DNA of 64,000 nucleotides, taken from contig CAIIXF020000011.1 in the NCBI GenBank assembly GCA_903813345.2, positions 23,045,754-23,109,753 of the forward strand, given 5' to 3'. Below the pieces are notes generated by a model. It ran no database searches, was not told where the DNA came from, and was given only the letters and a program-made list of their open reading frames with translations. This DNA is from Owenia fusiformis (Eukaryota; Annelida; Polychaeta; Sabellida; Oweniidae). Of this stretch, positions 1 to 64,000 are shown one piece after another (positions within the stretch are counted from its first letter, which is position 1; every line of letters begins with the position of its first letter). The position numbers were made by a program, and so were the translations under genes.

Positions 1-628
1 TCCCATTATTAAACCAGTTCAGATCGCACAAAAATCTCAGATGTCTTATCAGCCATCTGAAATCACCAATGGTGTCATTAAACTTGGGAAGGTATCAATT
101 TTTGATGATAAAGATCATGAATTAGGATCTGTACACAGAAAACCTAGAAGACCTCCCAGCACATACATGGGCACTGTCGACATAGGTGTAAAAACACCCA
201 AAAAGGCCTTTGCTCCTAAAAGGCCTCCTCGTATTATTGACACTGTGCAATCACCTTCAATACATTCATCAAAAGACCGATCCAGGAACAGCTTTAGAGA
301 ATCAAGCAACAAAACAACCAACAGACTAGCGCAAAAAGTAAAATCAGATGCCAGACTCTATCCAGAAATTCATAACTATTCAGATGACAAGAAATATGAC
401 ATATCCCCTTTCAAGGACATTTCCACTCATTCACAATTTGACACTTCTTCACTGAAAGACACTTCTAGTGAGGCAGATAATAAGACTCTGCCACGTGGCC
501 ATGTGAAACCCACTGCGCCACCTATATGTGAAGATGTTACACCAAGTACTAGGCCCCAAGTGCCACCAAGGACTTACCAACTATATGACAATACATACAA
601 CCAGGAGTACTGTGGTAACCTTATTTAA
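1..628 (+). CDS. 3'-terminal coding exon of an unrecognised gene (partial)
   Basis: The frame beginning at base 2 is open from the window edge to a TAA ending at 628, about 208 codons. The 5' part of the gene lies outside the window; the ATG at 41 need not be the real start. The product is hydrophilic, basic in its first half and rich in Ser, Thr and Pro, with several KPRRPP/KRPPR/VPPRTY-like proline-basic stretches and tyrosines near the C-terminus (YQLYD, YNQEY). This looks like a disordered tail with SH3-ligand and phosphotyrosine-type motifs. I see no transmembrane segment or known fold and do not recognise the family. A polyadenylation hexamer follows 31 nt after the stop, which supports a true last exon. 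It is convergent with the ITSN gene, or nested in an ITSN intron if ITSN continues to the left. Confidence 0.6.
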   Translation, partial: PIIKPVQIAQKSQMSYQPSEITNGVIKLGKVSIFDDKDHELGSVHRKPRRPPSTYMGTVDIGVKTPKKAFAPKRPPRIIDTVQSPSIHSSKDRSRNSFRESSNKTTNRLAQKVKSDARLYPEIHNYSDDKKYDISPFKDISTHSQFDTSSLKDTSSEADNKTLPRGHVKPTAPPICEDVTPSTRPQVPPRTYQLYDNTYNQEYCGNLI

Positions 629-658
629 AGATATATTAAGCTAACTGAACTTGAAATT

Positions 659-664
659 AATAAA
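659..664 (+). terminator. Polyadenylation signal AATAAA of the leftmost gene
   Basis: AATAAA lies 31 nt downstream of the TAA that ends the 1-628 exon, a typical short 3'UTR arrangement. Inferred from the hexamer and spacing only. Confidence 0.45.
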
Positions 665-1439
665 TATGGCTGTTTGCTATACAAATAGAGATCAAGAAAA
701 TGTAATGTAAAGTGGCTCAAAAGTGAAGAAACTAGAGACCTTAAGATTGCACCAAATAGTAACCTGTACCTGTACATGTACGTGAAACATGATGCGCGCG
801 CAACAAATCATGTAACTTTATGCTCCATTCGACACGTCTGACTTGTTTTATAATCCCGTTGACGTGTAAATTCAATAGCGCCGGGCGTTTTTGTCGTCTT
901 GTTGTGAACCTGTACGCGAATGATTGTGAGTGAAATCAGTATTACATAACTATGTACTATTTATTTCACGGTCTCATTCATTTTACACGAGCGGCAAGAC
1001 GTGAATTTGGCACTTTACAGGTTGGTTGGAACGTGAGTTATGAACCATTGATAAATGACTAAAAAAGCAATGTGCTGTTTATTTATGTTATTAATTTAAA
1101 AGTAACATATCTGTCGAATAGCTGTGTATGTGCTATGGTTCAATAAATAACGAATCCAATGGGTAAAGTTGCAGATAATTTCAATTCGTATTGCCATTAT
1201 TGTATCACTTATGTGAAACCCATACTGTTCCGGCAGACTAGACTATTTCGCTTTCTCCTTTACATGCCAGACTGTTTTGTTCTGTTGATCAGTTGTTTGA
1301 TGTAAAGTATACGAAAATTAAAAAAAATCGAAAACATCAAATATCACTTTTGAAACCATGGAATATCACTTTTAATATAAAAAGTGATACTCGATGGTTT
1401 CAAGATTTCTAATATGAAAAAGTGAGATTTGATGGTTTC

Positions 1440-2375
1440 AAAAGTGATATTCGATGGTTGTTTTTTGCTAAAATATGATATCTTGATCCACATATCAAAT
1501 ATATCTTCAGGTGATATTCGATCTATATCCTTGCAACCATGGGATAAATGAGGGTTATGGGAGGTTCTGTATTTGGGATATATCCTATCTTGCTAAGGGG
1601 AATATAGATATCTTACCGAGGGCCCGGACGGTCCGAGGTAAGATATCATATTTCCCGAGGGATATACCCCATATTAAAAACCGAGCATCGCATAACTGAT
1701 TTATCTCATGACAAGTAAGATTTCACTAGTGCGGTTTTTAAGACACCAATAGTGCAGATTTGATTTTTAAAGTGTTCTCATTCTCATTATTTTCGAAAAA
1801 ACATCAACATTTTGGTCAAAAGAAATGCTACCGTCTGCTGCATCCATTTTGACAGTTTCGCTTTTGCAAGATATAACATATAAAGAATTGACTGTTTCTA
1901 CACTGAACAAAAACGTTTTCTCCGGAACATTGGAGCGAGAGATATACAGCGGGGGATATATATGTATGTACGGACAATCCTATGGTTTTGGAAAAATATA
2001 ATTTATATCCACTCATGGATATCAATATCTTTTCTCATTCACTGCACTTACTTGTGAAGATATCATATATCCACTCATGGACATTAATGCGTAATGATTT
2101 CCCTGGGATAAACGGACAATCCAATGGTTTTAAAAAAATATCATTTATATCCATTCATTGATAACAATATCGTCACTCATCAACTGCGCTCATGAAGATA
2201 TCATATATCCACTCATGGATATAAATGATATTTTTACAAAACCATAAGATATTCCTATATTATCCCATGGTTGCAAGGATAAAGATCGAATATCACGTGA
2301 AGATATATATTTGATATGTGGATTAAGATATCATATTTTAGCAAAAAATGTCCCAAACCATCGAATATCACTTTT
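1440..2375. mobile_element. MITE-like element with long terminal inverted repeats
   Basis: About 110 bp at 1440-1550 reappear as the reverse complement at 2260-2375 with few changes (shared blocks include AAAGTGATATTCGATGG and CTTGCAACCATGGGATA). Extra short copies of the AAAGTGATA..CGATGG end motif lie at 1345-1440. The interior has further ATATCAT/CCACTCATGGATA inverted motifs and no coding potential. Confidence 0.6.
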
Positions 2376-2596
2376 TAATCAAAATTCTTTTTTTTGTTCA
2401 AATTTTTTGTCGCATTTTTTTCTTTTAATTTCTTTCAAATTACTGTTTGAATTCATTTTAAAAAAATTCAAATAAAACCAAAAAAATTTTTCAAATATAA
2501 CAAAAAAATCCAAATTTTGCAAATTTGTTTGAGCCCAAAACTTAGGATTTAGAAAGATAATAATTCATGAACGAAAAAAAGTAGGCCGAACTACTG

Positions 2597-2765
2597 TAGA
2601 CAGACAGGTGGGCGGTCTGATCATGACAGACCGGCAGGTTGGCAGACCGACAGGCTGGCAGACAGAACGACAGACTTGGAGTCTGACAGATCGGAATGCA
2701 GGCAGGCTGGCAGACCGGCAATTTTACAGGCCGACATGTTGGCAGACCGGCAGGCTGACATGTGT
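2597..2765. repeat. GC-rich minisatellite of CAGACCGGCAGGCTGG-type units
   Basis: Degenerate tandem units of roughly 12-24 bp based on GGCAGACCG and GACAGGCTGGCAGAC. They stand out in GC content from the AT-rich surroundings. The short frame here is only the repeat. Confidence 0.55.
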
Positions 2766-3336
2766 GTAGGCCGATTTAAAATATCATACTTTCATCACCA
2801 GATACCCACTAATTCCTTGTTTCGTACACGTACACGTCGACGAGTGACTAAGGACTTGTTTTAGGCGCACAAAAGGAACATTTAAAAAAACCTGTACGTG
2901 TACGTGTAATTACAGGTACACGTACAGGTCATCCGTATATCTTAAGGTCTCTAATAAATCTAAGCTACCCGCTCCCGCTGAGAAAAGGGTAAGCTAGCTA
3001 ACCACTGCACTACTAGATTTATTTCTTCTCCCCTTGAGTGTTCATTGAAGTCTGTATTAATTAAGTGTTATTGCTTAATGATTTGTGCATTTGCTTTTAC
3101 CTATGTAGAACCTGCAGTTTATTCCTTTGTTGAACTATCCATTTTAGACAGGCCCGTAGCCAGGGGGGGGGGGGGGGGGGTTCGATGGACCCCCCTGGCC
3201 AAAAAATCGTTCAACATCATGGAGAAAAAGATGGCACTACATTTGAGGATATTTAACTTACTATTAATTCCAAGCAATCTGTACATTTCATTGGAATTGC
3301 ACAGATTAGTCAGTGCTGCATAATTTGTCAACAATA

Positions 3337-3466
3337 TACAGAGTGGGCAATAAAAATGGCACACTTTGTATCATTCTTAGAAGTATTCATGACATTTGGT
3401 TCATATCAGGACTTTTATAAATAGATTATAATGTGAGTGTCACATTTTTTGTCCACCTTGTACAAA
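3337..3466. mobile_element. Small MITE next to an ITSN splice donor
   Basis: The left end TACAGAGTGGGCAATAAAAA and a right end whose reverse complement reads TACAAGGTGGACAAAAAATG form imperfect inverted repeats about 130 bp apart. Its edge is only about 22 nt into the intron after the DH exon that ends at 3489. The TACA-type ends recall mariner MITEs. Confidence 0.4.
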
Positions 3467-3488
3467 TTTTGCAGGAAATGAAACTTAC

Positions 3489-6400
3489 TTTTACAACCTC
3501 CTTGAAATGTGAGTCATTCTCTGTCTTGTTCTGAATAAGTGATGCAGCATTTAACTGGCAGCCACAGAACCTGATGTAGGGAGTCATGTGGGGCAACTGG
3601 AAGAGGAACAAATACAGTGAGACATGGTTAAGCAAGTTCTAGCTACTAAATGAACTTAAAACAAGAACACAAATGTGTACAAAATGTCCCCACCAATGGG
3701 TGATCCCATCAAATGGTTATCCTGAAAATGAGTAGACAAGACTTTACCAACATAATTTTAATTGATCCGTCACACAGTTAACTAGAAAACATGTAAACAA
3801 GACTTTACAGACAAGATTTTAGGATGGAAAATCCAAAATGGCTTCCTTGACATTTACCCAGAATGTCAAAAAACTAATCTGTTCCTAGATTTTCATACTA
3901 AGAATCATCCCTGAAAATATGACATTGATCTACCAAATGGTTCACCTGAAAACGCGTGGACAAGACTTTACAGACAAGATTTTAGGACAGAAAATCCAAA
4001 ATAGCTGCCATGACATTTACACAGAATGCCAAAAAACTAATCAGATGTAGATTTTCACACTAAAAATCATCCCTGAAAATATGACATTGATCTACCAAAT
4101 GGTTCACCTGAAAACGCGTAGACAAGACTTTACAGACAAGATTTAGGACAGAAAATCCAAAATGGCTGCCATGACATTTACACAGAATGCCAAAAAACTG
4201 ATCAGATGTAGATTTTCACACTAAGAATCATCCCTGAAAATTTGAAATTGATCTACCAAACGGTTCACCTAAAAACGCGTAAACAAGACTTTACAGGCAA
4301 GATTTTAAGACGGAAAATCCAAAATGGCTGCCTTGACATTTATCCAGAATGCCAAAAAACTATTCAGATCTAGATTTTCATACTAAGAATCATCCCTAAA
4401 AGTTGATCTACAGAACGGTTCACCTGGAAATGCATAGACAAGACTTTACAGACAAGATTTTAGGACAGAAAATCCAAAATTGCTGCCTTGACATTTGCCC
4501 AGAATGCCAAAAAACTAATCAGTTCTACATTTTCATACTAAGAATCATCTCTGAAAATTTGAAATTGATCTACCAAACGGTTCACCTGAAAACGCGTAGA
4601 CAAGACTTTACAGACAAGATTTTAGGACGGAAAATCCAAAATGGCTGCCTTGACATTTACCCAGAATGCCAAAAAACAAATCAGATCTAGATTTTTATAC
4701 TAAGAATCATCCCTGAAAATTTGAAATTGATCCACCAAACGGTTCACCTGAAAACATGTAGACAAGACTTCACAGACAAGATTTTAGGACGGAAAAATCC
4801 AAAATGGCCGACAATAAAAAAGTGATTATGTGTTTTTGCTGATTTCTTCTTACAAAATTATCACATATTACTACTGTTAACAATAACATAGGCTTTTACA
4901 ACAAAGTAGATCTGAAATTATTTATAAAGCTACTAATAGTTAAAGTATGAAAACTCAAAAACACCATTCAATATGATACAAAGTATTATCGTGCGCTAAC
5001 TTTTCTTAAGACATTCAAAATGGCTGACATGACTGAGCTAACAGGTCCAAAACCTAATCAGATCTAGAATGAAGTGGGCTGAACAAGATGTTAAAGTTTT
5101 AAAAGCAACTGTGAAGCCGTTTTTCTTAAAGTTTGCAGACAAGGATTTTAGCATTTGACTTCAAAATGGCCGACAGGAAGTAGGTATCGAGTTAAAATTT
5201 TTTCATCCACATCTGTATGCACTCATAAGTTATCCCTGAAAATTTGAAGGTGATATCTGTAGCAGTTTTGGAGAAAACTCCCGGACGTACGGACAGACGG
5301 ACGGACAGACGGACGCGCCTAGGCCGACAATATGGCCCCACACTATGTGGTGGGGACATAAAAAGTTGTGAGGATCAAAATATTTTCGGGGTGGTTTTAT
5401 TTCTTGAAAAATGTATCGATTGGAAAGCTTTCATATGTTTACAGTTAAGTTGAAAAGATGAATGTATATACATGTACCATTAATTTCATGGCATTCAGAG
5501 AGAGTCCTTGAAAGACTTAATCACTCTTCTGACAATGATAAACTATGGGTCTCAACAATATAACCTCCCCCTCAGCCATCCCTCCATCAATTTCAAGAAC
5601 CAATATATTTTAGCCCAGATAGGCTTTCTATCTCATGTTGGAGTTTATTGTATAAATAATATGAAGTCTTACCATTTCACAGAGGATATCTCCTATTATG
5701 TGAATAGGCTGCCCCTCTCCTGTCATCTTCCTACGGACCCTCAGTGCTCTGAAATATTACATATATTCATGAATATACACACTGATAGTACTGTACAAAA
5801 GAGGGTTATTATGCATTGCAATTAAATCAATCTGTTTGGAGGACTGAAATTAAATCATCATACAGGGTGACCCCAAAAAATGCAACCCTCCATTTCTTCA
5901 ATATTTTTCTTAAATGGAGGTTAATTACTCTGAAATTTGGCACACAAGGACTTCATTCAATGTGGGATCCTCTGGCAAAGTTTCAATAATCATAGTCTTA
6001 TATTGATAGAGCTATGGTAGTTCCAAAATATGCTCCATCTATAAATAAATCTATTATTGCACTATACTGCCAGTTCATTCTTTTGTAAGAAACACATAGT
6101 TTATTTAGATTTCTCTCTTATGGTTCATTTGATTTTAGAGGTTTGGGTTCATTTCTTTTTTAAAAGTAATCCTTCATGCTAAATCCTCATTTATACTTAC
6201 TTTAGAAGTTTAGTGTTACAATAGATCAATTCCTTCCAGTTGACAAATATTGAGGCTAGCTCCTGTTCTGTTAGTGCCTGTTCCTTATCCATTGGTTTGT
6301 AGAAAACCTAGCAAATAGAAACATAAACAGTTGACAAATATTGAGGCTAGTTCCTGTTCTGTTAGTGCCTGTTCCTTATCCATTGGTTTGTAGAAAACCT

Positions 6401-6826
6401 TGCAAATAGGAACATAAACAGTTGACAAATATTGAGGCTTACTCTTGTCATTTGTCACTCTTCCAATAAAACTCCCCATTATTCCTCAATATGATACAGT
6501 TAAACCTGTACACTGACGCACCTATCTAATGGGGACAATGCTCAAATGCCACCATTTTTTAATCTGCTTCTGGACTTAAAATATGAACACACACCAATCA
6601 AAACACTTTTGGCTGATTCCAGTGAAATTTAGATTAGGTTTTACTGTAACTTGTATTGCAACAAAGACACATTGTTTAATTATCGAGAAAGTAATATATC
6701 TTACATCAAGCACAATGGACATATCTTTCATGTAGGATTCCTCTGTATCCATAAGTTCCTGAATGTGACTCTGCCTCTTGCGTTCAGTGGATGATGTGCT
6801 GGCGATGACACTAGCGTCATTAGTCC
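3489..6826 (-). CDS. ITSN: ITSN exons for the first half of the DH (RhoGEF) domain
   Basis: Exons 6705-6826, 6201-6307, 5673-5748 and 3489-3596, residues about 1493-1630. Key stretches: [20 protein letters not shown] (start of DH helix 1), [60 protein letters not shown]. These match the Cdc42-specific intersectin DH. The domain stops after HFKEVVK, before the LKPMQRxTRYPLL region that I could not find in 1-3488. The 6201-6307 exon is preceded by a partial tandem duplicate of itself. Confidence 0.93.
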
Positions 6827-9800
6827 CTGCAATATCAAGATCTTAACATCTTTATTGGGTATATTCGTGAACCACTTTACCTGCCTTGCTGTAGACTAGG
6901 TGAAATATGTCTATATGGTTTCAGGTCCTTTTTGTTGTAATTGTTACATGATTACTAGAAATAGTGAAAATCTCGATTTTGTTGGAATTAACTTACACTT
7001 AAGAGAAAGTGAAGGCTACCCCCCCCTTATGCAATAAATTCTATTTTCATATTAAATGGACATTTTGATCTGTTCTGTATTATATGTTAAGTATAAGAAG
7101 CATAGATCCTTTTATCTGCTCATGAACATTTAGCGAAAGTAGAACAGAGCGAGGGTCATATGCAAAACATAGGCCCAGGTTAAGTACTGTAGTAATCCAT
7201 ACATATGATTCGAATTATATGTATGGATTACTACAGTACTTAACCTGGGCCTATGGTGCAAAATAACACTGTTGTTATTGAATAAATTACAAGACTGGTC
7301 TACACTTACCATATTTTTCCTTTATATAAAATAGAACAGTTTCTGAGACATATTTCTTTATCTTTGAGAAGTAACTAAGACTTTGTATTTATGGTGGTTC
7401 AGTTTCTCAAATTGTTGGGACAAATCTTACTTTTATAACTGATAATTGATTCCTGTTTTTTTAAATTTCCAGGCATAGAATGTGTGTTGAACTTCAATTC
7501 AACTGGTAATTCAATAACAAAATGTATCTTTCTATTAATATTTGAAAGTGGAATTTGTTGAGTCTTCTTTTCACTCCTACTGCCCCCACTCAAAATTCAA
7601 AAATAATTCTAGTACCAAAACCAATACTTCCTTGCTATCATTCGGATATATTTGAACATCCAAGACTGACTTAAAAGGTTATAACATTTTTGAAGGAATT
7701 TTAAAGGATACACCAATACAGATGAGTAACTCAGACATGAAGTCATTCCGATATATCTCACTTGAGATGGATAATTTAAGGATAGAAGTAGCAATGTTTA
7801 TTATATCATGAACTAGAATGGATGTATGACATTTATGATTCTTTTATCTTTTTACTTCTTGCCTAATGTGTCGGATATCTTTTTCATTGTAGAATTAGTA
7901 GAATCATGATAGAAGTACCATATATTCTCTTTAATGAGCACAGATTCAATGAGCGCATATGGAAATTTTTGATGAATATGGTCTCATGCAGTTTCAATTA
8001 CTTACATAACAATATATGGATTGATGATTCTATTTAATGAAGAGAAAGAAGTACAGGAGCTGTTAGAGTATGTAAACCTTTATTATCAGCTAAAAAGATT
8101 ATTGGCAATATTTTATTACATTTTTTGTATGTGCGCTTTTTAGAATCTCTCAATATCTTGCCATTTCAAATTTCAATTTGGGAAGCGCACTGTGCACTCA
8201 TTAGATAGAATGCGGTACATTTAATTGCAACTGCATAAGAGGGTTTCACATAAGTTGCCTTGAGGTATAAAACGGAAGATTTGTATTGTATATTTTATGC
8301 ATTTATTCCTATACATTAACTGATTAATAAGTAGATTTGTACTACTTTTCAATCCTAGCGTAATATCAAAACTTCCACTTACAGATGGAAGCACTACAGG
8401 ACATTATTGCGGTCATTGGCTACAAATGTCACCCTGGTACTACATAGAAATACAAAAGCATGAAAAACTGGAAAGAAATGATCGAGATGTTAAAAAATAA
8501 ATACAACATGCTTCTTCTGAGCTTGAAAAGTGCCAAACTACCATAGTTGCCATGTTTAGTGCCCACCCTCTAATAAGCACACACCCCGGCCCACTTCACA
8601 GAGTTAAAGAAATAAGCCATACCCTATTTCAAGTAGTTTTCCCATGATATTTAAAAACGAAGGAAAATCAGAAAATTCTTTGATGACATATGATTTATAA
8701 TATTGAAAGGATAAGAGAAGATGGAATATCCCATTCATAGATGAACCTATTACTCTACAGATTCATTTATGAATTCTGGGATATACCCCATCTTGGAGGA
8801 GAGAGAACCATGAGTGACCAGAGTGACATTATATACAGTGGTTACTAATGGCAACAACATGCTTCAACAAACAATTGGTGTATCATGGTGATACAAATAA
8901 TTTTTTGTAGCTATTTTAACATTTTGATTTTCCACACTGATAACGATAATATTGAACAACTCTATCAGTTTATTCCTCTCTTAAAATTCAGATAATACAC
9001 AATAGACTATATATCCTACATTGTTGTAAATTTTTAATGTAGGAATTAGCCATGTGGTATATCAGTCAGGATACCAGAACTGATTGATGCATACACCAGT
9101 TTAATTGCTACCAGAATGTGTATGGCAACCAGAATATACAAAAGTAGAAGGCATTCTTGCTGATTTGTCACATTTCTATTTTGCTGGTTCACACATCTGT
9201 TATTTCCAAATGAAACTGGTATATGTTTAAATCAGTTCTGGGACCCTTATACGTGAATCATTCAAGCATGTCAGCTTTAAAACATAATAATAACATTATA
9301 TCTATATACTATTTCAAGCATGCATAAATAATATGTGATCACAGATGCGTATAATGTGATGAACTAGCACATAATCACAGTATATTGCATCTTTTAGTGA
9401 AGTTCAATTCAAAGCAGTTTTTGTCATTAAATTTACAATGATAAAAAACTCACATTTCATTAGTTATATTCATTCAATTCTTTCTTGAGTCAAGTTATAT
9501 TCAGTTAATTTTTTCTTGAGTCAATTTATATTCAGTTAATTTTTTCTAGAGTCAAGTTATATTCATTCAATCTTTTCTTGAGCCAAGTTTTATTCATTCA
9601 ATTTTTTCTTGAGTCAAGTTATATTGATTAAATTTTTTCTTGAGTCAAGTTTTATTCAGTTAATTTTTCTTGAGTCTTGACTATCATATTTATAGTAAAT
9701 GTAATTTCAATCCATGAACAAAGTATTTTGTTGATATTCTGCTTTCAATTGAGAATGATCCTTTAAATCCTTATGTTATTCACTGACAACACAATAAATA

Positions 9801-12800
9801 GTTTATCATAGCAACCAGGTATTAAGAAGACAACAGTAGGTGGGTCAAAGTAAACAAGTAACAAATAATATGTGACATGGGACATCATCTCCATGACGAT
9901 CCAGCAAGCATGTTTGTTTGAAACACTGAACCGAATGCTCTTTCATAATAAAAACCACATTCCTCACTACATATGAAATCCAATAGAACATGAAATTGTC
10001 GAAAATGGAAATGAGTACAAATACTGTTAAGTAGCAACTATATTTTTTCCAGTATCTCCTATTCTCATGTCCTTTTCGTTCAATTGATATTTCTGAATTT
10101 TAATTCTATCTGATGACAGAAATAGACATTTACTTTACTCATGGGTTAGAGAATTAATTCTACAGCTAGGTAAAATAACTATACGGGTTTATATGTTAGA
10201 CATTGAAAAGCTAAAATATCATCTCCTTTAAGAAACAACAACAGAGTGAAATGTAGAGATGTACAGTATATACTGGTATATCAATCTGCAACCAGATTAC
10301 TGCATGCAGCTTCACTTGGGAGGCTCTTGGAATATTTATCACCTATTACCACGTTTCATTTGACCCACCTCATGCATCTCACGTTTGATAGGATACATCA
10401 TATTTTGAATATTTTCATATTTTTACAATGCTATATGTAAATGTATAGAAATTCAGTGATATGTTTCTCAAATAAAATTAGATTATTAGTCATAACAAAA
10501 GTTTCTCAGTTTCAGAACCAATTCTACATAATACAGTGCAAATCAAAGCTACACATGAAAAATTAACATCAAGAAACTATTCTCAACTCATTGCATTTGA
10601 ATGTTGAAATATAGGAGTGATCTTTAATTGATAAAAAAATTGTTTTATATATGATATAATAAAGCATTAATGAGGTTGGTTTTGATTTGCACTGTATTAA
10701 TGATGAGTATTGTATTAGCAATTTAGCCAACAAAAAATTGCGCTAAAACTATCTGACTGTAACAAACACACCATGCCAACTACATACATGCAAACATTCA
10801 ACACAAGACACTCATGTAACCCATAAAAATCATTTCACATTCACTCCATCCTTCCATACTTAAAAGTCATTCTTTCAGTTGTTCTCAAGTCTCACGAAAA
10901 TTAAAATAATTCACAACTATATATGTTCACTCATATTCCAAACCTTATTAAAAATTTCATTTCATGCCTTGAAGATACATTGCAATTCATTAACATCAAT
11001 TTGTATAAATATTTCATGACATGTTAAACCAATCACCTATATAAATATTACATCTTGTCATGGTTTGTATTCTTTGATTGACTCTGTATTTACTGTATTG
11101 ACTCTGTATTTAAATATGCCTGTTTTTTTATATACATACATATAGAGTGACTACATGAAGCCCGCTCATTGCAATTCAGTGTTTTTCACTCTATTTGGCT
11201 TGTTAAGAACATGGCCACCATGACAACAAAGCAGATTTAAGTGAAAATTGGTTGCTATGGTAATTTGGTTGCTACTGCGTGCATACTGGTTGCTATGTTT
11301 GGCACATGTAACCTCTCGCATTCTTGGTTTCGATCATGATCAATATCAATTCTTACGGTCCCTACATTTTTGATTATTTGATCAATTAACACATTTACTA
11401 GTTGCTATGGTAACAACAAATGTTACTTTGAACTGGTTGCTATGGAAACGGTAACCAACCAGCCCAAATTGCACTAAGATGAACAGTGTCAGTGAACGTG
11501 GTAATAGGATGATAATTCCAAACCACCAAAGTTGCATCCCATGCAGTTAAATGGCTGCAGCTTTAAGTCCATCTATATCCCGATACATCAACTATCTAGG
11601 CGGCGTCCTCGCTGGACTGCTGACTATCCTAAAGCACAGACAGGCAGAACATTAGATAAAAGATCACCATGGTACCGAAGTTTGAAATATGAAACATGGA
11701 GAGGTGGTTGAAGTAACATGTTGCCCAGGTTCTGCAGCGATAACCAATTTTGAGTTGGGTCAATCTGGTTCATTGGTAGTCAACTCCCCAACTGATAGAC
11801 TGTTACTGATCTACTTGACCAAACCCATGACATGCAAAATCTGGACCTGACCTCTCCCCAAACCACCTCGAAAAATATGCAATCTAGAAAGTACTCAATT
11901 ACTTTAAGTAAGTTTTATCAATTCATTAAGCTTCCATTATTAAGGACCTAGTTTTTTATGTAAATATGTTATAAATAAGTATTTACATGTACGGCAAAGC
12001 TCACACTGTCAGCTTACTTGTATGCCTTATAAATAAAGTGCATGCTGTCGGGGAAGGAGGTGCAAGGTATGAATGAAAGACACATGTGTAAGAATGTCCA
12101 CAAAATAACATATTTCATTTTGGGGAAGCTTCGAAAATTCAATATGTTGTTTTCAAAAGAAATCTTAATTTTTATATACCTTACATATATTAAAAAAAAT
12201 CAATAAGGCACATAACGAAATAGACCTATCACTCAAAATAATTGCTTTTATAATTTACAAGGCAATGATTTCCTAAACCAACTCCCTATAAGAAAGTATC
12301 ACAATGAAGAAACAAAACAGAAAGTGAATATTTTGCCCTAAGCCAAGAACTGTGCAATAGGCAGAAAGTTCAATGGTTGAAATGTTTCACAAGCAAAAGA
12401 ATGACCTGGCCTTTCATCAAGTTTAAAAACTTGATGAAAGGCCAGTAAAATACAGTTAGGTATAATATTTTCGATATGGATTTACACCGCACTTAGTGGA
12501 ACACTCCAAATTCTGTTGAAGAACTTCAAGTTAACCCATCTTTGATAATGACAATATACTATTGGCACATATACTCATCTTTACATTCTCGGTCTTCACT
12601 GTGTAAACCTGATGTGAGCCAAGTGAACGGCATTGACATATACTTACAAGAAACAGTTGCGGGTGACGGTGTTCCTATCTGTCGTTCAGAGTACGGCTGC
12701 ACATAATTTGAAGGAAAAACTCCCAGAGTGCCTTTAAGATCTCCCTTCCACCAATCAGGGTCATCTTTATTGATGATTGTGATGATGTCACCTTTTTGGA

Positions 12801-15800
12801 ATGTTAACTCGTCGTCATTTTGTGCAGCGTAATCGTAGAGTGACATGACAGATTCTGTGGGAGATGCGGGAATATAGATAACATTAGAGGCAACATAGGG
12901 TAAAGCATGTGTGCACAGAGACAAAAAGCGCCAACTGGAATTTTTTTGTGAATTTCCAGTATCTGCAACTATTGAATTCTAAAAAGCCTTGTGAAAATAA
13001 CACATGGGAATATGTATAAATTCTCATAAAACAAGAACACAAATGTGTACAAAATGTCCCCACCAAGTGGTGATCCCGTGAAATGGTTATCCTGAAAATG
13101 AGTAGACAAGACTTTACCAACACAATTTGAGGACGGAAAATCCAAAGTGGCCACCTTAAAATTTACCCAGAATGCCAAAAATTTAGTCAGTTCTAGATTT
13201 TCATACTAAGAACCACCCCTGAAAATTTGAAATTGATCCGTCACACAGTTAACCAGAAAACATGTAAACAAGACTTTACAGACAAGACTTCAGGATGGAA
13301 AATCCAAAATGGCTGCCTTGACATTTACCAAGAATGTCAAAAAACTAATCTGTTTGTAGAATTTCATACTAAGAATCATCCCTGAAAATATGAAACTGAT
13401 CTACCAAACGGTTCACCTGAAAACGGGTAGACAAGACTTTACAGACAAGATTTTAGGACAGAAAATCCAAAAACACCATTCAATATGATACAAAGTATTA
13501 TCGCGCGCTAACTTTTCTTAAGACATTCAAAATGGCTGACATGACTGAGCTAGCAGGTCCAAAACCTAATCAGATCTAGAATGAAGTGAGCTGAACAAGA
13601 TTTTAAAGTTTTAAAAGCAACTGTGAAGCAGTTTTTCTTAAAGTGTGCAGACAAGGATTTTAGCATTTGACTTCAAAATGGCCGACAGGAAGTAGGTTTC
13701 GAGTTAAATTTTTTTCATCCACATCTATAGGCACTCATAAGTTATTCCTGAAAATTAGAAGGTGATACCTGTAGCGGTTTTGGAGAAAACTGCCGGACGT
13801 ACGGACGGACAGACAGACAGACAACCAACCAGACAGACGGACGGACGCGCCTAGGACGACATTATGGCCCCACACTACGTGGTGGGGACATAAAAAGCAT
13901 ATAGAATATGCAATTTTAAATATGCTATACAGCTTAGCGTTAGAATTAAACCTTTTTAATGATTTGTAATTTTCTATTTTGATTTTCAGTTTATTTGATT
14001 TCCATGATTTAAAACAAGAGACTGGGTGCAAAAGCTTTAATCTAGCCTTACTGTTTGCTGATTAAGTGATATATGACATGAATCCAGTGCTTCATTTTAA
14101 TGTTTCTCCTTATCAATGTTGATAGGAAAATGATGTTTACATGAAAATAACTGACATGATAAATGTGGTTAACAGAATGATAATATGACAATGCAATGAT
14201 GATAATATGATACTGACATGATGACATTATGAAGCTGACATGATGATAGTATGGCAATGACATGATGGTTGTCTAGTGCTAATGATATAAAAATGGAGAT
14301 GACCTGATGATAATATAACACTGACATGATGATTAGATGATGGTGACATGATGATAAGATGAATATAATCAAATGATCACATGAGGATATAAGATATGAC
14401 AAGATGATAACAGAATGATGACAAGATGACCACATGCCATATTCCACTTACCTGATGAAGTAGTATTTGTTGTTGGCTGTGGAGTTGCTACGCCATTATT
14501 GGTTGGTTCCGGCTGCAACAAATTTCAGTACACTAATAATAAAACGAACATGTTCAGGATGGGGAAAGATCATTTTTTGTTTAAACAAAAGAAGTACTTG
14601 TTTTTAAACAGCTAAATTATTGCTGTTTATCCATTTTGATTTTTTAGTTAATATCCAAAAATTATTAATCTGAATGTTTCTGGACACATGAATCTAAAAA
14701 TATTTGACTGGGATTTTTTCAAATTCTCTGGAATACATGGGTGCTTAAACATAGCAGGTGGTACACCATGAAAGAAGAGTAACACAGATTTCACTTTTCA
14801 AGATTTTAATAAAGAAAACACATAACACATTGTGTTCAAACCTTTTAGGAAAAAGTCCTTAAATTCCCCTGCTAATTTAACATTGACAATATTTTTCAAA
14901 CTAGCTTACAACTTGCATAAAATCTTGCCCAAATTACCCAATCATTAAAGCTAATTCAAATTTTGAAGTTTAAGTACTGAACACATTGTGTTCAATTATA
15001 AAAAGCTTCATGTGTAAAATTTTCTGAAATTCCATAGGCTTTTAAGACTTGTTAACTATTTCAGGTCAGTTTTCACTCTACTATACCTAACAACTAGAAA
15101 TGCATAAGATACTCTGTCTAATTGTATTGTTTAGTATATTTTTGAAATTACCTTATTAATATCTAACAGTCATCCGATAAACCATTTATAAGGAACGGAC
15201 ACATAAAACCAAATAATATAATCAATGCTAATAAGCCAAATGGGTTGCTCATGAACACCAAATGCAAGGTATAGTAGAGTGGTTTTATAATGCCAAAATA
15301 TTCACCGACTCTCCCCAAGAAATCCTTTAGAAGTATTGAGGTATATGTGACAGAACTTTATATTTTACAAGTTTTTGCACATTTACAATGACCGACAGAA
15401 AACATGGTGGTAATGGTATGAGGCAGGGAAAAGAGAGAACAGATTCACAAATGAACCTGACAAGGGTGGTGTCAGCTTACATCTTATAACAGGGAAGTGT
15501 CAACTTACCGTGCTTGAGGATTGCTGAAATGGGGATGCAGTAGACTTGTGGGGATCAACAGGTGTATTACGAGCGCTGGACTGCAGAATTTTCACATAGT
15601 TTGCCGGAAACCAACCAATTTGTTTTTTCTGACCACGTGCCTGGAAATGGGTAGGGGGAAAGCGTGCACTTTTTACAGTGACACAATGTGCAGGTTTTAC
15701 ATAACGGGTAAGAAAGTAAGTGCTTCTTTAGATTTATAGGAAACTGAATAAATATGATGAAGGCAGTAACAGATATTAAACAGCCCCTTTGTTTCTAACA

Positions 15801-18800
15801 ATACTAATTTATCTACAATTATACTGAACAATAGTTGCATGAATTAATCATTACATCAATAGCCCCTCTCAATAACAATCAATTAATTAAAACTCATATC
15901 TAGAAAAGTTTGACTTTCTTCAGAATTTTTGAATTGATTATATTTACAAGTAAAGAAAAATGAAATTCAGAGTTGAATTGAAACAATCAAGACGTTGAAA
16001 ATGTGAGCTCACCGTAAGTTCACCCTCCCACCAGCCACTTGGGCTTTTCTTGCGCACGTGTATAAGTTGTCCAGGACTTAAGGATAGCTGCTCTGCCCCT
16101 GTGGCAGTGTAAGGTGCTATCACAGTTGCTATCTCTTTTTTAGGTAAAGTCCCACCACTTTTCTAAAATACAAACAAAACGTAAATTAGTATTGAGAACC
16201 ATAATGGGGTATGGCTGAAAAGTCCAATTTAAATGTGTCAAGTAAAAGGCTAACTAACAACTCCCTGCATGGTGGGATGGTGTGCTTAAAGAACATATAC
16301 AAATTATACAGATTCCACTCAATCACATCAAAATAATTTGAAACAGATTCATTCTTAACACTTGAAAATATGTGTTACATTATCACAAGATATCATACAA
16401 TGAATCAAATCTTGAGATTTGAGGTGTCACATTGAGGTGTCTCATTGATGTGTCACATTGAGATGTCCCATTGTGTTACATTGATGTGTCATATTGAATT
16501 GTTACATTCATTTAACATCAATGTTTCTGTTTAAGCCAACATCTTTTACAATGAAATGTTAACAGTGAGTTATAATGTTACACTCGAACATCACTTAGGT
16601 GTTCTATGTTTTTAACTTCTTTCGAGGTTTAAGATTTTGACCCATCCCTTAATTAGATAAAGTTATACTAAATACAGTATACAAATACACCAAAAAGCAA
16701 TATATTCCCTACTTGATCTGAAGTTGGCAGTGATAAAGTGTCAGCAAGACTGGTTGCTAGGTCTGTTGCTAAGGTCTCTTGTTGCTTGGTTGCCGTAGCA
16801 ACCTCAAGATTTTCCCCTGTTGTTGATTCTGTTGGGAAAGCTAGCCCCTCCTAAATAGCAAAGCAAAGCATATTGAATACATAAACATTTCTGTCAGATG
16901 GCCATTCATCTGTACTAAGGGACGGTTAAAGGAGGCCAAGTGGAATGTATAATATGTAACTTAGATTGATTTTAAGTTTATTAACTAAAGTCAATCACAA
17001 ATGTTTAAAATGTGTCCTACTTGGCTCACCTTTCTATGTCACTCATATTTTAAATTTGAATAAAAATATTTTTTTTAACTTCATTTTGCAAATTCTCTAA
17101 TGAAGTCATGACAACCAAGATTATGCATTACATAAAAAGATTTGATAAATTTTACAATTTCTTCATTGTTTTTCAGACTTTAATATGATGCACATAATGT
17201 TATTTGTCACCATATTAATGCATAGTTAATGTATAAATAAAGTGACAATATGCTCATTATGCAAAGATCCATGGACAATGACTTTGCATAGAATTACTGC
17301 AAGCATGGACCTCTCCCTCTGCTACCCGAATATCCTATATGATCACAAACTTACAGATAAGATGACTTGCAACTTACACCAATACCCGATCTTAATTATC
17401 TACTTAAAATAAACCACACCAACAACTGAAATACCTTTCTCCGGAATAGACTCAAGCTCTGAGATCCAATGCTAGATTTTCTCGGAGTATCAGAAACACT
17501 CGTTTTTTCATTAGCACTCATCTCCCTTTTAATTTCTGGAGCTAATGACTCAATTTTTTGACCAGGGTTGACTGTGTTATTTTGAATTTCAGAGATATTA
17601 GGCCCTTCATCAATAGTTTTTCTAGTAGTTGCATAGATACTTGTGGCACTAGTATCTTTTTGAATATCAGAGAGATTGTCATTAGCTCCTTTTTCAGTTT
17701 CAAAAATACTGCGTTTCAGTCTTACAGTGTCATAGATACTCTCAAGTGGCTTTTCTACTGGAGGCTGAATCAAATTAGAATGAAATCATTCAAATGAAAA
17801 CAGAAAGTACTCTTTAATGTTTTCTTTTTTCTTTTTTCGCTAATGCCAACCTTATCCATGATGATTCAAAAATGACTAATTTTTGAAATTATTTGAGCAA
17901 TGGTTAACTTTACATGCAAGCAAAATTTAACACAATGTTCAAGTCAATATATCTATGTTCAAAATCAAGACACTATGTCTCCTTTATCTTTATTAGAGGG
18001 AAGCAATGAAAGAATGACTCTCACCTGGGATGGAACTTCTAATGCTTTGACGTAATTGGCCGGGAAGATTCCAGTCTGATCTCCGATGGAACCTGTCCAC
18101 CAATCATCTTCCTTCTTAGATACTGCGATTTTGTCACCTTGATTGAAGTTCAAGTCCCCTGGTTCGCCTGCAGCAGAAAAAAACTTTTTTAATTGAGCAT
18201 TACAACCTTTTATTCATTTTTCATGATAATCATTTTTTGTTTGTTACTGATCACAAAATCACATTGTTACCAATACAGTAAAACCTCAAATGTTATGAAA
18301 TTCAAAATTAATTTTGATTTAGTTTTTGACTCATAAATTACTCACTTGAAGAATAGGCATATACTGCTATATAGTGTTCAACTTTATCTTCAACACTAGA
18401 GGGAGCCACAGTGTCATCTGGGACATTTGATGGTGCAAGTGTTGTAGCGCCATCTACTTCCTGACTATTCCTTGAATTGCCACCTCCACCTATTAATTTC
18501 ACGTAGGATTTTGGGAACCAGCCAACCTAGTAGATAATAATTGAAAAATAAGTTTAATCATACTAAAAACGAATGTAAAACTAAAAATGAATAAATATGA
18601 AAAATACTGTATAAGTGGTATTTAATCCAAGTGGTTAATTTTCCGAATGGTCAAATTTCATTATTTTCCTGATTTTAATTTTCCTAATGACAAGAAACCT
18701 CCCATTGGATAACATTATAAAGACAATATTTCCGACATTTAATTTTCCGACCTGGCAAAAATTAGGAAATAGGCAAATTAAATGATTAGGCAAAATTACC

Positions 18801-21800
18801 ACTTATACAGTATCCATTGCTAAAGGATCGAGGTTAGAGCTATCTATTATATAAATTAAATAAGTCAATTAAGTAAGTGTTATAGTTTACCTTCCCCTCC
18901 AACTCCCCAGACCACCACATATCCTGCTGCTCAATGACTGTTATCACATCCCCCTTGTTAAAGGTCAGGTGGTTATCTTTCTTAGCCATCCAGGGGTACA
19001 ACGCCTGCGCCTTCAGACCCTCTGGAGCACTCTGACCCTACAGTTCAATACATTCAATTAATTCTTTCAGCTCGCTTGAACTAAATTATGTTGCTTACTC
19101 TACTTACTGTAATAATGAGGCCTGCTCACTGACTGAAGTTACTTGGCATGCTCTATTGACTTATAACTATTGAAGCTTGCGCTGTGACTGAAATCATGCC
19201 ACTTGCTCTAATGACCAAAAATACTCTATTGACTGAAATTATGTGGCTTGCTCTAATGACCAAACGCATTTCTTGGTTTACTGTCTGAAATCATGCTGCT
19301 TTTTAGCACCATATGAACTGAAAATGCATATGAACTACAGGGTTTATTCAATTCTAAATGTCCTATTTCAGATTTCTTAAAATTAAATGAAGCATTTTTC
19401 AATTATAATATCCTTAAACATGAGCAACAATGCCTCACTTCTAAATTCCTTGGAGTATCTAACCCTATACACCCATGACCTACCTGACCAGGTGTTGGGG
19501 AAGGCCCCACAGTGGTGACAGCCGTGAAGACACTATCAGATGCAGTTAATAGCCCAGCATTCGAATCACCTCTGAAATATGCAACATTTAAGATAATCTA
19601 TAGTGAAATATGGGAAAAATGGGATATGGGATTAGCTTCAACTGAGAACCAAAATGAGAACAGTACTATTCAAATTAGTTGTCGAAATTCATTTTTGAGT
19701 TAACTGAGTTAGTTAGTTGGGAAAAGAAGTAGAGTTTGTCAATGTTTAACCATAGGCTTTCCTTGTTAAAGCCACTTAAGTGGAGTACTTGACGTTAAAG
19801 CCACTTACTCTGTGGGTTGCGATGTTGCTGTTGGAGCTGCTGAATCAAACACAGACTTAGAAAATTCACTTCCAAAAGAGCCTGCTGTATTTGAAGATGA
19901 TCCAAATGAATCCTGTTTTCCAAAACTATCAGACTTAGCAAAACTGTCTGATTTGGCAAAACTGTCTGACTTAGCAAAACTATCAGATTTTGCAAAACTG
20001 TCTGTCTTTGTAAAACTATCACTGGCAAATAAGTCGTTAGAAGCGACAGAGTCCTCTTGCACTTTTTCAGCATAATCTTTGGGAAACCATCCTTTGGCGC
20101 CATCTTTCTCTCCTCCCATCCAACCTGGTTCTGCTCCAGCCTGATCTTCTGCAACCTGTTAATCAAAAGGTACAACTCTATAGGCGGTGTCATGAAGTAG
20201 TGTTGTCGCGATGTGCTATAATCGTACATCGATGCATCAGCAATTTTCAGTTGTAAACATCAATGCACATCGCGATGTACATCGAGAAAAAGTTCGAAAA
20301 AAGTGTACTGAAATACCGAACGCTAATGCACTAAAATACCGAACAGAACAAATTAATAAGAGTACGCTGGTACATCCGGGAACTTCTAGTAACGGTGAAA
20401 TGAAATGAAAGTAAAGTAATTTTTTTTAGATTAATGGTTCATTTCGACTAGCTAAAACTAAAATGTTTTAAAGCGAAAGAATATCAGAAAACATTGGAAA
20501 ATGAAATAAGACATGAAAAAAGGTAAGCAATTTGCGTTAAAATAAGATAAGAAAGAGCGATTTTTAGCAAATCAAAATTTTTTAAAAACATTGATGTTTT
20601 GTTTCAGACATAGATGCATCGCCAGAACCAGCTTTGGCGATGTATATCCCGATGTATTGATTAATCGCGACAACACTATCATGAACAGAGGAGTGAAATT
20701 TGTATCTGATTTATTGCTCAATTGGATGGATAGACTGACGTATGGATGGACGGATGAACAGGCATTTTCTATTTCCCCCAAACTTCATTCAATAGGATGG
20801 AAAAACTAACCAATCTATTGGAGGTCAAAAGCATGACTAGAGTCTATGTTATTTGTTTTTTTAAACAGAGAGAACAGAATTAACTTTTCAACTTACCCAA
20901 ACTATGTCACCAACAATGAGGGAAAGTTCATCTGGATTTCTCGCATCAAACTGATATACAGCTTTATATTTCACTAGACCTGCCTGACTTGGCTCAGTGG
21001 TGGCTGAAAAAAAATATGAAAGCTACATACATGATGTGAAAGTTTGCTCTCTGAATAACAGTAGATCCTACTCTGCATAGGTTCCAGTTACAAAGCAAGG
21101 TTAAATTGATTAATATGAAGAATTTTGACAAAGAATTGTGTGGCGTTGTATCACCTCAAAAACAATTTTTTGTCAAAATGCTCCGTGACAAAACAATAAA
21201 ACCTGCTGTGTAACTGTGTAACTATGATTTAATTTTGAGCATGATAATGTTATTGAAAAATTTCTATAATGATTCTCAAAAGCAAGGAAGTCAATATAAA
21301 CATTTCTCAAGTAAAATCATGCGAACAACACTCAATCACAACATGCATCAATTTTTAAAAAGAAAATCTGCACAACATATATTTTTTATGTGACTAAGAC
21401 AATAGATCATGTACAATATATAATTTATTTTAATTCAGTTGTTTTTCCTGATTTAGATGTATGATGTTTCAGCAACTTCTGCCATTTTTGCATCCATTCT
21501 CGATTCCATGCACCACATTTTTTGATTTTTATGAACTAGAAGGAATTGGAAGGATAGAGTGGAAAACATTCAGAAAGCATGCAAACATTTTCCTTATACT
21601 GTAATTTCAATTTGATTCTGAATAAGAATTGAGATATCTTAAATCAAATATAGAAGTATTTAAAGATACAGGATAGAGTAATGTTCAAATTCATGAGAAC
21701 TGAAATGACAATTGAACCTTTACATTAGAAGGATTGTCCTGTTATAAAATCAAAAATTGAATTTTTATATTTAATAAAAAAGCCAGGCAATGGAATGATG

Positions 21801-24800
21801 AGAGCAAAAATATTGTAAATTGTGACAATATTTTGAAACTTACATACCCCTCTATCCTCTCTAAATGCATGGATCAAGGTCATTTTTCTCAAACATTCAT
21901 CATTCCAAATAGTTATCTCAATATATTCCCAGTAATACAATAAATAACATTAAGGGTAAAGAGAAATGTAAAGATAGGTCCATCCTGAACCACCACCTGA
22001 AATAAATGGCTACCTTTAGCTTGACTAGAAGATGTGGGTGTAGAAGTAGCCTGAGAGCTCCCAAAGCCAGCTGATCCAAAAGTCGTAGACCCCCACATAT
22101 CCTGAGATTTACTATCCGATGATGCACTCGTTGAACTAATATTTGATGTTGAACTAAGTCCCCATAAGTCATTACTAGCGCTATTTTCCGTGGCTGGTGT
22201 CACTGTTGTTGTAACCGAGGGGATGGTTGTTGATGACGTTGAATTGGCACTACTATTAAATAGACTCGACCATTGGTCGTTAGTTTTTGCTGAGGACGTT
22301 GAACCAGCGCTAGGGTTGGCAAAATCACCAAATAAATTTGACCAATCCGGTTCCTTCTTTTTATCTGCAAAGTTAATCATGATTGGGTGCTAACTAAGCT
22401 ATTATAATACAACATTCAAGTGAGATGTGAAATGATGCTGTTGTTACCTAAAAATATTGGCTTGTAACTTCTTGGTAGTGACATTCAAGTAAAATAAATA
22501 AAATTAATCAAAATACCAAAAACAAATTTCACATCTCAGTTCTATTAGCATAAAACATGCAAAACAAGACACACTTCAAGGTGGTTTCCATAAAACGTAT
22601 GTAAGTAAAAAATCCAAATATGGTATAATGGGTTTACAAAGTGATAACTTGTTTAGTATAAAACGCTCATGTTTGCCACTCTAATTTACAATGAAACAAT
22701 AACTACAAACAACATATCTAATTCTAAAAGGCTACTAAACATTCATTTTAGATATCTGACAATTGAAAGTGAACTAAAATATATACCATAAGCACTAACA
22801 TTGGCTAAATCTACCTCAATCTTGGTAAACATTTAACACATCACAAAGATATCCATAATTATCCAACTTGAATTCTATCATACCTAAAGAATAAATTGAA
22901 ATAACAAATGATTCAACAAATGGCAAAATTTTCCTTTGTTTTTGTGCTACATTTGCTTACTTGTATCACTGGTAACAGGTTGACTGCTCTGTGTGTTATC
23001 TGTTGTTGTTGCACTGTAATTATAACAGAATAACAAAGTCAAATTTTACTAGAAAAACAGCAACTCCACGGAGTAGCAAATCCCACCGAACAAAACATGT
23101 TTTGATAAAAAATTTGAGCCAAATTCATCCATTGGTATTTGAATTATCAAAGATTATGTTTTTATAAAACATGGTTGCCATTTTGAAATTCAGCTGTCAT
23201 CTTTAGATTTCTTCTTTAGCAGAGAATGTCCATCCAATAGTATTTGGGTTATAAAAGATTACTTTTTTAATGAAAAATGGCAGCCATTTTGAAATTCAGC
23301 TAACGCCTTTGAAATTTCTTCTGAAGCAGATCTCCTTTTTCCCTAAACATCAGCATATAAAATTGGAACCAAATCCATCCACTGGTATTTGAGTTATCAT
23401 TAATTACGTTTTTTTACGAAAAATGGTGGCCATTTTGAAATTCAGTGGCCATCTTGAAAATTTATTTTTGAGCAGAACTTCTTTGTCTCTAGGCATCAGC
23501 ATATAGAATTTGAACCAAATCCGTCATTTGGTATTTGAGTTATCAAAGGTTACGTTCTTTTATGAAAAATGGCGGCCATTTTGAAAATAAGCTACCACCT
23601 TGAAAATCCCTTATCGAGCAGAGCTCCTGTGTCCATAGGCATCATCATGTAAAATTTGAACCAAATCCATTCAATGGTAATTGAGTTATCAAAGATAATG
23701 TTTTTTTACGAAAAATGGCCGCCATTTTGAAATTTAGCTGCCATCTTGAAAATCCTTTCTCGAGCAGAGCTCCTAGCAATAAAGATAACGTTTTTTTACG
23801 AAAAACGCCATTTTGAATTAAGCGGCCATATTGAAAATTCCTTCTCGAGCAGAGGTCCTACACCCATAAGGCATAAGCCTATAAAATTTGAATGAAATCT
23901 GTCAACCGGTATTTGAGTTATTGCCCGGACACACGAACGGACGGACGGACGAATGGACGGACGGAAGAACGGACGGAAGAACGGACGGACGAACGTAATC
24001 CAATAACTGGTTTCATTTAATATTTCTCCTCACCTTATGGTTGTTGTCCCTAGGTCTCCACCTAGCAGATCAACTGAGGTTTTGTTCTGGGCTTTCTTCT
24101 CTTTGAATGACTTCCATTCCTCCATCTTCTGCTGACGTTGCGACTCCATCACTTTGGTAGAGCTTTGCAGTTCATTCACTTTGCTATTTATTTCCTGGTG
24201 AAATACAGAATATGTTTCATTTGACTATAAAATAAAGTAAGATAATCTATAAGAAGGAGACCCCCTCTCCTGTCTAATATGCATCTATTGCTACAAGGAA
24301 GAGAACCCTAATCAGATCTTGGCACTTCTCTTGCATCTGTAAAACAAGTAAGCTGAACAGGTAAGCAATTTTCTTGAAATTTTGACGACTTAGATTTATG
24401 TGGGGCCCACCTATTCACTCACTTACCCAAAAGCACAACAGCACAAAACAACAACAGAATAACACTTTAAAAAATGTGATAAAAATCTGTCAGCATTCCC
24501 TTTGAATCGCAAGCCAAAATATATGTTATATACTTACTGATAATACTGTATTGTTTTCATCTACTTTGGCTAATTCAGTTGCAGTGAGCTTCTCAATGTC
24601 ATCTAATTGGTGTTTTAGCCTCTGTATACTGGACTGTTTACTAGAGTGACTGTGTAGTATTGTCCTGTGTGTTTCTCCTGGATAGCACAAATGATAAAGT
24701 GAATGAATTAATATTTAAAGGGACAATGTAACATAAAAAGTTAAAAAGGTTCAAATGTCAGACTTTTGTGTGCATTATCATACATTGCAACATATTTCAT

Positions 24801-27800
24801 AAATGTTTAGATCAGTCCAAGAAAACTTAAAATATTGGCAATTTTGTGTTTTGCTTTAGAGTCTCCTTTTGGCTACCAAATGATTATTTAACAATGGAGT
24901 TAAACGCTCTATGGAGAGCATCAGTCAACGGGGTTACAAACCAATAAAAATAACATATTCATTGAATCAAGCTATTTTTGACTGTTCATGAGCGATAATG
25001 CCTCGATAAAATCATGTACGTTTTAATCCATTCTATGATAACCTATATACCAGTATTCACATACATTAAGTAGAAGAAGCAAGTATAATATACATATATG
25101 AGTAAGCAAGCGGAGAGCTATTCTGCCACATATATAAATACATCCAGGATATTTCTATGTATAAAATGGTTGACCTTGGTAATTTCTTGCGATAATTTCT
25201 TGCAACTAAATAAAGTACTGGAATATATTTTTAGCATACTGGAAGCAATAGCATGATTAGCTCAGCAATATACAACTTAAATAGAAATAGCATTCATTAT
25301 ATCTACCAAAATATCATAATAATCAAGGGATAATATCAAACTAAAGGAGTTTTATCTGAGTACCATCAAATCAACAATGGTTTTCTTATATGTCACAGAG
25401 TAGATAAATTAAAACATCACAAAGTAGTCATCATGGAATTATCATATTGCCTCCAGAAGGAGAAGCTTCATCAATTATTCAGACTCTTTCCAATTAACAT
25501 AGCCTTAATATAGCAATTGATATACACCATGATCAGTCAACGATATTAAAAGCATATATTCTTTATGAATAAGTGAAGCCAGGGGTTAAGGGTTCATAGC
25601 TTAAACCAACCTGTCAGGCTTTTCTTGATATCATGCCCACGATCTATAGAATAACAGTATACATGCAATATAACGTGTCAAACATGATATACATAAATAG
25701 CAGGTAAATGATGGATTGAAGGTTTCAATTGAAGATGAGGAAAATGCAGAAACCACCATGCTTCAGTGATTCAGTTCGATTGATTCACCATGCATCATGC
25801 TCTTCTATATAACTTCTCACTTAGTGAAGTTTTCACCAATGGAAATTAAGTCTTGTGTCAAATCTCTGTCTGATCTCTTCCCCAATCCCCAGGGACCAAA
25901 ATTGTCGTCATACATTTCCAACCCCAACATACCTTTTTATATTAATTCTCACTTAAAGTGAAGTCAATGGAAATTTAGTCTCGTGTCAGATCTCTCTCTG
26001 ACCCCTTCCCCAATCCTATATTCCAGCTCAAGCCATTTTGGTTGCGGAAAACTTGATAAAAAGTAGATTAAAAGACAATTTATAATTCAGCTTCACTCAC
26101 CAATTGTGTCATTCTGTGTCTCCACCTGAACATTCAACTTTTCTCTGTCTTTCTGCATTGTGGCAATCTTTTGTTGATTATCCTAGAACATACATAAGGT
26201 GTAAATATTTTATAATGGTTTGTTAAATTATCACCAACATCAAACCAATTTCCCGTTGTCATAGTATGTTTTTTAGCTGAACAAATACTAATAATAATTA
26301 ATATAAAATAATTGGTTTTGTGTTTTTTATATGGGAGTTAGTCTTTTATTAATGAGGTAACTCTACATTTATGTTTTGATTAGATGTAAACAATTTTGGT
26401 TTCTAGGAAGGAAAAATGTAGGTCAATGCACATGTGCAGAAGTTTGTCATGTGTCATTTCCATCAATTTCCATCAAATGAACACCACTGCCTTATACTTC
26501 TAAGCACATGTCTCCATGAATTGTGGATGATTTAATCCACGTATGAGTTGTTTCCTAGACTTTGTATTTGTAAGCTCAAATCCTTTTAGGTGTATTGGTA
26601 TATCATGTATAGGTGTATTTTCATAGAACTTACCAACAGTTTTTTCTGCGCTGTTTCAATTTCTGCAAGTTTTATATCTCGTGATTGTCGCATCATCTCA
26701 ATCTTGGCTGTGACATCACTAACTCCATTTCGTGCTTGCCCTATTTTCATCTTAAGGTCATTTTTCTTATTGTCCTATAAAATAAACCAACATTTTAAAA
26801 ATAAATCTTCCATATTATGCTATATGAGGGGTGCTCAGGAATTCCTGGACCTTTGAGTCTATCTTTGCCATTTTGTATCCTTTTTTAGTGATTTTTCATT
26901 AGTACTATATTCACTTGATGAAGGTGTGTCAAATAGTACAATCTTTACAAGTTTCAAGTTTAGTACAAAGAGAGCAGTTATTCATCTAAAATGTGCATTT
27001 TTGTACTTACTAAAGTTTCGATTTCATATTTTTGTTTGCCATTATCTAGTTTTAATTGTTCAACTTGTTCCATGATTTTCTTTTTCTCTGCCATCAATTG
27101 TTCCTTCCGCTGTCTTTCCCATTCAAGCTGTCTCTGACGTTCCATTTCACGTCTTGCAGACTGGAAAAAAGATCATAAATTCCACCTATCATTGATGAAT
27201 GAAACTGGTCCTTTCTGCATGGCGTGCGAATTCATCTATATATACCAATACAATAGAATATGATTTATATAAGTGAATATTTTATCCAGTAAAATGTGAC
27301 TAATCTGAAAATCACTGGGACCAGTCAAGAATGTTTGGATTTCAAGGTTTTTTTAACATGACAATCTATGGCAAATAAAAATGGAACAGAAAAACCATTC
27401 CCATTCTGGTGTTCAGATAAGACCTTACCTTTTTACTGTATGTTGTTCTATTTTGATCATACTTAAGGCTACAACTGATTCCAGGAAATATATTCGTGAA
27501 ACATAAGCTTATATATAATTATAAAGGCTGTTCCATTTACCTCCCGCTGTTCCATTAACTTCCTCCTCTGTCCCTCCCTCTCTTCTTCAATCTGTCGCTG
27601 GCGTTGCATCTGTTTTTCTAACTCAGCTTGTTTTTTACGTTCCTGTTCTTGACGTATGCGTTCACGTTTCTCTTGTTCTGTTGGCAAAAACAAATTCAAT
27701 CAATGCATTTAGGAATAATCTGGTAAAGCAATCAAGTTGTATACACAGCCAATATAATTCGGCGCCGTTTCGGCATCGAAAACATCCGGCGCTGTTCCTC

Positions 27801-28755
27801 CACCGTTTCGACACCGTTCTGGCACCGAAACTTTTCGACACCAAAATTTGCCACTGGACTATTCAGTCCATTTGGCACCGAAACGGCGTCGAAAATCAGA
27901 TTGCATTTTTGGGGTGTACCCCAAGATTTTGAGGGATTTTCTCATATTTCCCTGTTATTTTATGTAGTTTGTCATTCATCATGTTTGGGTGTTCAAAGAA
28001 AATGGATATTTGTGTCTCAATGACTCAACAAACTTTTAATAGATGGAGTTTTACACTACCTTCTCGTTCCTTAGCCATTCTGGCTTCCTTTTCCTTCCTC
28101 TGTTGGTCAGCTAATATTTGACGACGTCTCTCTAGCTCATAAGCACCTTTGTCAAAGTTCTCTTTACGTTTGTCTTCAAATGTTACGGCTGCAAATAATG
28201 CAATAGTTGTTGGTTTATAATCATTCTGAAGCTAGTTACTCTTAAGTCTGTTTATGTATGAACCATTAGTCAGACAATCATATTTGGCCTAGGTTATATA
28301 TTTAGATCACTTCTTGTGTGTTTTTGTTTTGAATTTATTAGATGCTTTCATAACTTTCTGGAGTGTAATGTGAAAACTCTTTGACATTAACTGAATCAAG
28401 ATGGATTAGGTCTAGTTCAACAGTAGATAACTGATGTGATAGGTTTGACCACAACTAATGAATAAAGCCAAATCTTCACATTCCACAAATATCAACTCAA
28501 TCCTTAATATACGAAAAGTAATATTGGCTCCTTGGTACCAAATACTTTCTCCAGATTTTCTCCAACTGCCTTACATTTAAGTTGGTAATATTTATTTCTC
28601 ACATTAGAGAACATGCCACATGCTTCATACACTTTCATATTTACACTGTAACAAGGGCATTCTTTCTAATAAGTAGTGACCCAAAGGAGAACCATGCACA
28701 AACCACCTTCTAATCATGACCACATGCTTTCATTTTCGAATTCTTGTCTACTAAA

Positions 28756-28787
<32 letters not shown>

Positions 28788-31700
28788 TTATTTATTCACA
28801 GTAAAACATTTTGTTTACAGTATATTTGATTTCTTAGTCACTTATATAAATACATAATACTTATTGATTATGAATGGTACGGGGGCACCAGTATTATATG
28901 AAAAATAAAAATAGCTTAAAATGTGAGTGGTCTTCAGTTTTCTTCATTTTTTTGTATACATCCTGAGTTTTGTCCATAGAATGTCATGTGTTTTATTTTT
29001 TGCGCATGTACTTTCTATAAGTTCATCATTTGTTGCATAGTTTCTCCATTCTGTCATGTTGGGGCGGTTCTTTTTCATTTTACACTTGTAGATATATGTT
29101 TTTTGTTTCAGGTGCAGTAAGATGTCTTCAGGTTGGCTGTTTGTTCCAAGAAGAAAACTATCTCGTTTCGGGATATCTTCTTTCAATATACTGCTGCATT
29201 GTTTTAGGAATTCTTTTACAACTACGCAGTCATATAATCCATGTTCTATCGTGTCCAGTTCCTCCTTACACAGATCGCAGATTGGGGAAGATACGTTGGG
29301 TATCTTCATTTCAAATAAGCCTTTGTTGAAGTATATGATTCTCGATATGAGCTTGTATTGGAAACAAATATGTCTGATGTTAACTGTTAGTTTCCTTGTG
29401 TTTAGGTATATTTTTTTCCAGGTTATATTCCGGTTTTGTAGCTTTTCTTCCCACTTCTCCTGTGTCGTTATTGCTGGGTTTAGTATATTGTTCTTTTTTA
29501 GTAGGTATTTGTATGTCATCTTGTTTGGTGACTTTGTGAACCATTCCTTAATGCTTGGCTCCGAGTCTTGTGTACTTTTGTCCTTCATTTGATCTTTCCA
29601 TTCTTTTGGTATTGCTGATGTCACTTTTATGACATCCAGAAAACATATGGTTTGAAAGTTGTACTTTCTGATGATCTGTTCTCTTGACATTGGTTTATCT
29701 TTATCGAATATATCTTGAATGGTGTGAATACCATGTTCTTGCCATGTTTTGAAATTCATCACCTGTCCACCTGATTTTATACAGTCATTGTTCCATATGT
29801 TGGATTCTTTGGGGCATTTTATTTGTCTTGTTGATTCAAACTTTAGGTTACACCAGTTTTTGTAGCAGTGCATTAAGGAATTCAGTTGGAGCCTATTTAT
29901 CTCTTTGTTGTCTTCTTTGAGATTATACTCCCATATTTTTTCTTCATTTAAGTTCTTGATATAATTTTTCCATATGTTTTTCCATTTCCCTTTACAGTTT
30001 TCATCCATTAGTTTCTTGATTCATTTAAGGTTTAAGTTGCGTATATATGTTTTAATATGAATCATTTCGAGGCCTCCCTCTTCATATGAGTTCATAAGGA
30101 CCCTTCTTTTAATTTTGTCTGGTTTATTGCTCCAAATGAATTTAAAGAGGATATCTTCAATTTCCTTGATAGTGTTTTCTGGTGGGTTGAGTATGGAGGA
30201 CATGTATGTAATCTGTGCAATAAGCAGGGCCTTTGTAACAGCTATCTTTCCTATAATGGTTATGTTCCTTGGGGTCCAACTTTTTATAATGTTATTTATT
30301 CTCAGAATGGCTTTTGGAAAATTCAGATCGTTAATATCTCTCCCGTCCAGCGGTATAGTAATTCCCAGAACATTTATTTCATCTCTCTTGATGGCAAGAT
30401 TCAAGGTGTGACAGTCTTCTTCCGTTTTGTCTTGATCTACGTTGCTTCCAATTGTTGCTATTTCTGTTTTGGTGACATTGATGTTAAGTCCGGAACAAGC
30501 TCCGAAAGTTTTAAAGATATCTAGTGCTTTTTTAGTGATTGGGTGTTTTTTAGCAAGAGGCATGTGTCATCCGCATATTGCGATATCTTTGCTTGTTCTC
30601 CTGGTATGTTCACTCCTTCTATGTCCTTGTTAACGCGAATATTTGTTCCTAGAATTTCAACACAAATTGTGAAAAGGTAAGGGCTAAGTGGGCACCCTTG
30701 CCTCACTCCTCTTTCTAGAGAAAAGTAGTTTGATGAGTAGCCATTGTTCATGATGCAACTTTCTATTGATTTGTAAAAAGTTTGAATCCATTTTATTATT
30801 GAGGGGCCAAATCCAAAGTATGAAAGTGTTTTTTCTATAAAAGACCATTCTAGAGTATCGAAGGCTTTTTCAAAGTCAATGAAAGCTAGTATCCCAGGTT
30901 GGTTTGTCTTCTTTAGGTGTTCCATTGTGTCTATGATTAAGCGGATGTTTTCCCCTATGTATCGTCCTTTTATAAACCCAGTTTGGTCTTCTTGTATGAT
31001 GTGTTTTAAAGTTTGCTTGATCCTTTCTGCTATACATTTTGTGGCTATTTTGTAGTCGGAGTTTAGTAAGGAGATTGGCCTCCAATTTTTTAGCTGTTTA
31101 TGATCTCTGTCCTTCTTTGGAAGGAGGGTTATGATACCTCTTCTTTGTTCGTTTGATAATTCCCCGTTTTGATATGCTGTATTTAAGCTGTTTACAAGTA
31201 AGGTTATTACTTCATCTACCAGGGCTTTGTAAAATTCATTTGTGAGGCCATCTGACCCCGGTGACTTATTTCTTTTGAGATTTTTGATTTGGTCCTTTAT
31301 CTCTGTTTCTGTTATTTTCCCTTCACATTTGTTTTTCATGTCTATATCTAGAGATTTTATTGATTTTTCCTTGGGAAAGAACTTATTTCTGGCGTCCTCA
31401 GTGAAGTTAGGTTTTTGTGAAGTATATAGTTTTTTATAAAATTTCACTTGCTCCGTAGCTATATCCTTTTGGCTTGTTATTGTTTTGTTCTCTTCTGTCA
31501 TTAACTTTGTCATGGTTTTATTAGCATAGTTTCTTTTCTCTAATTTTAGGAAGTAGCTACTGTGTCGTTCTCCTTCTTCGTTCCATCTTACTTTTGACCT
31601 CAGTATGGCTCCTTTTGCCTTCTCTTCTTTTATCTGGTCCAATTCTTCTTGGATTGTGTTTCTTTCTCTTGTCAGCTCTTGTTTTAAGTTTTGTGGGCTA

Positions 31701-34700
31701 TCATCTATCTTTCTTTGCAATTCTTGCAGGTTTTTGATTTTTTTTATTATGTAGGCGTCTGTTCTTTTTTTCTTCTCTCTTGAGAATTTCATTGTTTCTG
31801 TTTTTATAATGTACTTTATGTATTCCCATAATTGTTGCGGGTCCATGGCTTTGTTTTCCTCTGATGTTTGTCTTATTATAGTTTTGATATGTGTTAAATA
31901 GTCTTTGTCAGATAGCATACGGTTGTTGAATTTCCACAGTCCCGGGCCTCTTTTATTGTCTGAGAGACGTATATTCATTTCGACAATGTGGTGATCTGTT
32001 ATCTTGATTGGTGGACATTTGTCAATTTTAATTTTTTCAACCGCCGAGTTTAAGTGGTTTGAGATTAGAAAGTAATCAAGTCTTGATTTTATAGTTTCCG
32101 CTGGGTTTTCCCATGTAAATTCTTTTTTGTCCTTGTTTCGTTGTCTCCATATGTCACACAAGTCTTGTTCTTCTGCGATGTCCTTAATTCTCTTCCTTGT
32201 TTTTATTTGAGTCTCTCGCTCTTGGCCTCCAATCTTGTCTAATATTGGGTTTATTGTTACATTAAAATCGCCACCGAGTATTAGTTTGTAATTTGGTTGT
32301 TCCATTAGTTTTTTGTGAAGTTTCTCAAAAAGTGCGTTATTCGCAGTGTCGTTGTTATGTCCATATATGTTTACAAGTGTTATAGGGATGTCTTGTATTT
32401 TGCATTGTAAGATGATGAACCTTCCCTCTTTGTCTATTTCTGAGTTTTCAATCTTTATTTCCGCTCTTGGTGAGATGAGGATGCCAACGCCAGCTGACGT
32501 TGTAGAGTAGTCTGAGAAGAAAGCTTCCATGTCAGCTTCGTCTTTCCATCTGAGTATATGGTCTTTCCCACTGTGTGTCTCTTGCAAGAAAGCTACATCA
32601 TAATTTTCTTTTGCATATAAAAATAGTTTTTTCCTTTTGATATCATTCTGAAGACCTCTCACATTTATTGTGCCTATCCTAATTGATGCGCTGGCTTATT
32701 TTTCAAATGCTTTTGGCCCCCTTTTAACATAATATATTGATCTGTTTTTTGTTTTTTGTGAAACATTGAAACCTTAATGGTTTCTAAAAAAGTATAGAAA
32801 AAATGCATGAGAATGCTGAAAATGATACTAGATAGACCGTTTGACCCAAATATTTCGGACGTCTATTTAAGGATAGTAGTTCTTAATTAATTTTTTTTTA
32901 AAGTTCGCGTTTGTGTACTCCGGCGTTTTCTAGGCTTAGATCAACTTTAGATATATGTGGACCTCATATTTTGTTTTACTACTAAGATATTATTTTTGGT
33001 TTCATTATCATAGACGTCATATTATCGTCATATTATCGCCACGTGCAAGTCCATGCCGGGTATCCCATTTAAAAGCGCTTTGGAGTTGTTTTTTTTAAAG
33101 TCGAGATTGTTACCATCGCACGCTAGATTCTTGAAAATGGATTTCTTTGAAAAACTCTAACTGTGATCGGAAAAGTACGTTTGGTCTGAGTTAAATTACG
33201 TGAAAGATTGGAATTATTGAGCATGGGCTGGCGAGTGGCGATGTAAGCATAACTTGGTATGTTCGAAAGTTGATTAGAAAAAATACGGAAAATATAGCAT
33301 TGTGAATCGAAAAAGGGTCCCTGACATGGTAGACTAGCTATAGGCCCAGCTTTGTAAGGTCTGTAACTTCCCGTGGTTCGTCGCTTTCTTTACTTTTAAC
33401 AAATACGCTGCCTCTGTACGACCAGATTTTGTGTAATTTGTTTTCTTTCTTCATTTTTCTTCCCTCCGCCATGATTTTTGCCAGTTTTGGTGGTAGTTCT
33501 TCGTTAATGTAGATCTTTTCTTTTTGCTTGTAAAGTTTTTCTCGGCATTTGAAAAAAGATATTCTGTCTGCCATGTTGTTGAATCTTACTGTGGTTGGTC
33601 TGTCTTTTCCGCTTGTATACGTCCCATTTCTGTATATTGTAAAATCTGTTATGTCAAGTTTGTGGTCTAGTTTCTTTGCTGCGAACATAACTAACTTGTT
33701 TGCTAGGTTTTCTTTGTGTTCATCAGGGAGTCCAATAATTCTGAGTTGTAGAGAGAGTCTTTGGTTTTGTTCGTATTGCAATTGTTTTTCGAGATCGATC
33801 ACCTTATCGTTTGTTTTAGTGATTTCTGTGTCTAGTTGTGTTATTTTGGCTTCTTGTTCCTTTAGGAGTGGCTTTAAAGCTGTCTTGAGCGTGTCCTGAA
33901 AGTCTTCTTGTTGTATAACTTTTTTAAAATTTGCCTGGAACAGGTCCGGGAAAATGGTCAGAAAATCTTCCTTTGTCAAGGCTGGCATTTCTTTTTTCTC
34001 TCGTTTTTCCTTGGGTTTCAGTTCTTGAATTGCGTCTGTGTACTCCTCGTCTTCAATCTGATTTCTTTTTCGTTTTATGTAATTATCCAAGCTTGTTTGT
34101 TTTGTTTCTTCCATTTGTTGCACGCAGTTTCTGGGATAGATTGTTTGTTTGGATTTTTCCAGTAACCGGATGTTTACAAACAATCGACTACTTCCGGTTT
34201 GATTGTCATTTTCTCCCGGGTCACTTTACCGTCTTATTTCGTTCGTTTGCTGTTTAGATTTCGTCTGAATTTTGTTTAAAAGTCTTCTATAGCTGTCTAT
34301 GCGTTGTTTTATCCAGTTTATATAGTCGATAGCATCTTTTGTCCTACTTTATTTGGTCATAACTGACCTCCTAGTATTTTTCTGTTCTCATCGTTTCGTC
34401 GCTAAGCAACCAGTCTACTAAAGTTGGTAAATACATGCAAAGCTTATAAGAGTCCGTATTGTCTCTATTTCTTTTTAAGCTTGAGATTAAGTCTGCTTTC
34501 AAAAATACAATATCAAATAGAGGTCGGTTAATATACAATTGATCATACAAATATCCTATGACATTTAGTGACATTCCTCGAATATTTTCACCGATATGCC
34601 TCTGGAATCCCTGTTTCCATCCATGATCCTCTCAGACCCCATAATAGGTACTTTATTCATCTATTTATCCAAGTCACAGAATTTCAAAGGAGATTCCCTA

Positions 34701-37700
34701 ATATGATCCATGATCCATTTGAGGAGCCCATATTATAAGCACTTTGTTCACCTATTTGTCTGAGTCACAGAATTTCAAAGGTTTTATCGGAAATTCCTAA
34801 TAATGGTCCATGACTCTCTCAGAACCCACATTAGGTACTTTGTCTTCCTATATGTTCAAGACACAGAAATTTCAAAGGAGGTTTTATCCCAGATCCCTAA
34901 TATGGTTCATGACCCTCTCAGAGCCCATATTAAGTACTTTGTCCACCTATTTGTTCAAGACACAGAAATTTCAAAGGAGGTTTTATCCCAGATCCCTAAT
35001 ATGGTTCATGACCCTCTCAGAGCCCATATTAGGTACTTTGTCCACCTGTTTGTTCAAGTCAAAGAAATTTCAAAGGAGGTTTTATCCCAGATCCCTAATA
35101 TGGTTCATGACCCTCTCAGAGCCCATATTAGGCACTTACCTGACACTTGTACAGCTGCCTCTTCCTCCAAAGTGGCTGGTTGTGGGGGTAATTCAGGGGG
35201 AGCCATAGAGGCAAACTTGGCCCCACCGAAACCCCCTCCTAAGAGTCCACTGAATGCATCTGGCTGACCTAGTAAAGAGTAGAGTGAGGAGCTAGTAGGA
35301 CCCATTTGGAAGATATCATTTTAGTTGTATATGTATTATAAGGCACTAGAAATGGTACTGTTCTTTAACAAGGAAACAAAAGTTTCAAAATGAGAAAATT
35401 GAGTGTTGCCTGCTGCTTGTGAAACCCATGTCTCAGAATACAGAAAAATTTATTCACAAGCACTTTATGGGAAAAATGAAAAGATGCCAAATGTCAAAAA
35501 ATAAAGCCATAACATGGCAAAACCAATCAGATCACATATTCTCTTAGTTCAATTATGTTATCAGTTTCGAGTCGACATATAGCAAGACACACCCAAGTTC
35601 ATAGAAATATCCATGATACCTTCCAAACCTAATCCCATATTAGTTGGGGTGAATTTCATTGCGAAATACCAATTAGTAAAAATATAGTGAAGAGACATGC
35701 AATCAGATGGAATTCAAGATCATTACATGCATTTTAGTTGAAAAATTATAGTCCTGCATCAATACCCTGTAAATTATCCCCCCACTATATTTCCTCTCTC
35801 ACAGGGAAGGAAGGGGGTGGTAGGGTCTTGAAGTAGGACTAGTATTGTCATTTGCAATATTAGTAATAATCTGTATACGGTATAACCTTTTGTGTGTACA
35901 TGAACAGCTCTTAAGTGAACACCTCATTGTGATCATTTTTAGTGGCACAAAGCAGTATTCACTTTAAACAGGTTTCACGTAATAATTACCTCCCATGTGA
36001 TGAAGTTTTGAGATGGCACTAGCCATGTGCAACCTGAGATTTGAGTAATAGAAAATTGAGGTTAATTTTTCACCAAAGACACCACTTCCTGTGGAAAATA
36101 CCGTTTATTTGTCTGGGCAAAATGTTAGCGGAGGAAAATATGCATTAAATGTGAAGGTACCTGATGGAGCTGCTGGTTGTGCTGGGGCACCACCAGGTGG
36201 AGCTGCTGCTAATCCCGGCACAGCACCAGCTTGAGGGGCAGCCATGTTTATTCCACTTCCAGCCCGGCCACGTCTGAAAATAAAATGGGCACATCAAACT
36301 GATAGAAATAATTTAGCCTTTTTTTAAATCCAAACTAAACTTCTAGTTCTGATGAACAGTTAATTGACTTTTTTATGTGAGAGTATCAAATATATGAACA
36401 TCCACTTAATTAAACCCAGTTACAGAAACTATACATTGAAACATTCGTACCTATAAGATGGCGGAATAAGGTCGGGTGGTAATTTCAACGGTAACTGCTG
36501 ACCACTTTTCGCCATGTCTATTAAATGCATAGCAAGACAAAACTCCTCAGATGTCAACTTCCCATCTTTATCAATGTCTGATAATTGCCAAACTTGGGCA
36601 AGAACTTGTTGTGGTAGTTGAGTTTGCATTAATATTCCCCGTGCCTCAGCACCTAGTAGAAATCCTCGACGCATACGATCGTACTGGTTAAATGACTGAT
36701 TGTATTTTAGCTTCATCTGCTGGGGGATTGCCCAATCTCCACTTCCTGAGCCTGATCTACTCCTGCAATATTGAAAAAATGATTAAAAGACAGGTTATTA
36801 GAATTATTTAAAAAAAAGGCATTAACATGTAAATTGCAAAATGTCACCACCTGCTAATTGACCACTATTTGCTACAGATGCTGACCATAAAATAAAGTGT
36901 GAGAAAGGATTAAGCAAAGAATAAATGGTGAAAGGAGTTTGCAACTTAAATTATACAGAAAAGATCTATGGTCAAAAAATGAGAAACATCACACAATAAT
37001 ATGTAAAACACCACAAGTAAAAATCTTGATTATATTTTACATAATCTTTACCTCTGATCTAGTGGAAATGTCCCGGTATGCCCTGCTGCCATTTTGGTTG
37101 GGGATCCAAATCCTCCGGGCAAGGTTCCAGTACCCATCACGCCTGGCATCCCTGCACCCATCATAGCACCTCCATTGGGCATTCCCATCATCCTCTGCTG
37201 TGGTTGGGCTGCTGGGAAACCACCAGCCATGCCTGAAATGAAATAATGTCTTATTGTAAGGAGGTTAAGTTAGCATGGACTTAAAAAATACAAATGTGCT
37301 ATAATATGGTTGGTCCCCTTTATGGCCATAACTTGATAAATTGATGATAAAGGTATGAGGAAAATAGTTAAGATTACAAACCCTGAATAAACCAATTTGG
37401 CTGTAGACAATAGTCCTTAAGGTCACAAAATTGTAATAAATATTAAATTTCTATGTTGAGTCAAACTCAAAGTTCTGTATAAAAACACGTAATATTCTGG
37501 CAAAAAATATTGACATATTCTAAGTGACCTCATTTCTTACAAAAATAATTCAACAATGTTTTTCTCTTAAACCAATTATTGAAAACATTCTGTAAATAAA
37601 CACGGTCCTTAATTACCAGAAGTAAAAAACAAGTTCAACTTGGCTCTAAATGACAACATAAACTTAGTGTATTATTGTACATATCATAGAGTTAGCAAAT

Positions 37701-40700
37701 ATGAAATTGTGCATGTTCATTTTTTCATTTGACTGTTTTTCCAAATAAAACAAGGCATTAACATGCACAATGTCACCACCTGCCATTTGTTACAGATGCA
37801 GAACACTGACTGCCAATAGCAGAACACCATCCACAAAAAAGTTGGAGGAATATGGAAGAAAATGCAAAAACCAAAAATTTAAATCTGCGTCCCTTGGTAC
37901 GTGGTAAGTCAGATATTTTTTTCATCCCAAGATTAAAATTTTTGGCGTTAATGACATCTGTTATAACAATGTGGTGGTGACATAAAAACTGGTTGGCAGT
38001 TTCTATATTCACTCTCTCAGTCTTACCCATTGGCTGTGCAGGAAATCCCCCACCCCCAACTGAAGTGACTGGATCCATGGTCATTGAGGCTGGTAGGGTC
38101 TTGGGCAGCTGGAACCCTTGCAGTTTCTTCTTGATGAGTGACATAGCAATGGAGAATTCTTTCTTGTCCATCTTGCCATCAGCGTTTAGGTCTGCTAGGC
38201 CCCTGTGAGAAGTGAATATAGAATCACTCGCTTGTTTCCTCTTTTTCATTGTTATTAATTATTTACTAAGTCACATTACAAATACATTTAAAATACATTT
38301 GTATTATCAATTATAAAATGGTTTCAAAAATTTTCTTTTTGTGTAAAATACAATCTTATTGTTAGCTTTCTTCTTAAAAGAGTGTATTTGTATCTTGACA
38401 AATAAATTAGCCATGAATTAACTCAGTCTAGTTGGTGGGAAATTGGGTCACATTTTTAGTACAACTTTCTTTTGTATAAAAATGAATTGTCATATATAGT
38501 CAGGTTCTAGTACATACCATATTTGGCCTAGGACTGGTGGTGGAAGACCGGACTGGAGAAAGAAATTTCGAGCTTGTTCTCCTAGAAATAAAAAGACAAT
38601 CAATTTTCACAAAATATTTTAGCAAAATAGCCTGTCGTATTGATGAATTTTGCACCTGCTGAAATCACAATTTCCAATTATTTTTTCTGATGTATTTTTC
38701 CCAATGAAACATCTGAAGCCTAATGTATAACATGTCGCAAAATGCAGAGATGGTCTGAGAAACAGAATGACAAACTCTTGTTATATACTTCATGTCCATC
38801 AAATCTTACCTGTGATAAAGCCCTGCATTGGTTTCAACTGGAAGAACTGGCTGTCATATCACAAAATGACAAACACTTCTATATACTTTATGTTTAACTC
38901 AAATCTTACCTGTGATAAAGTCCTGCATTGGTTTCAACTGGAAGAACTGGCTGTCATGTCACAAAATGACAAACACTTCTATATACTTTATGTTTAACTT
39001 AAATCTTACCTGTGATAAAGTCCTGCATTGGTTTCAACTGGAAGAACTGGCTGTCATGTCCAGTGTGGGAAATAAGCATTTTTGGTGTCTGGACAAATTT
39101 GTCCAGTCACTTTAAAACACTCTGGACAAATTTTTCTTTGACTGGTCAAAATTTTGACCAGTCAGTTTAAAAAATTAAATGAAATACATACTCCAGGGGG
39201 GAGGGAATAAATCATTCATCTTGCAGTATATAAAAATACATATTAATTAATACTAAAAGTCAAATTAATAACTGTAGAACTTTATTTCATGCATTAGGCC
39301 TATACATGTTGTACATGTTTTAGTGTTACATATTTTTCATTATGAGTTTAAGTTTGTCAATGACTTGTTCTTCGGACATGTCACACTCAGATTCAAATCC
39401 CTCGTCCTCTGACTCATCATCCACTACATCATTCTCAACATTCACATTTGCACCCACATTCACATTCTCATCCTCAGAATCAATCACACAAGCATCCTTA
39501 CCTTCATCCAGTTTCACACTGTCATCTTCCCTTTCCTCTGGTACACTATCATTCACATCAGTACCTGTCCCACCCATATCCCTGTCCTTCATTTTCATTC
39601 TTGTCAGACCAAGTCTCTCCCTTCTCTTACACACTTTCCTCCAATGATCAATGGAATTGTTAGGACTGAATTGATCAATGGCTGGTGTTCCGAGTTTAAC
39701 TTTCATTAAAGCACACAGTTTTTTATTTGACAGTTTTGTCTAGTCTTGCCCAAGTCGGTCTCTTTTATTTATCTTGATTTCTATTATGACCGCCTTGTAC
39801 TCAAGAGAAAGCCACGTGCTTTACCGACCCAATGTTTATGTCGGTAAAATTTGACCAATCAACGACGGTAGCTCATTATTATGCACGGTCAAAAACAAGT
39901 ACACTTTTCACCGGGACTTTTCAGGAACAAATCTTGCACGAATTCATCATGAAAATACAAATATTTTATCAGATAAATATCAATCAGAGTTTAGTGGATG
40001 CCGGAGCATCGATCTGATAACCGGAGGTGAGAAGATTTCAACAATAAACGTTGAAACGATCGCTGAACATGTAGACTGAGATTCAATCCGATCGACGACA
40101 ACATGACCCGCTACATTGGACTAGGTCTTCGTGCATTTTCATCGCGAAATCAGTTTTAAATCAACATTGAATCGCATGATTTAATTTATATTAATGACTC
40201 TTACCTTCCAATGTACATTTAATATAAATTACATAATATTTTGTAAGTTGTAACTCTAACGAAACTCGATCAGATCATTGAATATCAAGTCGTAGATGGG
40301 AAGTTTGTTTTGTTTATGAAGCTCAACCCGATATTGTTTGATTGGTCATTCAGCCTGAAGTCACACGTCGTGTCCACGCGATACCTGTCAATCAATAAGG
40401 TTTCGCGATACCCCTGATAGCGTAGGTATATATGGAAATCTCGAAACCGTTGAATCTTTAGCATAATATCAGCAGAGATGTATTGGATTGTACAAGGCGG
40501 TAGTAATTCAAGATCAGATAAGTAAAATACTGACTTGGGCAAAGCTAAGTTTTGTCCTCCTGTTTGTTTTTGTTAACTTCATTGTAGAGAACCCTCTCTC
40601 AATTGCCTGCACTTGATGCTGGGATAGATCGTATTAGATTTAGCGCCTTGCAAACTGTATGCAGTATTATGTCTACCGCTTCGAAAATCGAATCATTCTG

Positions 40701-43700
40701 CAGCATAAAACCGCGACCGGAAGCTATTATTTAGTAGCAAAACTACATGCGTTCGTTGTTTTATTGAAAGGTGTTCACAATTTTTAAGCGATCACAAATT
40801 TATCGTATTCTAGGCGGAATGAAAAATGAAAATAATTTTCGAACATCGAAGACAATTTCTCCTAAAATCTCGATGATTACTTAGGTCTGTTGGTAAGTAA
40901 TATGTCAGAGGCAAAGAGGGAAGATACGATCACGTCTCTGTAATATCTCTCCCAACAATTTTGACCAGAACGTTTGAAAAGGCCTCGACAGATATTTTTT
41001 CAGACTCGAAATTTGTCGATTGTCGAGTGCTTATTTCTCACACTGATGTCACAAAATGACAAACACTTCTACTTTATGTTTAAATCAAATCTTACCTGTG
41101 ATAAAGCCCTGCATTGGTTTTAACTGGAAGAACTGGCTATCATGCTTGGTTCTGTCCTCCATTGTGATTCGCCAGGGGTCAACTGAAGCAAATATATTTT
41201 AAAAGATGTCAAAGCAATTCAATTCAATTTGCATTATCATTTGTAGAATCATGGTGAGGATCTATATTTTTCTCTTGTATACCTTCAAACTTGGAGAAAC
41301 ACACATTTCTGTAAGATTAAGAATCACAGTTTCTATGAATGCTACATCAGAGCTTGATTTCATGGAATTTGAAATAGATATGTGAGCCAGGATATGCTAA
41401 ACATTTCCTTTATTTGCCCTAGCCTGTATCAATGAGCGTATGAGACAAACATTCAACTAAATAAAGAGGCAATGTGACATATTAATTAACTAGTCAGACA
41501 AGAGCCTGGAAAAAGTGAGCGATTCATATTTCAGTTATCCATGTGAGATTTCTGCAAGAGAAAGCACTGATAAACAAAATAACCTTGTACAGACATTCAA
41601 CAGATCAATCCAATACCAGCGCATGAGAATTATCAGCTTGTTCATTTGAAGGTAACAGGTATCAAATGTTCCACCTATACAGCAAAACCTGCCCGCATGT
41701 TTCATGTACAGTAGAACCTGTCTAATACGAACGCCTCTGGGACTGGCCAAGTGTTTGGATTAGTAGGTGTTCACATTTCAAGGTTTTATAAACATGTGCA
41801 TCAATGAGAAAATACATTGTAGACCAAGAAAAAGTGTTCACATTGAGAGGTATTCAGATGAGAGAACTGTTTGGATATGCAGGTTTTACTGTACCCAGGA
41901 CACACCCATTTTCTGAATGTTTTCAATTTGTGCTGAAGCGGGACTTCTCCCATTCATGCCATATAACCGTGAAAGGGATGATCATGCTCAGATTGTACCC
42001 ATCTATTTTCTTGAAACCCCATGGGAAAATCAGTTCTTATTACATGGAATCCTATTGATTAGCTGTCTGAATTTTCTGATTGCCCAAAATAAGACAATTT
42101 GTGTCATGCCATTATCTTTGTCATATGACTTGATAATAATCAGTGTTAACAAAACACTTCCCTTTACACAATGAAAATCTCCACAAAATTGCAATCTTAA
42201 CATAGACTTCTAATAAACTTACTAACTTGTATCAAGCAATGAAGATTTATTAAATGATGAATTTGTTTCTAAAATCAATGATATCTAAAGCAATACGATG
42301 ATTACGATAACTAGAAATATTCCAGTTTTCATAAGTCTGATTTTGCCTCTGTATAAAACACTTCATTCATACGTACATGTATGATGGTAATAATTACTAC
42401 TGGCCTTCCTGATTGTGCCAAATATGAACTTCAGATTTAATTGATCTGCTACAGCAAGTCTGTTTTTCCTAATTGCATTCATGTACAGTAAAACCTGTCT
42501 AATTCGAACACCAGTGGAAACACCCAAAAGTGTTTGGATTAGCAGGTGTTCATATGTCAAGGTTTCTTGAATACTATGCTGGTATGTGAGTCAGTAAGAT
42601 ATAACAAATTCAGGATGGAGAAAAAGTGTTCATATTAAGATGTGTTTGGATTAGAGAGGTGTTCAGAGATACAGGTTTTCACTGTAGTTATTTCTACATA
42701 ATTGTAGCTTTCTTATATCCTCTATATCATTATCTCTCCCCTCCCCCATCATTCTTTCTCAAATACTAGGGAATAATCAGAGATATGGTACAAGCCTACA
42801 ATACAATACAATATTCTAGAGCTTAGATATATTCTGCATGGAAGTCATAGGGACCTAATCTTACTGAGAAATGAATGATTGCCTGAGATTATAAATGCTC
42901 AATTTGAATATATGGGCTTTGCAACTAGGACTTGTGCAGTAAGTGCCATAGTCTTACAAATGCACTTAAACTTTAAAGCAAAGGAATTAAAAGGGAGGGA
43001 AAGAAGAGACATGAAGTTATCTTTTCAAAAATTATGTCAATGTCAATTTTTTCTTCACTGGTAATGTCCGAATTCTACTCGAAATGTCCAAAATCATCAA
43101 GCCTGAACTTTTCTTTTTTGACATATTCTGAAGGATAATTCTGAAAAATGGCTGCGATGATTGACTTTTCAGAAAATGGACATTAAATAGAATGAGAGCA
43201 AAAAATTCTAAAATTGAGGCAGTTTTTGATTTTTATTATTTGGACAATGTGAACTTCTTGATTCTCAAGATACCAATAGAACTAATATAATACCAGGCAT
43301 GATACTACACTATTGATTCCCAGCTTCTGTAAACCATAGATTATTGGATGGTGGGCGAGGTTAATAACACTGTCCAATAAATTATCAGTGGTGGATTCTT
43401 ACAACCAACGAAAAAAACAAAAGGCATTTATCAGAAGAATGACTCCAAGGAACGAAATTGATTTTAGCCCATTAAAAGAATTGGTGGCATTACTCATTGA
43501 CTCATTAAGAAATTGCAATGTTTTGTACTATTAAAGAGATTAGTTTCAAAGTGTTTGATATTTTGCTTCGTATATACATGTATGTTTCTTCATCTAAAAG
43601 AGAAATTAAGTAATATAGTATCTTTTAAAACAACTATTTTCAAATTTGTCAATTTTATTTAACCATTAAGAAGTTTCATCACTTTCAGTTAAGGTCGATG

Positions 43701-43760
43701 TTATGTTCAATGCAATACTTTATCTTGATCTTATTGGAGTTCCCTTTACATACCTGCCAT
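3489..43760 (-). CDS. ITSN: Intersectin (ITSN), 34 coding exons, C-terminus not in window
   Basis: Endocytic scaffold: EH domains bind NPF-motif proteins, SH3 domains bind dynamin, synaptojanin and WASP-type ligands, and DH-PH activates Cdc42 in long forms (family knowledge). Coding exons, 5' to 3' on the minus strand: 43754-43760, 41096-41182, 38518-38581, 38027-38202, 37052-37232, 36451-36762, 36161-36273, 35140-35268, 28060-28188, 27541-27677, 27011-27160, 26634-26774, 26101-26182, 25611-25643, 24538-24677, 24034-24194, 22961-23013, 22014-22364, 20897-21003, 19809-20155, 19484-19571, 18891-19037, 18346-18526, 18025-18167, 17435-17764, 16713-16850, 16013-16162, 15509-15640, 14452-14512, 12648-12854, 6705-6826, 6201-6307, 5673-5748, 3489-3596. 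All junctions are GT-AG and phase-consistent (4,890 nt). Order EH1-EH2-coiled coil-SH3A to E-DH is diagnostic. The start ATG at 43760 (context gagaaaATGg) gives MAVDPWRIT. The second half of DH, PH and C2 were not found. Confidence 0.95.
3661..5363 (+). mobile_element. Non-autonomous element with ATGTCCCCACCA ends and seven 162-bp internal repeats
   Basis: ATGTCCCCACCA near 3684 and its inverse TGGTGGGGACAT at about 5350 form short terminal inverted repeats. Inside are about seven tandem units of 155-163 bp (GACTTTACAGACAAGATTTT recurs near 3801, 3964, 4126, 4287, 4442, 4604, 4766), then a unique part and a GGACGGAC simple repeat with CCTAGG. No transposase. A shorter copy is at 13,027-13,892 in the same orientation. 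It lies in the ITSN intron between exons 3489-3596 and 5673-5748. Confidence 0.65.
6239..6438. repeat. 91-bp tandem duplication covering an ITSN splice acceptor and exon start
   Basis: The unit starting GTTGACAAATATTGAGGCT recurs at 6239-ish, 6330 and 6421, an exact 91-bp period; the third copy is partial. Copy one is the real DH exon. Copy two repeats the acceptor and the first part of the exon but has no donor and runs into the acceptor of copy one. Confidence 0.85.
7168..7255. repeat. Perfect 39-bp hairpin in an ITSN intron
   Basis: 7168-7206 and 7217-7255 are exact reverse complements, separated by a 10-nt spacer. No other copy was noticed. It could be a very young foldback/MITE or a hairpin RNA source. 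Confidence 0.8.
7256..9436. other. ITSN intron, nothing recognised
   Basis: AT-rich intron sequence between the DH exons and the SH3E exon. I see no coding exon, RNA gene or clear repeat here. Confidence 0.5.
9460..9677. repeat. 31-bp tandem array
   Basis: About seven degenerate copies of a 31-bp unit built on TTCTTGAGTCAAGTTATATT (GAGTCAA recurs at about 9487, 9518, 9550 and on). Confidence 0.75.
11223..11460. promoter_or_regulatory. Cluster of RFX X-box-like motifs in the ITSN intron
   Basis: GTTGCTATGGTAAC at 11401-11414 fits the palindromic X-box bound by RFX factors. Near matches are at 11251 (GTTGCTATGGTAAT), 11289 (GTTGCTATG) and 11436 (GTTGCTATGGAAAC, followed by GGTAACC). Four to five such sites in 240 bp is unusual for AT-rich intron. 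A regulatory role is inference. Flanking 9,678-11,222 and 11,461-12,405 show nothing else. Confidence 0.35.
12406..12445. repeat. 18-bp perfect hairpin
   Basis: CTGGCCTTTCATCAAGTT at 12406-12423 is followed by its exact reverse complement at 12428-12445. It lies about 115 nt beyond the possible intron-retention stop after the SH3E exon. Confidence 0.6.
12648..14512 (-). CDS. ITSN: ITSN exons for the Thr/Asn linker and SH3E
   Basis: Exon 14452-14512 encodes [20 protein letters not shown]. Exon 12648-12854 encodes SH3E (residues about 1424-1480): [50 protein letters not shown]. Reading through the donor at 12647 into the intron gives about 29 more codons and a stop at 12559-12561. This could make a short isoform ending after SH3E, like ITSN-S of vertebrates, but I see no canonical AATAAA nearby on this strand. 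Confidence 0.93.
13027..13892 (+). mobile_element. Second, shorter copy of the ATGTCCCCACCA-ended element
   Basis: Same ends and flanking signature (AAAATGTCCCCACCAAGTGG near 13050; GTGGTGGGGACATAAAA ending about 13896) and the same unique part and GGACGGAC tract as the 3.7-5.4 kb copy, but only about two to three 162-bp internal units. It occupies the intron between the SH3E exon and 14452-14512, same orientation. Confidence 0.65.
14148..14430. repeat. Degenerate GACATGATGATAATATG-type repeat
   Basis: Low-complexity tandem array of ATGATGACATGATGATAATA motifs just upstream (genomic left) of the 14452-14512 ITSN exon donor. Confidence 0.65.
15509..16162 (-). CDS. ITSN: ITSN exons for SH3D
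   Basis: Exons 16013-16162 and 15509-15640. SH3D spans residues about 1319-1376: [40 protein letters not shown], then [19 protein letters not shown]. The split after GELT and the [17 protein letters not shown] sequence match vertebrate SH3D closely. The remaining codons are a Ser/Pro linker. Confidence 0.95.
16420..16510. repeat. Short tandem repeat of TGTCACATTGAGG units
   Basis: Several 11-17-bp units (GTGTCACATTGAGGTGTCTC and variants) in the intron upstream of SH3D. Nothing else was seen in the flanking intron. Confidence 0.45.
16713..17764 (-). CDS. ITSN: ITSN exons for a long linker between SH3C and SH3D
   Basis: Exons 17435-17764 (110 codons, phase 0) and 16713-16850 (46 codons, phase 0). 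The first has no counterpart I recall in vertebrate ITSN: it is Ser/Thr/Lys/Glu-rich with two SIYxT motifs ([18 protein letters not shown]) and ends SLSLFRRK. The second is Thr/Ala-rich. Both are multiples of three and phase 0-0, so each could be skipped as a cassette. I accept them as coding because frames are open across their whole length, splice sites are good and phases match on both sides. Function unknown. Confidence 0.78.
18025..18167 (-). CDS. ITSN: ITSN exon for most of SH3C
   Basis: Encodes residues about 1106-1153: [40 protein letters not shown]. With the 3' end of the previous exon this forms a complete SH3 with WW and FPANYV motifs. The phase-1 join (a + gc) restores a serine in YSSSEPGDL. 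Confidence 0.94.
18346..19571 (-). CDS. ITSN: ITSN exons for SH3B and the start of SH3C
   Basis: Exons 19484-19571 (linker [20 protein letters not shown]), 18891-19037 and 18346-18526. SH3B (residues about 1003-1055) reads [49 protein letters not shown]; it is very close to vertebrate SH3B, including the unusual YPW and KDNHL. The last exon also encodes a linker and the first strand of SH3C ([11 protein letters not shown]). The intron between 18346 and 18891 holds an 18605-18812 MITE. Confidence 0.94.
18605..18812. mobile_element. Small TIR MITE (TACTGTATAAGTGGTA ends)
   Basis: TACTGTATAAGTGGTA at 18605 and its near reverse complement TTACCACTTATACAGTA ending at 18812 bound about 208 bp. TA at the ends fits a Tc1/mariner/pogo-type insertion. 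In the intron between the two SH3B exons. Confidence 0.6.
19809..21003 (-). CDS. ITSN: ITSN exons for SH3A and a hexapeptide-repeat linker
   Basis: Exons 20897-21003 and 19809-20155. SH3A spans residues about 826-885: [48 protein letters not shown], with the ALYDY-equivalent, the Trp and the WFPxxY motif in place. After SH3A comes a run of about seven DSF(A/T/G)K-type hexapeptides (SDSFAK, 18-bp units, 19,908-20,035), then a Gly/Ser-rich tail. The repeat is in frame and Ser/Phe/Lys-rich; it is likely variable in copy number. Confidence 0.93.
20198..20678. mobile_element. hAT-like MITE with 8-bp target duplication
   Basis: Ends TAGTGTTGTCGCGA / TCGCGACAACACTA. Flanks TCATGAAG (20190-20197) and TCATGAAC (20679-20686) match at 7 of 8 positions, as expected of a slightly aged hAT target duplication. 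The interior carries extra GATGTACATCGATG-type inverted motifs and no real gene. In the ITSN intron inside SH3A. Confidence 0.75.
21004..22013. other. ITSN intron, nothing recognised
   Basis: Intron between the Ser/Thr linker exon and the first SH3A exon. No repeats, hairpins or coding signal that I could support. Confidence 0.5.
22014..23013 (-). CDS. ITSN: ITSN exons for a Ser/Thr-rich linker before SH3A
   Basis: Exons 22961-23013 and 22014-22364 encode residues about 681-815: a disordered Ser/Thr/Ala-rich stretch with repeated aromatic motifs ([35 protein letters not shown]). Spaced W/F motifs of this type resemble adaptor or clathrin-binding short motifs known in endocytic linkers; that function is inference. 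In human ITSN1 comparable W-containing sequence lies between SH3A and SH3B, so position differs here. Phase fits both neighbours. Confidence 0.85.
23020..24000 (+). repeat. Tandem array of about 145-bp units rich in AAATGGCGGCCATTTT
   Basis: Five to six degenerate units (ATGGCNGCCATTTTGAAA recurs near 23171, 23277, 23422, 23569, 23714, 23800), each with GAACCAAATCC and TTTGAGTTATCAAAG blocks. It ends in a GGACGGACGAAC simple repeat. The left edge (CAACTCCACGGAGTAGCAAA near 23,060) recurs at about 63,740, suggesting another copy starts there. No coding potential. Confidence 0.65.
24034..28188 (-). CDS. ITSN: ITSN exons for the central KLERQ coiled-coil region
   Basis: Eight exons (28060-28188, 27541-27677, 27011-27160, 26634-26774, 26101-26182, 25611-25643, 24538-24677, 24034-24194) encode residues about 357-680. 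It starts with [20 protein letters not shown], nearly the vertebrate sequence. Then come E/R/K/Q-rich heptads ([19 protein letters not shown]) and ends with [12 protein letters not shown]. In the family this region drives dimerisation and Eps15/SNAP-25 binding. The 25611-25643 exon is a 33-nt microexon (phase 1 on both sides), so it could be skipped without shifting the frame. Confidence 0.93.
24678..25610. other. ITSN intron, nothing recognised
   Basis: AT-rich intron between the 24538-24677 exon and the 33-nt microexon. A pair of similar 25,800-26,000 blocks (TTCTCACTTA..GTGAAGT..ATGGAAATT) lies just beyond, a weak direct repeat. Confidence 0.4.
27757..27897. repeat. GC-rich GGCACCGAAACGGCGTCGAAA-type repeat in an intron
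   Basis: Short inverted and direct copies of CGCCGTTTCGGCA/GGCACCGAAACGG within 140 bp of otherwise AT-rich intron, 80 nt upstream of the 27541-27677 coiled-coil exon on the gene's strand. It looks like the core of a small element, but no target duplication was seen. Confidence 0.35.
28746..28755. repeat. Target site duplication, 3' side of the LINE
   Basis: GTCTACTAAA next to the poly-T (poly-A on the element strand). The same ten bases occur at 34413-34422, on the other side of the element. Confidence 0.55.
28944..32697 (-). pseudogene. LINE ORF2: endonuclease-reverse transcriptase, one frameshift and one stop
   Basis: Reading leftwards: an exonuclease-endonuclease-phosphatase fold ([32 protein letters not shown]), then reverse transcriptase ([61 protein letters not shown]), then a Cys/His-bearing C-terminal part ([18 protein letters not shown]). 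The frame breaks at an A-run (plus-strand T run about 30527-30533) and again at an in-frame TGA (30021-30023), after which the same frame resumes. No ATG precedes the conserved INVRGLQ start; an in-frame stop lies just upstream of it (about 32,698), so the start codon is lost or non-AUG. Confidence 0.9.
33338..34114 (-). CDS. LINE ORF1 protein (coiled coil plus RRM-like), intact frame
   Basis: 258 codons from the ATG at 34114 ([19 protein letters not shown]) to the stop. A Lys/Glu-rich N-terminus is followed by a coiled coil ([20 protein letters not shown]) and an RRM-like RNA-binding part ([38 protein letters not shown]). This layout matches L1-clade ORF1 proteins that coat the element RNA. 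No frameshift or stop. Confidence 0.8.
   Translation of the reverse strand: MEETKQTSLDNYIKRKRNQIEDEEYTDAIQELKPKEKREKKEMPALTKEDFLTIFPDLFQANFKKVIQQEDFQDTLKTALKPLLKEQEAKITQLDTEITKTNDKVIDLEKQLQYEQNQRLSLQLRIIGLPDEHKENLANKLVMFAAKKLDHKLDITDFTIYRNGTYTSGKDRPTTVRFNNMADRISFFKCREKLYKQKEKIYINEELPPKLAKIMAEGRKMKKENKLHKIWSYRGSVFVKSKESDEPREVTDLTKLGL
34413..34422. repeat. Target site duplication, 5' side of the LINE
   Basis: GTCTACTAAA, identical to 28746-28755. It sets the 5' end of the element at 34412 on the minus strand. Confidence 0.55.
34617..35135. repeat. 99-bp tandem array abutting an ITSN splice donor
   Basis: Five to six units; the last four are exactly 99 bp apart (ATGGTYCATGA at 34803, 34902, 35001, 35100). 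The final unit runs to within a few bases of the GT donor of the 35140-35268 exon, so the array begins at the intron's 5' edge on the gene strand. Because 99 is divisible by three, long spurious frames stay open through it. Confidence 0.85.
35140..36273 (-). CDS. ITSN: ITSN exons for the Ala/Pro/Gly linker between EH2 and coiled coil
   Basis: Exons 36161-36273 and 35140-35268 encode residues about 276-356. The first starts RGRAGSGIN, like the vertebrate RVRSGSG sequence after EH2, and continues as Ala-Pro-Gly-rich sequence. The second carries [18 protein letters not shown] and an acidic TLEEEAAVQ. The donor of the second exon directly abuts a 99-bp tandem array. Confidence 0.88.
35269..36160. 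other. ITSN intron, nothing recognised
   Basis: Intron between the two Ala/Pro linker exons; no repeat or coding signal that I can support. Confidence 0.5.
36451..37232 (-). CDS. ITSN: ITSN exons for the Met/Gly-rich linker and EH2 domain
   Basis: Exon 37052-37232 encodes a Met-Gly-Pro-rich spacer ([17 protein letters not shown]..). Exon 36451-36762 encodes EH2, residues about 172-275: [40 protein letters not shown], the EF-hand loop [12 protein letters not shown], then [11 protein letters not shown] and [11 protein letters not shown]. The Trp that contacts NPF ligands is present (QVWQLSD). The match to vertebrate EH2 is strong across the whole exon. Confidence 0.93.
36822..36900. repeat. 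Fragment of an ATGTCACCACCTGC dispersed repeat
   Basis: GCATTAACATG..AAAATGTCACCACCTGC and GCTACAGATGCTGA are shared with copies at 37,754 and 43,827. Truncated on the right. Confidence 0.5.
37754..37984. mobile_element. 230-bp MITE with ATGTCACCACC ends
   Basis: ATGTCACCACC near 37,770 and its inverse GTGGTGACAT near 37,973-37,982 bound a non-coding insert. The ends resemble those of the ATGTCCCCACCA family (3.7 and 13.0 kb). In an ITSN intron between EH1 and EH2. Confidence 0.5.
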
Positions 43761-43789
43761 TTTCTCAGGATTGAAACACCACTCTGTCC
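38027..43789 (-). CDS. ITSN: ITSN exons for the N-terminus and EH1 domain
   Basis: Exons 43754-43789 (36 nt, ATG at 43760-43758), 41096-41182, 38518-38581 and 38027-38202 encode residues about 1-111. EH1 shows [30 protein letters not shown] and the conserved Trp in [14 protein letters not shown]. The EF-hand loop [12 protein letters not shown] keeps the Ca-binding pattern, followed by [14 protein letters not shown]. The 36-nt exon is open upstream of the ATG too (..TEWCFNPEK), so a longer N-terminus from an upstream exon cannot be excluded. I chose the ATG because intersectins usually begin a few residues before this DPW/DIW motif. The second exon sits at one end of a tandem duplication (38.77-41.15 kb). 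Confidence 0.93.
38766..39060. repeat. 100-bp tandem copies of the 3' half of the EH1 exon plus donor
   Basis: Units 38766-38860, 38861-38960 and 38961-39060 each contain the exon segment encoding [14 protein letters not shown], its GT donor and intron flank. The functional exon (41096-41182) forms the fourth unit, now separated by an inserted hAT-like element. The copies lack the exon's 5' part and acceptor. Confidence 0.9.
39061..41045. mobile_element. hAT-like element, 1,985 bp, with 5-bp target duplication
   Basis: Ends CAGTGTGGGAAATAAGCA / TGCTTATTTCTCACACTG. ATGTC flanks both sides (39056-39060, 41046-41050). The empty site is known: adjacent tandem units carry TGTCATGTCACAAAATG uninterrupted. 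A 126-aa acidic frame on the minus strand (39326-39706) may be a decayed transposase C-terminus. The same ends recur at 45588-46634. Confidence 0.85.
39326..39706 (-). CDS. Acidic 126-aa frame inside the hAT-like element, possible transposase C-terminus
   Basis: Starts at a real ATG; the N-terminal part ([20 protein letters not shown]) resembles the short motif at the end of hAT transposase-derived proteins of the ZNF862/KIAA1586 type. It then becomes Asp/Glu/Val-rich. No DDE catalytic core is present in the element. Alternatively a captured host fragment or chance frame. Confidence 0.35.
   Translation of the reverse strand: MKVKLGTPAIDQFSPNNSIDHWRKVCKRRERLGLTRMKMKDRDMGGTGTDVNDSVPEEREDDSVKLDEGKDACVIDSEDENVNVGANVNVENDVVDDESEDEGFESECDMSEEQVIDKLKLIMKNM
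41709..41896. mobile_element. Pogo/Tigger-like MITE (CAGTARAACCTGTCTAAT ends)
   Basis: ACAGTAGAACCTGTCTAAT at the left and GCAGGTTTTACTGTA at the right, with internal GTGTTTGGATTAG and GTGTTCACATT motifs. The same family appears at 42,484-42,690, 51,108-51,275 and possibly 6,497-6,655 and 54,790-54,906. TA at the ends fits the Tc1/mariner-pogo group. Confidence 0.6.
42484..42690. mobile_element. Second pogo/Tigger-like MITE
   Basis: TACAGTAAAACCTGTCTAAT start and ACAGGTTTTCACTGTA end, with the GTGTTTGGATTAGCAGGTGT core. In ITSN intron 1. The stretch 42,700-43,753 next to it shows nothing I can name. Confidence 0.6.
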
Positions 43790-43826
43790 CTACAATAGAA
43801 ATAATAAAAAAATCTTTAAAAATTTA

Positions 43827-43935
43827 ACAATGTATTAACATGCAAAATGTCACCATCTGCCATTTACAGATGCTGAACACCAATCGCCAAACACCAACTG
43901 CCACATGCTGAACACCATCCACAAAACAGTTGGAG
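43827..43935. repeat. Third copy of the ATGTCACCAYCTGC dispersed repeat
   Basis: Shares ATTAACATGCAAAATGTCACC, TTTACAGATGCTGAACACC and CACCATCCACAAAACAGTTGG with the 37,754 copy; it lies just upstream of the ITSN start exon. Confidence 0.5.
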
Positions 43936-44697
43936 ACTAAAACAATATATGTCAACACTTCAGTTGGTCACATAAAACAGTAGTTTCAATAAGACTTTTA
44001 CTTATTAAATTATGTAAATATCTTATTTATGCATTTCTATGCAAAACTGAGGTAACTAGAAATCCTTTTTGTAGGGAATACATACAACAAAAATGTTTTT
44101 CAAAATTTAGAATGAGTAAATCAATAAATAAATCAAAGGTTGTACTAATTCATTAGTCTAATACAAAATCTCTTAACCCCCCCCCCCTCCTACAGCATAA
44201 CAAGTTGATGCTAAATTTAACAAATGAGGGAATTTCCCTTTTCACAATTTTCTAGATACATGGATACAATAATAGATGAACAATAGTTAAACGTGAATAA
44301 TAGTTAAAGAGGTATTTTAAATTTGCTACTATGTACAGTTACAAAAAAGTAAAGTAAAAATGAAGAATTGGTAAATTTGAAAAAATGAGCTGGCATTCTG
44401 ACTGATTTGTGTTTAGCTTAAATCAAGAGTCTCACATGATTCTATATTTTGCATCAAATATGATGTGCCATAAGTCACTTGTGAAGTCATTGGGTATGAG
44501 GATGATTTAAAGACAGAATCAGAGCTATATCAATTGGGTGAAAAATTGCAAGCAACATGCAAAATTGATCTAGCATGATACATGTACCATTTTATATATA
44601 TGTAAACCTAAACCTACAGTTGTTAATCTTATGATCTGAAGAATTGATGAAAGGAAATGAACCGACACGCCAACAGTCCAAATTCTGACATCTATGC

Positions 44698-45314
44698 TAG
44701 AGGTGTAACACAGTCCAAAAAAATTTTGGTACGGTACGGAAAGGTACAAATGGTCTCAGGACACGGTACTTTTGGGATGGGACAGATGCAAGGGTATGAG
44801 GATGGCAGTTTCACTTTTCAAAATTATATTCAGAAATAAAAAATGTCAATTTAAATCTAACATAACACATCTGCCGCGAATGTGATCAGCATTAGACATA
44901 ATCTGCATGGTGTACTATCACCAATTGGAGTCCCAAAATACTTCCAAACTGCAGACTTAGATGCCAGCTCGATTTTTCAATTTCTTTTCTACATCCGGCA
45001 TATTGATGCACTCTATTTGAGAACGACGACGAAGAAATTTACGATCAAGCATTACCATCTACCTGAAATAGCGAGTTGTTTATAACACTTTTCAATGCCA
45101 AGAAGTGTAATCTCAGGTACAAGGTAAGTGAAAATATTTATTTTTCAGAACGAAATCGGAGGTGTTCCTTGCTATCTTTACACGTTTTTATGCATTATAG
45201 GTACGGAATTTATGTACCGATATTGTTCCAATATTAACCCTTTGTGTCCTGTGTCCAGAACCGAAGCATCTCGACCAAAATTTGGTCCAATATCGGGAAA
45301 CCGTAACACCCCTA
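44698..45314. mobile_element. hAT-like MITE with perfect 8-bp target duplication
   Basis: Ends TAGAGGTGTAACAC / GTAACACCCCTA; ATCTATGC duplicated at 44690-44697 and 45315-45322. No transposase. It lies in the ITSN-CRYZL1 divergent region. Confidence 0.82.
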
Positions 45315-45587
45315 ATCTATGCAGATGATTGAACTCTCAAGATTTAAATAGAGAATGTAGAATAAGGGAAAATAACCTGTAAAATGTTTCTGAGATGTGA
45401 TCAAAATGCAAAGTTAGCTCAAAAAGAGTGAATTCATACTGCCAACAAAAATGAAATACCTCAACAGATTTTGCTTGGCAGCATAAGAGCATTTTTGTTT
45501 TGCAGAGCATTTTATGTGATATAATGATAAAAAAATATATTTGAACTTACTTCAAATTCCTCATACAATGATTACAGTATATGGTCT

Positions 45588-45922
45588 CAGTGTGGGAAAT
45601 AAGCATTTTTTGTGCCTGGACAAATCTGTCCAGTCACTTTGAAACACTCCAGACAAATTTTTTTTTGACTGGTCAAAATTTTGATCAGACAGTTTGAAAA
45701 CACACTGGACAATTTTTTGTACTTGGTCAATATATTAACAGGCCTGTCAACTTGGGAACACCTAACATGAGTGACTTGGAAATGTTGAACACCTCCCCTC
45801 AAAATCTGAACACCTTGATCCAAATTTTGAACACCTTGGTTTACATTTTATTACATCTTGCCAAATTTTGAACACCTCAAATTTTTCGCGCTCGCTACGC
45901 TTGCGTTTCAAACATCCTTCAA

Positions 45923-45956
<34 letters not shown>

Positions 45957-46634
45957 AGGTACGAAAAATTTCGAACGGAATGAGTGACATATCCGTGATT
46001 CGCGTGAAAAGCCCGAACAAAATGCGTACGTTTTTTTCCCGTCGTTCGTATTTTTGCTGTGTAGACGATCTTTTTTTGAAAATTTTCTACAGAAAGATTT
46101 TTGCTTGACAATTACCAGGTAAAATGCGTATTTGCGAAAAATTTCGAACGGAATGCGTGACATATCCGTGATTCGCGTGAAAAGTCCGAACGAAATGTGT
46201 ACGTTTTTTTCCCGTCGTTCGTATTTTTGCTGTGTAGACGATCTTTTTTTGAAAATTTTCTACAGAAAGATTTTTGCTTGACAATTACCAGGTAAAATGC
46301 GTATTTGCGTGACATTTTCTGTCACGCAAAAATAACTGGCGTGACTTCAAATTCTTCAGCAAATGCGTGACAAATACGCAAATTGCGGGACAGTTGACAG
46401 GCCTGTATTAAAAATCAAAAAATATATACATAGAAACAGAGGGGGGGGGGGGTATAAAATGACTGAAATTGTTAATCATTACATTTTTTATTTTGCATTG
46501 TTTCATTTGTCGACAACTTCTTCCTCAGAAGAAGGCCAACTTATATTCTTTCATTTCATATGTAAAACAAAATTCATTGTCTCTTGTCTCAGCAAAATCT
46601 ATCTGGACAATTTTGGTGCTTATTTCCCACACTG
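45588..46634. mobile_element. Second CAGTGTGGGAAATAAGC element, carrying a nested insertion
   Basis: CAGTGTGGGAAATAAGCA at 45588 and TGCTTATTTCCCACACTG ending at 46634; TGGTCT flanks both sides (45582-45587, 46635-46640). The left 150 bp match the 39,061 element. Without the nested 45739-46405 insert it would be about 380 bp. Confidence 0.82.
45739..46405. mobile_element. Nested TIR element (CAGGCCTGTCAACT) with TATTAA duplication
   Basis: CAGGCCTGTCAACT begins at 45739; its reverse complement ends at 46405; TATTAA is duplicated at 45733-45738 and 46406-46411. Inside are a 33-G run (45923-45955) and two 173-bp tandem copies (about 45962-46134 and 46135-46307). It inserted into the hAT-like copy, giving relative ages. 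Confidence 0.78.
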
Positions 46635-46754
46635 TGGTCTGAATACAGAGTTCCTCATTGTGCATTGCCTTTATTTTAAAAACAAATCTCCTATATGTGT
46701 ATTTAAAAAAATTAAATGCTCTTCTGCTAATAATACTAATATAATCACTCTATT

Positions 46755-46930
46755 GCGAGTAGGTAGTTACCAGTTTTGCCACCAGGTGGCTGATTCGGGG
46801 GAAATAACATGGCGGGGTATTACAAAATTCCCATAAACTTGAATATTCATCATTTTTAGTGGTTCACTTTTCATATTACCCTTATGTATCTGATAGTTCT
46901 ACAAATCAAAATATGTCCAGTAAAAGAAAG
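46755..46930 (+). repeat. Truncated copy of the GCGAGTAGGTAGTTACCAG repeat
   Basis: GCGAGTAGGTAGTTACCAGT, CCAGGTGGCTGATTCGGG and AAACTTGAATATT are shared with the complete element at 53,350-53,790. Confidence 0.55.
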
Positions 46931-47639
46931 GAGACAAGAGAGGTTTTAAGAAATGGCGATGACAGGTCAAATGGACAGTAAATCAACAAATATGAACAAT
47001 AATTTTAATCTGTACCACCATGTTCAACAGAGGGACCAACAGACACCTTTTTAACCTTTAAATAATATAGGACATAGAGATAAAATATGGTGAATGAAGT
47101 TTTGAACCTTGACATATGGGATAACTTTGATATGGGGCTATTAGGGCCATTGAGCTATTTAGACATTGGCTTATAATTTCAGTCTACAAATTCCGCCATG
47201 TTTGTATTTTGAAAATTTTAGAATAAATTGAAATCTCCAACAGCCAAGATCTAATCCAAGATGGCCGAGCCTGGATATTCAAATTATTAGACATGGTCCA
47301 AATAACCTCATGGTTGAAATAGCCCCACGTCGAGGTAACCCCATAAGTTTGACAACTTCCCCTAATGGCTCATTATCATCGCTATTGTAAATGTGGTGGT
47401 AGACACAGATCCGGAGCCAGATTCAGCCCCTATTGGTAGTATGCTCAAAGGATAAATGGGAAGATGAGACACGAGCCAAAAATGCTACATCAAAAAAATG
47501 ACCACCCAAAAATATGACCCTTGTACTGACCTTTATTTTTTCCATCTGTCAGACATTGATTGATCAATATTTACTCTGTAATCCCTTCTTTATGTATAAG
47601 TTTGAATGGTTGCATGATATCCATTATTGACGCTGTAAT

Positions 47640-48060
47640 TCGACTTTTCCCGGGACATTTATTTCAAATTTTCAGAGTGTAAAGATAATGGAGCACTTCG
47701 GTAATTTCCGGCAGTGTCCGATGTTGTTCGTCTCTCAAATTATGTCACATCGCAACAAATAGCCAATGAAAGTAAAGAATCGCGTACCGTTGTTATTGTT
47801 TCTACGAGAGTTTAAAGAAACGTCATTGGACTTCTCGGTAATCTCTGATGTGACGTCATCCGGAGTGGCGTCACATTCTCAGAAAAAGGCATTTGACTTT
47901 GGGAATAATAATTTGTACAATGGAGATAGCCGAAGCGCTCCATTAAATATCCGCTCGCTTATTTTATGCTTTTATCAACAGACACTTTCTCAGATGAGTG
48001 GCTTTAGTGATTGGAGTTGAAGCTAACAACAGTATGCATCGTTTGAGGTATGACATGTGA
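47640..48060. promoter_or_regulatory. Candidate bidirectional promoter of ITSN and CRYZL1
   Basis: CCAAT at 47763-47767 and ATTGG (inverse CCAAT) at 47825-47829 flank a more GC-rich stretch. TGACGTCA, a full CRE palindrome, is at 47851-47858, followed by CCGGAG and GGCGTCAC; TTTCCGGCA (ETS-like) is at 47705. The block lies between the start exons of two divergent genes and is free of recognised transposon ends. A splice-donor-like TTTGAG|GTATGA follows at about 48044 on the plus strand. Promoter function is inference. Confidence 0.45.
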
Positions 48061-48241
48061 TATTTATTGATAAACTGACTCCAAAATCAAGGAAAAATAA
48101 ATTTTCCGAAAACCGTGTGTCTTGTCCTTGAGTATATTTATTGAGCCTAGACACAGAGGAGGATCTGGCGGACGTCCGTGGTGGTAGATACTGATGGAGA
48201 CATTGTACTTTGATTATTCGGTCATCAATCAATGATTTTGA

Positions 48242-49012
48242 CGATGATTACAGAGTTTCTGTTGAATGAGGATCAGGATCATTCAAGTTAGGCCAATAGA
48301 TTAAACTCGAGTCAAGTGAACATCTTGGAAAACTCAAATCTGAATGATTCAAAGTTGGCATATAAACTATGATAGCTGGGCATATACTGAATTTAATTAC
48401 ATGTAAGTATACTTACTTCGATGCAATAGTCTTTTGCTGCTGATGGAGAATCCTAGGTTGAATTAATTGGAGAAATCTTCTAGAATACTGGAAAGTTCAA
48501 ATTTTAACCGCCATCTTGGATTTTTCGATCACACCTCTTTTCGAGAAGAAAGGCTAAATATAGTAAATTACAGGATACCAATCACTCTAAAACTTTGTAT
48601 GCAGTTTCATCTATATATAATCCATTAGTAAAATCATAATACACACTTAATGGCTACATACACGCTGCAAATAACGTCCAAATGTGACAGGACTACTATT
48701 TCCGATAAAATCAGACTGAGCTAGCGTTTATTCAAAGTTGCCCTATAGTTACTTTCGTATAATTATTTTTACCTTATTATCGTCATAAATTTGAGTATAA
48801 TATCTAGCCTGTTTACTTTTCTGTTGTTATATTGGATGGGCAGTTATATTTATATCATTGCGATGGTGACTATATTATAATATCACACAAATTGAAATAC
48901 TAATAGACGCATCAAAACTCGCTGCATTTAAAAGTGGGCGGGGCGTTTCAAGATATGTCTGAAATTGAATCAAAATTCAAGTAATAAAGACAATATAACA
49001 AAGATAACAGCA
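48242..49012. other. Region upstream of the CRYZL1 start codon
   Basis: No repeat or coding exon recognised. A possible 3' splice site (GATAACAG) ends two bases before the CRYZL1 ATG, so the 5'UTR may be joined here from an exon nearer the candidate promoter. Confidence 0.35.
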
Positions 49013-52000
49013 ATGAAGGTTATCTACAGAGAACTTTCCACGTCTGATAAAGATATCAAGATTAGTTTGGATACAAATGTATGACTTTAGATTCCTGTAT
49101 AGGTGTCGTAATCTATGATTCTTACATTGAGAAATTCTTTTCCATTCAAAATCAAATTCTCAGTGCTGAAAGTGCTTGTATGTATTTGCAGTGCTCGTGA
49201 TAGAGCTCAAGGAATATTAGGCATAGTGAGCTGTTTACACTGTTTAATGGTTTTAGTCTCATACTCTTTCAATTCAGTGTAATGACCCGAGGCGACTCGG
49301 AGGAGTTGTAGTGTAACTACCCCCATAAATGTGGGGTTATTTTGAGTTTTTTTGATATTTAGGACTTGAGAAACAAATGTCCTAAATATGAAAAAACTCA
49401 AAATAACCCCACATTTATGGGGGTATGTGTAACAAGCCAGATACTGGACAAAAAACAGAACAATGTAGATAGCTCCTTATGCTGAAACTCTTGAGTTTTA
49501 TCATGAGCACTGCAAAAACATTGTACATGTACTACATGTAGTGCAATCAGCTGAAACTGAAGTTGCAACTTATTATTGAGGATCATTACACATAACCCCC
49601 ATAAGTTGGGTTAATTCAACCCCACAACTTCTGTATTACAGTCTTGGGTTTAACAGGTTGCCAGTAGTTGACTTACATGTAAAGCTGAATTTTATCTAAA
49701 TAACCATTAATCCAGCTAATTTTCAACCCCAAGATTTCAATACACAAGCGGTTGTGGGGTTGATTGTTCAAATCAATCCCACATTTATGGGCGATTTGAA
49801 AAATCATGGGCTTTCAATAGTTGAAAGCCCATGGAAAAATCAACCCCACATTTATGGGGGTGTTACACATGAACTGAACCAAAAACCATCTTGCCTCATG
49901 TTGTAAATGTTTGAGTTTACCTACCTGGGGCAAGTGGAGTCATCTGTCAACTAGATTGAAAGCCCATGGTATTATCATTCATAGATAATCAAATTAAACC
50001 ATCAATATATTTTTAGCCATATTTCAAATCTCTAAAATAATTGTTTGAGGCTGATAATGTAATTTTTGCTCTGTTTGTTTCAGGTAGAGCTTCCTAAACA
50101 TGATGATACCAGTGTTGTAGTTCAGGTTAAAGCATGTGGGCTCTCAAATATCTCTAATAAGGTTTGTGTACATGTACTTTCTTTCTAGTTCGTCTTTTAA
50201 TCTGTGGACAATAACAATATTTAATGATCTTTGGGTGCCTCCAGGAAATGACCAATGTCGGGATTAGAATCTTAGACCCTGGCAGGTTGTTCTTCAAGTT
50301 CATGTATGTTGAAGCAAACCAGACAACATTAAAAATCTATGGTATCTGGCCGTTTGAAGGATTTTAAAGTAATTTTCTGTAATACATCCACATGGTGAAT
50401 GGTGACTGTTTATCAGTGAAGAAGAACATGAACTGTAAATTTAAAAATGAAACTTAAATTTGTAGGTTCTGAATCTCCTTCACTCAACTACAAAGTCAGA
50501 GCAATGTCTTTACAGCGCAACATTTGAAGTGACGGGCCTCGTCACCCAAGTTGGATGCAGTGTGACAGGAATTCAGCCTGGAGATAGAGTCGCAGGTAAG
50601 AGCTCTTAGATTTCAGAATTAAACATGTACAGGGAAACCGCCTACTTGATACTCCTTTAGAAAGTTTCGTTTCAGGTTTCGGGTTAATGGATAGTGGTGT
50701 AAGACAAGTTTTGTTCTGAAGGAGCTACCCAGAATAAATATAGTTTTCAGATCAAATCAAATGAAATGTTGGTAAATGAGTAGAAAAGAAGTAGTTAACG
50801 AAGATTTAGAATGCAGGGATGTCTGAATCTATTAAGATAGAAAGGGGAATTTATTCCAGATAACCTAAAACTCGAATGATGATCCTGATTTCAGTTCTGA
50901 TGGACCTTTTCTAAAGTAGGCATGATGAAATGATGAGAGCAAAATCTTGTATAAAATCATGATGTTCCCTTTTCTATCCATTCAACTTCAACAAACCTGT
51001 ATAGCCTAATTTCTATTGCTTATTTCAGGATTTTGTCCATTGGACAGTGAAATGTCAGCTTGTGCAGATTTCTGTGTACTTAAAGAACATAATATTGGTG
51101 AGTAAGTACAGTAAAACCTGTCTAAGTGGAACACCTGTGGTACCTCCAAAAAGTGTTCCACTTGGGGGGTGCTCCACTTATAGAGGTGTCAGTTTGTCTT
51201 GGGACTCTGAAATGTGTTCCACTAACAGAGATGTTCCACTTCTAGAGGTGTTCCACTTTGCAGGTCTCACTGTACATGTATGAGAAATTATGGATTGCAT
51301 CTTTGATACACACACAAAATAATGTCTGAAAAAGTGGCAATATGCAAGAAGATACCTACCCACATATATTTTTAACAAATAAATACAAAATTAGGTTTTT
51401 AGATTAACGTGAATGATTTATTTCCATAATTTTAATACATGTACTCTTATTACATAACTTCTTGTTTTCAGTTAAGATACCAGAAGGTGTGGAATTTGAA
51501 ATGGCAGCTGCTTGTATAGGGGACTGTCTGAAAGCATACATAGCACTACACTATCTCGCCAGACTCTGTAGTGGGGATACCCTCCTTGTGATAGATGGCG
51601 CCTCATCAGCTGGGACAATGGTAATACAGTTAGCTCAACTTTGGGGAGCAAAGGTGATTTAAACCTATAATTTATTAAAGATAAAGGTTTGTAAGAAATG
51701 AGATGATATTATGAAGCTACCCATTATATAGAGTATGATAAGTTTGCAGACAATCGCATCCCCCCCTGACCAAACTTTTTGGCGATCGCACCCCTTCCGG
51801 ACTGAAAGCTAGCTACGCTCCTGATGGCTGGTTGGTTAACAGGAGACAGTCATAAATCTACATCCCATTCATAATTAACTCTAATAGCATCCCATAAAAT
51901 ATAACTTCAATGAGGTCAGAAAGATCTTGTCAAAATCAAAATTGTAATGCCAAATACATTTTGATACTTGAGTTAACCGCCTCATACAATGATGCTACTC

Positions 52001-55000
52001 CCATTGACTCCTCTATTTCCATAGTATTTGCATAGTAACTTGTCAAAAATGTGAAATTAAAATGATGTTAGTATAATCAATATTGTGTATATCAATGTTG
52101 TGTTTGTTTAATGCAGGTCATGGCAACAGTGAGCTGTGCAGAAGAAAGAAGTTTCCTTGAGACTCTTCAACCACCTTTAGGTAAGTTTCCACAGCTTGAT
52201 AAATTACCTCTCCTTGATAAATTACCACCTCTTGACAAGTTACCATCCCTTGGTAGGTAACCTCTTCTAGTTGTTACCACCCCTTTGCTATATTAACTCC
52301 TCTTGTTTACTTTTTAAAATTCTGCTAAATTGCTTATCTTGGTTAGCTACCATCTTTTGCTTTATAACCAGATTTTGAAAAATTACCTCTAGTTCCACCT
52401 TATGTTAAATGTGGGCGTTACCTACCAAGGGATGGTAACTCGTCAAAAGGAGGTAATTTATCAAGGAGAGGTGATATTTCAAGCGGTGGTAAATCTTCTT
52501 CCTTTTTTTCTGAACACTATTTACCCATTCCTGTCTGTGCAAGTGTGTGATAAACCTCTCGTGGTTATGGTTGACAATGTACTTGGTTTCTTGAATTTTG
52601 AATCAATAGTAAACATTTAAAATGTTGTTAGAATGAAATGTTGGTTTGTGTTTACTTCAAATGAAGACAATACAATTTTATTTTTCAGCACAAATTATAG
52701 ATTCTGGTGACAAGACACGTCCTATATCTAGCAGTGTATTGGAGGAGACTGGGGGCATAGGAGTTGATTGTGTCATAGATAATGGGGGTAAGATAATGTT
52801 AGGATAATGTCATTTTTTAAATTCTTGTCTTTATCTCTTTAATTTTTATTGAGAAAATACTCTCTATAGAACTATATACCAGGACTATATTAACTGTACA
52901 GATAAAAAGGAATATAAATTTTTCAGCACGTTTATTTACGAGTGAAGATGATATGATTATTGCCGGAGAAACCAACAAATCCCCATCTTGCCACAAGTAT
53001 GACATCATATCCTGTCTAGGGGTTGGTGGACGGTGGGTGACATCACAACCAGATCTTCAGGTAAAGACAATGGATTTAAAATTGTTGAACATTAAACCCA
53101 AGAGTGAATTATTACTGGCACTGCAAGTGGAATGTCAGCAATATTGCAAGAGAAATTAGTTGATTTTGCAAACTAGTAGAATTAAATAATTAGTTAATTA
53201 AATGTCATCCTTATGATTAAAAGTTATATCCCCCAAAAATGTGCTCTGCACGAATGATGAAGTAAGGACACAGAAGGGAGATGTGAAAGAAATCATATTT
53301 GGTATTCTGCTGCTGCTGCCATCTATATATCAGCCTAAAATCAATGACTTAATTACCCAAATGCGAGTAGGTAGTTACCAGTTTCACCACTAGGTGGCTG
53401 ATTCGGGTCAATTAACATGGCAGGTATATAAGAAAGTTCCCTTAAACTTGAATATTATTAATTTAAGTGGGTCAATTTTCATATAACCCTTATGTGTCTG
53501 ATACTTATACTAATGAACATATGTCCAGTAAAGCAAAATATTATATGTCCACTAAAAGAAAAGATATTTCATTTTTTGTGATTTTATAGCATGGGGTCTA
53601 TGGGGAATCTCCCCGAGCTAGAAGTCACATATTCAAAGAAAATTAATTTTTCAAAGTTGATAAACACTTTTTAAAACCACATTTCTAGATGTAATTTTAC
53701 ATGTAGATTTCAAATATGATATTACTTCGACTGAATTTTGAATTTTTAATGACGTAAATCAAGATTATTTCTACTCGCATCTGGGTTATTGTGAACGTAT
53801 ACCGCGTGCCTTCTATTACACTACACACCAGAATCATTGACTATATCAAGGAGCTATTTAATGATGTCTGGGCACTTTACATGTGTCTGAGATGATACAT
53901 AAAATAAATTCAGAACTTTTCAATTGTTTTGTTTTGGGTGTGAGGGGTGGCCCACTCCGCCTAGAAAATTTTACAATTTTAAAACACTATTTAGTGCTCT
54001 CTGGGCACTTTCAAAGTGTATGAGTCAATTAAAAAATTGAGAAAATCACTATTTTTTTCAACTTTTTTGGAGGGGAATCCAGGGGGGCGAGGGTGCCAGA
54101 GGGGGAGGTGGGGTGGGGTAGGTCTCCCGAAGGGGAGCAAGTGTTAGTCCCCCAGAAACATTGACTATATGAAGGAGCTACCTGTATGTGATGATGTCTG
54201 GGCATTTGGACACTTTAAAAGTGTCTGAGACAATACATAATATAAATTCAGAACTTTTCCATTGTATTGAGGGGGGTGTGAGGGGTGGCCCAATCCCTCT
54301 AGAAAATTTTACAATTTTAAGATGCTATTTGATGCTTTCTGGGCACTTTAAAGAGATGATGAAAAAAAAATTATCAAAAAAATATTTTTCAATTTTTTTT
54401 TTTAATTTTTAAATTTTTTTTGGGGGGTGTCAAAGGGGGGTGCGGTCGCACCCATCGCACCCCCCCCCCCATCTGACGGGCCTGACTACACATAATCTGA
54501 TTGTTCATGTCATATTCATTTCAGCTGGATCCACTAGACTCGGAATGTCTGTTTCTGCGCTCTGCAAGTGTTTGTTTCCTGTTCCCCGAGTCTTGGCTTC
54601 TCTCTAATTCCCAACAAGGTCGTTACCAGCGTATCCTTTATAATAACTCAAAATTATTGATAAAATAAATTACTCTCCTGAAATTACATTGAAGTAATTA
54701 TTTTATGAAATATTTCATGAATGAATTATATTACATTTATTAACCAAAACTAGTTATATTTATATCAGTATTCTGATGACTTTTTATACAGTGAAACATG
54801 TGAGGTGGAGCACCTGAGTGTGAGACACTAAGAGCCCTGAGACCTCCCAAATTGAACACTTATATAGAGGTACCAAAGATGTTCCATTTTAACAGGTTTT
54901 ACTGTACCATAAAATAAGTGCAGTGCAGGTATTTTGGATGACACAATATACATATGATATGACACAATATAAAAATGTAACATTCTATTATGATATATAA

Positions 55001-55835
55001 TATGGCACAATAAAAATATATATTGATTCATGTGATATGTATTAACCATCCTTGACTCTCCAACAAGATATCTTAGCTGATATAATGGATAAATTATCAC
55101 AGGGACTTATCAAGTGAGTTCATCTCAAGTCATTTTACAATATACAAATTACAGATTATATATTGGATACATCAATATAATATAATATAATATAATAGTA
55201 CAATAACGTCATTGTGAAGGGCAATATAGTGAAATATTGGATCGAGGACCAAAGGCCCAAGGTACAATATTTCACTATATTGCCCTTCGAAATGAAGTTA
55301 TTACTATTTTACCACTGTTAATGACCAGGGCTGAAATAGCAAGAAAATCTTACGCACTGAACGATATCTAATATCCCGGGGAAAATTGCTGGTCATTAAT
55401 TGCATTATTGACCGCCATTATGGACCACCACTATGACGTCAAATATTGCTCAGGTCGATATAGTAAAAGGAATGCCTTCTATACTAGCGCTAAAACCCCT
55501 AGGCAAGGTGGTAATAATATAATATAATATTAAATCTGATAAAGTTCAGCAGAATTGTAGTGATATTAATTCTAAATTATAGTTCACTGTACAGTTTTAT
55601 TTTTCACCTGTTCTAATGCAGGGACAGATCTGGAAATTGAAATAGGGGCCCATTTTTAAAGAAATAATTCCAATGCTTTTGAAAACTATTTTGATAATTA
55701 GGCCCAAAAAGGTCATGGAAGGCCCTTTTTTATTTCAGAGCCAATATAACAAAAACAGTCAACTTTGACAACACCATAGATGCTCTACAGACACTCCAAA
55801 ACCGACAGATTGGAAAAACTGTAATGTCTTTGTGA
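49013..55835 (+). CDS. CRYZL1: CRYZL1-type quinone oxidoreductase-like protein, 11 coding exons, complete
   Basis: Medium-chain dehydrogenase/reductase of the zeta-crystallin-like group without structural zinc; expected to bind NADPH, physiological substrate unsettled. Exons: 49013-49078, 50084-50161, 50466-50595, 51029-51097, 51472-51653, 52117-52180, 52689-52787, 52927-53060, 54525-54630, 55068-55113, 55739-55835; all GT-AG and phase-consistent, 1,071 nt with stop, 356 aa (human about 349). Protein starts [10 protein letters not shown]; then [13 protein letters not shown] (GroES-like fold), the nucleotide-binding [20 protein letters not shown] (about residues 155-176), [27 protein letters not shown] (near-identical to human), [15 protein letters not shown], and [18 protein letters not shown] at the end. 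Start ATG context is agcaATGa. Divergent from ITSN. Confidence 0.95.
49311..49868. mobile_element. Hairpin-rich repeat in CRYZL1 intron 1
   Basis: Arms 49319-49365 and 49379-49425 are near-perfect inverse copies (ACCCCCATAAATGTGGGG, then TTATTTTGAG). A second bracket has TTACACATAACCCCCATAA at about 49,586 and CCACATTTATGGGGGTGTTA at about 49,846-49,867, with a small GGGCTTTCAATAGTTGAAAGCCC hairpin inside (split as two 10-mers around TAG). Probably one or two foldback MITEs. Confidence 0.6.
51108..51275. mobile_element. Pogo/Tigger-like MITE in a CRYZL1 intron
   Basis: ACAGTAAAACCTGTCTAAGT start and GCAGGTCTCACTGTA end, with repeated GTTCCACTT motifs. The insertion begins 11 nt after the donor of exon 51029-51097. 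Confidence 0.6.
53350..53790. mobile_element. MITE with ACCCARATGCGAGTAG ends
   Basis: TTACCCAAATGCGAGTAGG at the left and CTACTCGCATCTGGGTTATT at the right form inverted repeats about 440 bp apart. Related fragment at 46,755. In the CRYZL1 intron after exon 52927-53060. Confidence 0.65.
53828..54484. mobile_element. Candidate hAT-like insertion with ACTACACA duplication and internal tandem duplication
   Basis: ACTACACA occurs at 53820-53827 and 54485-54492. The right end reads ..GACGGGCCTG, i.e. CAGGCCCGTC inverted, a common hAT-type end; the left end (CCAGAATCATTG) is a poor match. Inside, about 327 bp are tandemly duplicated (CATTGACTATAT at 53,836 and 54,162). It ends 40 bp before the acceptor of exon 54525-54630. 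Confidence 0.45.
54790..54906. mobile_element. Degenerate pogo-like MITE
   Basis: ACAGTGAAACATGTGAGGTG start and AACAGGTTTTACTGTA end with a GATGTTCCATTTTA core, like the 51,108 copy but more decayed. Confidence 0.45.
55203..55308. repeat. Hairpin with 24-bp perfect arms in a CRYZL1 intron
   Basis: 55216-55239 and 55265-55288 are exact reverse complements (GAAGGGCAATATAGTGAAAT core); imperfect pairing (AATAACGTCATT / AATGAAGTTATT) extends outward. The flanking TATAATATAATATAA repeats are AT microsatellites. Confidence 0.6.
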
Positions 55836-55972
55836 TAAACACTGGGAAGAACACTTTAAATAGATGTTTGTATCGGATGGATAACGTCGTTGCTATGGCA
55901 AGAAAGATGTGTCTTATTGAGGAATTGTGCAATACTGATGGCAATACAGAGATCATACAGAGCATGTATATA

Positions 55973-56561
55973 CAGGGTGGGCCAAAAAGACGCCACTTTT
56001 TTTTCAAAATGCTATACCTTTTTTGATTTTTGATATTAAATCATAATTTGCATACCAAATGACACTTGAGGTTGTTATCTAGCCATTGATCATGAATTAT
56101 ACACTTTTACTTGAATAAAATAAGTCACCAGCGTCTCATTTAAACATGTGGTGTGCCATGAGAAATAAGCATATTTTGCAAAATGTTCCTGAACTGATAC
56201 GGCCTGATTATCGCCAAGCTAATAGCCCTGATGCAAACCCCAGTGAGTATAGGGTATGGGAAGGTCTCCAGGAGATTGTATGAAGGCACCCAATCTAGAA
56301 AATTGCTCAACTAAAGCTGGCAATTAAGACAGGTTAAAAAAAACTTAGCTAACATTTCATTGATACTGCAATATCAGCAAGGCGACTAAAACTAAAATTT
56401 ATCATCTGTTAGGGTGGCGGACCAATTGAACTCCCCTTTTAGATCAAATATAATCAAAGTTGAAGGACTTGTTACATTATATTATTACTAAGAACCCTTG
56501 GCACTATATAACTGCAAAATTTGGGGTATTGAAAAAAATGGCGTTTTTTTGGCCCACCCTG
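55973..56561. mobile_element. Mariner remnant in the CRYZL1 3'UTR region
   Basis: Ends CAGGGTGGGCCAAAAAGACG and its inverse (..TTTTTGGCCCACCCTG), each flanked by TA (55971-55972, 56562-56563), the mariner target site. A plus-strand fragment at 56215-56283 reads QANSPDANPSEYRVWEGLQ, the conserved SPDxNPxxxxVW motif around a catalytic Asp. The rest of the transposase is lost. It starts 138 nt after the CRYZL1 stop. Confidence 0.85.
56114..56119 (+). terminator. First AATAAA downstream of CRYZL1, inside the mariner remnant
   Basis: The first canonical polyadenylation hexamer after the CRYZL1 stop codon (279 nt later) lies in the mariner-derived sequence. Use by CRYZL1 is inference. Confidence 0.35.
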
Positions 56562-56563
56562 TA

Positions 56564-57210
56564 TAGTTTACTACACACGGTGTACAGGAAATACGAAATA
56601 CAAGCACTCAAATATTATAAGTGATTATATCAAGTTTGTTATTTGTATATTGTATAATTATTATTTCTTGGACACCCTGTACTGTATATGACCCAGCATG
56701 GTATTTAGCTTTAGAGCAATCTGATTGGTTGTCTCAGTCAGTCATAATACAGAAGTGAAGTGACGATTATAAGTTGCAAAAATATTGACATCATAAGAAA
56801 TCATTTTATTTTTATATGTATAATGAATGAAGTGTGAGACAAAAACCCATATTATTGATTTGCTTTAATTTTTATCCTGGATGGATTTCAATATTCGCAG
56901 GGATCCATCAATAAATTATACAACTGATAGCATAATTATACAATATACGAGGGTTGTCCCAGAAATAATGCACTGGGACAACCCTCCTATGTATATTGGT
57001 ATTTGAATGAGTAAGGTTGACAGTCAATAGGTGTCTGAATTAAAGCTCTTACTTTCAATGCAGGGTTTCAATGTGATATTTGATTTTACAGTCATTTCAG
57101 TTTTCCTTCATATTTTGTTGGAACCAAATGGATGTACTCAATTCTTTCACAGAGACACATTATGTATCGTGCTTACACAATAGTAGTAGGAAGATAATTA
57201 ATCTTAAAGC
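56564..57210. other. Intergenic; short palindrome only
   Basis: Apart from a GAGGGTTGTCCCAG / CTGGGACAACCCTC hairpin (about 56949-56986), which resembles a mariner end, nothing is recognised. Confidence 0.4.
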
Positions 57211-57224
57211 GTTTATTAGAAAGC

Positions 57225-58001
57225 AAAGAATGGGTATCGATATGGCGAACTTTTTGAACACACACTTCTCTTAAACCAGTCATCAAAAATTTCTGAAAAT
57301 CTTACAAATTGTCAATTTAATGGCCATCTTTTGAATGGTAGCAATATAATTTGAAATAGATATACATACTTTCATCTATATTGTTTTAAAAAACACATCA
57401 AACACTCGTTTTGTTCTTGGTATCATGTTTCCAGAGTGAAATGAAACATCTTTCCGAACCTCATTGGAACAAAACGACATAAACACAACATGTTTAGGTC
57501 TCTCAATATTGTAATTGTACAAAGGAAATTTTGGTTGATTATAAAAAAGTATCTTGTTATTGAAATAAAAGGGTTTTCTTGATTTTTATCTATTTTGGGG
57601 GGATTTTGTTTTAATTTTTTGAATACTTTTTTATTAAAATCAACCAAAAATTCATTTGTATAACTTTAATATTGAGAGGTCTAAAAACATGTTGTATGCT
57701 ATTTTGTTCCAACAAGGTTCGGAAAGACATTTTGTTTCATTCTCAAGAATTGGTAGAAAGGAGCAAAAACAATTGCACTAAAAAAACAAAAAATGTTAAC
57801 AAAAACAGTTATATAAAATAATTCTCAATAATTTTCGCATGGAATTGTTGTGAATCAGTCAACATCACATAAAATACCATGTTTTTTACAGAATGTTTTC
57901 AATGATTGGTTTAAGAGAAAAACATTGTTGAATTCAGTTCTCCCTGAGACTAACATAGAATTATGTTAGTCTCAGGTTCTCCATATCGATACCTATCCTT
58001 T
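57225..58001. mobile_element. Foldback/MITE of about 780 bp with nested inverted arms
   Basis: Outer arms AAAGAATGGGTATCGATATG (57225) and the inverse of AAAGGATAGGTATCGATATG (58001). Middle arms carry TCTCTTAAACCAGTCATC / GATTGGTTTAAGAGA. Inner arms of about 110 bp (57,433-57,545 and 57,640-57,745) share ACAACATGTTTAGGTCTCTC and its inverse. A separate perfect 15-bp hairpin (CCTGAGACTAACATA) sits at 57943-57976. No coding. Confidence 0.65.
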
Positions 58002-58940
58002 TATCATGTATGGGCCCTAGTATAGCACATACCACACCTGCTAAGACATGTAAGATCTCGGATCGGTTGAGACAGGTTTAACCAATCACATTTTTTTGGT
58101 GCAGAATCATATTTTTCCATCTTTCTCTGATGGTGGCTGTACAAAATCTATTTCTATGCTTGGTCACCGGGGAAATTAGACAAGCCTTAGCTATGCCGTA
58201 GTGTCAGTCTGGCTGTACGGTCGACGTACGTTATCCCTGCAACCACCTTGCGTGTTCTTTGGTATTTGTCAAAAACCTACGGCGGCCGACGTCCCAAGGA
58301 AACTATACGTCATCATTCAAATGGTTACATTATTAATAGTGACAGCTAGGTCGTTGTAATGGCTTTTTCGCGGCCTACCTTACTATCGTTGAAGGGAGGG
58401 GGGGGGGGGTGAGGGTGTCAATATGATGTAAATGTAGTAGGTGAACCGATTGACCCTGGCGTATATATCACCTAGAATAATCTTATTATGTTTTATCTAA
58501 GAGTTCATATTTCAGTTTACGCAAGTTTACGCAAGTACACATTACATGTGTATGAAATAAAGATTACATACAGTTGTGTGGTTGATAGTTGAAGAAAACC
58601 AGGTTCCGGCGTTCCTTCAAATGGCATCGTCGAATCCCACGCTCAGCAATCACTATGTTCTATCTGAGGATAGGTCCGAAGCTTGATGAAGCAAGATGTC
58701 AAATGGTTGAATCTATTTGATCAAAAGGTTTTGCAAAGTATTTTTAACCTTTAAATCAGGGGCGTATACAGGACCTAAACTTGGTGACGCAAATTGGGAA
58801 AGGTGAGGCAAAATAAAGTGGAGTTAACATATAAGGTAGTTACACAATGACACTAGCATGAGAGAGCAATGATTTAAAGAATGTTTCGTTTCGAGAATTC
58901 ATGCATTGTGTTCGTGAAATGTTTAATGTTCAACCAATAT
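58002..58940. other. Intergenic, nothing recognised
   Basis: Includes a short G run (58,400) and locally higher GC (58,190-58,300) but no exon, RNA gene or element that I can support. Confidence 0.45.
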
Positions 58941-61810
58941 TAGGCCATCAGCCTGGGGGGTTGGTCGGTATCAAATTAGGGGAATAATCGCCATAGTGAT
59001 TTTTGGGAAGCTTAAGACCTCTAGAGTAAGAAAATATGTGATAGCATTGTAACAGTTGTAGCTAAATGGGTGTTATCACCCATTTTTCAAAATGGCCGCC
59101 GGTGCACGTGTTACAATATAAGAGTGGGTATATCTAAGCACACTGAGATGCAAAAACTGTGATTTTAGGACCTATGTCTAGGTTTTAGGCTCAAAGATTT
59201 CATTTATGTCTAAATCTAAGTCATCAAACAATTGTTTCTTATAGAAATCCAAGATGGCTGCCAAAATGGGTGCAAAAACGAATATGTAACTACTGTTAAT
59301 GCTCAAGAAACACTCAAGAACAGTGATTTTTTAGCCCATGTCTATGTTTTAGAGGTCAAGGATTTGATTTATGTCTAAATCTGAGTCATCAAATAATTAC
59401 TTTTCATAAAAATCCAAGATGGCCACCAAAATGGCTGTCAAAATGAATATTCAACTATTGATTTAAGCTCAAAGAACAGTTAAAAACAGTGATTTTGGAG
59501 CACATGTCTGCGTTTTAGGTGTCAAGGATTTCATTTATGTCTAAATCTGAGTCATCAAACAATTACTTTAGATAGAAATCCAAGATGGCCACCAAAATGA
59601 GTGCCAAAATGAACATTTAACTGATTGATTTAAGCTCATAGAACAGTTGAGAGCCGTGATTTTGGAGACAATGTCTTGGTTTAAGGGGTCAAAGATTTGA
59701 CTTGTCTAAATCTAAGTCATCAAACAATTACTTTATATAGAAATCCAAGATGGCCATCAAAATGGGTGCCAAAATGAATATTCAACTATTGATTTAAGCT
59801 CAAAGAACAGTTAAGAATAGTGATTTTGGAGACAATGTCAAGGTTTTAGGGGTCAAAGGTTTCATTTATGTCTAAATCTGAGTCATCGAATAATTGCTTT
59901 TCATAGAAATCCAAGATAGTCACCAAAATGGGTGCCAATAACAAGTAAATTTGGATTTAAGCTGAAAGAACAGTTTATAACAGTAATTTGAGACCATGTC
60001 AAGATTTTTGGTGTCAAGAATTTCAGTTATGTCTAAAACTATAAATAATTCCTTCATTTTGATTTTATTTATTATCTAAACATATAGAGGAGTTAGAACA
60101 TTAATTTTTTTATATTTTAAGTTTGTGAGGTCAATGATTTTAATTTTGTCTTTACTAAAATCAACAAACATTTTATTTATATGGATATCCAAGATGGCCT
60201 CCAAAATGGCCACCAAAATGAATTCATATAACTATTCATTTAACCACATAGATCACCAAGAACAATAATTTTGGAAGCAATGTTTACTTTAAGGAGGTCA
60301 AGAATTTCAGTTATCTAGAGCTAAGCCATGAAACAATCTGTGATTAATATCAGAATTCAAGATGGATGCCAAAGTGTTAATAATATTATAAAAGGTCAAA
60401 TAAGAACAAACAATTACATGAACATTTGCGAAATAAAATTTTAGGTATAATCATCGCATTAGCAATATTACTGTAATTGGTGGCTCAGTGTCATAAACAT
60501 TGACTATAGAAAGAAGTAGACTGCCCATAGAAATAAGTATATTATTGGATGGAGAAGATCAAGCACAAGAAATTCCTCAAAGACAAGTGTATCATACACC
60601 AGAGAGAGTTTGATGAAGATAAACATTTTAGTCAGTCCTTAAAATTGTGACTCTGCAGCCATTTTGATGGCCATCTTGGATATCAAAATAAAGGAATTAT
60701 TTTATGACTTAATTATAGACAAAAGTGAAATCCTTGGCCTCTTAAACCTGGACATGGTCTCCAAAATCACTGTCCTTAATTGTTCTTTGAGCTTAGATCA
60801 ATAGTTACATATTCATTTCAGCACCCATTTTGGTGCCCATCTTGGATTTCTATAAAAAGTAATAATTATTTGATTACTTAGATTTAGACATAAATGAAAT
60901 CCTTGGCCCCTCCAGTCTCCAAAATTACTGTTCTTATCTTAACTGTTCTTTTAGCTTTAATCAATAGTTACATATTCATTTTGGCATCCATTTTGGTGGC
61001 CATCTTGGATTTCTATAAAAAGTAATTGTTTGATGACTTAGATTTAGACATAAATGAAATCCTTGACCCTTAAAACCGAGACATGATCTCCAAAATCACT
61101 GTTCTTTTAGCTTAAATCAATAGTTACATATTCATTTTGGCATCCATTTTGGTGGCCATCTTGGATTTCTATAAAAAGTAATTGTTTGATGACTTAGATT
61201 TAGACATAAATGAAATCCTTGACCCTAAAAACCGAGACATGATCTCCAAAATCACTATTCTTTGAGCTTAAATCAATAGTTACATATTCGTTTTGGCACC
61301 CATTTTGGTGGCCATCTTGTATTTTTATGAAAAGGTAATTATTTGATAACTCCGATTTAGACATCAATGAAATCCTTGACTCTAGAACTGTGACATGATC
61401 TCCAAAATCACTGTTCTTAACTGTTCTTCGAGCTTAAATCAATGGTTACATACCGGTATTCGTTTTGGCACCCAATTTGGTGGCCATCTTGGATTTCTAT
61501 AAAAAGCAATTGCTTGATGATTTAGATTTAGACATAAATGAAATCCTTGACCCCTAAACCCCTACCATAGACCCTAAAATCACAGTTCCTGCATCTCAGT
61601 ATGCTTAGATATACCCACACTTATATTGTAACACGTGCACCGGCGGCCATTTTGAAAAATGGGTGATAACACCCACTTAGCTACAACTGTTGCAATGCTA
61701 TCACATATTTTCTTACTCTAGAGGTCTTAACCTTCCCAAAAATCACTATGGCGATTATTCCCCTGATTTGATACCGATAACCTAAATTTTGGGGTGAAGC
61801 TGATGGCCTA
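58941..61810. mobile_element. 2.87-kb foldback element with mirrored tandem repeats
   Basis: TAGGCCATCAG starts at 58941 and CTGATGGCCTA ends at 61810; flanks are ATAT / TATAT. The outer 280 bp of each side are strong inverse copies (GGGGAATAATCGCCATAGTG, CTCTAGAGTAAGAAAATATG, CGGCGGCCATTTTGAAAAAT). Inside, each arm is an array of about six 165-bp units, in opposite orientation on the two sides (CCAAGATGGC at about 59247, 59411, 59579, 59745 on the left; GCCATCTTGG at about 60669, 60837, 61000, 61155, 61485 on the right). No open frame of note. Confidence 0.85.
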
Positions 61811-64000
61811 TATATCGTCGCGTGAGAATAACTTTGTACTAACTACCATTTTCCAAAAAATTGAGATAGACATGGAATTTTACTATTTGAAACACAGGCT
61901 TTCATCTCAGATACATGATGCCCCATCTCAATTCCCTCTCATTAAGCTAGAATTCAGTGTGAAATTGTACCATCTCCAGACAAACAGCTTATTTCTAATT
62001 TCAAATTGTCATATCTGATATCAACTGTTTCAACCAATCAACTCTCTAAGAATTGGTCATGTGACTTGCAAAACTTGGAGTTATAACAATCTTATATTAA
62101 AACGAAGTATGCCAATATGCATGTTATTGTATCTAGAATTAAATAATGTTTTGTAACACAATACCATACCAGTTAGCATGCCTGGCCTTTCATGTTTTAG
62201 TTTTAGAACTATTACAAGTAGATCAAAGAAATAAAATGATACAGTATGTGTAATCCCATGACGTGTCACAAAAAGCTCGCGCACGCATTGTTACACATTT
62301 TGTGGCGTAATCCAGAGGATCCTCGCTTTTAACATGATAGAATGTGACGTTTTTGAGAAAAATGTACACACATGAAAATCCTTTCGTCCTCCACATTTAC
62401 CTCTATATCTCAAAACATTTTAGACGAATAACCCTGATATCATATATATATTGTTAATGGGCTAGGAGCATCATAAAACACGAATCAATTGATATTTTAG
62501 GTGAAATAAATATACGTGTTGCTGTGCTTGAAAATAGGCGAATGGCGTAAATTAGCCCTATTTTAATGAATTTTGAAAACCTTTCGTCCGTCAATATGGG
62601 ACGCTTACTAAAATTCATCCTTTGAAATAAAACTTCCATCTACCTTTATCAAGACGAAAAATAAGTATAATAGTAATATATTGTTTGAGTTATGAGCGTT
62701 TAAAGACGAAAAATAATTCAAAATGTAACGTGTCAACATGGGATATTTGCCAGATGTTTTGGTAAAAAACTATTTTTTAAAACCGAACGCGCAAAAAAAT
62801 GTGAACGGAGTGTAGTTGATCTAAAATCTTCATCGAAACAGCTTTAAAATGATATATAACTTTAATTAGAACATTATCTTATAATCCGGGGAATCAAAGT
62901 TACATTCACGCGATACCCTTAAAAAACAAATGCGCCACCTTTTTGCGACACGTCCATGCATATTCAAATTATATGCCCTCAATTACTCTTTGTATTATGG
63001 ATGCTCATTGGATTATTCATGGCCACATGATATGAAATAGAATTACTAATTTCCTCGAAAACCTAAATCCTTGCTACAAGGGAAGATGAAAAGTACAAAT
63101 GACCAGTTAATTAGATCATGTGAGCAGTCAAAAGTACCCTTTATCTTCCCTGCTACCAGGTCTTATAGGGGTTTGAATGGCCAAATGCAATAGAAATGCA
63201 TATACGAAGCTGTCATCATTAAATGTTGAAAATGAAAGACTACTTATTTGTTTCTTCAAATAGAGTACATAATAATAGCTTATATACTAGATATAGTAAT
63301 CAAAACAAATAGTAACTGTCATATTTTGCACTACATTGCTCAAAGGCAATCACTGTCTGTATACTATTGAAATCTCTTTCAAAATGATGTTTTATAGTTT
63401 GTGGAAAAAAGCTAAATCTATTTAAACTAGCTTTATCTTTTACTGACCATACACTATATCAACAAGGCGTTATCTTTATGTTAGTATAGTCCCTTAAAAC
63501 ACTTATTTTATTTTCTCTTCATCTATGATTTACTTTGCGCTTTTCACTGAACATCTGGGATCTTTTTAGTTATTTTATTACTAGTATGTTTTTCAGATTT
63601 GTCCTTTCTTTTGCATTTTTGGGATCATTGTTTTTAGATCATCTACATTTTATTTTGGAAAAGTAACAAATTGGTTCAATTTCTTTACAAAGAGCCACTC
63701 TTAGTCTCCACTTCTACAATTGCTTCAATTCCCAATTGTACTCCACAGAGTAGCAAACAACAGAAAATGAATGGATAATGATAGCTGCATCCCAATGAAC
63801 AAAATGTGATTACCTAAATCGAGGTTTCATCACTTTCATTAATCTAAAATGAATTAGAAATTATTTTTCTGTTTTCAAATTTCTTCCATGTGCATGTAAT
63901 AAAAATTGGTTATGTCTTAGGCCCTAAGGATCTGAAACCTGCTGGTCAAAATGGAATTACGGACCAGTTGCAATGTTATTCTCCTATACCCAGTGAAAAA
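61811..64000. other. Intergenic tail of the window
   Basis: AT-rich, no gene recognised. Near 63,741-63,815 ACTCCACAGAGTAGCAAAC and CCCAATGAACAAAATGTG resemble the left edge of the 23.0-kb repeat, so another copy may begin here and run past the window. Confidence 0.45.

Follow-up and report, generated by a model that had tools for sequence, protein, structure and literature searches.

The locus analysed here raises the question of whether two genes that are neighbours both in an annelid and in human, intersectin (ITSN) and CRYZL1, have simply stayed together or are held together by something that they share. The window examined is a stretch of 64,000 nucleotides of the Owenia fusiformis genome, and all positions refer to it. 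An earlier note on this DNA placed ITSN on the minus strand and CRYZL1 on the plus strand, with 5.25 kb between the start codons and no gene in between. This description holds. The head-to-head orientation is confirmed by the coding frames and by homology, and the distance from the ITSN start codon (43760-43758, minus strand, from the coding frame) to that of CRYZL1 (49013) is 5,252 bp. In the intervening DNA, a six-frame comparison of 43790-48400 with Pfam gave nothing at E <= 0.01, and 43700-49100 contained neither an Rfam match at the gathering score nor a tRNA. On these searches an intervening gene was rejected.

The minus-strand gene is identified by its domains. The open frame at 36432-36782 encodes the second EH domain (Pfam EH, 3.7e-20), and its best solved relative is Intersectin-1 (PDB 2kgr, E 5.6e-37). 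Further along the gene, at 6579-20158, are the SH3 domains and the start of the RhoGEF (DH) domain, found by tblastn and by Pfam, where SH3_1 is above the cut-off in four open reading frames and the RhoGEF match is weak (0.0066, below the cut-off). The architecture is therefore that of an intersectin: two EH domains, a coiled coil, a series of SH3 domains and a DH domain represented by the weak RhoGEF match. At the other end, the first coding exon (43754-43789, minus strand) is predicted to consist of 29 nt of 5' UTR followed by ATG GCA G and the donor CAG|GTATGT, and is in phase with exon 2. Exon 2 (41096-41182, minus strand) encodes the N-terminal part of EH1 (tblastn, 64.5% identity, E 7.7e-8, with a human ITSN1 query); its acceptor scores poorly, and it connects onward to exon 3 at 38581. 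A genome search with a query spanning the two EH domains and some of the SH3 series gave 17 matches, 6 of them within the window. The remaining 11, at 34-50% identity, lie outside it, and we take them to be EPS15-like and other SH3 relatives. No second ITSN locus was found in this search, although the assembly has gaps and absence elsewhere is not proven.

CRYZL1 is more fragmented. Exon 1 (49013-49078, plus strand) is in phase with exon 2 (50084-50161), and the two together align without gaps to the start of human CRYZL1. Exon 2 and the later exons, at about 50466-50595, 51472-51656, 52117-52180, 52689-52788, 52927-53060, 54525-54618 and 55068-55113, all on the plus strand, were placed by tblastn and by reading the frames by eye, and their bounds are approximate. 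The last exon, with some 35 codons, was not found in the window or in the next 10 kb. Once joined, and partly trimmed, the exon pieces match human 'Quinone oxidoreductase-like protein 1' (PDB 7nd2_C) at E 4.3e-51; the 17 other sequences matched at 4.3e-7 (the next entry) or more weakly. By this comparison the gene at 49013 is closer to CRYZL1 than to enzymes of the CRYZ/PIG3 type. Pfam alone would not have given this identity: two single open reading frames had no match, and with the joined query ADH_zinc_N and ADH_N both scored below their cut-offs. An initial Pfam scan, which covered two of the three plus-strand frames between 49 and 64 kb, gave no match, probably because the gene is split among short exons. 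All seven matches in a genome search with CRYZL1 fall within the window; a second locus was not found, with the same reservation about assembly gaps.

We take human CRYZL1 to be on the minus strand and ITSN1 on the plus strand. The earlier note described the two as immediate divergent neighbours with almost touching starts. The adjacency and the closeness stand, from a table in PMC3279367 that lists positions without strands (CRYZL1 34961647-35014160, ITSN1 35014783-35261609) and from which the transcripts are computed to be 623 bp apart; the divergence rests on the strands just given. ITSN and CRYZL1 are thus immediate neighbours in both of the species compared, O. fusiformis and human. At human 21q22.11 they have the same orientation as here if those strands hold. 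The spacing differs, being 623 bp between transcripts in human and 5,252 bp between start codons in the annelid.

It is of interest to see what has happened to the genes around the pair. Five further genes of human 21q22 were tested. Four of them (DONSON, ATP5PO, TMEM50 and MRPS6) have their matches on the same chromosome as the pair, C11, at distances of 1.4-8.2 Mb, and GART is on C1. The probability of finding four of five on C11 by chance is about 1.5e-4, calculated from its share of the genome length. Three junctions were tested, namely DONSON|CRYZL1, CRYZL1|ITSN1 and ITSN1|ATP5PO, and the divergent CRYZL1|ITSN1 junction is the only one intact: on that chromosome DONSON lies 8.2 Mb off and ATP5PO 1.4 Mb off, the latter at 1.39 Mb when measured from the CRYZL1 ATG. 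The surrounding gene order is not preserved wholesale. Since four of the five 21q22 genes are on one chromosome but megabases away, the divergent junction has outlived the shuffling that broke both adjacent junctions.

Might the pair nonetheless have survived passively, as ancestral neighbours that were never separated, or as genes that met again by chance within a conserved linkage group, in either case without selection? The conserved linkage of the region, four of five genes, raises the chance that any one pair stays together or meets again. Moreover, its conserved and intact appearance is the reason why this pair was chosen, and the comparison covers one invertebrate. Against this, both flanking junctions that were tested have been broken, with more than 1 Mb now separating the genes, and the human spacing of 623 bp is inside the usual limit for shared promoters given in the available text of PMC12672016. 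We regard passive survival as possible, with a clearly lower probability than the reading preferred below. The earlier note had proposed regulatory constraint or a shared promoter; the comparison of junctions makes constraint likelier, and a shared promoter and selection are candidate readings of it.

The size of the gap in O. fusiformis is misleading, because much of it is repeat DNA. Multi-copy repeats make up at least 2,263 of its 5,252 bp (at least 43%). One mobile element of about 777 bp (47404-48180) has an 11-bp direct repeat, GTGGTGGTAGA, at both sides. A search with it returned 43 matches, consisting of its own locus, 40 long copies at 88-94% identity and two short pieces; these come from the 40 candidates scored out of 360, and their number is therefore a minimum. 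A genome-wide DNA search identified three further multi-copy stretches (44697-45316, 45730-46408 and 46743-46929), with at least 56 matches from 40 of 7585 candidates scored. A CpG-rich stretch at 47.6-48.1 kb containing a CRE palindrome was considered as a promoter and rejected, as it belongs to the mobile element with at least 40 long copies.

At the ITSN end of the gap, an acceptor, TTTTATTATTTCTATTGTAG|GG, lies 29 nt before the start codon; when all 6808 AGs of the window that were scored are ranked, it falls within the best 1.9%. It suggests a non-coding exon further upstream. The frame stays open for 63 nt 5' of the ATG. Some 130 of the 6808 AGs score as high, or about one per kb of strand, which gives a chance of roughly 7% that an acceptor this good falls no more than 75 nt from the ATG. 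The candidate for the upstream exon is a putative non-coding first exon at 48417-48530 (minus strand), with the donor GAA|GTAAGT (score 7.5) and a start that is a guess. Donors scoring 7 or more occur about 1.4 times per kb of strand, so this one is ordinary; on the minus strand those at 48535, 47788, 47531 and 44436 outscore it and that at 45551 ties. It could be argued that the genes have two independent promoters, that of ITSN a little upstream of 43.8 kb and that of CRYZL1 close to 48.95 kb, and that the closeness in human is a separate matter. The upstream exon is a prediction with an ordinary donor, and the acceptor could be that 7% chance. Against this reading stand the rank of the acceptor, only 29 nt before the ATG, and the repeat content of the DNA between, which is at least 43%; we consider independent promoters unlikely.

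The part of the gap next to CRYZL1 is different in character. A segment of about 830 bp, 48181-49012, is without mapped repeats, and 48190-49012 matches the genome once only, at its own position. Its CpG observed/expected ratio of 0.83 compares with a window median of 0.41, and 15.5% of windows reach it; for 48500-49012 the ratio is 1.10, which 6.6% reach. The enrichment is modest. The segment carries two motifs, both picked post hoc from inspection of the sequence: a YY1-type motif in the ITSN sense, AAGATGGCGG (48508-48517, minus strand; present twice in 64 kb, against 0.03 expected from shuffling), and a GC box, GGGCGGGGC (48936-48944, plus strand), 68 bp 5' of the CRYZL1 ATG (present once in 64 kb, against 0.02 expected from shuffling). 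The second YY1-type match, at 36455, is within the ITSN EH2 frame, and the looser form AAnATGGCG occurs 9 times in 64 kb, including 3 times in the gap. A shared promoter within the last 830 bp or so of the gap is a plausible candidate.

On the basis of these observations we hypothesise, with a probability of about 0.5, that the divergent arrangement of ITSN and CRYZL1 dates back to the bilaterian ancestor and that a compact bidirectional promoter common to both, here probably 48181-49012, has kept them together since. CRYZL1 would begin at the right end of this segment. ITSN would begin inside it, with the predicted non-coding exon at about 48417-48530, which would be joined, across an intron of about 4.6 kb, to the short coding exon that begins at 43789. 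The starts would then be 0.4-0.5 kb apart, a figure derived from ordinary splice signals and comparable to the 623 bp between the human transcripts. Most of the 5.25 kb would be an ITSN 5' UTR intron enlarged by mobile elements, and as much of it is repeat and probably intronic, the distance is no argument against a shared promoter. A break within the shared segment would strip one gene of its promoter, which would account for the survival of this junction while its neighbours were shuffled.

Constraint could also act at long range, in a regulatory block where an enhancer of one gene lies in or across the other, with no shared core promoter. The ITSN locus is large and its introns are long, as would suit such an arrangement. 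Neither gene is known to be a developmental regulator, and in human the two lie head to head at very short range; both points count against it. Regulatory blocks are commonly invoked for ancient pairs near developmental genes (PMC13317027), and the microsyntenic pairs named in the available part of that paper involve such genes (Pax1/9, Foxa, Tbx2/3, Egr), unlike ITSN-CRYZL1. An enhancer of this kind seems improbable here.

Irimia et al. reportedly described ancient conserved microsyntenic pairs in 2012, and ITSN-CRYZL1 is likewise a neighbour pair common to an invertebrate and human. It also resembles the divergently paired genes and bidirectional promoters treated in PMC12672016 and PMC3403606, being head to head with a human gap below 1 kb. 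In the available text of these two surveys, whose non-vertebrates are fly, worm and yeast, such pairs are kept mainly within vertebrates: 66 of 1399 human divergent pairs are conserved in fly (PMC12672016), and divergent pairs are disorganised between invertebrates and vertebrates (PMC3403606). That bidirectional pairs are generally not kept across this divide (PMC3403606) counts against our proposal; ITSN-CRYZL1 persists in an invertebrate, an annelid. We regard it as a new and well-supported case of a kind of gene pair that is already known. No publication on it was found in a search of titles and the beginnings of abstracts, and the text of PMC2447486 and PMC8851819 mentions neither ITSN1 nor CRYZL1. 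With a pair that has outlasted the shuffling of its own neighbourhood, one can test cleanly whether two genes can be held together by a shared promoter through the whole of bilaterian history.

Intersectin acts in endocytosis. CRYZL1 is a subunit of FERRY, a Rab5 effector of the early endosome (PMC11428642), which makes it doubtful that the two genes are functionally unrelated, as had been supposed. More tentatively, and with considerable doubt, one short promoter may have coupled the output of an endocytic scaffold and a FERRY subunit since the bilaterian ancestor, which would make the pair an ancient unit of transcription serving endocytic traffic. The finding suggests that ITSN and CRYZL1, both on chromosome 21 in human, are functionally linked.

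ITSN and CRYZL1 lie head to head, with 5,252 bp between their start codons. On the minus strand, the joins of ITSN exon 1 (43754-43789, containing ATGGCAG) with exon 2 (41096-41182) and of exon 2 with exon 3 (first base 38581) keep the reading frame. Downstream on the same strand, Pfam identifies EH and SH3 domains followed by a weak RhoGEF match, and the best solved relative of EH2 is Intersectin-1. The CRYZL1 coding frame starts at 49013 on the plus strand. When its exon pieces are joined, they match the human protein 'quinone oxidoreductase-like protein 1' (E 4.3e-51) far above 17 other sequences; the joined query scores under the cut-offs of the Pfam dehydrogenase models, and neither the window nor the following 10 kb yielded the last ~35 codons. 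These in-phase exons and matches bear out the orientation and identities proposed in the earlier note. The window is carried by C11 (positions 23045754-23109753), 37.3 Mb of a 498-Mb genome assembled in about twelve large contigs (C13 is only 0.66 Mb), and the genome search found one locus per gene and no second.

In human, CRYZL1 is transcribed from the minus strand and ITSN1 from the plus strand. The two are adjacent in human, as had been claimed, being 623 bp apart in the coordinates of a passage in PMC3279367 (CRYZL1 34961647-35014160, ITSN1 35014783-35261609); the same coordinates put DONSON 633 bp and ATP5O 14 kb away from the two genes. They are also named side by side in cattle and human gene lists excerpted from PMC3689702 and PMC5102301. 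As an internal control, this genome was searched for five other genes of the human stretch. ATP5PO (21.70 Mb, 2/2 matches), DONSON (14.89 Mb, 2/2 matches), TMEM50 (21.55 Mb, one match with internal stops, representing human TMEM50A and B alike) and MRPS6 (29.15 Mb, one weak match of 28.9 bits, the cut-off being 27) are on C11, and GART (2/2 matches) is on C1. Four of five are thus on the chromosome of the pair (P about 1.5e-4 by length share), but 1.4-8.2 Mb from the CRYZL1 start. Therefore the linkage is old and the gene order shuffled, the divergent junction alone being intact among the three human junctions tested, a small number that includes a pair selected for being intact.

Ancient microsynteny is an already known phenomenon, reportedly from work by Irimia in 2012, of which ITSN-CRYZL1 is a further case. 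Irimia 2012 is cited for it in a passage of PMC13317027. In passages of PMC3403606 and PMC12672016, head-to-head pairs are described as conserved chiefly among vertebrates; of 1399 human pairs, 66 are retained in fly.

The earlier statement that no gene intervenes agrees with a six-frame Pfam search of 43790-48400 and with searches of the whole gap for Rfam families and tRNAs, all without a match. At least 2,263 of the 5,252 bp are multi-copy DNA, comprising 44697-45316, 45730-46408 and 46743-46929 (genome DNA search, 40 of 7585 candidates scored) and a ~777-bp element at 47404-48180 with at least 40 long copies at 88-94% identity (40 of 360 candidates scored). An 11-bp direct repeat on both flanks of this element looks like a target-site duplication. 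With its CRE-like TGACGTCA palindrome and high CpG the element is promoter-like, yet it is high-copy and was rejected as the promoter. An uninterrupted run of 33 G lies within a repeat at 45923-45955.

The ~830 bp adjoining CRYZL1 are different: searched alone, 48190-49012 matches only itself. The candidate promoter (48181-49012) has a CpG o/e of 0.83, a value that 15.5% of windows reach (median 0.41), rising to 1.10 in 48500-49012 (reached by 6.6%). A YY1-type motif, AAGATGGCGG, lies at 48508-48517 in the ITSN sense (2 found, 0.03 expected per window), and a GC box, GGGCGGGGC, lies 68 bp upstream of the CRYZL1 start codon (1 found, 0.02 expected); these expectations are only a guide, because the motifs were picked after inspection of the sequence and a looser YY1-type pattern matches nine times in the window, three of them in the gap.

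A splice acceptor 29 nt before the ITSN start codon, in the top 1.9% of 6808 AG sites scored, suggests a non-coding upstream exon. It falls short of proof, because each kb of strand has about one site as good, and among the real acceptors here that of ITSN exon 2 has a lower score and that of CRYZL1 exon 2 a higher one. The predicted minus-strand donor GAA|GTAAGT at 48417 could end this exon; of the other minus-strand donors in the gap, four outscore it and one ties with it. Given the predicted exon, the two genes would start ~0.4-0.5 kb apart. A shared promoter is the likeliest mechanism behind the pairing, at a probability of about one half. The limited weight of the acceptor as evidence lowers that probability and raises that of two independent promoters, which nonetheless seem unlikely.

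According to a passage of PMC11428642, CRYZL1 is one of five FERRY proteins, and FERRY tethers mRNAs to early endosomes via Rab5. The ITSN and CRYZL1 products work at neighbouring steps of the same traffic, and the label 'functionally unrelated' should therefore be dropped. We hypothesise that their joint expression has a functional reason.

Within ITSN, three tandem ~100-bp units (38762-39060, 94% match) lie just upstream of exon 3, each copying the 3' half of exon 2 and its donor ([DG]FITG|gtaag); they are possibly decoy or alternative exons. By eye, an ITSN intron holds a LINE-like element on the same strand (28947-34225, minus), with endonuclease/reverse-transcriptase-like open frames of 724, 358, 295 and 181 aa. 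Short palindromic words around CCCCACATTTATGGGG recur in CRYZL1 intron 1 (49310-49870), and repeat units on both strands at 59200-61550, NPRWPPKW-like when translated, probably represent a diverged satellite or a cluster of elements.
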